A DNA stretch of 64,000 nt from Lysobacteraceae bacterium SCN 69-320 (GTDB lineage: Bacteria > Pseudomonadota > Gammaproteobacteria > Xanthomonadales > Rhodanobacteraceae): NCBI GenBank assembly GCA_001725155.1, contig MEFP01000012.1:186001-250000 (forward strand), read 5' to 3'. Below, in pieces: positions 1-64,000 of this stretch; the first letter of the stretch is position 1, and each line of letters starts with the position of its first letter. The notes beneath the pieces were generated by a model. That model saw only the letters and a list, made by a program, of their open reading frames with translations. It was not told the origin of the DNA and ran no database searches. A program made the translations under genes and the position numbers.

Positions 1-1596
1 CCAGCCCGACGGCGCGCTCGTATGCAGGGCCTCCTCGACGTCCGCGCGCGGCAGGAACTGCGTCGTCGTGCCGACCACGACGCCGTTCACGAGCAGCAGC
101 AGCTGCGCCGGCGAGCGCGCGCAGGCCAGCGCCCAGCCTTCGATTGCCGCGCCGGGTTCCAGCTGCGGCAGCGGTCCGGCCGTGGGCAGCTGCGTCGGGC
201 CGATCCGGTCGATCGTGCCCAGCGCGTCGCACAGCAGCTCGGCCGGCGCCGGCGGATGGCGCAGCTCGGTCACGAACGGGATATTGCGCGGATCCCAGGC
301 GCCCCGCATCGAGGCGGGATCGCCGGCGTAGACAAGTTCGTCGCTGGTCCTGGTGTACCAGAACGCGCCGACCGCCTGTATGCCGACCGACAGCGCGATC
401 GCCGCGACGAACACGCCGCGCGCGACGGGCCGGAGGACCAGCGGCGCGGGCGCGAGCATCCAGACCAGCACCGGCAGGATGTCGGTCAGCCAGCGCGGCC
501 CCCAGGACGTGCCGGCGCGCCAGTCGCCCTGGGAATACAGCACGAGCTGGCCGAGGACGGCCAAGGTCAGCACCACGGCAAGCGCGCGCGTCTGCGGTGC
601 GCGCAGGCGCTGGATCAGCCCGACGGCGACGAAGGCGAGGAACGGCGAAAACACCAGCAGCCCGCGTGCCGGACTGACCAGCAGACCGGCCAGCCCGGAC
701 CAGTCGTGCTGGAGGAAATTGACCGGCGGCTTCACCACGCCGTAGCCGCCGGCGAGGTGGCCCATGAAGCCGAGGTTGTAGTGCAGCAGCAGCGCCAGCG
801 GGACCGCGGCGCCGGCGACCAGCCAGGGCACGCTGCGCCAGTTGCGCCACAGGACGAACACTCCGATGGCCGCGGCAATGAGCCCGTCCGGCGGGCGATT
901 GGCCGCCATCAGGACACAGACGCCGCCGAGCAGGGCCAGACGCGCGGCGTTCGCGGGCGCAAGCACGAGCAGCAGGGCCAGGGCGATCAGCAGCTCTCCG
1001 CTGCCGTGCTGCCACAGCGCCTGGCTGGAGATCATCCAGGTATTCGTGCCGAACGCGAACGCGAGCGCCAGCGGCAGGCACCACGGGTTGTCCTCGCGGC
1101 GCAGCAGCAGGAACACGAGGACACTGGCCAGCGCCGCGAGCAGCGATGCCGCCAGCTTCTCCATCCATTCCGCCACCCGGTCGACCTGCGGCTGCTGCCA
1201 GCCCTGCGCATCGAGCCAGTGCGCCGCCGGCGCGTACAGCGGCGCGACGAGCAGCGGCGTCACGACCGGGTAGAACGACGCCAGCTCATGCTCGCGCGTG
1301 CGGATCAGCCAGTAGGCCGTCGGCTCGAAGTAGACGGCCTTGCCCTCGTCGTTGGCCGGCCGGTAGCGCGGCAGCGCCATCGGATGGCCATGCGCGAACA
1401 GTCGCGACTGCGCCCCGGGCGCCAGTGTCCCGTCGTGCCAGAGCATCAGCGGCAAATAGCGCGCCGACACGCTGTCGCCGGCGCCGATCTGCCGCAGGTT
1501 CGCGTTGTAGACCAGGAAACAGGCCAGTGCGAGGAACAGCGGAGCCAGCAGGGATCGCCGGCACGAGCGGCGCGGATGTCGCACGGCGGTGTTCAT
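1..1596 (-). CDS. GT-C-like polytopic membrane protein (C-terminus beyond window)
   Basis: The frame is open from an ATG at 1596 down to the window edge (532 codons), so the C-terminus is missing. The N-terminus is Arg-rich, followed by a signal-anchor-like helix (residues about 16-31) and an acidic first outer loop (GAGD, D41). Many Leu/Ala/Val/Phe-rich helices with short Arg loops follow. This topology is typical of GT-C lipid-linked sugar transferases and related hypothetical membrane proteins, in which a loop-1 acidic residue is catalytic; family membership is inferred from topology only. It is divergent from the UDP-xylose-synthase-like gene with 99 bases between them and belongs to the same polysaccharide locus. 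A long opposite-strand frame over it is Arg/His/Gln-rich and is taken as an artefact. Confidence 0.75.
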   Translation of the reverse strand, partial: MNTAVRHPRRSCRRSLLAPLFLALACFLVYNANLRQIGAGDSVSARYLPLMLWHDGTLAPGAQSRLFAHGHPMALPRYRPANDEGKAVYFEPTAYWLIRTREHELASFYPVVTPLLVAPLYAPAAHWLDAQGWQQPQVDRVAEWMEKLAASLLAALASVLVFLLLRREDNPWCLPLALAFAFGTNTWMISSQALWQHGSGELLIALALLLVLAPANAARLALLGGVCVLMAANRPPDGLIAAAIGVFVLWRNWRSVPWLVAGAAVPLALLLHYNLGFMGHLAGGYGVVKPPVNFLQHDWSGLAGLLVSPARGLLVFSPFLAFVAVGLIQRLRAPQTRALAVVLTLAVLGQLVLYSQGDWRAGTSWGPRWLTDILPVLVWMLAPAPLVLRPVARGVFVAAIALSVGIQAVGAFWYTRTSDELVYAGDPASMRGAWDPRNIPFVTELRHPPAPAELLCDALGTIDRIGPTQLPTAGPLPQLEPGAAIEGWALACARSPAQLLLLVNGVVVGTTTQFLPRADVEEALHTSAPSGW

Positions 1597-1695
1597 GAAA
1601 GGGCAGGGCGCATGGCGCGCAAGCTTAGCGGATCGACAGCGTCCGGTGGCCTTGGTATGTTGATCGCTTCGGCACCAGACGGGACAGGGTTCTAG

Positions 1696-2642
<947 letters not shown>

Positions 2643-2646
<4 letters not shown>

Positions 2647-5600
2647 AGCAGGAACCGGCAGGCGGCGCGCAACGCACGGCGATCATCGTCGCGGGCATGC
2701 ATCGCAGCGGTACGTCGCTGACGACGCGCATCGCCAACCTTCTCGGCGCCGAACTCGCCGGCGAGCTGATTCCGGCCGACATCGGCAACGAGCGCGGCCA
2801 CTGGGAGTCGCGCGCGGTCCAGGAGCTGCACAACCGGCTGCTCGCCGCGCTCGGTTCCGGCCTGTATTCGCCGGTGAACCTCCCGGCCGGCTGGTTCGAC
2901 AGCGCGCAGGCGCGGCAATGGACAGACCGCATGGGCGAGCTCATCGCCGCAGAACATGCGACTGCGCCGCTGTTCGTGCTGAAGGACCCGCGCATCACGC
3001 TGTTCCTTCCGCTCTGGACGGAAGCGCTGCGCCAGTCGGCCATCGCGCCGCGGTTCCTGCTGCCGTTCCGGCATCCCCAGGCCGTCGCGACTTCGCTGGA
3101 AGTGCGCGAGCGCCGGCTCGCCAGCGGCGACGCGCTGCCGCACGCCCAGGGCATTGCCGTATGGCTTCGCTATGTCCTGGCGGCGGAAAAGTACACGCGC
3201 GGCCAGGTCCGCACGTTCGTCGCGTTCGACCGGGTGCTGGCCGATTGGCGCACAGAGTTCGCGCGCATGGGCCGGCAGCTCGGCATCGCCTGGCCGAACG
3301 GGTTGCAGGCCGCAGCCGAAGTGGACGGCTTCCTCGACGGCGGCGTCCACGAGCGTGGAAAGAACGATGCTGCGAGCGACCTTTCCGGCATGTACCGGGA
3401 TGTCTACGCAAGCCTGACGCGCTTGCAGCAGGAGCCCGAGGCGGTTTTCCCGGCCTTCGATGCGGCGGCGCAGAGCCTTGCCGCAGCCGAGCGCATTTTC
3501 GGTGCGCATATCCTCGCCCGGGAGCAGGTGTTCGACGACCTGCGCCGCCGCGCCGATGCCGCGTCGCGACAGCATGACGCCGAACGCGCGGAACTGCATG
3601 CGCGATTCGCGGCCGAAATCGGCCTGCGCGATTCGCGCATCGCGGAAGCGGCCGTCCATGCCCGGCGCCTGGAACAAGCCCTGCAGCACGACCGCGACCG
3701 CGCGGCCGAAGCGCAGGCCGCGCAGGAAAGCCAGCGCGCCGATCTGCATGCCCGATTCAACGCCGAGATCGAGCGGCGCGATGCGCGCGTCGCGGAAGCG
3801 ACCACCCACGCGGCGGGCCTGCAGGAAGCGCTCGCCGCGCTGGAGCGGGAACGGGATCGCGCGATCGAAGGCGCGGCGAACGCCGAAGCCGCGCGCACCG
3901 GCCTGCAGCGGCAACTCGCCGCCGAAATCGCCGCACGCGATGCGAATCTGGCCGCAGCGAACGCACACGCGGCACGCCTGCGGGAAACCGTCGAACTGCT
4001 GGAGCGCGAACACGGCAATGCCTCCGACTACGCCAGGTCGCTGGCGCTGGATCGCGACCGCGCCGTCGAATATGCCGTGTCGCTGAAGGAAAGCCTCGAC
4101 GAGGCGGTCGGATACGCGCTGTCGCTCGAACAGGCGCGCGACGCGGCGACGCAACAGCAGCGAACCGCACTGCGGGCACGCAGTGGCGCGCCGGTATTTT
4201 TCACGATCGCCTCGCGCAACTATCTGGCCTACGCGACGACCCTGATGCAGTCGGTTGCCGAGCACTATCCCGATGCGCCGCGCTATCTGATACTCGCCGA
4301 CCGCGCCGAGAACGACCCGGCCCTCATCGGTGCGCCGTTCACGACCGTGGCCGCCGCCGCGCTCGCGCTGCCGGATTTCGCTGCGTTCGCGTTCCGCTAC
4401 ACGATCATGGAGTTCAATACGGCGATCAAGCCGTATGCGTTCGCCTATCTGCGCCAGCGGCATCCCGACACGGGCATCGTCTACCTCGATCCCGATATTC
4501 TCGTGGTCGATCCGCTGGGCGAAGTCGAAGCGGCCTTCGCCGACGGCGCGCTCGCGGTGCTCACGCCGCACCTCGTCGACCCCGTCGACGACGACCGCCA
4601 GCCCGGCGAACGCGAAATCCTGGCGAGCGGCACCTACAACTGCGGCTTCGTCGCGATCGGCGCCCATGCCGAGGCCGACCGTCTGATTGCCTGGTGGGCG
4701 GACCGCCTCGAATTCGGCGCGTTCAACGATCCCGCAGCAGGCCTGTTCACCGACCAGAAATGGATCGACCTCGTGCCGGGCCTGTTTCCGGACGTCCGCA
4801 TCCTGCGCGATACCGGCTACAACCTCGCGTACTGGAACCTGTCGCAGCGCCCGGTATCGCAGCACGGTCGGCACTGGTACGCGGCGAACCGGCGGTTGGC
4901 TTTCGTCCATTTCAGCGGTGTGGATCTGAACAGTCCGGAGCAGTTCTCCAGGCACCAGAATCGCCATACGCGTGCGACGATCGGAAAACTGCGCCCGCTG
5001 TATGCGGACTACCTCGACCGTCTGGCAGCGAACGGCCATGCCGGGCATCGCAAGAAACCCTATGCGTACGGCCGCTTCGCCGACGGCGAGCCGATCTGCG
5101 ATCCGGTGCGCGCGGTCTATCGGCGCTATTTCGACAAGGGCACCGCGCAGCCGCAGCGCGATCCGTTCTCGATGGACCGGCAGCTGTACGACCTGCCGTG
5201 CGACGAACTGCCTGCGCGCATCGACGCGCCGGTAACGCGGCTGATGTATGCGACCTGGAAGATGCGCGCCGACCTGCAGCAGGCGTTCGACCTTACTCAG
5301 GCCGGCGGCCGGCGCGGATTCATCCGCTGGTTCGCCCGCGCCGCGCCGCAGGAGATGGGCATTCCGGAACGGCATCTTGCGCTGGCACGCCGCACCCTGG
5401 CGGCCTACGGCACGGACGATGCGCCCCATTCGCGCGCGGCCGCGGATTCCGCGCCGGGACCGATAGGCCGCGCCGCGTCCGCGTGCCTGGACCTCATCAA
5501 CTGGAGCTGCCGTTTCCGGCCGGCGCTGCATTGCTATGCGCTGATCCCGCAAGACGCACGCCATCGCATCCGCCATAGTCTCGAACGCACCGCCGGACGG

Positions 5601-6740
5601 CCCGCGGCCATCGCGGCACCACCGGGCCCGACCGGCCTCAATCTCGTCGGCTATGCGCACGGCGAATTCGGCGTCGCCGAAGTGCTGCGCCGGTATGCGC
5701 ATGCCTTGCACGGCGGCGCAGTGCCGTTCGTCGTGCGCAACTTCGACACCGGCGTCGCAAGCCGCCAGGGCGATCGCAGCATGCAGCGCTTCCTGTCGCC
5801 GGACTGCCGCCACGACGTGAACCTGTTCTGCATCAACGCAGACCAGATGCCGATCGCGCGCGAACAGCTCGGCGACGCGGTGTTCGGCGGGCGCTACAAC
5901 ATCGGCTGCTGGTTCTGGGAACTGGAAAAATTCCCCGAGCAATGGCACGGGGCGATCGACCTCGTCGACGAAATCTGGGTGACTTCGCCGTTCGTGCGCG
6001 ACGCGATCGCCGCCTGCACCGACAAGCCCGTGCATATCGTGCCGATAGCGCTCGAGGTGAATCTGCCCAGCCATTATTCGCGCCGCGAGTTCGGACTGGC
6101 CGAAGGCGTGTTCCTGTGCCTTTTCAGCTTCGACTTCAACTCCTTCGTCGTGCGCAAGAACGCCGAAGGCGTGATCGCCGCGTTCCGCCGTGCCTTCGCC
6201 GACGGCCGCCGCGACGTGCGTCTGGTCATCAAGACGACCAATGGCGAGCGCTTCCCGGAGCTGCTGCGCCGGCTGATCGACAGCGCCGCCGACGACGACC
6301 GCATCGAGGTGCGCGACGGGTTCCTCGACCGCCGCGGCATGTGGGCCCTGCAGGCCTGCTGCGACTGCTATGTCTCGCTGCATCGCTCCGAAGGGCTGGG
6401 CCTCGGCATGGCCGAATGCATGCTGCTCGGCAAGCCGGTCGTCGCGACGGGCTATTCCGGCAATCTCGCGTTCATGGACGCGGACAACAGCTGTCTCGTG
6501 GACTATTCGCTGATCCCGGTGGAGGAGGGCGAATATCCCGCCTGGCAGGGCCAGCACTGGGCCGAACCGGACGTCGCCCAGGCAGCAGCCTATCTGAGCC
6601 GGCTCGCCGACGACCCGGTCTATGCGCGGCAGATCGGCGAAACCGCGAAAGCCAGCGTGAGCCAGCGCCTGTCGGCCGCGGCGAGTCTCGCGGCGGTGAC
6701 GGCGCGACTCGCGGACATCCGCGCGCAACGCGACGGCTGA
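2643..6740 (+). CDS. Three-domain fusion: sulfotransferase-like, GT-A and GT-B glycosyltransferase
   Basis: About 1365 residues from the ATG overlapping the upstream stop; the frame is open further upstream but that part lies antisense-like inside the UXS gene. Residues 1-280 carry a P-loop-like GMHRSGTS (18-25), typical of PAPS-dependent sulfotransferase folds. Residues about 280-515 are a charged Ala/Arg/Glu coiled coil with internal repeats (ELHARF.AEI, RDRA). Residues about 517-830 start [10 protein letters not shown] and contain YLDPDI with a metal-binding DxD near 612, a GT-A domain. Residues about 990-1365 begin [14 protein letters not shown] and contain [12 protein letters not shown] near 1246, the donor-site motif of GT4-type GT-B enzymes. 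It probably assembles and decorates a surface glycan; substrate specificity is unknown. Confidence 0.88.
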
Positions 6741-6798
6741 TCGGACCACGCCGTTTCCGCCGCCCGCGGCGAGCGCTCGCGCCGGCAGAGCGGCGGCC

Positions 6799-9213
6799 TT
6801 ACCGGACTGCGGCGGACCGAGGAGCCGCGTGCCCGACCGGGCGGATGCGGACGTCGCGCAGATACGACCAGTCGCAGTCGCCGTTGTTCGCCGGACCCGG
6901 CGCCATCTCCAGGCGCAGCAGGCCGTCCGGACCTGCTACGACAGGACCCAGCTCGAAGCGGTGCGCCGGACGCAGCGCCGCGTCGGCGAACGGATCGTAG
7001 CGATAGGCGAGCGTCACTCCGTCGCCGCCAGCGACCTTGACTTCCACCCCGTCGCCGTTGCGACAGCCCGGGTCGGTGAACGCATTGAGGACGATTCCGA
7101 CCTCGCCGGAAACGACGTAGCGGCCGGCGCCGGGCCCGAACGTCAGCTGCGCTGGGCTCGGCATGAACAGCACGCGCTGCGCCTGCGCGTCCACCGTGCG
7201 CAGGCCGGCCGGCCACGCTTGCGGCAAATGCGAGAACCCGGGAAACAGCGCGTCGCGCATCGTCGGCGGCAGTTCGCCCGGCGAGCGGCGCGGTTGCTGC
7301 GTCACCTGCCAGCGGATCTCGCCGGCGAACAGCGCGCGCTGCGCATCGTCCTGCGGCACCAGGCGGAAACGCCGGACGACAGGCAGGCCGGCGCCGACGA
7401 ACAGGCGGACGTAGTCATCGAGCGACTGCACCGCCGGCGACACGAGGAATCCGCCGGCCGCCGCGCCACGTACGAGCCGGAAGCGCCGGATCGTGCCGTC
7501 GGCAAGTTCGAGTTCGATGAGCTGCCCCGGTTCGCGCAACAGGGTCGCCATCAGCTTGCCGGCTGCGGAGAGTTTGCTGCGCACGGCCAGGACCGTCACG
7601 CTTTCCGGTGCCGTCGGCAGATCCGTCCATTCGCCCCAGGTCGTCTGCTGCCAGCCCGAATCCGCCGGTTGCTGCGGCGCAACGGACTCGGCGTTCTTCT
7701 CCAGCAGCAGATAGGATTTCTCCACGAGTACCGGATGGTAATTCGCGTACAAGGTCATGAACGCGAGCGCGTTCTCGCTCGTGGGCAGGTTGCCGTCGAT
7801 CGGCGAATACGCCAGCAGCACGAAATCCGTGCGGTCCGGGCCGCTGTACGCGTCCGCGTTCAGACGCTGCAGGCGCGGCGTGTAGGCGCCGTAGCCCTGA
7901 AACACCGGCGACGGCCGGTAGGCAAAGCCGTTGATGATGACCACGCCCTGCTGCGTGCCGGCAAGATCCACCGTGCGCCTGCCGACGATGGCGCGTGTCT
8001 GCGGCAGGTCGAGGCGGACGCGCTCCCGGTCCAGCGCGGCATTCAGGGCGGGCCGATAGGTCAGCGGATGCAGAAGCACGACCGCGTTGTGGGCGAGGGT
8101 GCCGAAGCTCGCCACGACCATGTCGCCGCGCCGGTGCGTCGCGCCGGGATTGACGGTCCGATCGGCCACCGGTACGGCGGCCAGTGCCAGGATCAGGCTC
8201 GCCGCGCGCAGCCATCGCGTCGGCGCCGGCGTCATCATCGGCAACAGCGGCAGCGCGAGCCAGACCGTTACGGCGAAGATCGCGACATGCGTGTCGGCGC
8301 GCGTGAACCCCGCGCGCCAGGCGATGAAAATCGCCAGACCCCAGAGCGCGATGCAGGCCAGCCGGGCGAAGTCCCGGCGGGCACGCCAGGCCGCCCACAG
8401 CCCGATGGCGCCGCTGCCGCCCAGCACGGCCAATCCGTAGAGGTCGTAGCGCAGCGGCGGAAAACTGCCCATCGCAGCGGTGTAGCCGCGGGAGATCTCG
8501 AGCACCGTGGCGACGAACGGAAGCAGATCGCCGAAGCGCTGGCCGCTCGCGTTCCACAGCGCGAGAGAGCAGACCGGAACGAGCAACAGCCAGACGATCG
8601 CGTGGCGGCGCAGCCCCAGGCGCAGCAGCATGATGCTGCCGGCGAACCACCAGGCCACGATCAGCAGCAGGGTGCTCATCTTGATCAGCAGGATCGTGGC
8701 CGCGTACAGCGCCGCGACGACGAGCAGCAGCCCGAGCGCGCGCCGGCGCCCGGCCGCGGCATGCGCATGCATGCCGGCGATCGCAAACACCGGCGTGGCC
8801 AGCCACACCGGATCGGCGGCGAGCAGCGGCGCGGCGCACAGGACGGCCGTCGCGAGAACGACGCGTTCGGGCCAGCGCTGCGCAAACCAGGCGTTCGCGA
8901 ACAGGAAGGCCGCTGCGCCGGCGAGCGCGATCTGCATCGCGACGAAAATCCCGTAACGGTCCGGGTCGCAGGCGTTCAGCGGATAGAGGTAGCCGAGCGG
9001 GCCGTAGGTGAACGCAATGTCGCTGCCCCAGCGCAGACCGTGCAGGCTCGCCCAGCGCAGCACCATGGTCCAGGACGGATCGAGCTCGTCGCCGGCCACC
9101 GAGCCGCCGAAGCGCACGCTCGCGACCAGGAACAGCAGGCCGGCGAGCGCTGCCGCCGCAAGGTCGAGGACCGAGACGGTGCGGGCGCGCGTCTGCGGAG
9201 CGTCGGTGCTCAT
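6799..9213 (-). CDS. Large polytopic membrane protein with periplasmic C-terminal domain (GT-C-like)
   Basis: About 804 residues. The ATG at 9213 is preferred over an upstream in-frame start because a GAGG-type ribosome site lies just before it and the upstream codons encode Arg/Cys-rich nonsense. Residues about 15-400 hold some 11-12 hydrophobic helices, with an acidic first outer loop containing DELDPSW, a GT-C-like arrangement. The C-terminal half is soluble and beta-rich, presumably periplasmic. It converges with the fusion glycosyltransferase (58 bases between stops) and shares topology with the partial membrane protein at the window start, suggesting both act on lipid-linked sugars in one locus. 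No specific family recognised. Confidence 0.8.
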   Translation of the reverse strand: MSTDAPQTRARTVSVLDLAAAALAGLLFLVASVRFGGSVAGDELDPSWTMVLRWASLHGLRWGSDIAFTYGPLGYLYPLNACDPDRYGIFVAMQIALAGAAAFLFANAWFAQRWPERVVLATAVLCAAPLLAADPVWLATPVFAIAGMHAHAAAGRRRALGLLLVVAALYAATILLIKMSTLLLIVAWWFAGSIMLLRLGLRRHAIVWLLLVPVCSLALWNASGQRFGDLLPFVATVLEISRGYTAAMGSFPPLRYDLYGLAVLGGSGAIGLWAAWRARRDFARLACIALWGLAIFIAWRAGFTRADTHVAIFAVTVWLALPLLPMMTPAPTRWLRAASLILALAAVPVADRTVNPGATHRRGDMVVASFGTLAHNAVVLLHPLTYRPALNAALDRERVRLDLPQTRAIVGRRTVDLAGTQQGVVIINGFAYRPSPVFQGYGAYTPRLQRLNADAYSGPDRTDFVLLAYSPIDGNLPTSENALAFMTLYANYHPVLVEKSYLLLEKNAESVAPQQPADSGWQQTTWGEWTDLPTAPESVTVLAVRSKLSAAGKLMATLLREPGQLIELELADGTIRRFRLVRGAAAGGFLVSPAVQSLDDYVRLFVGAGLPVVRRFRLVPQDDAQRALFAGEIRWQVTQQPRRSPGELPPTMRDALFPGFSHLPQAWPAGLRTVDAQAQRVLFMPSPAQLTFGPGAGRYVVSGEVGIVLNAFTDPGCRNGDGVEVKVAGGDGVTLAYRYDPFADAALRPAHRFELGPVVAGPDGLLRLEMAPGPANNGDCDWSYLRDVRIRPVGHAAPRSAAVR

Positions 9214-9715
9214 GCCGCCGGCCTCGTGCCAACGCCGCAGCGCGGCGTCCAGTCGCAGACCTCGGCAGCAAGACCTCGCGCAACGTCGGGCGCCGCGTCG
9301 TCGCATGGAGCAAGAGCTTCACGCCGTCGCCGAGCAGCGCAAGGGCTCGCTGCGGAATCTTTCGGCTCAGGCTGACGGCGGATGACAGGCAAATTCGTGC
9401 GGACGCGGGCGGGGAAGGGCGAAAGACACGGGGCCACAAGCCGGTGGCAGCGGGCCGATCTTAAAGGATCGACGCAAATGCGGCTCGCAGAGTGCGGGTC
9501 CGGGCCGCAGGGTCGGGCGTCGGACAGAAAATGCCGATGCGCGCACCGCAGACACCTGTGCCGGCGCACGAACCCGCGCCGACGACCACGGCCGCGCAAG
9601 TCCTTACCCGTCCTGCGCGAAAGTGCTAGCGTGCGCCCCATTTCCCGGACCACCGAAGGCGTCGAGTTCCATGCCCGCATGCCGGCTCCCGAAACGTGCG
9701 ACGTCCGCGACGACG

Positions 9716-10142
9716 ATGACCGTGACGGTCTGGAATCCGAACAGTTTTTTCGATCGGCGGCAACGCATCCGCCGATACCTATCCGGCAGCCTTCCGGATC
9801 GGGTCGGTGCCCATATCGGCCATGCCGGCAGCGCGGTGTTCTCCGCCAGCGGCTGGGCGCCGGGCAACGTGACGCTCGGCGCAGGCACTTCGTGCAGCGT
9901 CCCGGCGGCTGATGCACGCGACGACGACCTGCCAGATCACCAACACGACATCGCCGGTCACCGGCGTTCCACCCGGCGCTCCCTCGGCCGCTCCGAGCGT
10001 GCGCGCGCCGGGCATTCCGGCCGTCACGCCCGCGCTGACGGAAGGGGCACTCCTGCCGCTCGCGCTGACGATCGCCGCCTTCGCGATGATCCGGATCAAG
10101 TGCGTGATCCGAACGTTGCCGGACGACCTCCGACGTTACTGA
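9716..10142 (+). pseudogene. Decayed surface protein: DUF11/DUF7933-like repeat plus IPTL-CTERM-like tail
   Basis: No intact frame, but successive frames give pieces in the order of a Xanthomonadales secreted repeat protein: MTVTVWNPNSF (frame 2), SIGGNASADTYPAAF (frame 3, from 9750), AVFSASGWAPGNVTL (frame 2), then CQITNTTSPVTG, PALTEGALLPL, a hydrophobic stretch and a basic end (frame 3, to 10142). NTTSPVT-type ends and a P-x-L-(S/T)-E-x-A-L-plus-helix tail are typical of these repeats and of IPTL-CTERM sorting signals. At least three frame changes in 430 bases argue for a relic. The rest of 9214-10253 shows no supportable gene. Confidence 0.6.
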
Positions 10143-10253
10143 CCGCCGCTCCCGCCGCCGCACCGCGCAGGTCCGTGCAATCGGCGCTGCCGCAGGGCTG
10201 CGCCTGGCTCCGGCCCGCGAACCGCTCAAGCCATTGAACACAGGAGAGTGGAC

Positions 10254-10592
10254 ATGCAGCGCTACCTGATCTCGTTCGACGACGGCACGATGGTGATTCC
10301 CGAAGAAGATCTCCCCGCCGTGAGCGAGGCGGCGCGTGCCGTCGTGCGCGAAGCCAAGGCCGCCGGCGTCTGGATCTTCGGCGGCGGCCTCCTGACCCAG
10401 CAGGCGAGCATCGTCGCCCGCGACGGCTCCGTCTCCGATGGCCCTTGCCCGGAGACCAAGGCGGTCATCGGCGGCTTCTCCATCCTCGAAGTGCCGTCCA
10501 GACAGGAAGCCCTGGCCTGGGCGGCAAAGCTCGCCCAGGCCTGCCGCTGCGCGCAGGAAGTGCGCGAGATCATGTACGACCCGGAGTCCTGA
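10254..10592 (+). CDS. YciI-like (YCII-related) domain protein
   Basis: A 112-residue protein beginning MQRYLISFDDGTMVIPEED, with a C-terminal half containing the DGP motif and the IGGFSILEV strand characteristic of YCII-related proteins (often DGPFxExKE..GGF). These small dimeric alpha/beta proteins often sit next to ECF sigma factor genes; none is present here. The ATG at 10254 is chosen over a GTG six bases upstream because AGGAGA (10242-10247) is then at ideal spacing. Biochemical role unknown for most members. Confidence 0.85.
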   Translation: MQRYLISFDDGTMVIPEEDLPAVSEAARAVVREAKAAGVWIFGGGLLTQQASIVARDGSVSDGPCPETKAVIGGFSILEVPSRQEALAWAAKLAQACRCAQEVREIMYDPES

Positions 10593-10995
10593 TCGCGTTC
10601 TGTCGCAAGCGCCAGGACGATCCCGGCCGGCATGCGGCCGCAACGCGGGTCGATCGCAGGCATTCCGGCCCGGCCGGCGCCGGAAAGGCTTGCCCGCAAG
10701 GCGATACGCAGGAGTCGTCATGGCATGCCGCACGAGGAGAAATCCGGATCAGTGAGAGATCGCCCCCAGGAACAGCAGCAGTAGTTGCGGCGAGCAGGCG
10801 ATCACAGGAATCGGCTCGCCGTTCACTCCCGGATACCGACGCGATCGACAACCTCATGAACCCGGTTCCTCCGCAATTCCTGCGCAGCCCGTTCTCCGGT
10901 TCCTGCTGTGCTTTACGCGACCGCGAATCTACCTACTGACGTTCGCGCTCCAGATCTACCTCGTCGCGAACTCGCGCTTCGTCGCATTCGGCGTC
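10593..10995. other. Intergenic; in-frame hydrophobic extension of the next gene
   Basis: No independent gene supported. From about 10891 the reading frame of the following gene continues upstream without a stop and encodes a convincing membrane segment (RFLLCFTRPRIYLL, ALQIYLVANSRFVAF), but has no ATG. An ATG with MNPVPPQFLRSPF sits at 10856 in another frame, so the true N-terminus may have been separated by a frameshift near 10890, or translation starts at a non-ATG codon. Confidence 0.5.
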
Positions 10996-11928
10996 TTGAC
11001 CTTGTTCGACATCGTCCACAAAACGTTCTGGAGAACGGTCGAGAACCTGCGGTCGACCTGGCGCTTCAAAATCACGGAATACGATCAGAAGCTCATGGAT
11101 TCGCGGGCCGCAGCGTACCTGCGCAGATTGAACGACGGCGAGCCGTCCGAGCGCGATCGTCCGGTATTTCTGTTCTTGCGTTCCTTCGCCATGGACAAGC
11201 TCGTCGAGTTCGATCCGGCGGACAGCCGCCGCCGGCCGCCGATAGATCCATTTCATGACGATCCCAAGGCTCGGCGTCTGCGCAAGGTCGCGCTTGAAAC
11301 GGCGCTGGCGCGCGATCTCAATGAACGCGGAACGACGATCGCACTGCAGAATGCCGACGAGACGTATTCCCTCAGAAGTGATGCGTTCTCCGGCGACAGG
11401 GGCGACGGGAACACGCTTTTTCATCTGGGGCCAGGAGAGGTCCGCCTCGCCCCCGACCGCTGGTTCGAGCAATTCGCGCGTGTCGCAGACCACTGCGACC
11501 TGATCGTGTCCATCCCCATCGTCTGCTGCACGGGGCCCGTCCAACAGAACGGAACCCTTCGCGAGCTGCACTATCTCGTCGGGAAAAACCTGATCCGCAA
11601 GTGCATTTTCGTGATGCCGCCGGAGCAGTATTTTTCAGGCTATTCAGTGTTCCGGCGCTTCGACGGACTGGGAAGATCATCGGAAAGTGTTCGCGTCGAC
11701 AAGCACATCTCCGAGCTGTGGAACGATTCCCTGCCGCACCTGCAGGCAATCGGCCTCAAGCTGCCGAAGCACTGTGTGAAGGAGAGCGAAGTTGGGCTCG
11801 TCGCGGACGGACTCGGCCAGGCAGTGCGTTTCGGGATGGACGAATTCAGAGGGGGCCTGATACTCACGGCGCTGAGAACTCTGCATGGCACGGACAGGCT
11901 GCTGAAACACGCATCGCCATACCCGTGA
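10996..11928 (+). CDS. Unknown protein with FLFLRSF motif, probable N-terminal membrane segment
   Basis: A 310-residue frame counted from TTG at 10996, though in-frame hydrophobic sequence extends about 100 bases upstream. Visible features are RPVFLFLRSF (near residue 55), a central WFEQFARVADHCDLIVSIPI stretch and FVMPPEQYF. Proteins with an N-terminal helix pair, a (V/F)LFLRSF strand and a later W...V...IV.P segment recur as uncharacterised membrane-associated proteins in several phyla; the fold may be Rossmann- or TIR-like, but that is a guess. It stands alone and converges with the LuxR gene (54 bases between stops). Confidence 0.6.
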   Translation: MTLFDIVHKTFWRTVENLRSTWRFKITEYDQKLMDSRAAAYLRRLNDGEPSERDRPVFLFLRSFAMDKLVEFDPADSRRRPPIDPFHDDPKARRLRKVALETALARDLNERGTTIALQNADETYSLRSDAFSGDRGDGNTLFHLGPGEVRLAPDRWFEQFARVADHCDLIVSIPIVCCTGPVQQNGTLRELHYLVGKNLIRKCIFVMPPEQYFSGYSVFRRFDGLGRSSESVRVDKHISELWNDSLPHLQAIGLKLPKHCVKESEVGLVADGLGQAVRFGMDEFRGGLILTALRTLHGTDRLLKHASPYP

Positions 11929-11982
11929 TGGATTCAGCGAGAGGCTGTCCGGCAGCCCCCTCGCTCATGCACCGGCGACGGA

Positions 11983-12744
11983 CTACAGCGCGATGAGCCC
12001 CAGCGCCAGGGCGCGCGCGCAGGTCGCGCTGCGCCCGCGCGTGCCGAGCTTGCGCGCGGCATTGGCGAGATGGAAGTTCACGGTGCGTTCGCTGGTGCCC
12101 AGGATCACGGAAATCTCCCAGGACGTCTTGCCGATCGCGGCCCAGTGCAGCACCTCGCGTTCGCGAGGACTGAGGACGGGACGCCCCCCGTTGTCGCCGG
12201 CCAGGCGCGACAAGGTCGCCTGCAGGCACGATGCGAAGTACAGGGCCGGCGCGATCGACGGCGCCAGGTCACGCAAGGTGCAGCGCTGCCGGGTCGCGAA
12301 CGTCATGATGGCCCACAGCGTATCCGGCGCGGCCAGCGGAATCGTGAGTCCGCCGGTCATGCCGGCGTCGCTGGCCTGACGCAGCAGCGGTCTGGCGACC
12401 TGGCGCAGATCCGCGTGCGTGTAACCGATGCCGCCCGACACCACCCATGAGGTCACGGGCAAGCCGGCACGCACATGGCGCACGCGCGGGTCCTCGCGTT
12501 CCTTTCCCTCGACGCTGGCGTCTCCGTCACGCAGCGCGCCGTTGCGCTGCACCCAGTCCGCCGGGAAGTTGCCGAACAGTCGCGTATCGGGCGTCGCAGC
12601 CGACGGCGGCACGACGAGCCGGGCCGAGTAGCCGTAGTAGGCATAGCCCCAATGCTGCGCAAAGCGCGTCGCAATCCGGCTCAGGTCCGCCTGCGTTCTC
12701 GCGCGCAGGATGGCATCGGCGTAGTCCCATTCCTTGAGTGGCAT
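11983..12744 (-). CDS. LuxR-family regulator with autoinducer-binding domain (LuxR solo)
   Basis: A 253-residue protein. Residues about 20-170 form an autoinducer-binding-like domain: conserved Asp-Pro (D85-P86 in EDPRVRHV) and Trp (W100) survive, though the stretch before them (DGDASVEGKE) looks like an insertion. Residues 191-250 form a classic LuxR helix-turn-helix (LSPREREVLHWAAIGKTSWE, then TVNFHLANAARKLG). It probably binds an acyl-homoserine-lactone-like signal and DNA; no luxI homologue is in the window, so it is called a solo. A short dyad lies 24 bases upstream of the ATG and may be its operator. Confidence 0.9.
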   Translation of the reverse strand: MPLKEWDYADAILRARTQADLSRIATRFAQHWGYAYYGYSARLVVPPSAATPDTRLFGNFPADWVQRNGALRDGDASVEGKEREDPRVRHVRAGLPVTSWVVSGGIGYTHADLRQVARPLLRQASDAGMTGGLTIPLAAPDTLWAIMTFATRQRCTLRDLAPSIAPALYFASCLQATLSRLAGDNGGRPVLSPREREVLHWAAIGKTSWEISVILGTSERTVNFHLANAARKLGTRGRSATCARALALGLIAL

Positions 12745-12767
12745 CGGCGGGGTGACGGATTCATGGC

Positions 12768-12786
12768 TGCACTGTCAATTAGTGCA
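12768..12786. promoter_or_regulatory. Dyad TGCACT-N7-AGTGCA, possible LuxR operator
   Basis: A perfect 6-bp inverted repeat with a 7-bp AT-rich spacer (GTCAATT) starts 24 bases upstream of the LuxR start codon, in an otherwise GC-rich intergenic region. Size and symmetry suit a LuxR-type dimer site, although the sequence is not the canonical lux box. Autoregulation is inferred from position only. Confidence 0.4.
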
Positions 12787-12873
12787 ATCGTGCCCCAATG
12801 CTGACCGGGTGTTTCGTTACCGTGTGCGCAGTCCGGCAGGCTCGAGCCGCGCGACCCGAGCCTGCCGGGCACG

Positions 12874-13560
12874 TCAGTGGATGGTGCAGCGCAAATTGTG
12901 CGCGACCGCGGTGATCGCCGGACGCGTGGCGCCGGGGCAGGTGACGGTGGCCAGGGAATCGGCCGAGCAGCCGCGCCCCTGCGGCGCGTACGCCGACGCG
13001 ACGGCCAGCGTATTGCCGTAGGTGATCGTTTCCTGCTGGCCCACGACGATGCCGTCGGCGTCGTATACGGTCACGTACACGCGATTCTTCGTCGCGATGG
13101 TCGGGCTCGAATTGTTCGCCGCGATTCCGCTCGCGCCGTACGGGCCGCCGCCGACGCCGCCGCCCGCCAGCGCGCGTGCCTCGAACGGGCCGCTCGCCCC
13201 CGGATGGACGCCCGTGCAGTCGCCGTAGACGTCCTGGTTGAGCGGAACCGGCGAGCTCAGCAGGCTGGTGAGCTCCTCGATCGGGCCGGAAGCACTGGCG
13301 ACACCGTCTTTCGTGGGCATCCGGCGCAATTCGCGCAGCTTCTTCAGCAGCGCCTGATGGCCGGCCGGGCCGACGGCGACGTAAGACTCCGTCGTGCCGA
13401 TGCTCTGCGCATACAGGCCGTCGGCGATCGGCGTCATGCCGTCATCGACGACGAGCCGGTCGGTATAGCTCGACGCCGGTTCCTGCGCGCTGGCAGCGCC
13501 GCAGGCGAGAACGCACACGAGACCGGCCGCGCAGGCGGCGTGAAGAGACGAGCGGATCAT
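12874..13560 (-). CDS. Secreted hypothetical protein
   Basis: A 228-residue protein with a clear Sec signal peptide (basic start, Ala/Val/Leu core, cleavage probably after GAASA near residue 25). The mature part has a Gly/Ala-rich linker (AGGGVGGGPYG), a beta-rich region (NRVYVTVYDADG), and several Cys (GDCTG, GRGCS, VTCPG, LRCTI) that could form periplasmic disulfides. No family recognised. It is followed by the LuxR gene on the same strand and preceded by the very large secreted protein, separated by hairpins. Confidence 0.75.
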   Translation of the reverse strand: MIRSSLHAACAAGLVCVLACGAASAQEPASSYTDRLVVDDGMTPIADGLYAQSIGTTESYVAVGPAGHQALLKKLRELRRMPTKDGVASASGPIEELTSLLSSPVPLNQDVYGDCTGVHPGASGPFEARALAGGGVGGGPYGASGIAANNSSPTIATKNRVYVTVYDADGIVVGQQETITYGNTLAVASAYAPQGRGCSADSLATVTCPGATRPAITAVAHNLRCTIH

Positions 13561-13637
13561 GGAAACCTCGGGTTCAGGGACGCGCCGGAGCGGCGCGGCA
13601 CTCGTTATAGGCAGCCCGGGCCTGCCCTGGTCGCTCC

Positions 13638-13697
13638 CCCTGTCGGTTCTGACAGGGTGCAGCCTGACGCTCCGGCGCCGGCCTGGGCCGGCGCCGG
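13638..13697. terminator. Two tandem hairpins after the large secreted protein gene
   Basis: Downstream of the stop at 13705 (minus strand) are two perfect inverted repeats: an 11-bp stem CCGGCGCCGGC at 13672-13682 paired with 13687-13697 around a 4-base loop, and a 7-bp stem CCCTGTC at 13638-13644 paired with 13651-13657. There is no T-run, so they may act as transcript-stabilising or Rho-assisted ends rather than as a classic intrinsic terminator. Confidence 0.5.
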
Positions 13698-13704
13698 TTG
13701 CGGA

Positions 13705-16700
13705 TCATTCAAACCCGTTGCCGAAGATGCCTACCGTGTCCGGTCCGTCGGTGGCCGTGTTGTTGGCCGTCTGCGGGTCGCCGAAGGCGCCGGAGAGTTC
13801 CACGGTTGCCGTCGCCGTGACCGGCTGTTCCGGTGTCGGCGGTACCGTCGCGCTGACCAGGAAGTTCACCCGTGACCCACCGGGCAGGGCCACTGTGCCG
13901 TCGAGGTTGCCGTTGCCCGACGCGCCGGGGCAGGTCGCGCCGCCCTGTGGGCTGCAGACCCAGCCGATACCGGTCAGATGGGCCGGCAAGGCCAGGCGCA
14001 CGCGCGCGCCGGTCACCGCGGTACTCGTGCCGTTGTCCACTTCGACCAGCCAGCCGACGGTACTGCCGCCGTTGATGTAGCGCGTCCCGTTGCTGTTGCT
14101 GATGGCGAGGTCGGCGAGGATGCGCGGCGTCACCTCGAGACTGTTGGATACGCTGCCCGCGCCGACCTTGTTGTTCGCCACGACACTGCAGGCGTACGCC
14201 GTGCCGGCGGTGAGGCCGGTGACGGTGAGCGGCGAGGCGGTGCCGTTTGCCGTATGCGTGCCGGGCGTGCAGCTCGCGGCATAACCGGTGATCGCGCTGC
14301 CGCCGTTGTCGCCGGGAGCGGCGAACGTGAGCACGGCGCCGTTGCCGTTCGGCGTGCCGACGGCGCTCGCGAGCTGCGGCGCGCCGGGCACGGCGGCCGG
14401 CGTCACAGGGGACGATGCCGAGGACGCCGCGCCCATGCCGACGTCGTTGGCCGCCTTCACGGTGCAGGTCACCGGCGTACCGTTCGGGAGGCCGGTCACG
14501 GCGATCGGCGACGCGGTGCCGGTCTGGCTCATGCTGCCGCAGGTCGCCGTATAGCCCGTGACAGCGCTGCCGCCGTTGTTCACCGGCGCGACGAAGGCGA
14601 CGCTGACCTGCGCGTTGCCGCGCGTGGCGACCACACCCGTCGGCGCGTCGGGCACGGTGGCCGGCGTCACCGTATTGGAACTGGCCGAGGCAGGGCCTTC
14701 GCCGACATCGTTGGCTGCCTTCACGGTGCAGCTCACCGGCGTGCCATTGGGCAGACCGCTCACGACGACCGGCGACGCGGGACCGCTGTGGGTCGCGCTG
14801 CCGCAGGTCGCGCTGTAGCCGGTGATGGCGGCGCCGCCGTTGTTCGCCGGCGCGACGAAAGCGACGCTGACCTGCGCGTTGCCGCGCGTGGCGACGATGC
14901 CGGTCGGCGCGTCGGGCAGCGTGGCCGGCGTCACGCTGGCCGACGGTGCCGACGGCGCGCTGTTGCCGCGCGCGTTGGCGGCGGTGACGGTGCAGGTCAC
15001 CGGCGTACCGTTGGCAAGTCCGGCGACCACGAGCGGCGAACCCGGACCGTTCTGGCTGTGGCCGCCGCAGGTGGCGGTATAGCCGGTAATGGCGCTGCCG
15101 CCGTTGCCGGCCGGCGCAGCGAAGGCCACGCTGACCTGGCCGTTGCCGCGCGTGGCGACCACGCCGGTGGGCGGATCGGGCACCGTGGACGGCGTGACGG
15201 GCCCGGCCGCTGCGAGCTGGCTTTGTCCGACGTCGTTCACGGCGGCGACGCTGCAGTAATAGGCGGTGCCGTTCGCCAGGCCGGCCACCACGATCGGCGA
15301 GGTCGTGCCGCTCGCGCTGAAGGTGAGGCAGCGCGCGGTATAGCCGATGATGGCCGAACCGCCGTCGCTGGTCGGCGCATCGAACGCGACGCTGATCGAC
15401 GCATTGCCCGGCGTCAGCGCGAGATTGCGCGGCTGGCCGGGACGCGCCGCGGGCGTGACGCTCGCGGACGTCGCCGACCACGGGCCGTAGCCGACCGCAT
15501 TGTGTGCGCGCACGCGGCAGGTCACCGCCACACCGTTGGCGAGGCCGCCGACGGTGATCGACGTCGTCGTGTCGGTTGCCGTCTTGCTGCCGCATTCGGC
15601 CGTATAGCTGTCGATCGGGCTGGTGCCCGGATCGCCCGGCGGCAGAAAGTCGACGGTGACCTGGCCGCCGCCCCGCACCACGCTGCTGATGAACGGTTCG
15701 GTCGGCGCCGCGGGCGCGATCACCGCATGGTTCGTCGAGGTCGCGTTGGAGGCTGCGTAGGTGCCGCTGCCGCCGTAGCTCGCGGTGAGCTGTTGGGTGC
15801 CGGCCGTCGGCGAGGTCAGCGCGCAACTGCCGCTGGCACTGTTGCCGCTGCCGGCGAGCGTCGCGTTGCAGATGACCGAGCCGTCGCCGATCGTGACGGT
15901 GCCGGTGATGTCGGCGCTGCCGCTGGCGCGCGTGACGCTCGCCGTCACGGTATACGGCTGGCCCGGCTGCGAAGGATCCGGCGTGTGCGACGTGATCGCG
16001 GTCGACGTCGCGATCAGCGGCACGCTCGGGACGGCCGAGCGGAACACGTCGGAATAGTTCAGCACGTCGCCGGGCACGAGATTGTTCGCCGTGCTGCTGA
16101 AGACCATGCGGCCGTCGTTGGCCACCGCATGCGGCCCGGCCGCGACCGGCGCATTCGACGGCGCTCCGGTGGGGGCGACGGAAACGAGGTGCAGATAGCC
16201 GGTCTGCAGGTTCTTCACGTAGGCCAGCGCCTTGCCCGCGGCGACGCCGTCGGCGAGGCCGGCCTGCGCGCAGACGAAGCCGGCCCACTGGGCGTTGCCG
16301 CTGATCGCCGCGTTCGTGCAGTCGCCGCCGCTGCCCGGCTGGCCCGTCGTGCTCGTGTTGAGGCGGGTGACGGTGCCGGTGGTCAGGTCCTTCAGGAACA
16401 CGTCGATGCGGCCGTTGTCGTCGCCGGCCACGAGGTTGTTCGCGGCCGAGAGGAAGGTGACGTAGCGTCCGTCGCTGCTGATCGACGGCTCGCTGCTGGC
16501 GCCGTTGCCCTGCGTGCCGTCGGCCGCGCTGCTGGCGCGCACGAGGCTGCCGTCGCCGAGCTGCTTGACGTAGATGTCGGCCACGCCGTTCGTGTCGTCG
16601 GGCGCGAAGTTGGTCGCGAGGCTGGCGAAGGCCACGCGCGTGCCGTCGTCGCTGATCATCGACTGCGTGCTGTCGCCGTTGCCCGGCACGCCGGCGGCCG

Positions 16701-19700
16701 TGGTGCTGACCATCGTCGTCGCGTTGGTGCTGCGGTTCTTCAGGAACACGTCCTCGAAGCCGTTCGTGTCGCCGGCCGTCAAGGTCGTGTCGGTGGCGCG
16801 GAACACGACCAGGGTGCCGTTGCTGTTGAGCGTCACCGGACCGAGCACGGTGCCGGCGGTTACCTGTGCGCCGCTCGAGTCGGTGCTGGCGCGGAAGAAC
16901 AGGAAGTTCACCGGATCGGTCATGACGACATCGGGCTTGCCGTTCGAATCGGACGCCGGGAAGAACTCCTGCGCCGTGCGCAGCGCCACCCAGGTGTTGT
17001 CGGCGCTGATGAACGGCGAGTCGGCATTCTGGCCCAGCGAGGCCGTACCGTAGGGCAGCGCGAACGTCGTGACGCCGTTGTTGAACAGGAATGCGTCGGG
17101 CACGCCGTTGGAATCGTTGTTCGTGTTGGTAAAGGCGTTCGACACATACAGCACACGGCCGCCGTCGCGCGAGCTCACCGGCGCCGTGCTGTCGCCGTTG
17201 GAGCGCACGCCGTCGTCCAGTGCAGCGCGCTGCGCCAGGTAGTAGTCGCGATCGTAGACGAACATGTCCTGCAGGCCGTTCCAGTCGAACAGCGTGATGT
17301 TCGCATTCGACGAATGGCCGCTCACGAACCGGCCGTCGTCGCTGATCGACGGCGCGTAGACGCCGCCCGAGAGCAGGAACGGACCGCCGCTGGAGCGGTC
17401 GAGGCGGGTGAGTTCGCCGGTGGTCAGATCCCTCTTGTACAGGCGCATCACCGGGCCGGTCTCCGCCGTGTAGACGCTGAGCTGGAACGCGAGATAGCGT
17501 CCGTCCGGCGTGAGGGCCGGCGCGTTGCCGACCCCGCCGATCAGCGTATTGCCCGTGGCCTGCGCGCGCTGCACCGCGCCGGACTGCAGGTCCTTGATGT
17601 AGACGTCGGGGTTGGCCGGGTTCACGGGCTGGGCGAGGTCGTGCGAGTACGACGTGAAGGCGACGTAGCGGCCGTCGGCGCTCACGACGGGTTTCTCGCT
17701 GCTGCTGTTCGCCCGTACGCCGGCGGCGGTGGCGCTGACGAGGCGGATCTGCCGCGTCGTGCGGTCCTTGATGTAGACGTCCAGCCCGATGTCGGTGTCT
17801 TCCGGCACGAAGTTCGAGGCCTGCGAGGCGAACACGACGTAGCGGCCGTTCGCGCTGATGTAGGGCTGGTGATTGCGGAAATTGGAGATCGTCTCGTCGC
17901 TGGCGGTGCTGACGAGATCGAGTTCGCCGGTGCGCATGTCCTTCACGTAGACGTCGTTGTGGATGTTGTTGTCGCGCGGCAGCAGGCGCTCGAAGGTCAG
18001 GAAGGCCACGTAGCGTCCGTCCGCCGAGATCGACGTGGGCATGCCTTCGAACTCGTTGTCGAGCACCGACTGCGAGCCGTCGGCGTGCATCGAGACGCGC
18101 ACCGTGCTGTCGGTGACGAGGTCCTTCACGAACACGTCGCGCACGCCGTTGGTGTCGTTCGGCACGAGGTTGGTCGCGAGCGAGCTGAACACCACGTAGC
18201 GGCCGTTGCCGCTCATCGCGAAGTCGCCGGATTCTCCGTTCGCCTGCTCGCCGGTGCTGGAGGTGTTGACGCGCCGGATCAGCGAGGTCTTGGAATCACG
18301 CACGAAGATATCGGCCAGGCCGTTGGTGTCGCCGGGCACGAAGTTCGTCGCCTCGGACTTGAACAGGAGATAGCGTCCGTTCGCACTGAGCGACTGGCGG
18401 TTGCCTTCGGAGGCGCCGTTCGCGTCGGGATAGTTGCGCACGCCGCCGCTGACCAGGGTGATCGGCGGCGCGACCACCTGCACGGCGAACGGCGCGCTGT
18501 CGCGCGCGGGATAGGTGCTGTTGCCCGGCCATCGTGCGACGAGATTGTGCAGGCCCGGCGTCGTGCTGCTCCACAGGCAGCCGCCGCTGGCGGCCTGGTA
18601 GATGCGGCAGAAATCGGTGCCGTCGGTGACGTCGACGTAGCCGCCGGGCACCGTCTCGAGGTAGCGCGAGATTTCGAAATCCACCATGACCCAGGTCCCC
18701 TGGCCGGTACGCACCACGTTCGGCGACACGCGCGCAATGCGCAGCTGCGTCACGTCGAGCGCGGTCGTGGCGGTGCTCGCTGCCCAGGGGCCCTGCGTCG
18801 CGAAGCTCGCGGTGAGCGTGTGCATGCCGGCATCGGTCGGCACCAGCGCGCACTGGCCGATTTCGCCGGGCGTGCCCTCCAGCACGATCGTGCAGTGCGA
18901 GGTGAAGAGATCGCCCGGCGGGCCGTCGTGGATCTCCACCGCGCCCCTGGGCTGGCCGCCCTGCGCGGGCGTCTCGTCGACCTTGACCTTGACGGTGACC
19001 GGCGCGAACGGCGCCGCACTGGACGGGATCACGTCGACGATGCTGGCCGTGGTGGGGCGGGACGCGATGACGTTCTGCGCCAACGAAGCACTCGCCGGCG
19101 AGGCGGCGCCGTCACCGGCGTAGCAGAGCCTGAGCGTGCGCTGTCCCGGCGTGTTGAATGTGATGCTGCACTGGTTGCCCGGCAGCGCGATGCTGCACTG
19201 GTGCGCGGGATCCGAAGGCGGCGAGGCGCAGTCGGGCGCGTCCTTCACGACCACGCTGCCGCCGAAGGTCATCGGCGGCGCGCCGAACGCAGGGCCCAGG
19301 GTCCAGCGGACGGTGAGCGGCGCACCCACGGCGACCGGGTCGCTGTCGGAGGTGATCGCGCTGAACTGGACCAGGCCGGAAACGGCGTGAGCCTCGGTGT
19401 CGCTGCTGGCGTCGAAGCCGCCGTAGCCGAGGTATTCCGCCGTGACGGTCTTGTGACCGCCGGCATTCGGCGCGATCTGGCATTCGGCGGTCTCGTTCGC
19501 GCTGCCGGCCAGCGTGATCGTGCAATAGGCCGTGTTGGGGTCCTCGCGCGGGCCGTCGCGCACTTCGACGACGCCGAGCGGATTGGCCGCGATGGGATTG
19601 CCCGCGGCCTTGGCGACATTCACGCGCACGGTGAACGGCTGCGTGAGGCTGCTCGCGTCGGGCAGATCCGACACGATCGTCGTGACCGTGTTCGCGCGCG

Positions 19701-20688
19701 GCGTCATGTACCAGTTCACTGACGGGTTGAAGCGCATCTGCGAACCGAAGACCGTCCAGTTGTTCGGCTGCAGACGCACGGTGGCGAGGCTGGTCGAGGC
19801 GAAGGCCGTCGTAGTGTCGAAACGCACCGGGATCTGGCAGGTCTCGCCGACCGGATTGGTATAGCGGCCGATGTAGACGAGCCGGGTGCGGTAGTCGTCC
19901 GCCGTGCCGACGATGCCGTCCATGCCGGCGCGGGCGAGGCGCAGCATGGCGATGTCGTCGTGCTGAAGATGGCGCTGCGCCTCGCCGGGCCGGGCGCCCT
20001 GCACGGCGGCGGCCTCGGCGTCGGGGAAGCCGAGCGCGGCGAGTACGTTGCGGGTGCCGTTCGCGGCGAACGCATGGCCGGCCGGCAAGGCGGCCAGCGC
20101 GCGGATCATCGTGGTCTGGTCGATCACGTCCGGCAGCAGGCCCGGGTTGTTCGCATTGCGTGCGTACCAGTGCAGGTTGACGTCGTCGCCGCGCACGTCG
20201 TCGGCGGAACCGTGGACGCCGTCGGCGCCGGCCGCCTGGTTGAAGACGCCGTTCGGCCCGCGCGTACTTCGGGTGCCGTAATAGGCATCGCCGCTCAGGC
20301 CCGATTCGTCGGCGTGGTTGGGATGCGCCAGACCGTGAGCGTGCAGCATCTCGTGCAGCAGCGCGCTTTCGAAATCGTATTGGCCGGCCGGCACGTCGGC
20401 GTCGGCGCCGCTCGCATACGTGTTGCGCGCGAGCGAGCGGAACGTGTTGATCGTCTCGATCACGTTGCGCACCGCGGGTTCGGCCGCGATCGCGAGGGCC
20501 GCGTCGCCGCCGAGGTCGACGCAGACGCGTATCGCTTCCTGCTCGCTGCCGTAGCCACTGAAGCTGCGCGCGTGGGTGAGGGCGTCGGGCTCGGTGTCGC
20601 TGCCGCTGACATAGGCGCCGGCCCGGGCATCGGCGCAGAACAGAGGGATCGACAGGGTCAGCAGGGCGGGCAGCAGCAGGCGCTTCAC
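13705..20688 (-). CDS. Giant secreted modular protein: metzincin motif, Ig-like, beta-propellers, FN3, GFE tail
   Basis: 2327 residues from a GTG preceded by AAGGAGG seven bases upstream; the GTGA overlap couples it to the upstream gene. A signal peptide ends near ADARA. Residues 112-122 read HEMLHAHGLAH, matching the HExxHxxGxxH zinc site of metzincins. About four Ig-like domains run to residue 750. Residues about 750-1555 contain 14 repeats of the S-A-(N/D)-G-R-Y-(V/L)-(V/A)-F plus D(V/I)(F/Y)(V/I)KD type (PD40/TolB-like), enough for two seven-bladed propellers. Another Ig-like domain, six FN3 domains (about 1655-2190, 88-residue period) and a DUF11-like domain follow. The protein ends IFGNGFE, a tail seen on many exported proteins of this lineage. 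It is probably a surface or outer-membrane-vesicle protease or adhesin. Confidence 0.88.
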   Translation of the reverse strand: MKRLLLPALLTLSIPLFCADARAGAYVSGSDTEPDALTHARSFSGYGSEQEAIRVCVDLGGDAALAIAAEPAVRNVIETINTFRSLARNTYASGADADVPAGQYDFESALLHEMLHAHGLAHPNHADESGLSGDAYYGTRSTRGPNGVFNQAAGADGVHGSADDVRGDDVNLHWYARNANNPGLLPDVIDQTTMIRALAALPAGHAFAANGTRNVLAALGFPDAEAAAVQGARPGEAQRHLQHDDIAMLRLARAGMDGIVGTADDYRTRLVYIGRYTNPVGETCQIPVRFDTTTAFASTSLATVRLQPNNWTVFGSQMRFNPSVNWYMTPRANTVTTIVSDLPDASSLTQPFTVRVNVAKAAGNPIAANPLGVVEVRDGPREDPNTAYCTITLAGSANETAECQIAPNAGGHKTVTAEYLGYGGFDASSDTEAHAVSGLVQFSAITSDSDPVAVGAPLTVRWTLGPAFGAPPMTFGGSVVVKDAPDCASPPSDPAHQCSIALPGNQCSITFNTPGQRTLRLCYAGDGAASPASASLAQNVIASRPTTASIVDVIPSSAAPFAPVTVKVKVDETPAQGGQPRGAVEIHDGPPGDLFTSHCTIVLEGTPGEIGQCALVPTDAGMHTLTASFATQGPWAASTATTALDVTQLRIARVSPNVVRTGQGTWVMVDFEISRYLETVPGGYVDVTDGTDFCRIYQAASGGCLWSSTTPGLHNLVARWPGNSTYPARDSAPFAVQVVAPPITLVSGGVRNYPDANGASEGNRQSLSANGRYLLFKSEATNFVPGDTNGLADIFVRDSKTSLIRRVNTSSTGEQANGESGDFAMSGNGRYVVFSSLATNLVPNDTNGVRDVFVKDLVTDSTVRVSMHADGSQSVLDNEFEGMPTSISADGRYVAFLTFERLLPRDNNIHNDVYVKDMRTGELDLVSTASDETISNFRNHQPYISANGRYVVFASQASNFVPEDTDIGLDVYIKDRTTRQIRLVSATAAGVRANSSSEKPVVSADGRYVAFTSYSHDLAQPVNPANPDVYIKDLQSGAVQRAQATGNTLIGGVGNAPALTPDGRYLAFQLSVYTAETGPVMRLYKRDLTTGELTRLDRSSGGPFLLSGGVYAPSISDDGRFVSGHSSNANITLFDWNGLQDMFVYDRDYYLAQRAALDDGVRSNGDSTAPVSSRDGGRVLYVSNAFTNTNNDSNGVPDAFLFNNGVTTFALPYGTASLGQNADSPFISADNTWVALRTAQEFFPASDSNGKPDVVMTDPVNFLFFRASTDSSGAQVTAGTVLGPVTLNSNGTLVVFRATDTTLTAGDTNGFEDVFLKNRSTNATTMVSTTAAGVPGNGDSTQSMISDDGTRVAFASLATNFAPDDTNGVADIYVKQLGDGSLVRASSAADGTQGNGASSEPSISSDGRYVTFLSAANNLVAGDDNGRIDVFLKDLTTGTVTRLNTSTTGQPGSGGDCTNAAISGNAQWAGFVCAQAGLADGVAAGKALAYVKNLQTGYLHLVSVAPTGAPSNAPVAAGPHAVANDGRMVFSSTANNLVPGDVLNYSDVFRSAVPSVPLIATSTAITSHTPDPSQPGQPYTVTASVTRASGSADITGTVTIGDGSVICNATLAGSGNSASGSCALTSPTAGTQQLTASYGGSGTYAASNATSTNHAVIAPAAPTEPFISSVVRGGGQVTVDFLPPGDPGTSPIDSYTAECGSKTATDTTTSITVGGLANGVAVTCRVRAHNAVGYGPWSATSASVTPAARPGQPRNLALTPGNASISVAFDAPTSDGGSAIIGYTARCLTFSASGTTSPIVVAGLANGTAYYCSVAAVNDVGQSQLAAAGPVTPSTVPDPPTGVVATRGNGQVSVAFAAPAGNGGSAITGYTATCGGHSQNGPGSPLVVAGLANGTPVTCTVTAANARGNSAPSAPSASVTPATLPDAPTGIVATRGNAQVSVAFVAPANNGGAAITGYSATCGSATHSGPASPVVVSGLPNGTPVSCTVKAANDVGEGPASASSNTVTPATVPDAPTGVVATRGNAQVSVAFVAPVNNGGSAVTGYTATCGSMSQTGTASPIAVTGLPNGTPVTCTVKAANDVGMGAASSASSPVTPAAVPGAPQLASAVGTPNGNGAVLTFAAPGDNGGSAITGYAASCTPGTHTANGTASPLTVTGLTAGTAYACSVVANNKVGAGSVSNSLEVTPRILADLAISNSNGTRYINGGSTVGWLVEVDNGTSTAVTGARVRLALPAHLTGIGWVCSPQGGATCPGASGNGNLDGTVALPGGSRVNFLVSATVPPTPEQPVTATATVELSGAFGDPQTANNTATDGPDTVGIFGNGFE

Positions 20689-21275
20689 GGCGTGCCTCCT
20701 TCGATGCGCACCGCGCCGCTGCGCGCGGCCAGCGATTCGATCGCCTGCACCGCCTCGGCCATCTGTTTCAGTGTCGCGTTTTCATGGCGCGCCGCCGCGG
20801 CGGGCAATCCCGCCCAGCCCGCGCTTGCCGCCTTGCCCGCGCTGACCCAGCGCAGCTCGTAGTAGTCGGCGTCGGGTTCGCTGTGCAGCGCCGAACCGGT
20901 TTCGACCGTCTTCTTGTCGGCGGCGGCGAGCTCGCTGCGCAGGCGCTTCGCGTCGAAGCTGCGCAGGGCGGGGCGGTCGACGCGGCTGCGCAGCGTGTCG
21001 AGCGCGGACTTGTCGAGATCGAGGCGATACTCGCCGGCGTCGCGCCGATAGGCGGGACGATGCACCTGCGTGCAGCCGTCGTCGTAGACGCGGATGACCG
21101 TGGTACGGTCGATGTCCGGTGCGATGCCGGCAGCGACGATGCGCAGCTGAATCGCCGGCATGTCGCCGCCACACGGGGACGCGGCTGCGGCGAGACCGGC
21201 GCCGCCCGAAAGGAATACCAGCAGCGCGCACGGCAACACGCGGGCCGGCGCACACCGGCGTAGCACGATGGACAT
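20685..21275 (-). CDS. Periplasmic hypothetical protein coupled to the giant secreted protein
   Basis: 196 residues from the ATG at 21275, chosen over an ATG 15 bases upstream because GGGGAG lies five bases before it. An N-terminal signal sequence (ALLVFLSGGAGLAAA) is followed by a beta-rich domain (IQLRIVAAGIAPDIDRTTVIRVYDDGC) and a charged helical C-terminus (DAKRLRSELAAADKKTVE). No known family recognised. Its stop overlaps the start of the 2327-residue gene, and that gene's strong ribosome site lies inside this coding sequence, so the two are co-translated and may act together, for example as chaperone or inhibitor; this is inference. Confidence 0.75.
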   Translation of the reverse strand: MSIVLRRCAPARVLPCALLVFLSGGAGLAAAASPCGGDMPAIQLRIVAAGIAPDIDRTTVIRVYDDGCTQVHRPAYRRDAGEYRLDLDKSALDTLRSRVDRPALRSFDAKRLRSELAAADKKTVETGSALHSEPDADYYELRWVSAGKAASAGWAGLPAAAARHENATLKQMAEAVQAIESLAARSGAVRIEGGTP

Positions 21276-21914
21276 AAGACTCCCCGACACGGCTGATGGG
21301 CCGGGCCTGCGCCCGTCCCGGCATCAAACGGTTGTGCCGAACTTCGGCATGAACTCAGCAGGGCTGCTTACCGTTTTTCCGGGGGGCGAACTGTCACGCC
21401 CCGGAAAATAAATTTCGGGAGCGGCGAAATCTGCCGGGGAGCAGTCCATCCCTGGCGCTCCGGCCGGCAACGCTTCATCGGGCGGGGCGAGGAATCAGCC
21501 ACCGGCCGGCGCGCGGATGCCGGCTGGGCGAGCCCGGTATCCGGCTTGTCGTCGAGGCGAGAGCCGGGCAGGGCGGCGAGGCCAGGCGCTCGCGGACGGC
21601 GGCGACGGCCCGGTGCCGGGCGGCGAGCGCGACCCGGCGGTGGTCAGGGACGCCCCGGCCGGGCCGGACAGACGAAGCCGGGCAGTCCCGCGCCGGGGGC
21701 CCGCCCGATCGCCGCTCCGGGGCGTCGCGCGAACAGAAGGTCGATCAGGTCGCCGGCAGTCCACTGCCAGCCGGCACGGTTGCCGCGCGACGGTGCGTCG
21801 ACCGGAATCGCCGCCCAGGCAACACCGACAGGCCATCGCACCCGTCTTGGCGCGCGCGCCGCGCCACGTAAGAATCCCCACTCCGCGCCAACGCGGCCCA
21901 CGAAGGAAACACCG
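21276..21914. other. Divergent intergenic region
   Basis: About 640 bases between divergent starts. Apart from the inverted repeat at 21375-21408, only GC-rich sequence with Arg/Gly/Pro-rich shadow frames is seen; no gene is supported. Confidence 0.5.
21375..21408. repeat. 10-bp inverted repeat TTTTCCGGGG / CCCCGGAAAA
   Basis: A perfect 10-bp dyad (21375-21384 and 21399-21408) with a 14-base loop, about 100 bases upstream of the 20685-21275 gene. T-tracts lie at the 5' side and A-tracts at the 3' side of the stem on both strands, so it is not a standard intrinsic terminator. It could be a regulatory binding site or an untranslated-region hairpin. Confidence 0.45.
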
Positions 21915-22442
21915 ATGCACCACGCCCTGATCCGTTCCACCGCCGGCGTCCTGCTGGGCATTCTTGCGCTGGCCGGCACCGCCGTCGGCGACTCCGCGAA
22001 GTCCCGCCTCGAGCAGCTCATGGGGCCGAAATTCCGCGAGGCGGGACTGGACCGGGCGACACCCCAGGAGATCGCAGTCCTCGAGAAATTCATGATCGAA
22101 CACGCCGGCGAACTGCGCGCGCTGACGCCGGCCTCCGATGCCGCATCGGCGTCCGCAGTCGCCGGCGCGGAACCCGCGCGCGAACGACGCGCCGAAAAGA
22201 AAGCGGCATCGACCGGCGAACGGGTATCGAGCCGCATCGCCGGCGAGTTCAAGGGCTGGCGCCCCGGTACGACGCTGACGCTGGAGAACGGGCAGCAATG
22301 GCGCGTCAGCGACGACAGCTCACTGACGGTCCCGCGCGGCCTCGACCATCCCAACGCGACGATCGAGTCGGGAATGTTCGGCAGCTGGTGGCTGCGGGTC
22401 GAGGGGTACAACACGACGGCGCGCGTGAAGCCGGCGAATTGA
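21915..22442 (+). CDS. Periplasmic hypothetical protein with C-terminal beta domain
   Basis: 175 residues from ATG 21915, preceded by GAAGGAAA. A signal peptide (residues 1-26, ending near GTAVGD) is followed by a helical charged middle with an Ala/Glu/Arg linker. The C-terminal domain of about 65 residues (GEFKGWRPGTTLTLENGQQW, then GMFGSWWLRVEGYN) resembles a recurring uncharacterised periplasmic domain of Xanthomonadales. Function unknown. It converges with ndvB. Confidence 0.8.
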   Translation: MHHALIRSTAGVLLGILALAGTAVGDSAKSRLEQLMGPKFREAGLDRATPQEIAVLEKFMIEHAGELRALTPASDAASASAVAGAEPARERRAEKKAASTGERVSSRIAGEFKGWRPGTTLTLENGQQWRVSDDSSLTVPRGLDHPNATIESGMFGSWWLRVEGYNTTARVKPAN

Positions 22443-22767
22443 GCAGACCAGTACCAAGAAATCCGGGCGGCCAACACCGCGACGCCGCCACTACATGCGC
22501 GAAATCTTCCTAATGAACGGTGATGCGCGGCGGCTCGGACCCGGCGCGAACGGCGACTTGCTGGTATTCACGCGCACGGCCGGCACGCCGGTCGCCAAGG
22601 ACGGCAGCGACACCATCCGCGACGCGTTCATCGCCGAACGCCTGACCGACGACCGCTGTTCGCCGGCGGCTTCCCGGCACCGTGAACCCGCGCCGGCGCA
22701 GGGCCAAGCTGCCCGGTGGCAGCGCTCGACGGTCACTGCGGAGATCGGCCGGAAGCGCAAGCGGCGA
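22443..22767. other. Convergent intergenic region, no clear gene
   Basis: A short plus-strand frame from 22495 (MREIFLMNGDARRLGPGANG) has no ribosome site or recognisable family and becomes Arg-rich; it is not annotated as a gene. No hairpin with a T-run was found. Confidence 0.4.
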
Positions 22768-25700
22768 TCACGCGTCCGCACGGCCGCCGACCAGGATATC
22801 GACGGCGTGCTCGGCGCCGTCGTCGACGAGGCGCAGTAGCGTGCCGCCTGCGATGAAGGTCTTCTCCGGCGCCACCACCACGGTGATGCGATACACGCTG
22901 CCGCCGTAGCGGTAGGTGCAGCGGAATCCCGGCCAGTGCGCCGGCAGGCGCGGATCGATGCGCAAGCTGTCGGCCTCGCGGCGTATGCCGAGCAGCGATT
23001 CGACGCTGAGCCGGTACATCCAGCCGGCTGAGCCGGTGTACCAGGTCCAGCCGCCACGTCCGGTATGCGGAGCAACGGCATAGACGTCGGCCGCGATCAC
23101 GTAGGGCTCCACTTGATATCTGCTCACGCCTGCGGGTGTGAGCGCGTGGCGTACCGGGTTGATCATGTCGTACAGCTGCCAGGCCGCTTCGGTGCGGCCT
23201 GCCTCCACCTGCGCCATGGCTGCCCAGACCGCCGCATGCGTGTACTGGCCGCCGTTCTCGCGCACGCCCGGCACGTAGCCGCGAATGTAGCCGGGGTCGG
23301 CCCCGGCGCCGTCGAACGGCGGGTCCAGCAGCTGGATCAGCTGTGCCTGCGGTTTCACCAGATGCGCCTGCAGCGCGTCGAGCGCCTGCGCGACCCGCCC
23401 GTCCGGCGCGGCGCCGGACAGCACCGCCCAGCTCTGCGCGATCGAGTCGATGCGGCATTCGGCATTCGCGGCGGAGCCCAGCGGCGTGCCGTCGTCGAAA
23501 TACGCGCGCCGGTACCAGGCGCCGTCCCAGCCGCTGGTTTCGAGGCTGACGCGCAGCTGCGCGGCGCTGTCGCGGCAGCGCGCGGCGAACGTTGCGTCGC
23601 CGCGGGCGAGCGCCAGCGGCGCGAAGTCCAGCAGCACGCGATGCAGGAAGAAGCCCAGCCATACGCTTTCGCCCCGGCCATCGGGACCGACGTTGTTCAT
23701 GCCGTCGTTCCAGTCGCCGCTGCCGATCAGCGGCAGCCCGTGCGGCCCCAGACGCAGGCCTTGGTCGATCGCGCGCACGCAGTGGTCGTACAGCGGCAGC
23801 GGCGTGTCCCAGCGCAGGGGCAGGTCGTAGTAGGACTCCTCGTCCCGGTTGAGCGCGCGCCCGTCGAGAAAGGTTTCCGTCGCGTCGAGCACGGCGGCAT
23901 CGCCGCTGCAGGCGATGTAGCGGCAGGTCGCCAGCGGCAGCCACAGATAGTCGTCGGAACAACGCGTACGCACGCCGCGCCCGGCCGGCGGATGCCACCA
24001 GTGCTGCACGTCGCCCTCCTTGAACTGGCGCGCGGCGCACAGCAGCAGCTGCGAGCGCAGCAGTTGCGGCGCGGCATGCACCAGCGCCATCGCATCCTGC
24101 AGCTGGTCGCGGAAACCGAAGGCGCCGCCCGACTGGTAGTAACCGCTGCGCCCCCACAGGCGGCAGGCGATGACCTGATAGACCAGCCAGCCGTTGACCA
24201 GGGCATCGAGCGAGGAATCCGGCGTCTGCACCTCGACCGCGCCGAGCAGGTGGCGCCACTGGCTGGCGACATCGGCGAACGCGCTGCGCGCGACACCGGT
24301 CCTGCGCAGGCGCTGCACCAGCGCATTGGCGGCTTCGGCGCTGGCCGCAGTGCCAAGGCGGAAAATGATCTCGCGCGACTGGCCGTCGGCCAGATCGAGC
24401 GGGATCTGGATCGCGCCGCAGGGGTCCATCAGCGCGCCGACGCGGCCCGACAGGCGCGTGCGCTCCATCGCCGCGGGGCGGGCCAGGTTGCCGTTGCGCC
24501 CGATGAATTCCAGACGGTCGCCGGTCAGCGTGCGCGCGGGCTCGTCGACATCGAAGAACGACACCCACTCGCCGAATTCCGGATGAAAAGAGTTGCGGGC
24601 AAACAGCGCACCGCTGTGAGGGTCGAGCTCGGTGACGACGTGCATCGCCGACTTCGCCGGCAGATCGCCGAGCACCCACTGGACATAGCCGGTCACCGAC
24701 AGCGTACGGCGCCGGCCCGACGCGTTGCGCACGCGCAGCACGAAGAACTTCACCGCGGCGTCGGCAGCCACATAGACGCGCAGCTCGCTCAGTATCCCGT
24801 CTTCGGCATGCTCGAACGCGCTGTAGCCGAAACCGTGCCGGGTGACGTAGTTGCCCGTGCCGCGCGCGGGCAGCAGGGTCGGTGACCAGTAGCGGCCGCT
24901 GTCCTCATCGCGCAGATAGAAGGCTTCGCCGGCGCCGTCGCCGAGCGGATCGTTGTGCCAGGGCGTCAGGCGGTACTCGTGCGCGTTGCTGCGCCAGGTA
25001 TAGCCGGTACCGGCTTCCGACACGACGCAGCCGAAGTCCGGATTCGCGATGACGTTCGCCCAGGGCATGGGCGTGGCCTCGCCGGGACGGCTGACGATGA
25101 CGTATTCGCGCGCGTCGGCGGAATAGCCGCCGTGACCGTTGTAGAAGACGAGCGCGGGTTCGGCCGCAGGCGGGGAAGCCGGCGGCGCGGCGCGGTCGGC
25201 CCCGCTCGGAAGCAGGCGCGGCACCAGGGCTTCGGCGGCCGAGCGCCGCCGCAGATGTTCGCCGAGCCCGCCCTTGCGGTCATCGAAGACGATACGCGCC
25301 ACGGCCAGCAGCAGCAGGCGGTCCTCGTGCGAGATCTGCTCGCCGGCGCGCACGAAGATGCCGCCGGGCCGGTCGAGCAGGCTGGATTCCACGCTGGCGG
25401 CGACGATTCCCATCAGCGCGTCGCGCAGGTCCACCCGGTAGCCGGCACGCTCCTCGTTCCAGATGACGAGGTCCGCGGCCAGCCCCTTCATGCGCAGGTA
25501 GGCGTGCGCCTGCACGGCTTCGCGCGCCAGCGCCAGATTGGCCATGTCGCTGATCTGCACCAGCAGGATCGGCAGATCCCCGGAGATCGCGTGTGCCCAC
25601 AGGCCCGGCTGACCGCGCCGGTTGCGCAGCACCAGCTGTGCATCGGCGCGCAGCGAGGGATGGCTGTAGAGCAGGCGTCCGGCCAGGCGCGCATACGTCT

Positions 25701-28700
25701 GCGCCTGAGCTTCGCTGATATTGAGCTGGCGCAGCGACATCTGGCTGTGCGTCCAGGCGAGGTCCACGACGCGATCCGCCAGACGACGGTCGCGGTACTT
25801 GTCCGCCAGCAGCAGGCAGTGTTCGCGATTCGTGCCGACGCCGATGACCAGGTCGATCTGCGCCGTCGCCTCGGGTGCCAGGCGAATGCGATGACGGATC
25901 GCGACGATCGGATCGAGCACCGAGCCGTCGGTGCCCGACAGTACGGCGTCGTCGTCCAGCGCGGCCGGGGAAGTCGTGTCCCGGCGGCGGCCGATGAAGA
26001 GGGCGCGGTCGGTTTCGTAGGACACGGCAAGGCTATCGCCTTCGCGCACGACCAGCAGGTGAACCAGCCAGGGCGGCGTATCGCGCCGGTCACGCGGCCG
26101 GCGCGAGCACAGGATCGCATTGCGCGTCGCAATGATCTCGGTCTGGACGAACAGCTTGCTGAAGGCCGGATGCAGGCTGTCGGCGATGGCCGGCGCCAGC
26201 ACGACTTCCGCATAGCTCGTGAATTCGACCACGCGTTCGGTGGCCGACAGGTTGGTGATGCGGGTGCGGCGCAGTTCGATGTCGTCCTCGGGCGACACGA
26301 CGATTTCGGTATGCGTCTCCCAATCGCCGTGGCGGCGTCGGTATTCGACGCAGGCTTCGGTGAAGGTTGCCGTATAGGTTTCGTCGGGACGCAGCGTGGG
26401 CTGGAACGCGGTGGACCAGACCTCCCCGCTGTTCACGTCACGCAGATAGGCGTAGCAGCCCCAGGCGTCGCGCGTCGGGTCCTCGCGCCAGCGGGTGAGC
26501 GCAATGTCGTGCCAGCGGCTGTAGCCGCCGCCGGCGCTGGTCAGCATGACCTGGTAGCGGCCGTTGGACAGCAGCTGTACCGCCGGAGAATCCGGATCGG
26601 GCCGGTCGAAGACGCGCAGCGGTACCGAAGGCGTATCGGCCGGCTGACGCACGTCGACGAGACGCGGATCGCTGGCTGGCTGTCCGCTGGCGCGCGGCAC
26701 GCGCTCCTGCAGCAGCAGCAGGGCGGACTGCACCTGCGGATCGGCCTCGAAGCGGCGCTGCATCGGCCGGTCCAGCAGGACATGTGCCAGCGCCAGCAGG
26801 GTCATGCCCTGGTGATGCGCCATGTAGGAACGAACGACAGCCTGCGATTGCCCGGGCGGCAGCCGCGCCGCGGTGTAGTCGATCGCTTCGTAGTAGCCGT
26901 AGATGCCGAGCCAGCCCAGGTCGCGCAGGCGCTGCAGGTTGGCTGCCGCGGCTTCGGGCGCGGCCAGCAAGGCCAGGGCGGAGGCGTAGGGCGCGATCAC
27001 GAGTTCCTGCGCCAGGCCGCGCTGCAGCCCCAGGCCCGGCACGCCGAAAGCGCGGTACTGGTAGGTGTTGGCCGCATCGGTGAGGTTGTAGCCGCACTCC
27101 GATACGCCCCAGGGCACGCCGCGCTCACGGCCGTAAGCGATCTGACGCGCGACCGCGGCGCGGGCCGTATGGGCCAGCAGCGAGCCCGGATACGCCGGCA
27201 TCACGAGGTTCGGCATCAGGTATTCAAACATCGAGCCGCTCCAGGACAGCAGCACCGGCGCGCCGCCGGTCTGCATCAGCAGACGACCCAGCGAGAACCA
27301 GCCGCGGATCGGAATGCGGCCCTGCGCAATGGCGACGAAGATCCCCAGCCGCGCCTCCGAGGCGAGCAGGTCGTAATAGCCGTTGTCGCGCCGGTGATCG
27401 GTGACGTTGAAGCCGATGCAGAACAGGTCGCGCGTGTGGTCGTACAGGAATTCGTAGTCGAGCACCGCGAACTGCGCGGCGCGCTCGGCGAGAACGCGCA
27501 GCCGCTCCGCCTGATCCGCCGCCGGCCCGGCGTCCAGCTCCGCCTCGGCATCGGCGCACTGCAGGGCAAGACTGCGCGCCCAGCCCGCCGGTTCGGCCTC
27601 CGTCGACGCGGCGGCCAGCCATTGCGCCTGGTCGTACAGTGTGCGCAGCGCCCTGCGCACGGCGTTGTCGTCGACCGCAGCAGCCGCCGCTGCGATGCCA
27701 TCGGCGAGCGCGACAGGGGCCGGTGCCGGCAGCAGGCCGCGCAGCACCGTCGCAGTGTCGACCGCGCCGCGCAGCAACTGCGATGGCGACGGCGTAGTGG
27801 CAACCAGCGCCAGCAGGCCCTGGCGCAGAGTCAGCAGATGCCCGGCGAAATTGCCGCTGTCGACCGTGGACACGTAGCGTGGCTGCAGCGGCGCCAGCGT
27901 GCGCGTGTCGTACCAGTTGTACAGATGGCCGCGGTAGCGCTCCAGACGATCCAGCGAATCGAACGCGGCCTCCAGGCGCTCGATCAGGCGCAGGCGTACC
28001 AGATAGCCGAAGTCGTGGGCGGCCAAGGTCGCCAGCAGGCCCAGGCCGATATTGGTCGGCGACGTACGGTGCGCCACCAGGCCGCCGGGCTGTTCCTGAA
28101 AGTTGTCCGGCGCCAGCCAGTTGTCGTCGGGACCGGCGAACTGCTCGAAGTAACGCCAGGTGCGGCGCGCGACGTCGCGCAGCGCGGGAACCTGGCGCGC
28201 ATCCAGAGGCGTCTCGTCCGGCCGCGGCGGGCGGCTCGCGAACCAGGCGGCGAGCGGCGCGATCAGCCACAGCGCGAGGAAGGGCAGCGCGACCGCCATC
28301 GCGGCGGGCTGATACAGCGCGACGGCGACGCCGGCCATGAGGGCCGAAGCCGGCGCGATGGCCATGCGCCGCAGGAAACTGCCGAAACCATCGCCGCCGC
28401 GGCGCTGGACAGCACTGGAAGGCACCCATTCCAGCAGTCGGCGCCGCGAGACATGGCTGCGCCACAGCGTGCGCAGTATGGCATCGAGCGAAACGCCGGC
28501 CTCGTAGGGCAGGCACAGCAGCGTGAACGCGATCTGCCCGAAGCGGCGCGCAGCATTGTGCAATACCAGCCGCAGGTGTTGCGTCCAGGAGGCGTCGGCC
28601 GACTTGCGCGCGGTCGCCAGCAGCGTTTCCACCGCAACCGGCAGCAGGGTCAGAAACATCAGGCAGGCAGTCCAGCGGGCCGGTGCGGCGAGACCGGTCC

Positions 28701-31203
28701 AGGCCAGGATCAGCAGCAGGAACAGCGTCGGAGCCACGAGGCTGCGGCGCAGGTTGTCGAAGATCTTCCAGCGCGCCAATGCCGGCAGCGGATTGCGTTC
28801 ATGGCTCCCGTCGGCCAACGGCACGCGCGGCCACAGCCAGGGAGCCAGCTGCCAGTCGCCGCGGATCCAGCGCTGCCGGCGCTTCATGTCCGCGGCATAG
28901 CTCTGCGGAAAACTCTCGAACACGGCCAGATCGCTCGTGAGGCCGGAACGGGCATAGCAGCCTTCGAGCATGTCGTGGCTCAGGATGCGGTTGTCCGGCA
29001 TGCGCCCGCCCAGGGCACGCTCGAACGCATCGACGTCGTAGATGCCCTTGCCGGTGAAGGACCCCTCGCCGAAGAGATCCTGGTACGCGTCGGAAACGGC
29101 GCGCGTGTACGGGTCCAGGCCCAGGTCGCCGCCGAACAGGGCGGCGTAGGCCGAGGCGCCGGCCGGCGGCAAGGTCGTGGCGACGCGCGGCTGCAGGATG
29201 CCGTAGCCGGCGATCACGCGCTCGCCGTGCGCATCGAATTGCGCGTGATTGAGCGGATGATGCAAGGTCGCTACCAGCTCCTGTGCGACATCGTGCGGCA
29301 GCCGCGTGTCCGCATCGAGCGTGACGACGTAGCGCACGGCGAGCAAGCGCTCGGCCGGGCCGACGATGTGCGAGAAGCGCCCGGCGCCGCGGCCGCGCAG
29401 CAGCGCGTTGAGATCGCCGAGCTTGCCGCGTTTGCGCTCCTCGCCCATCCACACGGCTTCGCTCGGGTTCCAGCGGCGCGGCCGGTGCAGCAGATAGAAC
29501 ACCGTGCCGCCGGCATCGGCATAGAGCCGGTTGAGGCGCTCGATGCCGGCGACGGCGGCGGCGAGAATGGTCGCGTCGTCCGGGCAGTGTTCGGATGCCG
29601 AGTCGGGAAAATCGGTCAGCAGCGCGAAATGCAGGTTCGCCTGGCGGTTGGCGAGGTAGCGGATCTCGAGATCATCGACATCGCCCTGGGCCGATTCGGC
29701 GTCGGCCAGGAGGGTGGGCACGACGACGAGCGTCGAGGCCTCCGGCGGCAAGCCCAGCGAATAGTCCATGCGCGGCAGCGCCTGCGGCGAGGCCAGGTGA
29801 GCCGCAAGCCAGTTGACCAGGCTGACACTGAGCTGGCTGGCGATCACAGCAAGCAGCGCAACGACTCCGCAGCGGCCGATGAACGCGGCAGGCAGCGGCA
29901 GCCAGGCCGCCGCCATGCCGGTCAGGACGGCCGTGAGCACTGCAATCGCACCGACGTAGGTCCGTACCGGCAGGTGGTGCGGTGTCGGGCGCAAACCGCA
30001 GCGCCGTTGCAGCGCCGCGCGTCCGGCGCCGACGAGGTAATAACCGACGTGCGCCTGTGGCGTGCCGACGGCGGCCCCGGCGGCCCCGGCGGCCAGCGCG
30101 ACAGCGGCATCGGCGACATCGGCTTCGGTCTTGCCGGCCTTGCGTGCGAAGCGTTCGACCGCGTGGCGGTAGCCGTCGCGGGTGGCGAAGTCCATGCGCG
30201 CGTAGACCTGGGCCGGATCGCTGGCCAGGATCGCTTCGATATCGCTCAGACCCTCGACGAAGCTGCGCCAGTCGGTGGACAGCAGCAGGCGCAGGCTGCC
30301 GATGCTGTTGCTCACGGACATCTGATCGGCGGCCTGCTGCTGGTGCTCGGACTGCACCAGCTGTTCGATGGTCACGCCGTCCTCCGCCAGCCGCTGGGCG
30401 AGCCAGGAGACGGGCAGGGCGAGCGACGCGCTCTGACCGAGCAGCCGTTGCATCAGCTCCGCCACGAACGAGGCGCTCGCCGGTGGATCCGAACGGGCCA
30501 TGTCGGCGACGGCAAGGATCAGGCTCTTGGGATCGTAGGCGACGATGTCCGCCATGCGCTCGCCCCAGTCGGCGGCGAGGTCGCGGTGCCGGCGGTCCTG
30601 CGCCACGCGGGTGGCGACGCGGCGCAGGTTCTCGATCAGGGCGAGCCGCAGCATGATGGGTATCGCCCACAGTTCGCCGAGCGTCAACGGCGCGACGCGC
30701 TGATAGGCGGCGACGAAGCGGTGCAGGGTTTCCGGATCGAAGCGGCCGTCGCCGTGGGAGATCGCGTTGAGCGCGATGTCGTAGATGCGCGGCAGGTCCG
30801 CCGACACGCCGTTGGTCAGACGCGGCAATTGCCGGTTGTAGTCCTTGGGAAAATGGCGCATGGCCGTGCGCACGTGTTCGTCGACCAGATAGTAGTTGTC
30901 GAGCAGCCACTCGCTGGCCGGCGTGACGCGGCGCCTTTCCCGGATTGCCGCAGTGATCAGCGCACAGGTATCGGCGAGCACGGCGGCGTTGTCTGCCAGG
31001 CGCGGCAACAGCCGGTTCGGCGCAGGACCATGCTGTATGCGATGGAACGCCGCGAGCGCCGTGCCGTGCTCTTCCATCTGCTCGGCGCTGAAAAGTTCCG
31101 CCCGCAGCGGCGGCTCGATGCCGGCTTCAGGCCGGAAATCGCGCGCCGGCGCGCGCAGTGCGGAGCGTAGCCATATGCCCAGCGCGGCCAGGGCTTTCGT
31201 CAT
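22768..31203 (-). CDS. ndvB: Cyclic beta-(1,2)-glucan synthase NdvB/Cgs
   Basis: 2811 residues from ATG 31203 (a GTG nine bases upstream is possible), the size expected for NdvB/Cgs. The inner-membrane enzyme polymerises UDP-glucose into beta-1,2-glucan, trims it and cyclises it for the periplasm. The N-terminal GT84 part contains transmembrane helices and a TLDADTRLPHD metal site near residue 628. A glucoamylase-like domain with GSMFEYLMP lies around 1320. The C-terminal half is GH94-like, with LPLIGSGDWNDGMN around residue 2500 carrying the phosphorylase catalytic Asp. All three modules look complete. It is monocistronic, with no nearby exporter gene (ndvA) in the window. Cyclic glucans serve in osmoadaptation, biofilm and host interaction. 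Confidence 0.96.
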   Translation of the reverse strand: MTKALAALGIWLRSALRAPARDFRPEAGIEPPLRAELFSAEQMEEHGTALAAFHRIQHGPAPNRLLPRLADNAAVLADTCALITAAIRERRRVTPASEWLLDNYYLVDEHVRTAMRHFPKDYNRQLPRLTNGVSADLPRIYDIALNAISHGDGRFDPETLHRFVAAYQRVAPLTLGELWAIPIMLRLALIENLRRVATRVAQDRRHRDLAADWGERMADIVAYDPKSLILAVADMARSDPPASASFVAELMQRLLGQSASLALPVSWLAQRLAEDGVTIEQLVQSEHQQQAADQMSVSNSIGSLRLLLSTDWRSFVEGLSDIEAILASDPAQVYARMDFATRDGYRHAVERFARKAGKTEADVADAAVALAAGAAGAAVGTPQAHVGYYLVGAGRAALQRRCGLRPTPHHLPVRTYVGAIAVLTAVLTGMAAAWLPLPAAFIGRCGVVALLAVIASQLSVSLVNWLAAHLASPQALPRMDYSLGLPPEASTLVVVPTLLADAESAQGDVDDLEIRYLANRQANLHFALLTDFPDSASEHCPDDATILAAAVAGIERLNRLYADAGGTVFYLLHRPRRWNPSEAVWMGEERKRGKLGDLNALLRGRGAGRFSHIVGPAERLLAVRYVVTLDADTRLPHDVAQELVATLHHPLNHAQFDAHGERVIAGYGILQPRVATTLPPAGASAYAALFGGDLGLDPYTRAVSDAYQDLFGEGSFTGKGIYDVDAFERALGGRMPDNRILSHDMLEGCYARSGLTSDLAVFESFPQSYAADMKRRQRWIRGDWQLAPWLWPRVPLADGSHERNPLPALARWKIFDNLRRSLVAPTLFLLLILAWTGLAAPARWTACLMFLTLLPVAVETLLATARKSADASWTQHLRLVLHNAARRFGQIAFTLLCLPYEAGVSLDAILRTLWRSHVSRRRLLEWVPSSAVQRRGGDGFGSFLRRMAIAPASALMAGVAVALYQPAAMAVALPFLALWLIAPLAAWFASRPPRPDETPLDARQVPALRDVARRTWRYFEQFAGPDDNWLAPDNFQEQPGGLVAHRTSPTNIGLGLLATLAAHDFGYLVRLRLIERLEAAFDSLDRLERYRGHLYNWYDTRTLAPLQPRYVSTVDSGNFAGHLLTLRQGLLALVATTPSPSQLLRGAVDTATVLRGLLPAPAPVALADGIAAAAAAVDDNAVRRALRTLYDQAQWLAAASTEAEPAGWARSLALQCADAEAELDAGPAADQAERLRVLAERAAQFAVLDYEFLYDHTRDLFCIGFNVTDHRRDNGYYDLLASEARLGIFVAIAQGRIPIRGWFSLGRLLMQTGGAPVLLSWSGSMFEYLMPNLVMPAYPGSLLAHTARAAVARQIAYGRERGVPWGVSECGYNLTDAANTYQYRAFGVPGLGLQRGLAQELVIAPYASALALLAAPEAAAANLQRLRDLGWLGIYGYYEAIDYTAARLPPGQSQAVVRSYMAHHQGMTLLALAHVLLDRPMQRRFEADPQVQSALLLLQERVPRASGQPASDPRLVDVRQPADTPSVPLRVFDRPDPDSPAVQLLSNGRYQVMLTSAGGGYSRWHDIALTRWREDPTRDAWGCYAYLRDVNSGEVWSTAFQPTLRPDETYTATFTEACVEYRRRHGDWETHTEIVVSPEDDIELRRTRITNLSATERVVEFTSYAEVVLAPAIADSLHPAFSKLFVQTEIIATRNAILCSRRPRDRRDTPPWLVHLLVVREGDSLAVSYETDRALFIGRRRDTTSPAALDDDAVLSGTDGSVLDPIVAIRHRIRLAPEATAQIDLVIGVGTNREHCLLLADKYRDRRLADRVVDLAWTHSQMSLRQLNISEAQAQTYARLAGRLLYSHPSLRADAQLVLRNRRGQPGLWAHAISGDLPILLVQISDMANLALAREAVQAHAYLRMKGLAADLVIWNEERAGYRVDLRDALMGIVAASVESSLLDRPGGIFVRAGEQISHEDRLLLLAVARIVFDDRKGGLGEHLRRRSAAEALVPRLLPSGADRAAPPASPPAAEPALVFYNGHGGYSADAREYVIVSRPGEATPMPWANVIANPDFGCVVSEAGTGYTWRSNAHEYRLTPWHNDPLGDGAGEAFYLRDEDSGRYWSPTLLPARGTGNYVTRHGFGYSAFEHAEDGILSELRVYVAADAAVKFFVLRVRNASGRRRTLSVTGYVQWVLGDLPAKSAMHVVTELDPHSGALFARNSFHPEFGEWVSFFDVDEPARTLTGDRLEFIGRNGNLARPAAMERTRLSGRVGALMDPCGAIQIPLDLADGQSREIIFRLGTAASAEAANALVQRLRRTGVARSAFADVASQWRHLLGAVEVQTPDSSLDALVNGWLVYQVIACRLWGRSGYYQSGGAFGFRDQLQDAMALVHAAPQLLRSQLLLCAARQFKEGDVQHWWHPPAGRGVRTRCSDDYLWLPLATCRYIACSGDAAVLDATETFLDGRALNRDEESYYDLPLRWDTPLPLYDHCVRAIDQGLRLGPHGLPLIGSGDWNDGMNNVGPDGRGESVWLGFFLHRVLLDFAPLALARGDATFAARCRDSAAQLRVSLETSGWDGAWYRRAYFDDGTPLGSAANAECRIDSIAQSWAVLSGAAPDGRVAQALDALQAHLVKPQAQLIQLLDPPFDGAGADPGYIRGYVPGVRENGGQYTHAAVWAAMAQVEAGRTEAAWQLYDMINPVRHALTPAGVSRYQVEPYVIAADVYAVAPHTGRGGWTWYTGSAGWMYRLSVESLLGIRREADSLRIDPRLPAHWPGFRCTYRYGGSVYRITVVVAPEKTFIAGGTLLRLVDDGAEHAVDILVGGRADA

Positions 31204-32347
31204 GAACGGCACCGCGGCTGGCGTACTGGCCGGGGCGGGTTGCGTTGCGCAGCGTGCTGCATCGTGGATTCCTTGGTCGGCGCACTGCGCAGAAGCCCTG
31301 TCGGCGCACGCCGGCGTGCGTATCCCCTCGCTGCGATGGTGAATACCGCTGCCGCGTTCCGGTGCGGCGGCGCGTGGCGGGATATACCCGGCATGGCTGC
31401 AGGCGCGACGTCAGTGCGGCGGTCTGGCAGCGGTCCAGGCACGCACGAACGCGTCGCAGAGGTGGCCATGGCGGCGTTTTGCATAGCGACAGACCCGACC
31501 GGAGCGGACGACGCCGAAGCGGCCCGCGGGAGCGAGCGCGGCCGGCAGCGAACCTGCCCGCGGCGCCGGCCCGTTGCCGCGGCGAGGTCCGACCGCGGCG
31601 GTATCGTCGGCCGCCTGCGCGAGGTCATTCCCGATCGGTGCCAGATAGCCGCCTTCGGAAAGGTAGGCGTTGTCCGCGGCATCGTAAACGCGCTGCTCGG
31701 CCGATGGCATGGGAATAGACATGGCGCAAGCCTGCGCGCGCGCGCGGCCGCTGTCGGTGCGGTGGCGCACATGGCCCACGCGTTCGTCTGAGCGATGCCC
31801 TGGCATAGGCGCCCTCATGCATTCGCGGCCGCGGCAGCACGATCCGCGCGGCCCGCCTGCATGCCGCGATGTCGGCGCGGAATCCGAAACCGGCACATGG
31901 CCTCGCGCGGCATCGAGCTCGAGGGTGGGCGTTTCTGCTATCGCGGCTTCCGCTGCGACCGGCCGGCGGCAGCGGCGGACCATACCCGGCCGCAACGACG
32001 CCGGCGCGATACGACGCAGCGCGCAACCATGCCGTGAACGAAGCCGGAAAACACCGGCGTAGCCAGCACATCCGCCGGCTTCAGACGCAGGCGGCGGGTT
32101 CGTGAATGTTTCCTGCGTGCGTGCGCTGACGCACAGACGGATCATCCTGTGGCGCCCACCCTGGACACCGACGCACGCCGGCCGCAGCCGCCGGACCGCC
32201 TGCGCTATCCGTCGTTGCCGAGCTTGGTGCAGCCAAGACGCTCGAGCGCACGGCGTCGGTCACCCTTCAGCCGTGGCCCGGAACCTGTCATCGGCAGCTG
32301 CCGGCCATGCGCCCCGCCTTTTTTGCCGCGCCCACTTCCGGATTCAC
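31204..32347. other. Long intergenic region, mostly without supportable genes
   Basis: About 1.1 kb between divergent ndvB and the BON gene. All frames are Arg/Ala/Pro-rich shadows except one short minus-strand frame listed separately at 31411-31722. No RNA gene or repeat was recognised; this is presumably regulatory or decayed sequence. Confidence 0.4.
31411..31722 (-). CDS. Possible short ORF or gene fragment
   Basis: 103 codons from ATG 31722. The N-terminal part (MPSAEQRVYDAADNAYLSEG, then GYLAPIGNDLAQAADD) has protein-like composition reminiscent of the start of lipase-like or effector proteins, but the rest degenerates into Arg/Ala-rich sequence. No ribosome site is visible. It may be a truncated remnant. 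Confidence 0.25.
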   Translation of the reverse strand: MSIPMPSAEQRVYDAADNAYLSEGGYLAPIGNDLAQAADDTAAVGPRRGNGPAPRAGSLPAALAPAGRFGVVRSGRVCRYAKRRHGHLCDAFVRAWTAARPPH

Positions 32348-32986
32348 ATGAACCTGTCCCACTCGTCATCGCCAACCCGTAGTCTCATCGCCCTCGCGCT
32401 TGCGCTTGCGCTCTTCGGCAGTTTCGCGGCAGGCGCGACCGAGGCGCAGCCGTCCACGCCCTGCGAGACTTTGATGGGCGACGCAAACGTCACCGCCGCG
32501 ATCGAATCGCGCCTGAGGGAAACCTCCCGCATCCAGGCGGACGACATCGCCGTCGTCGTCGTGTCCGGCGTAGTTGAGCTGCGCGGAGTGGTGCGCAGCG
32601 ACGCGCAAAAGCTCCTGGCCGAGCAGATGACGCGCGACACCAGAGGCGTGGACCATCTCTACAATCAGCTCGACGTGGTCGGCTGGGTTCCCGTCACCGA
32701 TTTCGCTCGCGCACAGGCCTCGCGGCGCGAGGACATCGACCGGTCGCGTCAGATACGCAGCGACACCTGGATCACGACGGCGGTCGAAAACACACTGGCG
32801 CTGTCACGCAGCACCGACAACTGCCGGATCATCGTCCACACCCGTGACGGCGCCGTCGTGCTGCAGGGCGTCGTGGCCACGGCCGAGGCACGCCGCATGG
32901 CAGTCGAGCTTGCCGCCGGCACTCATGGCGTGCGCAGCGTCGACGCCGCCGCCTTGCTGCTGCCGGGCGGCGCGATGGCGCACTGA
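32348..32986 (+). CDS. Periplasmic protein with two BON domains
   Basis: 212 residues from ATG 32348. A signal peptide (LIALALALALFGSFAAGA) is followed by two BON repeats: residues about 43-105 (VTAAIESRLRE.. VVVVSGVVELRGVVRS) and about 140-205 (ITTAVENTLALS.. IIVHTRDGAVVLQGVV). BON domains bind phospholipid and occur in OsmY-like and secretin-associated envelope proteins, so a role in envelope stress protection is likely. In-frame codons upstream of this ATG lack a ribosome site and protein-like composition. Confidence 0.88.
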   Translation: MNLSHSSSPTRSLIALALALALFGSFAAGATEAQPSTPCETLMGDANVTAAIESRLRETSRIQADDIAVVVVSGVVELRGVVRSDAQKLLAEQMTRDTRGVDHLYNQLDVVGWVPVTDFARAQASRREDIDRSRQIRSDTWITTAVENTLALSRSTDNCRIIVHTRDGAVVLQGVVATAEARRMAVELAAGTHGVRSVDAAALLLPGGAMAH

Positions 32987-33075
32987 GGACTCGCTGCCGA
33001 GCAGCGGTCAGTCAACCTTTCACGAACGCGATGGCCGGCGAGCACGAATGCGCCGTGGTGTTCCGGAGAGTGGAC

Positions 33076-33609
33076 ATGGACAGAGTGATTCACCTCGACT
33101 TCAATCTGCGCCGGCGCCAGTCGGCCGGCTTCGATGGTCCGTATCCGCTGCCGCTCGATCCGAGCGCGATCCTGATGTACGACCACATGGCATTTTCGAT
33201 GCAGTCGGCCACGGCCATCTCGCGCATCGGCAGGGAGCTTTCCCGCGCGCTGTCTCCGCTCGAGGGAACGGATGCGTCGGCCCGGGCCGCAGCCCTGTCG
33301 GCCGTTCACAGCGCGATAGACAGATGCCGGGCGGAAACCCGGCGGATTGCGGCCGAGGTACGAGCGTACGCGGCGCGACAAGGCCGGAATCCGGGATTCG
33401 ACAGCCTCGTTGCCCTGGCCGATCTGCAGTTCACCGGATCGATGCTGGAAGCGCTGCTGCGCGATGAGCGAAGCGCAGAGCCGGCGCGGCTGGTTGCCAG
33501 CGCGAAAGACGCCGCGCTCGCCCTGGTCGAACGAACGCAGGCGGATGCCGTCGCCCTGCACCTCGCGCATCCGTATCTACTCGGCAACTTCGATCTTTCC
33601 GCGGTCTAG
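33076..33609 (+). CDS. Hypothetical helical protein
   Basis: 177 residues; ATG 33076 is selected because GGAGAG lies five to six bases upstream, rather than the earlier ATG at 33031. Predominantly helical and Ala/Arg-rich (HSAIDRCRAETRRIAAEVRA), no signal peptide or membrane helix. No family recognised. It follows the BON gene on the same strand and ends at a hairpin shared with the convergent small gene. Confidence 0.6.
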   Translation: MDRVIHLDFNLRRRQSAGFDGPYPLPLDPSAILMYDHMAFSMQSATAISRIGRELSRALSPLEGTDASARAAALSAVHSAIDRCRAETRRIAAEVRAYAARQGRNPGFDSLVALADLQFTGSMLEALLRDERSAEPARLVASAKDAALALVERTQADAVALHLAHPYLLGNFDLSAV

Positions 33610-33677
33610 CAGCGGACCCGCACTCGACGGCGGGCGGTCTCCGCTGGCGCAAGAGCGCAGAACACCCCGACGCCGCG

Positions 33678-33703
33678 GCCGCTCAGGCTTTCGCCTGAGC
33701 GGC
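33678..33703. terminator. 10-bp hairpin between convergent genes
   Basis: GCCGCTCAGG (33678-33687), loop CTTTCG, CCTGAGCGGC (33694-33703): a perfect stem between the stops of the 33076 gene (plus) and the 33711 gene (minus). Its position suits a bidirectional terminator, though T-runs are short. Confidence 0.7.
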
Positions 33704-33710
33704 TCGGATC

Positions 33711-33899
33711 TCAGCGTTTGCTGTCGTGCTTGTCGTCCGCCGGTACGGAGTGCGAACGACTGGCGTCGGCGCTGCGGGACCGCAGGTTCGTGATGTTCGC
33801 ACCGGTCTTGTCGAACGTCTCCGGCGTGGGGACGCTGGGCTGGGCAGTGCGCAGCTTGTCGTTGGAATTCCACTTGCTGGGTGTATTGGGCTTTTTCAT
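33711..33899 (-). CDS. Small hydrophilic protein
   Basis: 62 residues from ATG 33899, preceded by CAGGAGC at good spacing; an in-frame upstream start would skip this ribosome site. The product is Lys/Asn/Ser/Asp-rich (MKKPNTPSKWNSNDKLRT, then SVPADDKHDSKR) and probably disordered. No family recognised. Its leader resembles that of the 34763-35215 gene, suggesting shared origin or control. Confidence 0.6.
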   Translation of the reverse strand: MKKPNTPSKWNSNDKLRTAQPSVPTPETFDKTGANITNLRSRSADASRSHSVPADDKHDSKR

Positions 33900-34762
33900 G
33901 GGGATTGCTCCTGAGTGCCGTCCTTGGCCCGCATCTTCCAGGGGAATATGGCAACGGGCGTGGCCAGTTGCAGAAGGCGTACCGGAGCCCGGCACATCGG
34001 TGAACTGCGTGTCGTGACGCGCCAGGACGGCGCTGTCGACGCGAACGAACGGCGGGACGACGACGTCGTCGGTGAACTCGACAGGAGTTGTCGTCGTTCG
34101 GAGGGAGCCGAACGACTATGCGCTTTACCGTGTTAGCCTGCCGTTACGATTCTTTTTATACGTATTTCAATTTTCAGTCCGCATCGGACCTGGCTGCAGA
34201 CGCCTGTTCCGCACCAGGCGCCGCCCGGGAACGGCCCGATTGTCCGCCCGCGCAGACCGGCGCGACCTTGTCAGCGCCGATCCCCGTAGCGGCGCATGAA
34301 CCCGGACGCCGGGAAGGGCTGCGAGACGCCGTACGCGAGGCCGGCAAGGCCCGGGGCAAGGAACTCGTCCCGCCCGAGGGCTTCACCGTGCCGTGTGCGC
34401 TGATAGACGACGAAGCGTCCCGCCGCCGTCCCCGGCATCAAGCCGATGGCTACACCATCGCGGCCATCGAAACGAAAGCCTGCCGCAACGGCAGCAGCCA
34501 GCGGCGATCACGCAGCGGCACTCCCCGTTGCAGGCCCACGGCGAACGGCGAAATCAGCAGGGCGACTTCAGCGATCCTGCCCCGCACGACCGTGTTCGAC
34601 GGCGGATCCGGCTTGAGTACGTTGCCGGCTTCCGGTCCTGAACTTGCCGGCGGCTTCCGTCACGCCTTCGCGCCGCACGCCCGCCGGCGTTCGGATTGCG
34701 GAGAAGTAGCGTTGATCGAGCCGTCATTTTCCGGCAGCGCAACGGCACGCATGACTGCGCGG
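33900..34762. other. Intergenic, no supportable gene
   Basis: About 860 bases. Plus-strand frames are Arg/Ala-rich and lack ribosome sites. An AT-rich patch around 34140-34185 stands out and might hold a promoter, but no gene begins cleanly after it. Confidence 0.4.
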
Positions 34763-35215
34763 CTACGCGCGACGGTCGGGCGTCACGAGCGAGCTCTTGC
34801 ACAGTTCGCCGACGATCGGCGCCAGTCGAGTGCCCGTGGACGCGAGCGCCTTCGACAGGACGACCAGGAATGCGTCGTTCTCGACCGATGGCGGGACTCG
34901 CGCCTGCACATGCAGAGCGGTGAGATTTCTCTCTGCGCGAAGCGCGAAACGAAGCGGCGGAAACGCTTCCTCCACGGCGCGAACCGCGCTTTCCGCGCGA
35001 GTCGCCGCATAGCTTCCCGGGCCTTTATATACGGATTCGTTTTTCGGATCGTCCACAATGGTAAACGCGACGTCCTGATCATCCTTGTCGTGCCCGCCGG
35101 ATTCCGGCACATCCAGATCTTGCCTCGAAGCAGCGGGGGTTCCCCGAGTTCCTGACTTTTCGCGAGAGACGAGGTCTTCCGGACGAAACTTGCTGCTGCT
35201 GGTTTTGCTGCGCAT
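34763..35215 (-). CDS. Hypothetical protein
   Basis: 150 residues from ATG 35215 with AGGAGC upstream. The first 60 residues are hydrophilic (MRSKTSSSKFRPEDLVSREK, then GGHDKDDQDVAF). The C-terminal half reads like a folded alpha/beta domain (LTALHVQARVPPSVENDAFL, then ALASTGTRLAPIVGELC). No family recognised. It shares a GGACGGCAC.CAGGAGCA-type leader with the 62-residue gene at 33711. Confidence 0.55.
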   Translation of the reverse strand: MRSKTSSSKFRPEDLVSREKSGTRGTPAASRQDLDVPESGGHDKDDQDVAFTIVDDPKNESVYKGPGSYAATRAESAVRAVEEAFPPLRFALRAERNLTALHVQARVPPSVENDAFLVVLSKALASTGTRLAPIVGELCKSSLVTPDRRA

Positions 35216-35626
35216 GAGCTGCTCCTGTGGTGCCGTCCGTGGAATGCCCTGACAGATGCCAGCAGCCGAAAGAAAGTCGGGGCGCGCGGCATGGATTCTC
35301 GAGCATCGAACAATGCGAGAAAGGGCGGGCTGGGGAGTCGAAGAAAGCGGGGCGCTGAGGGCTCTGCGTGATGCAGGTCCGGCAGGGGTACAGGGACTGT
35401 GCGCGTCGCATCGTTATGGGAACGTTACGAGGCATGCTTGAATTTTCGCTGGTGATGTGGCGGCACACAGCGTACAGTGCCGGTACTGTGCTTGTTTGGT
35501 CACGGTGATTGCTTGACCCCGGTTAGTCCGTGATCCTGCACCTCATTGTTCGCGTCGCAACCTTGCAAACCAGTCGCCCGTACCGGCGCGCTGCCGTTAC
35601 ATTTCCACTAATGCAAGGAGTTTCAA
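35216..35626. other. Intergenic region and long leader of the cold-shock gene
   Basis: No gene. The part nearest the cold-shock start is less GC-rich and includes a dyad ACAGT-GCCGGT-ACTGT around 35474-35489. A long 5' untranslated region is usual for cold-inducible csp genes, but no specific RNA structure was established. Confidence 0.4.
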
Positions 35627-35836
35627 ATGTCGGATCGTCAACACGGAACCGTCAAGTGGTTCAACGATGCCAAGGGCTTCGGCTTCATCACCCCGGAAAG
35701 CGGTGCCGATCTGTTCGTGCACTTCCGCGCAATCCAGGGCTCCGGCTTCAAGAGCTTGCAGGAAGGCCAGCGCGTGAGCTTCATCTCCGTGCCGGGGCCG
35801 AAGGGCATGCAGGCTGATCAAGTCCAGGCTGATTGA
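35627..35836 (+). CDS. Cold-shock domain protein (CspA family)
   Basis: 69 residues, the usual CspA length. RNP1-type KGFGFITPE and RNP2-type LFVHFRAIQ motifs are present; the start is supported by AAGGAG six to seven bases upstream. CspA proteins bind single-stranded RNA and DNA, melting secondary structure at low temperature or in stress. HFRAIQ replaces the common HFSAIQ. A strong intrinsic-type hairpin follows directly. Confidence 0.97.
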
Positions 35837-35848
35837 AAGACGTCTGAA

Positions 35849-35883
35849 CGGGCGGTCCCGGCGTACTGCGCCGGGACCGCCCG
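35849..35883 (+). terminator. Terminator of the cold-shock gene
   Basis: A perfect 15-bp stem (35849-35863 with 35869-35883, loop TACTG) starts 13 bases after the stop codon and is followed by ATTTCGTT. Confidence 0.9.
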
Positions 35884-36131
35884 ATTTCGTTCAACGGTGA
35901 CTGGCATCGTCGGCCCAGACTTGCGTATGCGCGGCCTGGCGCCTGACGCACGTCGCTGGCATTGCTCAAGTCTGTCCAGGTCCAGCGGACCACTTGCCGA
36001 CACCAAGCGTTGGAACCGCTGGAACAGCGCCTCTCGGCGCAATCGGCGCGAACACACCGGACTGTCGAGAACCCGTCGCGCTGGCTGATTCCGGCACACG
36101 CGGTCGCGACGTACGCCCTGCGGCAGCAGCC

Positions 36132-36683
36132 TCAGCGAATGTCCAGCTCGTAGGTGAGCACGGCAGGATCGTCCGGTTCCGGACATGAGCGAAAGCCCAG
36201 TCGTTCGGCCAGCCGGTGCGAGCCCGCGCAGCGCGCCGCGTCAATGGCGAACAGGCGGCGTACGCCCCGGATACGCGCGGCCTCGATCAGGCGCGCCATC
36301 AGCAGGCGGCCCAGCCCCAGCCGCTGCCATTGCGGATCGATGGTCACGGCGCAGTCGGCGTCGCCGTCTTCGTTGCGGCGGAAGCGCGCCACCCCGACCT
36401 GGCAGTCCATGCCGTCGTGCCGCGCAATGGCCGCCAGCGAGACTTCGCATTCCGGATCGGTATGGATGAGGTCGCGTACATCGGTCTCGTCCGGATCGCG
36501 AATCAGGCCAAGGAATCGATAGGCATGAAACTCCGGCGACAGACGCCGCAGAAAATCCTGTTCCAGGGCAAGGTCCGTTTCCTCGATCTGGCGGATCGTC
36601 ACGCGCGAGCCATCCGTCAGGCACACGCTCAGCGCAGCGATCGGGCGCACCGGCGAGGAAGGACGATCGGCATGCGGTTGCAT
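36132..36683 (-). CDS. GNAT-family acetyltransferase
   Basis: 183 residues from ATG 36683, preceded by AAGGG; an in-frame start ten codons earlier is less well placed. The acetyl-CoA pyrophosphate loop appears as DPQWQRLGLGRLLMARL (Q/R-x-x-G-x-G/A type), preceded by DADCAVTI and followed by the C-terminal GSHRLAERLGFRS strand-helix. The N-terminal VTIRQIEETDLAL and FHAYRFLGLI segments resemble acetyltransferase domains of PatZ/Pka-like protein acetylases, but the NDP-forming synthetase part is absent. Substrate unknown. It is divergent from phaB across an FNR-like box. Confidence 0.88.
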   Translation of the reverse strand: MQPHADRPSSPVRPIAALSVCLTDGSRVTIRQIEETDLALEQDFLRRLSPEFHAYRFLGLIRDPDETDVRDLIHTDPECEVSLAAIARHDGMDCQVGVARFRRNEDGDADCAVTIDPQWQRLGLGRLLMARLIEAARIRGVRRLFAIDAARCAGSHRLAERLGFRSCPEPDDPAVLTYELDIR

Positions 36684-36739
36684 GAGCAGACCCTTGCAGT
36701 GACCTGCACTCATTCTGCAGCGCCGATATACCGGCGCCC

Positions 36740-36753
36740 TTGACCCAGGTCAA
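36740..36753. promoter_or_regulatory. FNR/Anr-like box between GNAT and phaB genes
   Basis: TTGACCCAGGTCAA, a perfect dyad close to the TTGAT-N4-ATCAA consensus. A box centred at -41.5 would place transcript starts near 36788 (phaB, 48-base leader) and 36705 (GNAT, 22-base leader). Confidence 0.65.
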
Positions 36754-36835
36754 TTCGGCCGCAACGACGCGCGCCGACAATGCGAGGGCGCTGTTTTCGT
36801 GCAGCGCCGATACATCGACAACCAGTGAGGTTCCC

Positions 36836-37558
36836 ATGTCCCGCACCGCTCTGGTGACCGGCGGCACGCGCGGCATCGGCCGTGCGATCGCCGAAGCCCT
36901 GCATGCCGACGGCCACACGGTGGCGGTCACCTACCACGGCGACGAAACCCACGCCGCCGCGTTCCGCCGCGAAACCGGCATCGCGGCCTACCGCTGGGAC
37001 GTGGCCGATTTCGCGGCTTGCGCCAGCGGCGTCGCGGAGGTGGAGGCGGCGCTGGGGCCGATCGGGATCCTGGTCAACAACGCCGGCATCGTGCGCGATG
37101 CGCCGCTGCACCGCATGAGCCAGGAGCAGTGGTCGCAAGTGATAGCGACTGACCTCGACTCGCTGTTCAACATGTGCCGGCAGGTGATCGGCGGCATGCG
37201 CGAACGCGGGTTTGGCCGCATCGTCAACGTCGGTTCCGTCAACGCGCAAAAAGGCCAGTTCGGCCAGACCAACTACGCCGCGGCCAAGGCCGGCGTGATC
37301 GGTTTCACCAAGGCGCTGGCACTGGAGAGTGCGCGCTGCGGCATCACGGTGAACTGCATCGCGCCGGGCTACTGCGACACCGACATGCTGAAGGCCGTGC
37401 GTGAGGATGTGATGGCCTCGATCATCGCCGCCATTCCGGTGGGCCGGCTCGGCACGCCCGCCGAAGTCGCGCGCGCCGTGCGCTTTCTGGCCGGCGAGGA
37501 TGCCGGCTTCATCACCGGCGCCACTCTGGCGCTGAACGGCGGCCAATACCTGTCCTGA
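36836..37558 (+). CDS. phaB: Acetoacetyl-CoA reductase (PhaB-like SDR)
   Basis: 240 residues from ATG 36836 with GTGAGG upstream. A classical SDR: TGGTRGIG cofactor loop (8-15), NNAG, and the catalytic triad Ser134 (NVGSVN), Tyr147 and Lys151 (YAAAK). The GQFGQTNYAAAKAG segment and GYCDTDM loop are typical of PhaB, which reduces acetoacetyl-CoA to (R)-3-hydroxybutyryl-CoA with NADPH for polyhydroxyalkanoate synthesis. FabG-like activity cannot be excluded. No phaA or phaC is in the window, but a possible phasin and granule-associated families lie nearby under the same type of box. Confidence 0.88.
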   Translation: MSRTALVTGGTRGIGRAIAEALHADGHTVAVTYHGDETHAAAFRRETGIAAYRWDVADFAACASGVAEVEAALGPIGILVNNAGIVRDAPLHRMSQEQWSQVIATDLDSLFNMCRQVIGGMRERGFGRIVNVGSVNAQKGQFGQTNYAAAKAGVIGFTKALALESARCGITVNCIAPGYCDTDMLKAVREDVMASIIAAIPVGRLGTPAEVARAVRFLAGEDAGFITGATLALNGGQYLS

Positions 37559-37607
37559 GCGCGCAGCGGCGCGGCGGTCGATGCGCGCCGGTTTCCACGG
37601 CCGTCGC

Positions 37608-38204
37608 TCACTTCCACAGCAGCACGTGCGGTGGCTTGCGCGCAGTCGGCGCGCTCGCCGCGCCCGGGGCCGGCACGCCGACCACGATCGGCGCCACGGC
37701 ATGGAACCCGGCGGGAATACCCAGGTCCGCCTTGGTGCGCGCATCGTTGAGCGCCGCCACGGCAAGGCCGATCACGCAACTGCCCAGGCCCAGCGAACAG
37801 GCGCACAGCAGCAGGTTTTCCGCGGCCAGCCAGCAATCTGCTTCGACGAAGCCTCCGGTCTGCAGAGAACCCACCACGATCAGCGCCGGTGCGCCGTAGA
37901 AAATGTCGAACTGCGGATCGGCGAAGGCGTCATGCAGACGGGCCATCTCCGGCGTGGCCGCTCCGCGTCCGGCGCGCGCGAGCGTTGCCTTGGCACGCTG
38001 GCCGAGCAGGGACAAGACGTCCTTGTCGCGGATCACCAGGAATTCCCAGGGCTCCTCGTGCATCGCGGTGGGGGCACGTATGGCAGCGTCGAGCAGGGTC
38101 TGGACGGCGCCGGGCGCCAGCGGCGTAGCGGTATAGGTGCGGACGGCGTGACGTTGCCTGATGGCGTCGAGCACGCTCAGCGTCGGCGCGGATGCGGTGT
38201 TCAT
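37608..38204 (-). CDS. Nitroreductase-family FMN oxidoreductase
   Basis: 198 residues. ATG 38204 has GGAG at proper spacing, whereas an in-frame upstream start at 38234 would precede the transcript start predicted from the FNR-like box. Motifs: RHAVRTYTATPL near the N-terminus (FMN phosphate binding), APTAMHEEPWEFLV, and the C-terminal GLGSCVIGLAV loop. These enzymes reduce nitro or quinone compounds with NAD(P)H. Nitroreductases commonly belong to FNR/Anr/DosR-type low-oxygen regulons, which fits the box. Confidence 0.92.
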   Translation of the reverse strand: MNTASAPTLSVLDAIRQRHAVRTYTATPLAPGAVQTLLDAAIRAPTAMHEEPWEFLVIRDKDVLSLLGQRAKATLARAGRGAATPEMARLHDAFADPQFDIFYGAPALIVVGSLQTGGFVEADCWLAAENLLLCACSLGLGSCVIGLAVAALNDARTKADLGIPAGFHAVAPIVVGVPAPGAASAPTARKPPHVLLWK

Positions 38205-38260
38205 GGCGGACTCCGTCGAAACGGCGGTTGTCATGCGGCCAGCGCGCGTCGTACGCGCAG

Positions 38261-38274
38261 ATGATCCAGGTCAA
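38261..38274. promoter_or_regulatory. FNR/Anr-like box between nitroreductase and diguanylate cyclase
   Basis: ATGATCCAGGTCAA, one mismatch per half from TTGAT-N4-ATCAA. Centred at 38267.5; starts at +41.5 on each side would give a 22-base leader for the nitroreductase and a 19-base leader for the diguanylate cyclase, both containing a ribosome site. Confidence 0.6.
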
Positions 38275-38327
38275 GACCACGCCGGCCCCGCTCTGCAAAG
38301 GTGGCGACGTCCTCAGGGGGCGCACGC

Positions 38328-39413
38328 ATGAGCGAGAAGAACCTTGCATGGGCCGCGTCCATGAAAGGCGAGTGCAGCGCCTCGCCGGCGTTACTGGAAG
38401 CCATCATCGAGTGGGCGCCGGTGGCGATCATCGTCAGCGACGCCGAAGGGCTGATTTGCCTGTGCAATCGCGAGGCCCAGGCCGCGTTCGGTTACGCCAG
38501 GGCGGAAATGCTGGGTCATTGCATCGACATGCTGGTGCCGCCCGCGCAGCGTCCGTCGCACCGCCTGGCCCGTTCCCGTTTCCTCGAGCACCCGGCCATG
38601 CGCCGCATGGGCGAAGGACGTGCGCTGTCGGCGCGACGCAAGGACGGCAGCACTTTTCCGATGGAGGTCGCGCTCCAGCCCCTGGCTGGGCCGCACGGGC
38701 CGCTGGTCGTCAGCATGGTGGTGGATGTGAGCGAACGCGAACGCCTGCTGGGCGAACTGCGCCGCGCCGCGACCGGCCTGGAAGAACAAGTGCAGCAGCG
38801 CACCGCCGATCTCCAGCGCGTCAACCGCGACAACCTGGCCCTGCTCGACGCCCTGCGCGCAAAGAGCGCCAGTCTCGAGCGCCTCAGTCGCGAAGATCCG
38901 TTGACCGGCCTGGCCAACCGCCGCGACTTCGGCGAGCGTCTGGAGAGCGAAATCCTGCGCGCCGACAGCCTGGGTCTGCCGCTGTCGGTGGCCCTGTTCG
39001 ACATCGATCATTTCAAGCAGATCAACGATCGCCATGGGCATGCCGCAGGCGACCTGGTGCTGCGCGCGAGCGGCACGCTGCTGCGCCGCAAGTGCCGCGC
39101 CACCGATACGGCCGCGCGCTTCGGCGGCGAGGAATTCGCTGTCATCATGCCCGATGCCGAGCTGTGCGCCGCGGCCAGGCTGTGCGAGCACATCCGGCTG
39201 GCATTCGCGGCGTTTTCCTGGGCGTCCCTGCGGCAGGGCGTCGCCGTGACCCTCAGTGCAGGGGTGGCGCAGCACGAGGCCGGCGCACCGTCGCGCGCCG
39301 TGCTCGCGGCTGCCGACGCCAAGCTGTATGCGGCAAAGCACGGAGGGCGCAACCGCGTGGCATGGCGCGACGACGAGGGAGAAGTCAGGCCGGCGCCGGA
39401 AACGAATTCCTGA
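38328..39413 (+). CDS. PAS-GGDEF diguanylate cyclase
   Basis: 361 residues from ATG 38328 (AGGGGG upstream). Residues about 25-140 form a PAS domain (WAPVAIIVSDAEGLICLCN, then RRKDGSTFPMEV). A coiled coil at 145-190 leads to the GGDEF domain with LTGLANRRDF, DIDHFKQIND and active-site GGEEF at 266-270. The inhibitory I-site RxxD is present (RATD, 257-260). It should therefore make cyclic-di-GMP with product inhibition. The PAS domain lacks an obvious heme signature; the FNR-like box suggests oxygen-dependent expression. Confidence 0.94.
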   Translation: MSEKNLAWAASMKGECSASPALLEAIIEWAPVAIIVSDAEGLICLCNREAQAAFGYARAEMLGHCIDMLVPPAQRPSHRLARSRFLEHPAMRRMGEGRALSARRKDGSTFPMEVALQPLAGPHGPLVVSMVVDVSERERLLGELRRAATGLEEQVQQRTADLQRVNRDNLALLDALRAKSASLERLSREDPLTGLANRRDFGERLESEILRADSLGLPLSVALFDIDHFKQINDRHGHAAGDLVLRASGTLLRRKCRATDTAARFGGEEFAVIMPDAELCAAARLCEHIRLAFAAFSWASLRQGVAVTLSAGVAQHEAGAPSRAVLAAADAKLYAAKHGGRNRVAWRDDEGEVRPAPETNS

Positions 39414-39896
39414 ACACGAAACAAAGCCGCCGCAGCTGAGCTTCTCAACGTGCTGGCGCAGGCAGCGGCATGGGCATGGCGATCGGGCTCGGCGTCGGCC
39501 CTAGCAGCCCGGCAGAGGCCGCCAGCTGCGCCGGCATGAGCGGCAGCCGAACTGACGGAGGCGGCGCCAATCAGGCCGCGTCACTTGCAGGGGCAGGGCC
39601 GGGGATCGGCGTGTGTTTGTCAGGCCATGCCAGCCCCACTCACCCGATGGGCGAGGCAGGCACGTGGAACCTCAGTCAACTCGTGCGCGGAACGGCCGGC
39701 CCCGACCACGTCTCACTGGTCGGCTCCACCACTTTATGCCGGCATCGTCACTGCCGCCGGCGAATGGAATGGCGCTACGCAGTGTTCGCGGCGGTCGCAT
39801 CGACTTCGTCGCGCGCGGCGCCACAGCCCGCTCCGGCGCCCGGTGCCATCGGCCGATGCTCCATGCGATTGCACGACCAGGCTTGCGGATACGCAT
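39414..39896. other. Intergenic, no clear gene
   Basis: About 480 bases. Frames in both directions are Gly/Ala/Arg-rich and lack ribosome sites or recognisable motifs; this may be decayed coding sequence. Confidence 0.4.
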
Positions 39897-39998
39897 CTAA
39901 CGCACCATCGCCACGGCGATGCTGACCAGCAGAATGGTCAGTCCTATCAGCACGCTGACGATGAGCAATTGTCGCTTGCGATTTCTGGCATCGTTCAT
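39897..39998 (-). CDS. 33-residue single-pass membrane peptide
   Basis: ATG 39998 to TAG 39897. The peptide has a charged N-terminus (MNDARNRKRQ) followed by a hydrophobic stretch of about 20 residues (LLIVSVLIGLTILLVSIAVA) and a short basic end, an N-in membrane anchor pattern. The upstream region has GGAAA at suitable distance. Its size and position within a low-oxygen gene cluster suggest a small membrane regulator or subunit; function unknown. Confidence 0.55.
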   Translation of the reverse strand: MNDARNRKRQLLIVSVLIGLTILLVSIAVAMVR

Positions 39999-40067
39999 GG
40001 ACGTTTCCAACGACGGTTTTCTGACTGCTGTGCGTCGGCGCGATTCGGCTGCGTTCAGGTACCGGCT

Positions 40068-40511
40068 TCAGAGGAAGAGCTTCGTCGGCAGACGCTCGCG
40101 CAGTTCTGCGACGGACAGGGCCGTGTAGTCGTGATGCACCTCCTCGACCACGCGATCGCGCAGCGGCTTGTCCATGCAGCCGTGCAGCGCGCCGAGAAAG
40201 CGCGAGGGCGCTACCAGCACCAGGCTTTCGTAGCGATGCTCCTCGCGGCCGCGTTCCAGCGCCGTGTTCAGAAGATGCGCGAAGCGCTCCATCGTCTTTT
40301 CGCGCAAGGAGGTGTGCGGCTCGATCGCATGACGTGTGCCGCCCATGCTTTCGTTGACGGTGGGCGGGCGGTCCGTGGTGGATTCCTTGCCGGGCAGGCG
40401 CGCATCGGGATTGGTGTAGCAGGCCACCTCGCTCAGTTTCCTGCCGGAATCGGCCAGTTCGAGCAGGCGAGCGCGTCCCGCATCCGCCACCAGGATCCAG
40501 GTATTGCTCAT
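40068..40511 (-). CDS. Host-attachment-family protein
   Basis: 147 residues from ATG 40511 with GGGAGA upstream. It matches the family named protein required for attachment to host cells: TWILVADAGRARLLE at the start, a central HAIEPHTSLREKTMERFA and YESLVLVAPSRFLGALH followed by a C-terminal KDYT-like HHDYTALSVAELRERLP. Despite the name these proteins are widespread and often co-occur with phasin and universal-stress genes in low-oxygen or PHA clusters. An FNR-like box lies about 100 bases upstream. Confidence 0.9.
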   Translation of the reverse strand: MSNTWILVADAGRARLLELADSGRKLSEVACYTNPDARLPGKESTTDRPPTVNESMGGTRHAIEPHTSLREKTMERFAHLLNTALERGREEHRYESLVLVAPSRFLGALHGCMDKPLRDRVVEEVHHDYTALSVAELRERLPTKLFL

Positions 40512-40603
40512 GTCGTTCTCCCGCGCCGTTGGGGCGCCAGCTTCCGAGATACTTGCAGCGGCAGCCTGCCTGTGTAGCGTGTGGCCATGGCCATTCTTCC
40601 GGC

Positions 40604-40617
40604 CTGATACCGATCAA
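40604..40617. promoter_or_regulatory. FNR/Anr-like box upstream of the host-attachment-family gene
   Basis: CTGATACCGATCAA, one mismatch from TTGAT-N4-ATCAA. It overlaps the stop of the upstream gene and would place a start near 40569. Confidence 0.55.
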
Positions 40618-41057
40618 GGCATCGCGGATACGGCTGCACCGGCCACCGCAGCCGGCGTGCCGGCGGCCTTTCCAGATTCGGGCTCCGGCGACGCCGCCGG
40701 CGCACCGAGCGACAGCGCGCACGCCTGCTGCCATTCGATCCAGGCCTCCCCCACATCGGTGGCGAGCACATTCTGGATCGCGGCGATGCTTTCCAGCGCG
40801 CTCTCGCAGGCCCAGCCCCAATGCCACACCGCAGGGCTGTCGTCCTGGCCGGACGTGCCGTCCGCATGCGGGGTCGGGGGAGCGCAAAGAACACGGGCGC
40901 CGAGCTGGCTCATGCCGAGGTCGAGCCAGCTGCGCTGGGCTTCCAGCAACGCGTTGCCGAGGTGCTGCACCAGGAGCAGGTTCTCGCGCACCAGAGCGGC
41001 GGGCCACGAGGTCCCGATGCTCAAACGGCCTGTTCCTCTCGATCGTTCGGATTTCAT
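40614..41057 (-). CDS. Possible phasin-like granule protein
   Basis: 147 residues from ATG 41057. A TTG at 41024 (AGAGGA upstream) would give 136 residues and fits better with the transcript start expected from the box at 41086. The body is amphipathic helical (ALVRENLLLVQHLGNALLEA, then ESALESIAAIQNVLATDV) with a Pro/Ala-rich tail (PESGKAAGTPAAVAGAA), the general build of phasins that coat polyhydroxyalkanoate granules. No decisive motif exists, so this is an inference helped by phaB and CHAD nearby. Confidence 0.5.
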   Translation of the reverse strand: MKSERSRGTGRLSIGTSWPAALVRENLLLVQHLGNALLEAQRSWLDLGMSQLGARVLCAPPTPHADGTSGQDDSPAVWHWGWACESALESIAAIQNVLATDVGEAWIEWQQACALSLGAPAASPEPESGKAAGTPAAVAGAAVSAMP

Positions 41058-41085
41058 TCTGGGCGTCTCTCTGTCTCGTGGTGCG

Positions 41086-41099
41086 ATGATCTCGATCAA
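41086..41099. promoter_or_regulatory. FNR/Anr-like box upstream of the phasin-like gene
   Basis: ATGATCTCGATCAA, one mismatch from TTGAT-N4-ATCAA. A -41.5 position predicts a start near 41051, which would favour the TTG start at 41024 of the minus-strand gene. Confidence 0.6.
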
Positions 41100-41150
41100 T
41101 TCGACGCCGTACGACGCAGGCTGGGTACCTGCGGCGAATTCCGCCCGGCG

Positions 41151-42083
41151 CTACGCCGGCGTGCGCTCGCTCCGCCGTCCCGGCGGAGCGGGCGCCGCGC
41201 GCGACTCGCCCGCGGGCCTGGTGCGGGCGTGGCTACGCGCCTCGCGCTGCACGACGCTCTGCAGCAGGCGCGCATCCTGGCCCGCGCCCAGCCTGTCGAC
41301 CTCGGCCGCCAGCGCGGCGGGCGCTGGAATCGTGCCTTCCACCTTGTGCAGGGCACGACGTATCCGGTTGCGCACGGCATCGCTCAGGGAGGCGTGCTTG
41401 ACCATGTCGGCCAGCCCCTGCCATTGCATGCGCAACAGGCGCGCACGGCGGCGCCAGCGATGGCGATTGGCCACCGTGTTGTTCAAGCGCGCCTTCAGCT
41501 CGGCGCGGCTGAGGCGCACGGCGCTGCGTTCCAGCGCCTGTACCAGAGGCGTCTGCCCCAGCAATGGCCAGTCGATCTCGCTGAGGCTTTGCAGCAGGCC
41601 GCGCACGGATTCACGGCGCCGTGAAAAATGGGGATCGGCATGCAAGGCCTCCCGCTCGATGGCATCGCGCCGTTGCGTCAGGCCGTCGTGCAGCGCCGAC
41701 CAGCGCCGACGTTCGGCCGCGTCCACACTGCGTTCCATTTCCGCCTTGGCGCCCAGCGCGACCACTTCGGCGTCACGCAGCGCCGACAGGCTGCGCGCCA
41801 GCCGGCTCAGGCGCCGGTCGAGCGTCTCGTAAGCCGGGTTGCTGGAGCTGTTCGCGCTCAGCGCCACGATCGCGCGGCAGCGACGCAGGGCCTTGCGTGT
41901 TTCGTGGATGGCCGCGTGGCGCTGCGCACCGCCGACCGTGAGCAGCACCTCCGTCGCCAGCAATTGGGCGCGGGCGTAGTGATAGAGGGCGCCGCCGACG
42001 CTGCAGGCACGCTGCTCGCCGTCGCTCGCGCGTGCCGTGGCAATGAGATCAGCGAAATCGGTCGCCACGGTGGACGCCGTCAT
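41151..42083 (-). CDS. CHAD-domain protein
   Basis: 310 residues. The CHAD signature is visible as HETRKALRRCRAIV near residue 60 (conserved His and basic residues on two helices) and again in the RHRWRRRARLLRMQW segment. CHAD domains are basic helical bundles that bind polyphosphate and target polyphosphate or PHA granules. No CYTH (triphosphatase) domain is present. The C-terminus is a disordered Arg/Ala/Pro tail. Its ATG overlaps the stop of a 32-codon ORF (ATGA), so it is probably translated by coupling. Confidence 0.9.
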   Translation of the reverse strand: MTASTVATDFADLIATARASDGEQRACSVGGALYHYARAQLLATEVLLTVGGAQRHAAIHETRKALRRCRAIVALSANSSSNPAYETLDRRLSRLARSLSALRDAEVVALGAKAEMERSVDAAERRRWSALHDGLTQRRDAIEREALHADPHFSRRRESVRGLLQSLSEIDWPLLGQTPLVQALERSAVRLSRAELKARLNNTVANRHRWRRRARLLRMQWQGLADMVKHASLSDAVRNRIRRALHKVEGTIPAPAALAAEVDRLGAGQDARLLQSVVQREARSHARTRPAGESRAAPAPPGRRSERTPA

Positions 42084-42178
42084 GGCGGGCTGCTCATCGG
42101 CATGGGCGACGAGGACAGCGACCAGAACCTCTGCGAGCCATGATGGTCGGTGCCGGCAAGGGGATTGGGTTTCGCCAT
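42080..42178 (-). CDS. 32-residue leader ORF coupled to the CHAD gene
   Basis: ATG 42178 to TGA 42080, preceded by GGAG at about seven bases. The peptide begins MAKPNPLAGTDHHG and has no membrane segment. The FNR-like box at 42233-42246 would place the transcript start about 20 bases before this ATG, making it the first cistron. The CHAD gene itself lacks a good ribosome site, supporting coupling. Confidence 0.5.
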   Translation of the reverse strand: MAKPNPLAGTDHHGSQRFWSLSSSPMPMSSPP

Positions 42179-42566
42179 GGGTCGCGCTCCGTGTGCAGCT
42201 CGATCAGTTTCCGCTGCTGGCGCGCTCGCACCTTGACCCAGATCAAGGTGGAAAGCCCTGGCTCCGGCGGCCTGCCGTCGAGGTCTGCCCGACGCGGATC
42301 CTGTTCTCGTGGCGCGGGCTGAAATTTTTCCGGCAAGTCATGCCGTGCCGCTGGGCCCGGTGTGAATAGCGGCCCGAACCTGATCCTTCCCGCGGCATGG
42401 CATCGCGTGCGTTCAGCGGGAGCTGGTCGAGTGGTAGTCTGCGTGCCCGGATCGCGGACATGCATGCATCGCTGCAGGGGAGGGGACCCCGATACGGGGC
42501 CCGGACCCTCCGGACTCTCGACGCTGCGCCGCCGATCGTTACCATGCCGGATTGGCCGAAGCCTTG
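42179..42566. other. Divergent intergenic region with FNR-like box
   Basis: 388 bases between the CHAD leader ORF and the desaturase. The only recognised element is the FNR-like box at 42233-42246. Confidence 0.5.
42233..42246. promoter_or_regulatory. FNR/Anr-like box upstream of CHAD leader and desaturase
   Basis: TTGACCCAGATCAA, near-consensus. Centred 61 bases upstream of the leader ORF ATG (predicted 20-base leader). The desaturase start is over 300 bases away on the other side. Confidence 0.65.
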
Positions 42567-43700
42567 ATGCAAATCAACTTCGCCGATGCGGGAGCGCCTT
42601 CAAATATCGCTGCGTCGTGCAGTGCGTCGGGGGAGCCCTTGAATTCACAGCCAACGCCAATCCCGAAGATTCACGCCGACAAGGCAACCTGGCAGCGGAT
42701 CGTGGCGGAATACCAGCAGCCCTCCACGGCGCGTGCCTTGTGGCAGGTCGCAAACACCCTCGTGCCGTATGCGGCGCTGTGGGTGCTGATGTATTTCAGC
42801 CTCAAGGTATCCTGGTGGCTCACGATGCCGGTAGCGATCCTGGCAGGCGCCTTCCTGGTACGCATCTTCATCATCTTTCACGACTGCGGACATGGATCGT
42901 TCTTCCCATCCAAGCGGGCCAACGACGTGCTGGGCTTCATTACCGGCGTGCTGACCTTCACGCCGTACTACCAGTGGCGCTGGGAGCACGCGATCCATCA
43001 CGGCACCACCGGCCATCTGGACAAGCGCGGCACCGGCGACGTGTGGACCATGACGATCCAGGAATACATCGACGCCCCGTGGTGGAAACGCTGGAGCTAT
43101 CGGCTGATGCGCAATCCGTTCTTCCTGCTGCTGATTGCGCCGTTCTTCCTGTTCGTCGTGCTGCAACGAATACCGTCCACGCAGGGGCGCCGCGAGCGAC
43201 GCTCGGTGTGGTGGATGAATCTGGCCGTCGCACTCTTCGTGGCTGCGATGTGCTGGATTTTCGGCATCAAGGCCTACCTTTTCGCGCAGCTGATCGTGAC
43301 GATGACCGCCGGCGCGGGTGGCGTGTGGATGTTCTACGTGCAGCACCAGTTCGAGGACGCGTACTGGGAGCGCGGCGACGACTGGGACTACACGGCTGCC
43401 GCACTGCAGGGCAGCTCCTTCTACAAGCTGCCGGCCGTCCTGCAGTGGTTTTCCGGAAACATCGGCTTTCACCATATCCATCACCTGAGCCCGCGCATCC
43501 CAAACTACAACCTGCAGCGGTGCCACGATGCCGATCCCATCTTCCGTCAGATCATGCCGATCACCTTCGGCTCCAGCCTGAAGACGCTGGCACTGCGGCT
43601 GTGGGACGAGGAAGCCAAGAAACTCACCGGCTACCGCAAGATGCGCCAGCGCCGCAAGAAACAGCGCGACGACCTGGAAAAACGCGAAACCAAGCGCTGA
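42567..43700 (+). CDS. Membrane fatty-acid desaturase
   Basis: 377 residues from ATG 42567; an in-frame TTG five codons earlier and another TTG after GGGGAG further in are alternatives. The three histidine clusters of membrane di-iron desaturases are present: HDCGH (105-109), HAIHH (141-145) and HHIHH (about 302-306), between four main hydrophobic spans. Spacing resembles delta-12/omega-type acyl-lipid desaturases. The C-terminus is a basic, helical tail rich in Lys and Arg. These enzymes need O2, so placement in a putative low-oxygen cluster suggests membrane adjustment; regiospecificity is unknown. Confidence 0.92.
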   Translation: MQINFADAGAPSNIAASCSASGEPLNSQPTPIPKIHADKATWQRIVAEYQQPSTARALWQVANTLVPYAALWVLMYFSLKVSWWLTMPVAILAGAFLVRIFIIFHDCGHGSFFPSKRANDVLGFITGVLTFTPYYQWRWEHAIHHGTTGHLDKRGTGDVWTMTIQEYIDAPWWKRWSYRLMRNPFFLLLIAPFFLFVVLQRIPSTQGRRERRSVWWMNLAVALFVAAMCWIFGIKAYLFAQLIVTMTAGAGGVWMFYVQHQFEDAYWERGDDWDYTAAALQGSSFYKLPAVLQWFSGNIGFHHIHHLSPRIPNYNLQRCHDADPIFRQIMPITFGSSLKTLALRLWDEEAKKLTGYRKMRQRRKKQRDDLEKRETKR

Positions 43701-43817
43701 CGCGACGGCAGCCCGGCAATTCCGGGGAAGGCGCGCATTCATTCCGCGCAAGCCCGGGCCGCACAGCGTCGTTGGCGCGAGAATGCCGGAGCGGTCGGTC
43801 GGCCTTGCCGGCCTGCT

Positions 43818-44657
43818 CTAACGTTCGTTCTTGTCCTTTTCATCCTTCTTTTCCCTGCCGCCCTTGCCGTCCTTCGCTCCTGCCGGATGCGATTGCTGAC
43901 GCTCTGGCCGCGACCGCTCCTGCTGCTGCCGTGGGTCTTTCGGGCGCTGAATCTGCCGTTGCTGGTCACGCCGCTGGTCACGCGCCGGCTGTTCCACCCG
44001 CTGCGGCCTCGGCCCGTTCCTTTCGGGCGGGTGTGCTGTTTCGCGGTTGTGTTCGGGCATGGCGGCTTGCGACGCAGGCGCGAAGTCGCGGGTATCGCTA
44101 CGTGACCGCCTCTCGATTGGCTGGTGCATGCCCGAGCCGGGTCTGGTCGTCCGGCGGTTCGGGGGCTGCGCGGGCGTGCGGTGCTCGATTGCAGGGCGGT
44201 CGCCGGCCCGCGGGCGCATCACGCGCGAAGACGGGTAGGCATACCTCGGCCGATGACCATGCGACGACCCTGCCCACTGGTCGCGATGCTCGAACCAAGG
44301 CCGGTTGTCATAGTGCTCCCGCCAGTACGCGCCCAGGATGAAACTGACGATCGGAATACCAATGCGATCGCCATAGTCGTGCACATAGACCCGCCGCCCC
44401 CGATAGTCGGACTGCACATAGCGGCCATCGACCCAGCCGCGTTCGCCGTCGGCCACGACATCGCACCATTCCCAGCGGTCGATGCAGCCCAGAATCGAGA
44501 TCCGAGATCCCGCGGGCAATTGCATGATGCGCGGGTAGTCGCTGTCGGGGCCGGCCCGCAGGTTCACAGTGCGCGTTACATAGCCATCGGATGCCATGGC
44601 CCACACGGGAGCCAGGAGCAACGATGCGATCGTCAACAGACGCAGGAAGGTCTTCAT
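43818..44657 (-). CDS. Exported SH3-domain protein with disordered basic tail
   Basis: 279 residues from ATG 44657 (GGAGGAG upstream). A signal peptide (FLRLLTIASLLLAPVWAMA) precedes a bacterial SH3 domain (TRTVNLRAGPDSDYPRIMQL, then GWVDGRYVQ; residues about 27-85). A Tyr/Trp/His-rich segment with WREHYDNRPWFEH follows, then over 130 residues of Pro/Arg/Gln/Glu-rich repeats (RDQQRRDQQRQ, PRQQQERSRPERQQ). SH3b domains usually bind cell wall or protein partners in the periplasm. An FNR-like box lies 137 bases upstream. Confidence 0.85.
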   Translation of the reverse strand: MKTFLRLLTIASLLLAPVWAMASDGYVTRTVNLRAGPDSDYPRIMQLPAGSRISILGCIDRWEWCDVVADGERGWVDGRYVQSDYRGRRVYVHDYGDRIGIPIVSFILGAYWREHYDNRPWFEHRDQWAGSSHGHRPRYAYPSSRVMRPRAGDRPAIEHRTPAQPPNRRTTRPGSGMHQPIERRSRSDTRDFAPASQAAMPEHNRETAHPPERNGPRPQRVEQPARDQRRDQQRQIQRPKDPRQQQERSRPERQQSHPAGAKDGKGGREKKDEKDKNER

Positions 44658-45130
44658 GGCGTCAACTCCTCCACGGTGAGTGGATTCCGGCTCAGATAGA
44701 GCGCACTCAGCCATCGGTCGAGTTGCCGTCGAAACGCGGCGCCGGGGGCAGCGCTCGACGCTCACACCTTGGGCCCGCCGAAGCGGTGCAGGTTTGACCA
44801 GGATCAACGGCGAAAGCGTTCGTGCACAAAGGACGCCGTCACAGCGACCGTAACGGACACCGGCACGCAGCAGCCTCAGCGAATCTGCTCGAGACACTGT
44901 CGGTGCGCGCAAACGCTGTCACATGAGTCAGAAGCTACGAGCTCAACGGCTTGCGACACGGCGGCAGTTCTGACGTGCAGGAAACTGGCAGCGTTACCGC
45001 GCAATCAAGCGGAAGTTGACGGCGTTGCCGACCAGACCGCTCGGGAAATCGCGGGGGCCTGAATGATGGGGGGCAGATATCACCCGATTTCGTGTCCTTG
45101 TTCGGCGCCACGCCGGATCGGCGCGGAGAT
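44658..45130. other. Intergenic, contains an FNR-like box
   Basis: About 470 bases upstream of the SH3 gene and downstream of the pseudouridine-synthase-like gene. Only the box at 44794-44807 was recognised. Confidence 0.5.
44794..44807. promoter_or_regulatory. FNR/Anr-like box upstream of the SH3-domain gene
   Basis: TTGACCAGGATCAA, near-consensus. A -41.5 position predicts a start near 44759 and a leader of about 100 bases. Confidence 0.6.
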
Positions 45131-45853
45131 TCAGAACCGCTCGTTCGCCGGCAAGTAGCGCCACTGCCCGACGGGCAACTTTCCCATGGATATGCGCCCG
45201 ATGCGAATGCGCTTGACCGCCAGGGGCGTCAGGCCGACCTGGGCGCACATCGCGCGCAACTGACCGGGCTGCGGCGCCTTGATCGCGAAACGCAGGCGGT
45301 TCTCGCTCTGCCAGCTGACCCTGCAGGGCGCAACTGGCCAACCACCAAAACTCAGTCCGTGATTAAGCAGTGCGAGACCGCCCGGCTTCAGCTCGCCGCT
45401 GACTTCTACAACATACTCTTGCTCGATCTTGAGCGTTTCCTCAATCAATCGCCGGGAAACGCGCCAATCCTGCGTGAGCACGGTCAGGCCGCTACTGTCG
45501 GACTCGAGCCCCAAGGGAATGGTGAGCTTGTGAAAATGACGTTTTAGTGCGCGGACTCCGGAATTGTCGTCGGCGCTGCGCGTATCCAGCGAGATCTTCT
45601 GCCACGCAAGATCCGCTCCTTCTCCGGCACTCGCGCCCTCGGGCTTGTGCAACAGAATGGTCACGGGTTGCACTGCATCCAGGCTGGCTGCCGGGTCCAG
45701 GCTGACGATATTGTCGGAAACCTTGAATTGCGGCTCCTCGACCGTGCGGCCATCGACGCTGACCCAGCCGTTTTCTATGTATTGCTCGGCTTCGCTGCGA
45801 GAGCAGCCGATCAGCGCCGCAAGGCGCTTGGAAAGTCGAACGGGTTCAGTCAC
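45131..45853 (-). CDS. RsuA/RluF-like pseudouridine synthase family protein, catalytic Asp replaced
   Basis: 240 residues. An S4 RNA-binding domain occupies residues 5-55 (RLSKRLAALIGCSRSEAEQY, then GWVSVDGRTV). The synthase-like domain follows with LLHKPEG and LGLESDSSGLTVLTQDW. In the family the signature is GRLDxx(T/S)xGL with Asp as the nucleophile; here the Asp position is Glu117 and the Arg is Gly. Later conserved segments (KIEQEYVVEVSGEL, GQLRAMCAQVGL, VKRIRIG) are intact. It may be an RNA-binding paralogue with altered or no catalysis. Confidence 0.85.
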   Translation of the reverse strand: MTEPVRLSKRLAALIGCSRSEAEQYIENGWVSVDGRTVEEPQFKVSDNIVSLDPAASLDAVQPVTILLHKPEGASAGEGADLAWQKISLDTRSADDNSGVRALKRHFHKLTIPLGLESDSSGLTVLTQDWRVSRRLIEETLKIEQEYVVEVSGELKPGGLALLNHGLSFGGWPVAPCRVSWQSENRLRFAIKAPQPGQLRAMCAQVGLTPLAVKRIRIGRISMGKLPVGQWRYLPANERF

Positions 45854-46373
45854 AGAGGGCGCCGTGGGATTTCGAAGCCGCCATTGTAAGCGGCGCTACC
45901 CGCAAACGCGCGGCGGCCTGAGGAGCGGAACCGGATCGTGTCTATGTCCAGCTACAGAAAATTCATCGTCGTCGCCGGGTACGCAACCCAGCAGACTCGG
46001 CAGATATCCCATTTACACCGCCCGCGAGGCACAGAAGCGCGTCGAGAGTCAGCTGGCGAAGCTGCAACGACGATACGACGCCCTGCAGGCGGAACACACC
46101 GAACAACGCTTCAATCTCGGTCAGCCGGTCCATAAGCTACGGCAGCACCACACACACCGGCAGCAGCAGGACGCGGAAATGCAGCGTTCACGCGAGGACA
46201 GTCAGCGCGTGGCGGTGCATTTCGCAGGCGTGCGTGGTCAGCTTGCGGCCACCCCGACGCAGATCGCAGTCGCCGCGGATCGCGCTCGATCGGCCGAAAT
46301 GCGCCTGGATCGCTCGCTGGCCGACTCGCGCGTTTTTGCCGGTGGGGAAGGGCAAAGGCGCCTACGGTGACCG
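45854..46373. other. Decayed region with a coiled-coil fragment
   Basis: An open plus-strand stretch around 46020-46370 encodes KRVESQLAKLQRRYDALQAE, then coiled-coil-like Gln/Arg/Glu sequence, reminiscent of KfrA-type or other helical DNA-binding proteins, but has no credible start. It is probably a fragment at the edge of the accessory region. Confidence 0.35.
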
Positions 46374-46809
46374 AGACTGAACCGCTCATCGACGAGAACC
46401 GGAACGCCTACGGTGTCGAGCCGACCCGTCGACGCACTACAAGCAGCCGCGTGTGCCCGGCGCGGCGCACGGCTACGTGTTCAGATTCCGGAGCTGTGGG
46501 AGGATAACTACCACGTCTACGGCGTACGCAAGGTATGCCGGCTCAACGACGCAGCCGTACAAGCCTCCGTCGGCAGTGTCGGCGTCGTACGACAACGCCT
46601 CGGCCGAGACCATCAACGGGCTGTACACAGCCGAAGTGATCCACCGCAGAACGTCATGGCCCGACGCGCAGGCGGTCGAACTGGCCACACTCGTCTGGGT
46701 CGACTGGTTCAACCGTCGCCGGCTGCTCGGCCCGATCGGCTACATTCCGCCGGCGGAAGCCGAGACTCGTTCCTACGCAGCAATCCGCGAGTCCGCCATG
46801 GCGGTGTGA
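46374..46809 (+). pseudogene. IS3-family transposase (OrfB) remnant lacking the DDE core
   Basis: Pieces in the order of IS3 OrfB: LIDENRNAYGVEP, then VQIPELWEDNYHVYGVRKV, then VGSVG and, after a frame change near 46588, SYDNASAETINGLYTAEVIH, WVDWFNRRRLLGPIGYIPPA and AETRSYA to the stop at 46809. Intact proteins have roughly 110 more residues, including the first two catalytic Asp, between RKV and VGSVG. The element therefore has an internal deletion plus frameshifts and cannot transpose. It marks the left side of the accessory island. Confidence 0.75.
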
Positions 46810-46974
46810 CTCACAATCCGGAGCCTCCGGGCTACCCCATCACCGCGACGACGGCTCCACGAACGTATCGCAGGTTTCGCAGACTCAAAGAGTCGTCCAT
46901 CGCGCTCCCGGCAGATAGCCGGGTACCACATCGCAATCGCTATCGAAGTACAAGCGGACTGACGACGCGCCCGA

Positions 46975-48060
46975 CTACAGTTTCAGCAGTTCGTGGATCG
47001 CGCCCAGTTCCGCTTGCCGCGGATCACTGCTGGCCGGGCCTTTGACGGCGTTTTCGTCCGTGCTCAACACCTCGAACTTCGCCACCTGCTCGTGCACTTC
47101 GACGAGCTGCTTCTTGAACTCCTGCATGACGGCGTGCGCGTCGTCCCAGGTCAGGTCCGGACTTGTGAGCAGATCCTGGTACAAGGTGACGAGCCCGGCC
47201 TTGGCGCGATCCCACGCGCCCTCGTCGAGCGAGCCGGCGTCGCGCAGCGCCTGCTTGAAGCGCGGATAGAACGGCAGCTGCGTCACGTCGCTGCGCGTCT
47301 CGTGCGTGCACAGGCTGTAGAGCACGAAGTCGGCCTGACGGAAACCGGCCGCGTCGGCGCCGGCTGCTTCGCGCAGGTGGCCGTCGACGACCCACAGCGC
47401 GCGCGACCGCGCGACGTTCTCGTCCTCCGCCAGCAGCGCCCAGAAGCCGGGCTTCAGCCACGGCGTCTCGCCGTCGTTGTATTCGAACCGGTGCGCCGCG
47501 ACGGCCTTCGTTTCGGTCAGGCCGAGCAGCGACTCGATGCTGTCGAGCAGCGAGCCGGCAACCTTCAGGTGCGCGCCAAGTGCGACGCTGAGCGGAAACG
47601 CAGCCGACACGCTCGACATGAAATCGAGCAGCCGGCGCGCGTAGGACTCGCGTTGTACCTCGGCGACGATCAGCGTCAGCGCGAAGCTGCCGCCGACGAA
47701 CGGATTCATGCCGGCCACGCGCGTGTCGGTGATCGAGATGCCGTTCGGCGTGATCGCGGCCTTGCCCTTGAGCATCGACGGCCCGACGACGAACGGCACT
47801 TCGATGCGGCGTCCGTCGTACGCGTATTCGGCGATGACGAAGCAGGCCGGGTCGTATACCTTGAACCACTGGCGTGCCTGCGTCGCGAATATCTCGTTGA
47901 TGACGACCGAGAAATACTGTTTGCCCGGCGTGAACTTCGGCGCAAACTTGCCGCTGCCGGAAACCTTGTCGGGCGGAACGGCGATCGAGGTGGTCACCTT
48001 CGCGGGACTGCCGCGCAGCTGGTCCCAGATGCGCCGCAGCGGTTCGGCGATGTCGGTCAT
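46975..48060 (-). CDS. Unknown protein, last gene of CHAT-STAND operon
   Basis: 361 residues from ATG 48060 (AGGAAG upstream), starting one base after the STAND gene's stop. No family recognised. Residues about 45-150 look beta-rich (GKQYFSVVINEIFATQARQW, then FVIAEYAYDGRRIEVPFVVG, with GGSFALTLIVAEV). A mildly hydrophobic helical stretch at 165-195 (FMSSVSAAFPLSVALGAHLK) and a helical C-terminus follow. Tight linkage suggests that it is an effector, an adaptor or a substrate of the CHAT protease. The hydrophobic segment would allow membrane association after activation, but this is speculation. Confidence 0.7.
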   Translation of the reverse strand: MTDIAEPLRRIWDQLRGSPAKVTTSIAVPPDKVSGSGKFAPKFTPGKQYFSVVINEIFATQARQWFKVYDPACFVIAEYAYDGRRIEVPFVVGPSMLKGKAAITPNGISITDTRVAGMNPFVGGSFALTLIVAEVQRESYARRLLDFMSSVSAAFPLSVALGAHLKVAGSLLDSIESLLGLTETKAVAAHRFEYNDGETPWLKPGFWALLAEDENVARSRALWVVDGHLREAAGADAAGFRQADFVLYSLCTHETRSDVTQLPFYPRFKQALRDAGSLDEGAWDRAKAGLVTLYQDLLTSPDLTWDDAHAVMQEFKKQLVEVHEQVAKFEVLSTDENAVKGPASSDPRQAELGAIHELLKL

Positions 48061-48061
48061 G

Positions 48062-51000
48062 TCAAGGCTTCCTGCAGGTCGAGGAGTTTGCGCCGGAAGT
48101 CGCGCCATCAGGCGTCTTCGCCGTGCATGCCTGCGCGACGAGATCGGGCGCGGGTTCCGACGGGTCGCCCGCGTAGACGCCGAGATCCCACGACGCGTAG
48201 TCGATGGCCGTCAGCGCCAGCAACTGGTTCGTGGCCGGGGCAAATCGCCATTGCGTACTGGATGGCATGAACGATTGCGCGGCCGCGCCGGGCATGAAGA
48301 TCTTTTCCATACAGAGGGGCTGGTACCCGTGTTTGCGGCGTACGACCTGAACCGACGAGGCGCGCTCGTAACCGAACACGAGGTCGCCGGGCACGCCGTC
48401 GATGAAGGTCGGCGGCTTGTCGTCCTGCGGCTCGCCGCCGGCCGGCTCCCAGAGGCGGCATTCGTGTCGCGCCCTCAAGATTTCGTCGTAGGGAATCTTC
48501 TCGTGGACGCCCGTGCGGGCGTCGATCACGACGAACGCCTTCGGCAGCGCCGCCTTGTTTTCGCCGTAGCTGTTGACCATGCCGCCGCCGGGCTTGCCGA
48601 TCAGGCCGAATACGATCAGGTCGCCGTTCTTGCTTTCCGCGTAAGTCACGCCGCAATCGTGGTCGTCGCGGCATTCGCGCAGCGGAGGCACGCGCATGTA
48701 GTAATCTTTCCACGTTTCTACATTGCCTACAGGCCCGGCATCGTGCGACGGCCGCAGCGAACGGGATTGCAGCGATTCGATGCGCGGCGCGGACGATGCG
48801 CACGCGCCCGCTCCCGTCGACGGAATCTGCGCTTCGAGCCAGAGCCCTCCCGCCTGGATCTGCTGGGTGCCGCCCGGCTGCGTGGCGATAACGGAGGATG
48901 TCGGCGGATATGCGTTGGTCTCGAACTCCACGCCGGGCACGAAATCCACTCGGGGCCCGGGCTCCTCGCCCACGCTGGCGGGATTGACCAGCAGGGTGCG
49001 CACCGTCTGCCGGCGATTGACTCTGTTCATCAGCACGATCGCGTCGCCGGCGAGCGTCATGCTGAGCAGCGCGTCCGGGTCATCGGCGCTGGGGGGAAAC
49101 TTGAAAAGCTGGTCGATGCCGAGCGAGCTGGCGACGGCGCCATCGCGCACCAGGGCGACGTGCGACTTCATGGCCGCGAGGCCGGCGGCGGGTGGCCGCC
49201 ACAGGATCAGCGTCGCATTCTCGAACGGCTCTGAGACGTTCGCCAGCACGAGGGTATTCGATCCGTACGACTCGAACCGCGGGATTTCGACCGGCTGCCG
49301 TCCCGGACGAACGATGGTGCCCGAGTCCGGCCGCAGCGACACGAAGCCCGGCGGCGACACGAGCAGCGTACGGCGATTGAGGACGACGCGGTCGCTCGAA
49401 TCGACCGAGTCCAGGGGTATCGAATGCGTCGGCAGCGCTGCGTGCAGTTTTTCCAGCGTCGCCCGGGCCGTGTCGCTCAGCGCGCGGTCGAACGGCCCCA
49501 GTTCGCCGGCGAGCATCACCGCGCGCATGGCCGATTCGACGGCCGAATCCGCCGCGTCGGGATAATTGCTGGTCGAGTCCGACAGCAGTTTCGTGACGGC
49601 GGCGCGCTTGTCGGCCCAGGTCTTGCTGACGTTGACGAACGTGATGGACGCGCCGACGACGACAGCAGCCCCGGCGATGGCCGTGCCGATGCGAAAGCGG
49701 CGCCGGGACACTTCCGCGTTGCGTTCGGCCAGCGCATCCGCGATCCGGATCTGCGCCAGCCCGAGTCCCACGATGTCGTGGCCCAGGCTGCACATCGGCT
49801 CGTCGCCGCTGCGGTCGAGCGTCGGTATCGAGATGCGGCGCAACACCAGCACCTGCGGCTGCGACAGATGCCTGAACATGTGATCGGGAGGCGCCGACGT
49901 GCGCTCCTTTTTCGCGGCGTCGCGAAACGCGCTGAGGCTCATCACGTCGGTATGCACGCGGCCGTCGCCCTCGTAGCGCACCAGCCCGTAGAGCACCCGG
50001 CGCCAGCGCCGTTCCTCGTCTTCGAGGCGCGCGGCAGGAATCCCGGCATCGGCGGCGCCGCGGCGCAGCGATTTCGAGATGTGCCGCATCATGCACAGCT
50101 TCAGGCCCTTGGGCTTGTACAGCGCATTGTCGATCGTCTTGGGCGCGGGCCGATGGCGAACGCTTTCGTACAGATCCTGGCAGACGATCTGCATGATCGG
50201 CAGGATCGCGCCGCCCGAGCGATTCGTTTCGAACAGGTCGCCGACGATCCTGTCGACCACGCCATCGTCGAAATCAAAGCCGTATTTTCCATAAGGCGAG
50301 CCGATGCCCGGGATCTCGACCTTCGATGTCGGCAGCAGCATCGCCTCGGTCACTTCCTCGGGCCGCAGTTCCGGCAACAAGTACACCTTGAAGTCCGCGT
50401 GCACGTCGTTGTCGAGCTGCGCGAGTCCGATGAACTCGCCGGAATGGTCCTTGCGCAAGGCCAGGATCAGCTTCCCGCTCGAACCCAGCGCGTTGAACAG
50501 CTTGAGGAACTCGAAGAAGCGGTCGCGCGCCGGCGAATCGGGCGGGCTCAGCGTCAGCACTTCTTCGACCTGGTCCAGCACGATCACGAGCGTCGACGGC
50601 AGCGCGTCGCCGATCAGGTTGAACGCCTCCATCAACCGGCGCGGATCCGCGCAGATCCGTACGAATTCGTTGCACGTCGAGGCGCCGAGCCGCGCCTCCG
50701 CGAGGTCGTACTCGCACGGACCGCGCGCCGTCTTCGCGATCACCGGTTGCGACAGCCATCCGTACAGGCTTTCCGCGAGGCTCGACAGCGGATCCGGACC
50801 GGAGCGGACGAAGACGGGTCGATCGGGCTGGCCGGGCGCGTCGCCCGGTTCGCGCAGGAACAGGAAGCCGAGCCGGCTCGCCTCGAGCATCGGAATGAGG
50901 CCGGCCCGCAAGAATGACGACTTGCCGCAACCAGTCTGGCCGTGCAGCAGCAGGATGCGCGTGCGCACCTGCGTGACCAGTTGGGCACAGGCGGTGACGT

Positions 51001-51091
51001 GGCCGGCGCGGCCGGTGAACAGCAGCGCATCCTCGGCGTGATACTGCGCGAGGCCGCGATACGGCTGGTCAGGGTAGGTGAGGCCGGTCAT
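48062..51091 (-). CDS. STAND NTPase (nSTAND1-like) with membrane anchor and C-terminal sensor-like region
   Basis: 1009 residues. It starts with YRGLAQYHAEDALLFTGR, the typical entry of nSTAND1 NTPases, followed by Walker A GQTGCGKS (51-58) and Walker B LVIVLDQVEE (168-177). A winged-helix-like region (to about 450) precedes a single transmembrane helix (about 468-487, TAIAGAAVVVGASITFVNV). The C-terminal 500 residues are beta-rich and probably a propeller-like sensor facing outside; it lacks clean WD repeats. STAND proteins oligomerise on ligand binding and activate a partner. It overlaps the CHAT gene by ATGA, so the pair is probably one signalling unit. Confidence 0.88.
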   Translation of the reverse strand: MTGLTYPDQPYRGLAQYHAEDALLFTGRAGHVTACAQLVTQVRTRILLLHGQTGCGKSSFLRAGLIPMLEASRLGFLFLREPGDAPGQPDRPVFVRSGPDPLSSLAESLYGWLSQPVIAKTARGPCEYDLAEARLGASTCNEFVRICADPRRLMEAFNLIGDALPSTLVIVLDQVEEVLTLSPPDSPARDRFFEFLKLFNALGSSGKLILALRKDHSGEFIGLAQLDNDVHADFKVYLLPELRPEEVTEAMLLPTSKVEIPGIGSPYGKYGFDFDDGVVDRIVGDLFETNRSGGAILPIMQIVCQDLYESVRHRPAPKTIDNALYKPKGLKLCMMRHISKSLRRGAADAGIPAARLEDEERRWRRVLYGLVRYEGDGRVHTDVMSLSAFRDAAKKERTSAPPDHMFRHLSQPQVLVLRRISIPTLDRSGDEPMCSLGHDIVGLGLAQIRIADALAERNAEVSRRRFRIGTAIAGAAVVVGASITFVNVSKTWADKRAAVTKLLSDSTSNYPDAADSAVESAMRAVMLAGELGPFDRALSDTARATLEKLHAALPTHSIPLDSVDSSDRVVLNRRTLLVSPPGFVSLRPDSGTIVRPGRQPVEIPRFESYGSNTLVLANVSEPFENATLILWRPPAAGLAAMKSHVALVRDGAVASSLGIDQLFKFPPSADDPDALLSMTLAGDAIVLMNRVNRRQTVRTLLVNPASVGEEPGPRVDFVPGVEFETNAYPPTSSVIATQPGGTQQIQAGGLWLEAQIPSTGAGACASSAPRIESLQSRSLRPSHDAGPVGNVETWKDYYMRVPPLRECRDDHDCGVTYAESKNGDLIVFGLIGKPGGGMVNSYGENKAALPKAFVVIDARTGVHEKIPYDEILRARHECRLWEPAGGEPQDDKPPTFIDGVPGDLVFGYERASSVQVVRRKHGYQPLCMEKIFMPGAAAQSFMPSSTQWRFAPATNQLLALTAIDYASWDLGVYAGDPSEPAPDLVAQACTAKTPDGATSGANSSTCRKP

Positions 51092-52221
51092 GCCGGCGTT
51101 CCCTGCGCGGCCGGCGTGCCGATCTCAGGCACGATCTTGTACTTCGGCTGTGCGTAGCAGCTGTAGAGCAAGCTCAACGGCCACATGGACTCGTCGCGGC
51201 GCAGGTGATGCATGGTCTGTCCGATCGTCTTGCCTTCGTCGAACAGCGCCGTCAGAAACTGCCGAGAGAACTCGATGGCGTCGTCCTTCGGCACGATCGA
51301 TTCCGTGGAGATCAGGCCGAACAGGCCCTCCCGGTTGGCGACATCGGCGAAACTGTAGTCGCCGTCGCCGAACGCGCCTTCGCAGCCGTTGATGAAAAGG
51401 AGGCCGCACCACTGTCCCGGCATACGACGTCTGCCGCCGGTGAGTTCGTCCATCAGGATCTTGAAATCGGTCATCGATACTTTCGCGCCGTAGCCGAGAT
51501 CGAGTACGCCGTCGTGGTGATGACCGATGTAGTGGAAGATCGTGTCGCCCGGCTCGATGTTCCGGAGCGCCTCACGGCAAAGCTCGTAGGTGAGCTTGAT
51601 GCCGAGCGGACGCCCTAGCAGGTTGCCCAGACGCGCATGCGCCTCGTCGGCGTAGTCGCGATGCAGCAGCGACAGCAGGCGACACTGCTTCGCCGGTCGC
51701 GCCAGCGCGTCGGAGGGATTGACGCCGTCGAACACGGCAGCGAGTTCGTACTTGAGCCCCCAGAAATTGCCGAAGGACGTCGATCGCACGTCCGGCTGAA
51801 GCCCGGGCAGATCATCGGCTTCGAAGACGAGCCCCCACGGCACATGCATGCTCGGGTCCGCGACGACGCTGAGGTCGCATTCGGCGGACTCGGTGCCGTC
51901 TTCCTGTTTTTTTTGCTTTTGCTTTTCGTACGCCTGGCGCATCCAGTCCTGGACATCGTAGGCCGCGTTACGGTTGCTCTTCGCGTCGAACAGCGCGTAG
52001 TACAGGTGGAACCCGGCCGTCGTGAGTTCGTGCAGGATCAACGGCAGCTCTTCGCGCTGCTTCGACGCCGCCCATCGCGTGAGCCGCGCGAGTCCCGTGC
52101 GCACTTCGCCGGCCGCGCGCTGGAGGTTGTCGAGAGAAACGTAGTACTTGGCCCAAAGGCCCTCGTCGCCCCAGCGCAGACAGACCTCGTTTCCCCGCGG
52201 ATCTCCGATTTCAAGCCACAT
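51088..52221 (-). CDS. CHAT-domain caspase-like protease
   Basis: 377 residues from ATG 52221. The CHAT catalytic dyad is visible: His in FHYIGHHHDG (about H234) and Cys in LLFINGCEGA (C280), with the usual spacing. The N-terminal 120 residues are helical with a charged Lys/Gln stretch, and DPSMHVPWGLVFE is typical of the pre-catalytic strands. CHAT proteases (caspase clan) act with STAND, TPR or CRISPR partners in prokaryotic conflict systems, cleaving a specific protein and often causing cell death. Here the overlap with a STAND gene suggests NTPase-gated activation. Confidence 0.9.
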   Translation of the reverse strand: MWLEIGDPRGNEVCLRWGDEGLWAKYYVSLDNLQRAAGEVRTGLARLTRWAASKQREELPLILHELTTAGFHLYYALFDAKSNRNAAYDVQDWMRQAYEKQKQKKQEDGTESAECDLSVVADPSMHVPWGLVFEADDLPGLQPDVRSTSFGNFWGLKYELAAVFDGVNPSDALARPAKQCRLLSLLHRDYADEAHARLGNLLGRPLGIKLTYELCREALRNIEPGDTIFHYIGHHHDGVLDLGYGAKVSMTDFKILMDELTGGRRRMPGQWCGLLFINGCEGAFGDGDYSFADVANREGLFGLISTESIVPKDDAIEFSRQFLTALFDEGKTIGQTMHHLRRDESMWPLSLLYSCYAQPKYKIVPEIGTPAAQGTPA

Positions 52222-52272
52222 CTGCTGTCGCCGCCGCCGTTGCCGCCGGCGCCCCCTGCCGAGAAACGTCGA

Positions 52273-52482
52273 CTAGCCGAGCACGCCCGGTATCTGCCCC
52301 CACTGCGTCATGCAGTAACACGGCTGTCCCGGCACGCCGGGATACGGCATCCAGCACCAGAACTGCGGGGTGAAGCAGATGGTTCCCGGCTGATGCGGTG
52401 GTACCTGCGCGAGCGCTGCCGTCGGCAACATCGCGGCGGCCGCGAGGGCAACGCCCAGGACCAGGTGATGCAGGCTTTTCAT
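52273..52482 (-). CDS. Small secreted Cys/Trp/Pro-rich peptide, first gene of CHAT-STAND operon
   Basis: 69 residues from ATG 52482 (AGGAGG five to six bases upstream). A clear signal peptide (LVLGVALAAAAMLPTAALA) is followed by a mature part of about 45 residues rich in Pro, Cys and Trp (CFTPQFWCWMPYPGVPGQPC, then YCMTQWGQIPG). Four Cys could form disulfides in the periplasm. It lies 51 bases upstream of the CHAT gene on the same strand. No known family recognised. It may be an exported ligand for the extracytoplasmic part of the STAND protein. Confidence 0.7.
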   Translation of the reverse strand: MKSLHHLVLGVALAAAAMLPTAALAQVPPHQPGTICFTPQFWCWMPYPGVPGQPCYCMTQWGQIPGVLG

Positions 52483-53010
52483 GGCGTCCTCCTGACCGGC
52501 GAAAGAGACACGCGGCGTGGTCGAACAGGTAATTACGCACACGGCGCGCTTTGCTTACCTGTGTCGCGTCGGCAGGCGTCCTCTCACCCTGGGCGCGGAC
52601 GCGTGACCGCTTCATCACAAACGGTGACAAAGGCGAGCGTGCGGAACGCGCGCTCCAGTCCGCGTTGGCGGAGTGGGAGCTATTCCCGGAGAAGGAGGCT
52701 CGGTGGTTCCGATAGGCTCACATCTCACGCTGCCTGCTCAGCACTCTGAAGCGTTGTTCCGAACACTTTTTGCCCCACGCATCGCCGTTTTCTGCACCTG
52801 TTCGCATCAACACTTCATTGGTTTCTTGGAAGCGTTGATCCGAAACCAGCGTCAAGAATACCTGTTTCTCCGAACAGCGCGCGGGCCGGACTCAACAGTA
52901 TATGTGTGAACGAATGCCGGCCACGACATTAAAGTCGCGCGTCAGATTCTTGACTCACGACAACGGCGGTTCAGACTCGCTGGCAGGCAGCAGTCGATGG
53001 GGCTCCACCC
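52483..53010. other. Intergenic: CHAT operon promoter region and left end of Tn7-like element
   Basis: 528 bases between the divergent Cys-rich peptide gene and tnsA. The right half contains repeated GAAGCGTTG(T/A)TCCGAA motifs and is more AT-rich than its surroundings; the left half presumably holds the operon promoter. The exact transposon boundary was not resolved. Confidence 0.5.
52748..52876. repeat. Putative TnsB-binding repeats at the transposon left end
   Basis: Two 16-base copies, GAAGCGTTGTTCCGAA (52748-52763) and GAAGCGTTGATCCGAA (52829-52844), differ at one base and are in direct orientation 81 bases apart. A partial third, TGTTTCTCCGAACA, lies at 52863-52876. Arrays of about 20-bp direct repeats next to tnsA are typical Tn7-family left ends. 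A TGT that could be the terminus occurs at 52755. Confidence 0.65.
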
Positions 53011-53679
53011 ATGACAGCGCGTTCAAAGCAGCAGAAGCCGTCAGTTCGCGCCTCTGTCAAGAAGCGCGGGCGGGCTGCCTACAACATCTGGTCGGTGTGG
53101 AGTCCCAAGACCCAGCGTCGATGGGTCTTGAAAAGTGACCTTTGCGAGGAGCACTGGCTCCTACTCGAGGCCGATCCGGACGTCGCGTCATTTGAACTTG
53201 GGCCGGGCTTGGCCGGCCGTCATCCGGCAGCGGACAGCGAATTGTCCAAGATCGATGCCGTGGTTCGGTTGCACTCCGGCCGGGTTGAATGGCGGTCGGT
53301 CAAATGCCGAACCGAAATGCGCGCCGACGATCCGCCGGCCGGCTCGGTAGAGGGCACCGTAGACGCGATGTTCGCTCGGTGCGTCATTACCGACGAGCAC
53401 TTGTCGAAACACGCCCTCCTGATCGAAAACTTCCGGCGCGTCGTTGCGGTTCAAGCGCGCACGGCCGACTTTCCTCCCGCCGACGAGCAGAACCGCGTGG
53501 CGGCGCTGCTACGACATCAAGGCCGCGTGGTACTCGGCGATCTCGTCGAAGGTCTCGATTCGCCCCACACGGCCCTGATGCTATCGGGCGCGTTTGCGTT
53601 GCTGACGAGCGGCTTTGCGCGGTCCGATCTCGATGTCGCCCGGCTGTCCACGCGCACGCAGCTTTGGTGTCGCGGATGA
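53011..53679 (+). CDS. tnsA: TnsA-like transposase endonuclease subunit
   Basis: 222 residues from ATG 53011. It reads as a divergent TnsA: helix CEEHWLLLEADPDVASFELG with a candidate catalytic Glu (46 or 47), then KIDAVVRLHSG with Asp82 and VEWRSVK with Lys98. Spacing between Asp and Lys matches the TnsA catalytic core, but the residue two before the Lys is Ser96, where Tn7 TnsA has Gln. A basic N-terminus (RASVKKRGRAAY) may bind DNA. TnsA cuts the 5' ends during cut-and-paste transposition with TnsB. It overlaps tnsB by ATGA. Confidence 0.8.
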   Translation: MTARSKQQKPSVRASVKKRGRAAYNIWSVWSPKTQRRWVLKSDLCEEHWLLLEADPDVASFELGPGLAGRHPAADSELSKIDAVVRLHSGRVEWRSVKCRTEMRADDPPAGSVEGTVDAMFARCVITDEHLSKHALLIENFRRVVAVQARTADFPPADEQNRVAALLRHQGRVVLGDLVEGLDSPHTALMLSGAFALLTSGFARSDLDVARLSTRTQLWCRG

Positions 53680-55592
53680 GCGCCAACGCGCGCGTGCGGT
53701 GCGACACGTCTGGCTGGAGTGAGCTCAGCCTGACGCACCTGGATGATGGCACGCGCCAAAAGATTCTCACCCGCCAAGCCGCGGTTCGCGACTATTTCCA
53801 CTACGTGCCACTACGCGCCATTGCGAGCCAGTACGGCCTGGTTCCTTCGGAAGTGCTGCGCCTGGCGCAGCGGTGCACCCGTGCCGACGAACTCGGCGAT
53901 TGCTACGAGTGGCGCGGCATTCTGCTGCGGGAAGTCTTGCGTCCGTACCGGCGTCGGTCGCCGATCAACGACGGTCACGCGCAACGGGGCCGGGGCCTCA
54001 GCTGCGCGTTCGGTGATCTGCTGTTGCGTAAGCCCGAGATCGCTGCGGGGTTGCGCAAGGAACTGGATCGTTCGGGGGGTCGAAATGACGTGCACGAATT
54101 CAAATACAGCCTCAAAAGTCTATTTCGTCACTTCCGCACCTTGTGCGCCAAAGCCGGCGTGCGCCACGACGAATACCCGCTGATGACGAAGCTGCAGGGA
54201 TATCGATCGCTCGGTGAGTTTGCCCGGCGTGAATTGCAGCGGAATTTCGAGCACGCAGTCAAAGTCCGCTACGGGGAGGTGGCCGCCTCGCACATGAAGG
54301 TCGGTACCGGGCACGTCTCGCGCCGAACGACCGCACGTCCTTTCGATGCGCTGCAGATGGACGGCTTCGATCTCCCCATGATTGGGTGCGTTCTGGTCCC
54401 TTCCCGCAAGGGAGTGCGGGAGGTGGCCGCCGATCGGCTGTGGCTGTGTCCCGTTGTTGACGTGGAGCTCAAAGCGGTTCTCGGCTACAGCGCTTCGGTG
54501 GGGCCAGCGTTGACCGACGGTGATGCGCTGGATGCGGTTGAGAATGTGCTCACCCCGTGGGAGCCTCGAGACGTGTCGGCTTCGGGCCTCACATACCCTG
54601 TCTATGCGGGATTCCCGAGCGGCCTATCGCCGCTTTTCGCGCAGTGCGGTTGTTCGACGCTGTTCATCGACAACGCCGAGATCCACCTCGGCAAGGCCGT
54701 CCAGGACCGTATTGCCCGACGGCTCGGCTGCTCCATCAACCTGGGCCCGGTGCGCCGCTGGGATCGGCGAGCGCTCATCGAGCGGATTGGCGGCATGCTG
54801 AAACGGGAAGGGTTCGCTCGCGTGCCGTCATCGATGGGGTCAGGGCCCAACGATCCGCATCGGAACGATCCGGTCGGCATGGCCTGCCGCAAGCGCATCT
54901 TGATCGACCACCTGTTCGACTTGGTGGATGTGGAAATCGCGACCCTCAACGGACTGGAGACGGAAGGGCTCTACAACATCACGCCGCTGCAGTATGCCCG
55001 GCAATTTCTGGAGGACCCCACCATACTCTGGCCCGTGTTGCCGCCGCTCCCCAAAGGCATTGCGGACCTCGACACCGATGTAAAGCACCTGCCGGTCGCG
55101 GGCAGCGCCTCGGGCGGCCGGCGGCCGTATGTGCAGATCGACCGGGTGACGTATACGAACGACGTCATCGCCGCCAGTCCGGAGCTGTACGGTACTGAAG
55201 TTTGGGTCCACATCCGGCGCAGTGACCTGCGCACGGTCAAGGTATTCGCCGACAACGGCCTGTCGCTGGGTACGGCGCGAGCGATGGGCGGGTGGGACCA
55301 GACAGCGCACTCCCTGAAAACCCGCCGCCTCTACAACTCCCTGAAGGACAACCGGCTCCTCAAGGTAACGGCGGACACCGATCCGGTGATCCAGCTGGTC
55401 GGACACCTGTCCGACGAAGTGCGTCGCGACGCCGATCGCGCGAAGCCGAAGGTCTCGGCAGCGGCGTCCGCCTTGGCGCGCGTGATGCGGGAATCCGGCC
55501 TTCCGGCCGCCGGGCCGAGCGTCCATCCCACCCACCGGCCATTGACCTTGCGCGAAGAACTGGCTCGCAAACGGGGCATCCGCCATGACTAG
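53676..55592 (+). CDS. tnsB: TnsB-like DDE transposase
   Basis: 638 residues from ATG 53676, overlapping the tnsA stop; the frame is open upstream but those codons lie within tnsA. The DDE core is visible: ALQMDGFDL (Asp about 229), LFIDNAEIH (Asp about 332) and RALIERIGGMLKRE (Glu about 368), as in TnsB/TniA/Mu-type integrases. N-terminal helix-turn-helix-like regions (LRAIASQYGLVPSEVLRLA) suit end binding, and the C-terminus is basic and disordered, where the TnsC contact lies in relatives. It catalyses 3'-end cleavage and strand transfer. Confidence 0.93.
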   Translation: MSANARVRCDTSGWSELSLTHLDDGTRQKILTRQAAVRDYFHYVPLRAIASQYGLVPSEVLRLAQRCTRADELGDCYEWRGILLREVLRPYRRRSPINDGHAQRGRGLSCAFGDLLLRKPEIAAGLRKELDRSGGRNDVHEFKYSLKSLFRHFRTLCAKAGVRHDEYPLMTKLQGYRSLGEFARRELQRNFEHAVKVRYGEVAASHMKVGTGHVSRRTTARPFDALQMDGFDLPMIGCVLVPSRKGVREVAADRLWLCPVVDVELKAVLGYSASVGPALTDGDALDAVENVLTPWEPRDVSASGLTYPVYAGFPSGLSPLFAQCGCSTLFIDNAEIHLGKAVQDRIARRLGCSINLGPVRRWDRRALIERIGGMLKREGFARVPSSMGSGPNDPHRNDPVGMACRKRILIDHLFDLVDVEIATLNGLETEGLYNITPLQYARQFLEDPTILWPVLPPLPKGIADLDTDVKHLPVAGSASGGRRPYVQIDRVTYTNDVIAASPELYGTEVWVHIRRSDLRTVKVFADNGLSLGTARAMGGWDQTAHSLKTRRLYNSLKDNRLLKVTADTDPVIQLVGHLSDEVRRDADRAKPKVSAAASALARVMRESGLPAAGPSVHPTHRPLTLREELARKRGIRHD

Positions 55593-56565
55593 ACCCATTC
55601 CCAAACTGGATCTCGACGCGCTGAAGGCGATTCACGCCAGCACTCACCCGCTGCACACCGGCATGGATTTCACGCTGCTCACGCCGCCCATGAAGATGAG
55701 CTGGGAGGTCGTGAAGGACGATCTTCGGCTCGGCAGAACCAGCTGCATTCAGATCGCCAGTCCTCGCTACGGAAAAACCGAAGCGTCTCGGCATGTCGCG
55801 GCGCGCTTGGCGGAAGAATTTCCGACAGCCTTCGTGCTGTGGTTCGACGCGCAATACTATCGGGAGACACTGCCTTCCGATAAACGGTTCTTCGGGGACC
55901 TGCTGGTCAGTGCGGGTCACAGCCTGGCCGCTGCCCACGAGGCCGAACGCCGCAAGAGTCGGTTGATCGAATACTTGTGGACGTCGGCGACGGAGCTCGC
56001 CGGCCAGCGCGTGATTCTCATCATCGACGAGATCCAGGAGATGAAGCCCGCCCATTGGCGCTGGCTGCGTGACGTATGGAACGCGCTCAAACGGCGCGGG
56101 ATCAAGACGCAAGTGGTGGGTTTTGGACAAATGCAAGTGTTGACGGTCAAGAACGCGCTCAAGGTGGCGGGCGAGGAAGGCTTGATCTCCCGGTTCCTGT
56201 CGCACGTCATCGTGTTTCAGGGGCTGACCACGGTGGAGGATTTCGAGGAGGTGGGGGCCGCGTTTGATGCGGAACTCCAGCACCCCGTCAATTCGGGCCT
56301 CAGCTATACGCAGTTCCGGCTGCCGCGCGCGTTCAGCCAAGGCTTCCGACTGCGCGATCAAGGCAGTGCCGTTCATACCGCGTTTGCGCAGGCCACGCCG
56401 ACGGGCGATCTCAACGTGGGCATGGAATGGGCGATGCTTGCCTATCGGGCGTACCTGATGGAGGCCGAAGACGGCGATCCACCCCAGCACGTCGACGACA
56501 GGGCTTGGCGTACCGCGGTAGAAACGGCGCGCTACACGGAGTCGCTGTCGTTCGCGACGCAGTGA
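55585..56565 (+). CDS. tnsC: TnsC-like AAA+ transposition regulator
   Basis: 326 residues. An AAA+ ATPase with a slightly unusual Walker A (ASPRYGKTEAS, residues about 58-68) and Walker B VILIIDEIQE (143-152), followed by a sensor-like VVGFGQMQ. Length and layout match TnsC/TniB of Tn7-like elements, which form ATP-dependent filaments linking the target selector (TniQ or TnsF) to the transposase. It overlaps tnsB by eight bases. Confidence 0.93.
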   Translation: MTRPIPKLDLDALKAIHASTHPLHTGMDFTLLTPPMKMSWEVVKDDLRLGRTSCIQIASPRYGKTEASRHVAARLAEEFPTAFVLWFDAQYYRETLPSDKRFFGDLLVSAGHSLAAAHEAERRKSRLIEYLWTSATELAGQRVILIIDEIQEMKPAHWRWLRDVWNALKRRGIKTQVVGFGQMQVLTVKNALKVAGEEGLISRFLSHVIVFQGLTTVEDFEEVGAAFDAELQHPVNSGLSYTQFRLPRAFSQGFRLRDQGSAVHTAFAQATPTGDLNVGMEWAMLAYRAYLMEAEDGDPPQHVDDRAWRTAVETARYTESLSFATQ

Positions 56566-56572
56566 GCGTGCG

Positions 56573-57946
56573 GTGAAAGGCCTTGCGCTGCTGCAGGCAT
56601 TCTCCGGTCGGTATGGCTCGGCCTGGATGGCCGTACAGCAGTTGCGCGTGCTCAATGCACTGACGCCCGCCGAGATCGCCGCATCCGTCTTCCGGGTGAA
56701 GGCCTCCGACGGGCGCACGGCCACTGGGGCGCGTCGATCGCTCGTGGACATGCGTTGGTATGACGACTCCCTGGAGGAGGGGCTGCCCGACGACGGCAGC
56801 GCGCCGGGCGACCTCGTTGCGTTTTTGCGCTCCCGCGCGCTCGATGCCAGCGCCGGGCCGCTCGCGTCGGTCCTCGCCCGGGACGACGTGGTGCGCTGGT
56901 GCCCGGAGTGCTTGCGCGTGGGCTATCACGCCGTGTGGTTTCAACTCGGGGCGTTGAAAGCCTGTCCGCTGCACCGTGTCCCGCTGGAGGAATCCTGCCC
57001 TCACTGCCAGGCACCCAATCCCGCCTGCGCGTTGATCGCCCGCGACGTGGGTATTTTCGAATGCATGCGCTGCGGTCGAACGCGCGTGCCCTGTCATCCG
57101 CAACGCTGGATCCGCGGCGCCGAGTTCGCCACGCAGGAAGCGCGGGTGTTCGGAGCGCTGGCGCGCTGGTTCCGGCAGCTGCGTCCGATGCCGCTGGAAT
57201 GGGGCGCGTTGAACCGCGATCTGGGCCTGCGCCGAAACGCCGAGGGGGCGTCGCACCGGTGTGCGGCGCGCACGCACGCCGTTCTTGCGATGTTCCCCAG
57301 TCGCCCGGTTCGCCGGTTGTGCAGCGATGGCGCTCCGCTGGAAGCGGCCGTCTTCGACGGGAATGGGCGGACGGCCTCCGGCAAGGCCTATGCGGCCGCC
57401 CTGCTGGAGGCGAGCGCCGTCGTGGACCGCGCGGTAGGGGCGCACCGCGCATGCCAGGCGCCGGCGCCGGCGTTGTGGCTGGGTGGCGCCCCCCTTCTGA
57501 TGCCCTGCATACCGTGGAACGACGTCTGCTGCGTGCGCCTGGCCTGCACGATCTGGACGGCGCGCCATCGTCCGACGGGCCGGCCTTTTTTTGCCGATGC
57601 GCTGCCGGCGACGCATGCGTATGCCCGACTGCCGACGCCGGCGTTGGTCCGGTGGCTCGTCAGCGACTTCTTCGAAACGGTCAACGCCTTGAGTGACTAT
57701 CGGATGCGCTCGAGCGTTCCCAGCGAACGATTGATCGCCGCGCTGAGCCTGAGCATCACCCCCGATCTGGCGGGCACCCTGGTGCCGCCGTCGGAGGGCG
57801 GTACGGTGGGGTGGCTCGTGACCGCCCAAAACCCCGCGCTGCCGGAGACCGCGTGCGCGCAGCGATCGCCGGCATCCCACGCGCATCCGGGGCGTGCCCG
57901 TCGCGCCGACGGCCGTCCCACCGTGCCGCCGCCTCGTCACGCGTGA
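56573..57946 (+). CDS. tniQ: TniQ-family target-site protein
   Basis: 457 residues from GTG 56573. The N-terminal TniQ-type region has a zinc-ribbon: RWCPECLRVGYH (Cys110, Cys113), ACPLHRVPL (Cys131, His134) and SCPHC (Cys142, Cys145), plus a second CMRC pair at about 170. The C-terminal half is variable and ends in an Arg/Pro-rich tail. TniQ/TnsD proteins recognise the target or bridge another target selector to TnsC; with tnsF present the latter is likely. Confidence 0.92.
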   Translation: MKGLALLQAFSGRYGSAWMAVQQLRVLNALTPAEIAASVFRVKASDGRTATGARRSLVDMRWYDDSLEEGLPDDGSAPGDLVAFLRSRALDASAGPLASVLARDDVVRWCPECLRVGYHAVWFQLGALKACPLHRVPLEESCPHCQAPNPACALIARDVGIFECMRCGRTRVPCHPQRWIRGAEFATQEARVFGALARWFRQLRPMPLEWGALNRDLGLRRNAEGASHRCAARTHAVLAMFPSRPVRRLCSDGAPLEAAVFDGNGRTASGKAYAAALLEASAVVDRAVGAHRACQAPAPALWLGGAPLLMPCIPWNDVCCVRLACTIWTARHRPTGRPFFADALPATHAYARLPTPALVRWLVSDFFETVNALSDYRMRSSVPSERLIAALSLSITPDLAGTLVPPSEGGTVGWLVTAQNPALPETACAQRSPASHAHPGRARRADGRPTVPPPRHA

Positions 57947-57955
57947 GGCGCGAAC

Positions 57956-59464
57956 ATGCGCCGACCTTCAGACGCCTTCGATCCGCTCACGGCCTTTGCC
58001 AAGGACCTTGCCGCCTATCGCGAGGCCTCGCGACGGGCGATCGCGTCGACGTGGCGCGCCTTCTCGAAGACGTGCGTCGCGGGCGGACTGGCCCCGTGGC
58101 CCCTGACGGACGCGAACATTGAATGGGTGGTGCGCCGATGGATCGCCGGTGGCGCCACGGGAACGACGTTGCAGGTTCGCCAATGGGCGCTGCGACGGCT
58201 GCACGCGTTCGAGCGTGCAAATGTCGTTTTGTCGGCGTTGTCCACCGCGGCGTGGGCGCGCTGGATCTGGAGCTGCGTACCCACGCGCAAAAGCGGCGGA
58301 CCGCGGCCGCGATTGACGGTGTTCGAAACCCATCGATTGATCGACGCCCTCGAGCGCGATGCCGACTACCACTGGTTGCGGATGCTGCTCGCGGTCATCG
58401 ACCGAACGGGATCGTCGTTGCGCACGCTGCTGCAGGTGCGGCAGCGCGATCTGGCGGACGCGGTGCTGACGTTGCACCCTCACCGCGGCACCTACGCGGT
58501 GCCCCTGGAGCAGGACGAGGTCCATGCCCTGAAGGACCTGGGTGTGTCATCGGCCGCCGATGCCTTCCTGTTCAGTGGCGATGGCGGCGCGACACCGTTG
58601 TCGAGCCATCGGGTCAACCGGGACTTGGGCCGCTATGCCGAGGCGGTACTCGGCCGCCCGGTGGCGATGCGCGAGGTCCAGGAAGCCGCGATCCGGTTTC
58701 TGCTGCAGCTGGGCGTCGCCACCCACGCCCTGTCGCAGTGCACGGGACTTCGTCCGCGCACGTTGCTGCGCGTGGCGCGCTTGCGCGCCCCGCTGGACGA
58801 CCGGCCGCTGATCATCCAGTACGGCATTCCCGTTCGCGCCCACCATCCGGCGTTCGCGGAACTGTGGCGCGTGATGCAGCGCACCGAGGCGTCCGTCTCG
58901 GGTCTGCGCGATCGTGCCATTCTGAGCCTGGTGTATTTTGACTTTGCCACGCCCGACATGGTCAGCAGGATGGATCGCAGCGACGTCCATGCCGACGGCT
59001 CGTATTCCCTGCCACGAGAGTCTGATCTGACGGTCACGCTGGCCGAACCCCACGTCGCGCAGGCCCTGGGCGCGTGGGTCGCGCTCCGGGGCGACGAGCC
59101 CGGCCCGCTGTTTGTCGCCGAGGACGGGGCTACTGCGCGAGGGCTACAACCGGAGGAGGTGGATGGGCTGGTTCGTGAGCGGTCCCGCGGTCTGCGCCGG
59201 CCGTTCACGGCCGCGACGTTGCGACTGGGCGGAATCGCTCGCGCCGCCAACGCCGGCCTGCCGCTGGCTCGACTGGCCGACCAGGCGGACCTGCGCTACG
59301 AGGAGCTCGCCCACGTCCTGGCGCTGCATCAACGAACCGAGACCGCGGCGCGGGTTCGCCAACAGATCGATGCCCTGCGCGACGCGCGCGGGTCGCCCGC
59401 CACCTTCCGCGACCTGTGCACCGGGCCGCTGGTGCGGTGCTATATCCACGCGGCGAGCCCCTGA
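57956..59464 (+). CDS. tnsF: TnsF-like target selector with two degenerate tyrosine-recombinase-like domains
   Basis: 502 residues. Two tandem segments resemble Xer/phage-integrase catalytic domains. The first has LRMLLAVIDRTGSSLRTLLQ and, later, AAIRFLLQLGVATHALSQCT. The second has LRDRAILSLVYFDFATPDMV and ATLRLGGIARAANAGLPLAR. In active recombinases these positions carry a TGLR Arg, H-x-L-R-H and a Tyr near a GH motif; here the second-domain Arg I, both His and the Tyr are missing. Tn6022-like elements encode TnsF, an inactivated tyrosine recombinase that selects the target (comM in the known case). It follows tniQ with nine bases between. Confidence 0.85.
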   Translation: MRRPSDAFDPLTAFAKDLAAYREASRRAIASTWRAFSKTCVAGGLAPWPLTDANIEWVVRRWIAGGATGTTLQVRQWALRRLHAFERANVVLSALSTAAWARWIWSCVPTRKSGGPRPRLTVFETHRLIDALERDADYHWLRMLLAVIDRTGSSLRTLLQVRQRDLADAVLTLHPHRGTYAVPLEQDEVHALKDLGVSSAADAFLFSGDGGATPLSSHRVNRDLGRYAEAVLGRPVAMREVQEAAIRFLLQLGVATHALSQCTGLRPRTLLRVARLRAPLDDRPLIIQYGIPVRAHHPAFAELWRVMQRTEASVSGLRDRAILSLVYFDFATPDMVSRMDRSDVHADGSYSLPRESDLTVTLAEPHVAQALGAWVALRGDEPGPLFVAEDGATARGLQPEEVDGLVRERSRGLRRPFTAATLRLGGIARAANAGLPLARLADQADLRYEELAHVLALHQRTETAARVRQQIDALRDARGSPATFRDLCTGPLVRCYIHAASP

Positions 59465-59623
59465 GCGCACCGGTGTTGATGCGCCACCGCCGGTTCCGCG
59501 CGCGCCCTGAACGCCCTCGGGATCGCTGACGCGACACCGACCCTCGCGCGTGAGCGGCGTGGCGTTCCGGCACCGTTCTCGCCCGCGACGCCCGCAACGC
59601 ACCGCCAACGACAGCAGGGCGTC

Positions 59624-59971
59624 TCAGCGCGGTTTGCGCTGGAGTGCCGTGAGCGCGGCAATCAGATCGGCGACCTGTCGGTCGGAGCAGGTGTGCGCCA
59701 GGGCACTGAGCCGCTCCAGCCGACGACGGGATGCCGGCACGCGCCCGGCCGGTCCTGAGTACGCCACGCGAAGTAACGTGCACAGGGCCTTGGCGGAGGC
59801 CGAGCGGGGGGTGAACTGACCGGCCAATACCCGGCTGACTTGCGCTTGCGTGATCGACAGCGATTGCGCGAGCGCTTCCTGCGTCAACCCTCGCCGCTTC
59901 ATCGCCGCCGTCAGGCGCATTCCCAGGTCCCGGGCCCAGTCCTCGCGGCACTTGATCATAGTATACTTCAT
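59624..59971 (-). CDS. XRE-family transcriptional regulator
   Basis: 115 residues from ATG 59971; earlier in-frame codons would run through the promoter. The helix-turn-helix lies at about residues 18-60 (MRLTAAMKRRGLTQEALAQS, then ITQAQVSRVLAGQ), followed by a helical tail. It is divergent from the methyltransferase operon with only 23 bases between start codons, the arrangement of controller proteins in restriction-modification and toxin-antitoxin loci. It probably represses or tunes both promoters by binding the GTATAC repeats between them. Confidence 0.88.
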   Translation of the reverse strand: MKYTMIKCREDWARDLGMRLTAAMKRRGLTQEALAQSLSITQAQVSRVLAGQFTPRSASAKALCTLLRVAYSGPAGRVPASRRRLERLSALAHTCSDRQVADLIAALTALQRKPR

Positions 59972-60006
59972 ACGTATATTATGGACGTATACGCATGCAG
60001 GGGCAA
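59952..60006. promoter_or_regulatory. Overlapping divergent promoters with GTATAC operator repeats
   Basis: Plus strand: TTGATC (59952-59957), 17-base spacer, TATATT (59975-59980), start near 59987, just ahead of the methyltransferase ATG (very short leader). Minus strand: TTGCCC (60006-60001), 17-base spacer, CATAAT (59983-59978), leading to the XRE gene. GTATAC occurs at 59961-59966 and 59987-59992, with the palindrome ATACGTAT at 59970-59977 between them, so a bound dimer would overlap both promoters. This AT-rich block contrasts with its surroundings. Confidence 0.6.
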
Positions 60007-61320
60007 TCCTCACCCATGGACCTTGAGCCGATCGAGGGTGTTTCGGGGCAGCTGCTGGAATGGCACCCCGATCATGTGCCGCTGACCACGGGACAGGCCG
60101 GACGGCAGCTGCCGTTCCAGCGCTGGTTTCCGTTCAAGGAAGCGTTTGCGCCCCAATTTGTCGCCGATGTGCTGGCGCGTGACGGCCGCGGCACGGGCAC
60201 GTTGCTGGACCCGTTCGGTGGCTCGGGCACGAGTGCGCTGACGGCACAACACCTGGGCTGGAATGCCCATACGATCGAGGTCAATCCGTTCCTGGCCGAC
60301 TTGATCCAAGCCAAGCTTCACGCGTACGACGTGGCGCAGTTGCGGCGAAACTGGAGCACGATCCTGGCGCGCGTAGGGCGGGCGAGGCCGTCGCTGTCGC
60401 GCCTCTATGCACAGGCGCCGCGCACGCTGGTCGAGCCGGGCGAAGCGGATCGGTGGGTGTTTTCAGCGGCGGTCCTGCGCCGCGTCGCGGCCTACCGGCA
60501 GACGATCGAGGCCTTGCCTGACGCGGCAATGCGCCGCTTCTTCCGGGTTCAACTGGGAGCGATCCTCGTTCCGCTCAGTCACGTCGTGATCAGCGGGAAG
60601 GGGCGTCGGTACCGCCGCGGCTGGCAACAGCTGAACTGGACCGGCGCGGACGTCGACGCGCGACTCGCGAGGGCCGTGGACAGCGCGATCGCGGATGTCG
60701 CCGCGGCGCGCCCTCACGCCGGATCGCGCTGCACCGTCGCCCGAGGCGATGCGCGCGCGCTGCTGGCCGACGCCCCGGTCGCCGATTGCGCCCTGTTTTC
60801 GCCGCCGTATCCCAACAGTTTCGACTACACCGATATCTACAATCTGGAATTGTGGGTTTTGGGATACTTGAACAGCAAGGACGACAATCGGCGTCTGCGC
60901 CATGCGACGGTGCAATCGCACGTCCAGCTCATTCGGACGGCGTCACCGCCGCCCGATTCGCCGCAGCTCACGCGCTGCCTTCAGCGCCTGGCGCGCGTGC
61001 GCGACCAGCTCTGGAGTCCGCATATCCCGGCGATGGTCGGTTCGTACTTCCACGATCTCGCCCACGTGCTGCACCACGTGGCGTGGAAGGTGACGCCCGG
61101 TGGCCGTGTGGTCGTGGTGGTCGGTGACAGCCGCTACGAGGACGTCTATGTCGACGTGGCGGCGATTCTGCAGGAGCTCGCGCCGGCCTGTGGCTTACGC
61201 GTCACGCAGTGCGAAGCGATGCGCTCGATGCGGGTGAGCCCGCAACAAGGCGGGCAACCCGGTCTGACGGAAACGGCCATCACGTTTACCGTCCAGCGCC
61301 GCTCGACCGCCGCGCCATGA
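59995..61320 (+). CDS. Adenine-type DNA methyltransferase
   Basis: 441 residues from ATG 59995 (ATG 60016 is an alternative). Motif I LLDPFGGSGTSA (70-81) binds S-adenosylmethionine and motif IV SPPYPNSFDYTDIY (about 268-281) is the S/D/N-PPY catalytic motif of amino methyltransferases. Motif I precedes IV although its DPFxGSGT form is usual in beta-class enzymes where the order is reversed, so this is a separate subfamily. It probably methylates adenine, possibly N4-cytosine. No restriction endonuclease lies next to it; instead it overlaps (ATGA) an ABC ATPase gene, suggesting self-marking for that system. Confidence 0.9.
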   Translation: MQGQSSPMDLEPIEGVSGQLLEWHPDHVPLTTGQAGRQLPFQRWFPFKEAFAPQFVADVLARDGRGTGTLLDPFGGSGTSALTAQHLGWNAHTIEVNPFLADLIQAKLHAYDVAQLRRNWSTILARVGRARPSLSRLYAQAPRTLVEPGEADRWVFSAAVLRRVAAYRQTIEALPDAAMRRFFRVQLGAILVPLSHVVISGKGRRYRRGWQQLNWTGADVDARLARAVDSAIADVAAARPHAGSRCTVARGDARALLADAPVADCALFSPPYPNSFDYTDIYNLELWVLGYLNSKDDNRRLRHATVQSHVQLIRTASPPPDSPQLTRCLQRLARVRDQLWSPHIPAMVGSYFHDLAHVLHHVAWKVTPGGRVVVVVGDSRYEDVYVDVAAILQELAPACGLRVTQCEAMRSMRVSPQQGGQPGLTETAITFTVQRRSTAAP

Positions 61321-63323
61321 CGATGCGCGCCGCAATTCAGCTGCCCACGCTCGAGCGCCTGCGCGTTCACGGCTACGCGCTCTATCCCGGCCCGCGGCAG
61401 CAGGGGATCGATCTCACGTTCCCCGCCGGCGTCACCGTGCTGGCGGGCATCAACGGGATCGGCAAGACGACGTTGCTGCAACTGCTGCTGCGCATGATCC
61501 TGGGTCCCCTCAACCCGTCCAAGGCGGCCAGCCGCGATCCCGGGCGTGTCAGCGACCGCAAGCTCGTGAGCGCGTCGAGCTTTCCGTACTTCGCCTCACG
61601 CGTTCCGCCACCGCTCTCCGACGAGGCGGTCGCCACCCTGGACTTTCGGATCGGGACGCGCGCGTTTGTCGTCCGGCGTGCGATGGGCAGCATGGCCCTG
61701 CGCGAGGTCACGATCGATGGAAAACGGCGGCGGGACCTGACCGACCATGGCCTGCTCGACGCCATGGCAGCCGTCGCCGGCATCGGCAGCGGGTACGACT
61801 TCTACATGGTCGTGCGGTATCTGCAGTTTTTCACCGAGGAGCGACTGCCCGTGCTGTGGTCCTCCAGCACGCAGTTCGAAGTGTTCAAGATGCTGTTTGT
61901 CGATCCGTCGGTGGCCACCGAGCTGTCGGCGCTCTACACCGAGGTGCAGCGCGTCGACTCCAACTACCGCAACCGCAAAAATCAGCTCACCTTGCGCAAG
62001 GACGCGCAGGACGTTCTGGCCGCACTGCGGCCGACCTCGGATACCGTCACGCCGCAACAGGTGGCCGATAAAGCCGCGGAGCTCAACACGGCGCGCGTCG
62101 CGGCCCAGAAGGCTCGCGAGGTCCTGGAGAAGCTCGCGGCCCAACGCGATGCCGCGCGCCACGCGGTCGCGACGCAGGAATATGCCGTCGACGACTACCG
62201 GCGCGCGCTGGCGCAATCGGATGCGGCCTACATCAGCCACGCCCTGCCGGGGCTGGAGGACAAGCTCCAGTTCCTGATGCAGGGACTGGGCAGTGGCGTG
62301 GGCTGCTTCGTCTGCGGCACGCCGGGCCGGAAACAACACCATGCGATCAGCAAGACCCTGCGCTCGGGCCATTGCTTCGTCTGCCACAGCAAGCTGCCGG
62401 CGGGGCGGGCGAACGTGGCGTCCATCAAGGTGGCCGACGTGCGCAAGGACGAAACCGCGCTCGCGGAAGCGGTCGCGATCTTGAACGCCCGCGAAGCGAC
62501 GCTGGCGCAACGCGAGCAAGCGGTCGTTGATCAGCAGGGCCGTCTTCGCCAAGTGCTCACCCAAGTGCAGCAGCGCAGCGAAGAGCACCTCTTCCTCGCC
62601 GCGCAAGTACCCGATCCTGTCGCCTCCCCCCTGCAGGATGAGATCACCCGCGAAGAGCTGGAACTGGAGCAGCTCGACACCAAGCGCAAGGCGCTGACCG
62701 AAAATTACCGCAGCGCGGTCGGCCGGGCACAGACGTCCATCGAGGCCATCCGCGAGGCCTTGGCCGAACGGATCGCCGCCTATGCGGAACGGTTCCTGCA
62801 GGAAAGCGTCAGCGTCCGCTTTGAACGCAACAGCCCGTTTTCCCTGGCCACGGGCGTATCCAAGGTCAACATCCCGACGTTTCGCGTGGCGATGACCTCG
62901 GGCACGCATGCGACCCAGCAGGTGCGCACGAGCGAGACCAGCGTGTCGGAATCCCAAAAGGAATTTCTGGACTTGGCGTTTCGACTCGCCGTGCTGGACA
63001 TGGTGACCCACGACGGGGCGATGACCCTCGTAGTCGAGACGCCGGAAGCGAGCCTGGACACGTGGTTCATGCAGCGCGCCGCCGATTTGATGCGCGATTT
63101 TGCCAGCCGCGGATCGAGCGGACAGCGACGCGTCATTGCGACGTCCAATCTCAACGGCACGTCGATGATCGGCCATTTGCTGGGGCGCCCGGCAGGGTCC
63201 CGGCGCAAACCCAGCGGGCATCTGATCAACCTGATGGAGCTGACCGCGCAGCCGGGCGTACTCAAGGACAAAACGGCGCAGGCACTATTCGAGCACGAAG
63301 TAGGGCAGTACACCGATGCCTAA
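61317..63323 (+). CDS. Rad50/SMC-like ABC ATPase with CxxC-CxxC hook
   Basis: 668 residues from ATG 61317, overlapping the methyltransferase stop. Walker A GINGIGKT (44-51) sits after an N-terminal strand as in RecF/Rad50-type ATPases. Two long coiled coils (about 215-310 and 380-480) flank CFVCGTPG (about 329-332) and HCFVCHSKL (about 356-359), a possible zinc-binding hinge. The C-terminal half has a signature-like SESQKEFLDLAF (about 544) and Walker B LVVETPEASLD (about 570), with ETPE in place of DEP. This build occurs in ABC-ATPase conflict systems; it probably senses or tethers DNA and gates an effector. Confidence 0.9.
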   Translation: MTMRAAIQLPTLERLRVHGYALYPGPRQQGIDLTFPAGVTVLAGINGIGKTTLLQLLLRMILGPLNPSKAASRDPGRVSDRKLVSASSFPYFASRVPPPLSDEAVATLDFRIGTRAFVVRRAMGSMALREVTIDGKRRRDLTDHGLLDAMAAVAGIGSGYDFYMVVRYLQFFTEERLPVLWSSSTQFEVFKMLFVDPSVATELSALYTEVQRVDSNYRNRKNQLTLRKDAQDVLAALRPTSDTVTPQQVADKAAELNTARVAAQKAREVLEKLAAQRDAARHAVATQEYAVDDYRRALAQSDAAYISHALPGLEDKLQFLMQGLGSGVGCFVCGTPGRKQHHAISKTLRSGHCFVCHSKLPAGRANVASIKVADVRKDETALAEAVAILNAREATLAQREQAVVDQQGRLRQVLTQVQQRSEEHLFLAAQVPDPVASPLQDEITREELELEQLDTKRKALTENYRSAVGRAQTSIEAIREALAERIAAYAERFLQESVSVRFERNSPFSLATGVSKVNIPTFRVAMTSGTHATQQVRTSETSVSESQKEFLDLAFRLAVLDMVTHDGAMTLVVETPEASLDTWFMQRAADLMRDFASRGSSGQRRVIATSNLNGTSMIGHLLGRPAGSRRKPSGHLINLMELTAQPGVLKDKTAQALFEHEVGQYTDA

Positions 63324-63966
63324 CGCGCGTTTCGTTCGCAAAGAAGACTACGGGCACCTGCATTTCGCGCGGTGGTTGCTCTTGCTGTTCGCTGCCTGTG
63401 ACGCCGCCGGCCTGGGGCCCGTCTCTCGCCGTCGGCTTCATACCTTGCTGTTCGTGTCCTTCGCGTCTTCGCGCTTCTACGACATTGCGCCCCTGCGCTA
63501 CCGCGCCCGTCGCACCGAACACGGGCCCTACTACCGCGCGGCGCACTTTACGCTGGGCGCGCTCATTCTGAGCGGCCTGATCGACGTAAGTCAGTTCACG
63601 CCGTATCCGGCGCGCAACGAGCTGCAGTTTGAGGGCGACCTGCGCCTGCGGCGGCGCGGTCTGTCCATCGCCCGCCGATTGCGCCAGACCAGCACGGGCG
63701 AACGGCTGTACCAGTTCCTCCTGGAACTGTGCTTATCGGCAGCTCGCACCGAGACCTCCCAACTCGACCAGGCCCTGCTGCAGGATTTGACCTACCAGAC
63801 CGCCACCGCACGTGGCGAATCGACCATTGGCATGGACGAGGAGCAGACCCCGACCGTGGTGGGCCTTCGCACGATCGATCGCTACCTGAACGAGCTCGCG
63901 CTGTCGCACCGGCGCGATGCGCTGGCGGCCTACCAGCGGCTTCTCGTGCATCGGATGGCTGCCTGA
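63316..63966 (+). CDS. Middle-component-like protein of an ABC three-component system
   Basis: 216 residues, overlapping the ATPase gene by eight bases. The N-terminal half (RWLLLLFAACDAAGLGPVSR, RLHTLLFVSF, then GPYYRAAHFTLGALILSGLI) matches the general pattern of small middle components of ABC-3C defence systems: an LH.L.F..A helix, a P-rich strand, a GPYY/F turn and an L..GLI helix. The second half is helical and ends in TIDRYLNELALSHRRDALAA. Assignment is by pattern, not by a recognised profile. The next gene overlaps its stop (TGATG). Confidence 0.6.
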   Translation: MPNARFVRKEDYGHLHFARWLLLLFAACDAAGLGPVSRRRLHTLLFVSFASSRFYDIAPLRYRARRTEHGPYYRAAHFTLGALILSGLIDVSQFTPYPARNELQFEGDLRLRRRGLSIARRLRQTSTGERLYQFLLELCLSAARTETSQLDQALLQDLTYQTATARGESTIGMDEEQTPTVVGLRTIDRYLNELALSHRRDALAAYQRLLVHRMAA

Positions 63967-64000
63967 TGGCGGGTTCGCTCGAACCGGCGGAATTGCAGCG
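63966..64000 (+). CDS. Start of next operon gene (cut by window edge)
   Basis: ATG 63966 overlaps the preceding stop (TGATG) and the frame (MAGSLEPAELQR) runs off the window. In an ABC-3C layout this position would hold the effector or another core component. Confidence 0.5.
   Translation, partial: MAGSLEPAELQ

Follow-up and report, generated by a model that had tools for sequence, protein, structure and literature searches.

The window, that is, the whole stretch of 64,000 nucleotides that was analysed, ends within a plus-strand operon that encodes a DNA methyltransferase, an ABC ATPase, a small protein and a nuclease, with a regulator gene diverging from it. The features of the locus are as follows:

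59624..59971, minus strand: XRE/Cro-type regulator with an ATG start; a longer GTG start is possible at 60013
59952..60006, no strand: divergent promoter-like sites over inverted repeats (GTATAC / ATACGTATA), a candidate XRE operator
60016..61320, plus strand: DNA amino-methyltransferase of 434 aa, with an alternative start at 59995 and motif I DPFGGSGT, then SPPY
61317..63323, plus strand: Rad50/SMC-like ABC ATPase of 668 aa, whose coiled-coil region contains two CxxC pairs
63316..63966, plus strand: small protein of 216 aa, predicted winged-helix-like, in the "middle component" position, with homologues in the same slot
63966..65069 (L003:5966-7069), plus strand: PD-(D/E)xK nuclease of 367 aa, with its first 35 bases inside the window

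The tight overlaps of the original prediction are all present: an ATGA overlap joins the methyltransferase to the ATPase (ATG at 61317), an 8-bp overlap joins the ATPase to the 216-aa ORF, and the TGATG junction at 63964-63968 is the start of the nuclease ORF. The nuclease gene, which overlaps the operon, was reached by reading the same contig beyond the window end, as had been suggested. The earlier statement that no restriction endonuclease is in view thus holds for the cut window only, and a reading of the operon as lacking a nuclease is rejected, since the PD-(D/E)xK gene directly continues it.

Regulatory region and predicted proteins

The divergent XRE gene that had been described as controller-like is confirmed by Pfam matches of its product to HTH_31 (5.2e-9) and HTH_3 (9.2e-8). 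Between the starts of the XRE and methyltransferase genes, 2 promoter-like sites are found on both strands, against 0.1 expected from shuffles, and these overlap the inverted repeats at 59961-59992 and 59966-60000, so that the XRE protein could control transcription in both directions. Expression of many restriction-modification systems is governed by controller proteins. Across the relatives, however, the evidence for a control role is weak: in a profile search, no more than 8 of 32 loci show a short HTH-like ORF in divergent orientation next to the methyltransferase, with weak support in most, and the profile was built from five seeds picked by eye, which make up five of these 8 finds; one of the 8 is a 51-aa fragment and one has an E value of 0.0067. 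When five divergent regulators were compared with Pfam, only those of the window and of L010 score above the cut-off, which weakens the idea of a conserved XRE controller; those of L054 and L055 match weakly and that of L018 has no HTH match. The controller is likely a part of the system, but not a constant one.

The methyltransferase matches the PADLOC model MTase_II at 7.5e-41 and N6_N4_Mtase at 8.8e-4, the latter below its cut-off. SPPY, as motif IV, follows motif I by about 195 residues, and the SAM and catalytic motifs that characterise a restriction-modification methyltransferase recur in the relatives (SPPY in 27 of 27, the motif I pattern in 22 of 27). The SPPY motif occurs in N4-cytosine as well as N6-adenine enzymes. 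Since it is the sole evidence for adenine, the prediction of a methyltransferase stands but its assignment to adenine is rejected as an established specificity, and both m6A and m4C are possible.

The ATPase has the paired CxxC motifs and the ETPE Walker B variant that had been read from the window: Walker A is GINGIGKTT, CFVC occurs twice, the signature is VSESQKEF and Walker B is ETPEASLD. Its Pfam matches to AAA_23 (2.7e-5) and AAA_21 (1.9e-5) both fall just below the cut-off. Walker A is present in all 27 relatives, two or more CxxC motifs in 26 and the SESQ signature pattern in 24; Walker B reads D/E-T/A-P-E-x-S-L-D in 23 of the 27, the other 4 lying outside the search pattern. Where Walker B usually has its catalytic glutamate, another residue stands, which makes strong ATP hydrolysis uncertain. 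A comparison of the ATPase profile with the PDB ranks SMC chains best, ahead of Rad50 and numerous further ABC and coiled-coil proteins, and matches to the PADLOC models LmuB, mad3, PbeC and DndD place these proteins broadly with the coiled-coil ABC ATPases.

The 216-aa protein has no match in Pfam, NCBIfam or PADLOC, or in sequence searches of the PDB. It lies in the position of a middle component, and homologues occupy the same slot in the relatives. Its best AlphaFold2 model (pLDDT 88.4) has winged-helix proteins as structure matches, from which a winged-helix-like fold is predicted. The small protein falls into two clades whose profiles show a weak link when compared (probability 58, E 9.8e-5), the slot in L028, L029 and L031 is unmatched by the profile of either clade, and a search of 274 genomes of the window's class recovers the own genome only.

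A restriction-enzyme-type fold with intact catalytic residues is predicted for the nuclease, and the PD-(D/E)xK domain is C-terminal, at about residues 170-346 of 372 in the model of the L007 orthologue. This model has a middling pTM of 0.62 and a single PDB match at E < 0.001, and the one return of a sequence search of the PDB is a ribosomal protein (E 0.65). Among 18 nuclease members compared with PADLOC, a single one has any match, to a CARF-PDDEXK model (0.016), and none matches LmuA. No distinct domain for target recognition was identified in the restriction-side proteins.

These protein matches bear on one alternative explanation, namely abortive infection of the Lamassu/ABC-3C kind (LmuA-LmuC-LmuB, DdmABC), in which the ATPase would sense DNA ends or hairpins and the small protein would couple it to the nuclease, so that host and phage DNA would both be destroyed, with the methyltransferase acting as a partial shield or an accessory. 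Such systems share with the operon an SMC/Rad50-like ATPase of ~650 aa, a Zn-type cysteine motif, a small middle gene and a nuclease effector. The comparison of the ATPase with defence-system models, one of the checks first proposed, yields matches of the LmuB model PDLC03859 to 16 of 17 ATPases, but the same model also matches 14 of 14 control genomes; in the own genome its best place is another ORF, and the operon ATPase is not among the best 5 listed. Filing the operon as Lamassu on the LmuB match is consequently rejected. The PADLOC results for the small protein and the nuclease also argue against this alternative, as does the failure of one LmuC-type protein, the single protein compared, to align with the small-protein profile. 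Additionally, the Lamassu account in the review PMC10586767 describes an N-terminal effector domain in LmuA and a glutamate-to-glutamine change in Walker B of the ATPase, whereas the nuclease domain here is C-terminal and Walker B lacks that change. An abortive infection system of this kind is considered rather unlikely.

Conservation, gene order and trees

Apart from the own locus, 30 loci were found through the ATPase (16 genome contigs, 9 viral contigs, 3 phylum genomes and 2 plasmids), among which L024 and L030 score identically and are probably near-identical. The methyltransferase is present in 28 of the 30, and linkage to the nuclease, which has an intact active site as expected for restriction-modification, is seen in 27; L019 and L027 are cut off by a contig end within the ATPase, so that both genes are missing there, and L006, with a frameshifted ATPase, has no nuclease match. 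A tblastn search of plasmids retrieves 2 records with the ATPase as query and 1 with the small protein. Of 398 genomes sampled from the window's phylum, 4 contain the ATPase at E 1e-20, own genome included. These 4 also give the strongest matches to the methyltransferase profile, none weaker than 2.7e-147, ahead of 6 others at 1.1e-52 to 1.1e-43, and the nuclease profile matches 5, of which the best four are again those with the ATPase and the fifth scores 2.1e-13. On viral contigs searched from the methyltransferase side, a nuclease or ATPase adjoins 7 of 8 loci with E < 1e-100 and 0 of 9 weaker loci, where 5 of the 8 strong loci lie on contigs also found by the ATPase and 4 of the 9 weak ones lie near a contig end with their surroundings partly unseen.

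The genera with ATPase loci include Diaphorobacter, Phaeovibrio, Dyella, Roseobacter, Sphingopyxis and Rhabdobacter, in addition to Pseudomonas cerasi, and the metagenome-assembled genomes include Comamonadaceae, Nocardioidaceae, WOR-3, Kiritimatiellaeota, Chloroflexi, Saprospiraceae and one Methanosarcinaceae archaeon. The recurrence of the gene set in such far-related genomes exceeds chance. Rare within the phylum but spread over distant phyla, the system is probably missed by defence-island annotation.

The order ATPase, small-protein slot, nuclease is constant wherever all are present. The survey of neighbourhoods for a conserved order of methyltransferase, ATPase and middle component thus supports the latter part of that order, but the methyltransferase, although near-constant in presence, varies in position. 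It comes first in the window, L005, L015, L018, L024 and L030; it comes last in L011, L013, L014, L016, L017, L020-L023, L026, L031 and L036; and it lies on the opposite strand in L006-L010, L012, L025, L028, L029 and L053-L055, an arrangement that is expected if the methyltransferase must act independently. L005 contains a second module of ATPase, small protein and nuclease without a methyltransferase of its own.

Trees covering 27 loci were compared by correlating patristic distances with 2000 permutations. The correlation is 0.90 for ATPase and nuclease, 0.49 for ATPase and methyltransferase and 0.38 for nuclease and methyltransferase, and each value is reached by 0 of 2000 permutations. 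The ATPase and nuclease trees are congruent, and methyltransferases have been exchanged between modules: a methyltransferase of the window's type is joined to the other type of module in L015, L018 and L030, the converse holds for L023, and the methyltransferases of the sister modules L005 and L007 come from different branches. This pattern fits one fixed restriction complex with a replaceable, constantly needed methyltransferase, and a mark common to the family would account for the exchange most simply.

In L035, the end of a prophage (head decoration, endolysin) contains a solo methyltransferase of the operon's clade (E 7e-131) and no ATPase; if functional, this enzyme could shield its phage from the system, which is offered as a lead only.

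In L041, a methyltransferase that belongs to the same superfamily but is more distant adjoins a ResIII helicase bearing an Mrr-type domain (Mrr_cat_2 at 2e-4, slightly short of the cut-off). An outer-clade methyltransferase also precedes an ORF of 340-345 aa in L045 and L046, and the L045 ORF has no Pfam match. These outer-clade relatives support a restriction role.

The exchange of methyltransferases while ATPase and nuclease stay paired could also mean that the methyltransferase supplies targeting, such that the ATPase and nuclease would be recruited or licensed by methylation, or by a complex of methyltransferase and DNA, instead of being held off. This explanation is also favoured by conservation: over 14 loci, mean column identity is higher in the methyltransferase (0.43) than in the ATPase (0.27) or the nuclease (0.19). 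However, the host's own methylated DNA would then become a target, and the prophage solo methyltransferase and the restriction-type relatives fit protection better; a targeting role is thus held to be improbable.

Mobile setting and proposed mechanism

Upstream of the operon lie a TnsC-like ORF (AAA_22 at 7.6e-11; TniB at 0.0015, below the Pfam cut-off) and a TniQ-like ORF (0.0011 in Pfam, below the cut-off, and 7.7e-6 in PADLOC), and the ORFs 53011-53679 and 53289-55592 appear TnsA- and TnsB-like by eye, with no Pfam match. A repeat cluster at 52747-52876 comprises three strong copies and one weak copy with the consensus GAAGYGTTGWTCCGAA, which was built from these sites; the repeats look like TnsB sites and are a candidate for one transposon end. 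No second cluster of this kind is found up to coordinate 137000, and no notable inverted repeat is found between 52200-53011 and 65070-77000. The Tn7-like setting given in the original prediction is therefore retained as far as the adjoining genes are concerned, which are weakly scored, but only one candidate end was found. Among the relatives, L005 has TniQ nearby (1.1e-13), L006 a complete set of TniQ, TnsA, TnsB and TniB, and L007 a transposase of the Mu type together with an AAA partner. According to the survey PMC8649781, restriction-modification is the commonest defence cargo of Tn7-like transposons, so the transposon-side setting of the operon is not unusual.

The transposition genes here and in these relatives, together with the 9 ATPase loci on contigs filed as viral, would also fit a cargo that serves the stability or self-protection of mobile elements, through post-segregational killing by restriction-modification logic, and not primarily phage defence. 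The flanks of the other loci, however, were inspected by eye and in part. Restriction-modification systems commonly serve both element stability and defence, hence this explanation is not exclusive; on its own it is given very little probability.

From gene content, gene order, catalytic motifs, predicted folds and conserved co-occurrence, the operon is interpreted with moderate confidence as a mobile ATP-dependent restriction-modification-like defence system. The PD-(D/E)xK nuclease completes the operon, methyltransferase and nuclease are near-constant, and the ATPase and nuclease trees agree, which together lead to this reading. It is further favoured by the helicase-side methyltransferase relative in L041, which resembles ordinary ATP-dependent restriction, and by the prophage methyltransferase in L035, which would fit phage self-protection. 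Several observations point the other way: exchange of the methyltransferase is odd for a pair that acts on the same site, unless the site is common or the methyltransferase gives the specificity; L005 has a module without its own methyltransferase; no target-recognition domain of its own was seen on the restriction side; and the replaced Walker B glutamate, the weak controller and the middling nuclease model all count against it.

We infer that DNA is the nuclease substrate, that self and non-self are distinguished by methylation, that the proteins form a complex under XRE control, and that the effect is directed against phages or plasmids. The methyltransferase would mark the host's own DNA, and a dimer of the Rad50/SMC-like ATPase with the small winged-helix-like protein would load onto DNA and inspect it. 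Where unmarked DNA is met, the ATPase complex would activate the PD-(D/E)xK nuclease, which would cut, and the divergent XRE protein would set expression. It is a tentative proposal, rated slightly below an even chance, that such operons constitute a class of their own within ATP-dependent restriction-modification, present in both bacteria and archaea, in which a Rad50/SMC-type dimer with a winged-helix partner would be the engine that inspects DNA, and the protective methyltransferases would be exchangeable, implying a shared or conserved mark.

Comparison with known systems

No description of a methyltransferase combined with a Rad50-like ATPase, a winged-helix protein and a PD-(D/E)xK nuclease was found in the literature outside preprints, supplements and the 2020 NAR survey of ABC ATPases (10.1093/nar/gkaa726), which reportedly defined ABC-3C. 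Lamassu and Wadjet illustrate that SMC-type machines can sense foreign DNA, as stated in PMC10586767. If an SMC-based immunity tied to a methyltransferase is true, it would add a direct mark of self and non-self, link SMC-based immunity to classical restriction-modification, and open the question of how a Rad50-like complex reads methylation.

In addition to the C-terminal nuclease domain, the D/E-T/A-P-E form of Walker B and the lack of specific model matches for small protein and nuclease, the operon differs from Lamassu/ABC-3C in its near-constant methyltransferase, a component that the Lamassu passages of PMC10586767 consulted here do not name; this difference also speaks against the abortive infection alternative.

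The nearest published idea is that of the CxC ABC-ATPase/PbeABCD and Dnd-linked systems, for which PMC10853773 describes a Rad50-like ATPase with a Zn-hook, sometimes beside cytosine methylases, and proposes scanning and restriction. It is in these points that the operon resembles them. The partners described there are DndE with its two ribbon-helix-helix domains, an HKD nuclease-SF2 helicase and a small protein that is disordered, whereas the operon here encodes a predicted winged-helix-like protein and a PD-(D/E)xK nuclease, and has no helicase; PADLOC does not find DndE or the HKD nuclease-SF2 helicase among its small protein and nuclease.

BREX-related (BR) systems are likewise restriction-modification-like combinations of methyltransferase, ATPase and nuclease, but they have DUF499/BrxC-type ATPases and Swi2/Snf2 helicases, as described in PMC12839542; PglZ, BrxC and their partners are absent from the PADLOC matches listed for the four core proteins. 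Finally, the operon resembles type I and type III restriction-modification in joining a methyltransferase, an ATP-driven DNA-handling protein and a nuclease, and differs from these systems, which use an SF2 helicase motor, in that its ATP-driven gene encodes a Rad50/SMC-like ABC ATPase.

Transposon-like features around the operon

Repeats resembling GAAGCGTTGTTCCGAACA are present at window 52747-52876 as three strong copies and one weak copy, and these are candidate TnsB sites. A search for a second repeat cluster, which would mark the other transposon end, found none up to coordinate 137000. A gene pair that includes an NTPase gene adjoins the Tn7-like genes, and one ORF is placed between TniQ and the operon:

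Window 48062-52221, minus strand: nSTAND1 NTPase (1009 aa; PF20703, 5.8e-36) with a 377-aa neighbour
Window 57956-59464: 502-aa ORF, recombinase-like by eye

The 377-aa protein exhibits CHAT/caspase-like motifs by eye, and its Pfam scan returned zero matches; together with the NTPase, it possibly forms another conflict system. The sole match of the 502-aa ORF is a weak one to Xre-like-HTH (0.0013), and this ORF is a possible target selector of the transposon.

Other copies and relatives of the module

The ATPase-bearing loci from a Burkholderia stagnalis replicon (L005) and Azospirillum (L006) contain the following:

L005:1776-5590, minus strand: second, divergent ATPase-small protein-nuclease module
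L005:12202-15355: alpha/beta hydrolase and caspase-domain VMAP-C protein, immediately following the system
L006:2368-15087: Azospirillum copy of the system

The second L005 module lacks its own methyltransferase and abuts the complete system back to back, and the hydrolase and VMAP-C pair is predicted to be a further conflict cassette. The L006 copy looks decayed: its ATPase is broken into two frames, the small protein is present, and no nuclease is recognisable within 2368-15087. This locus also carries a complete TniQ-TnsA-TnsB-TniB set, a KAP NTPase and, on the opposite strand, the methyltransferase. In a different genome of the class, a nuclease-like match (L080, G387:C4:709920-710423) falls within a 707-aa open frame, which may be a fused relative of the nuclease.

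Methyltransferases away from the module

Two loci were reached through the methyltransferase:

L035:5956-7218: lone methyltransferase from the clade of the system's own enzyme, at a prophage end
L041:3956-10061: two methyltransferases adjoining a 947-aa ResIII helicase with an Mrr-type domain

The solo enzyme neighbours an 849-aa P-loop protein and two further ORFs, and it possibly serves in counter-defence or belongs to another defence cassette. In L041, an outer relative of the system's methyltransferase has the surroundings of an ordinary ATP-dependent restriction locus.
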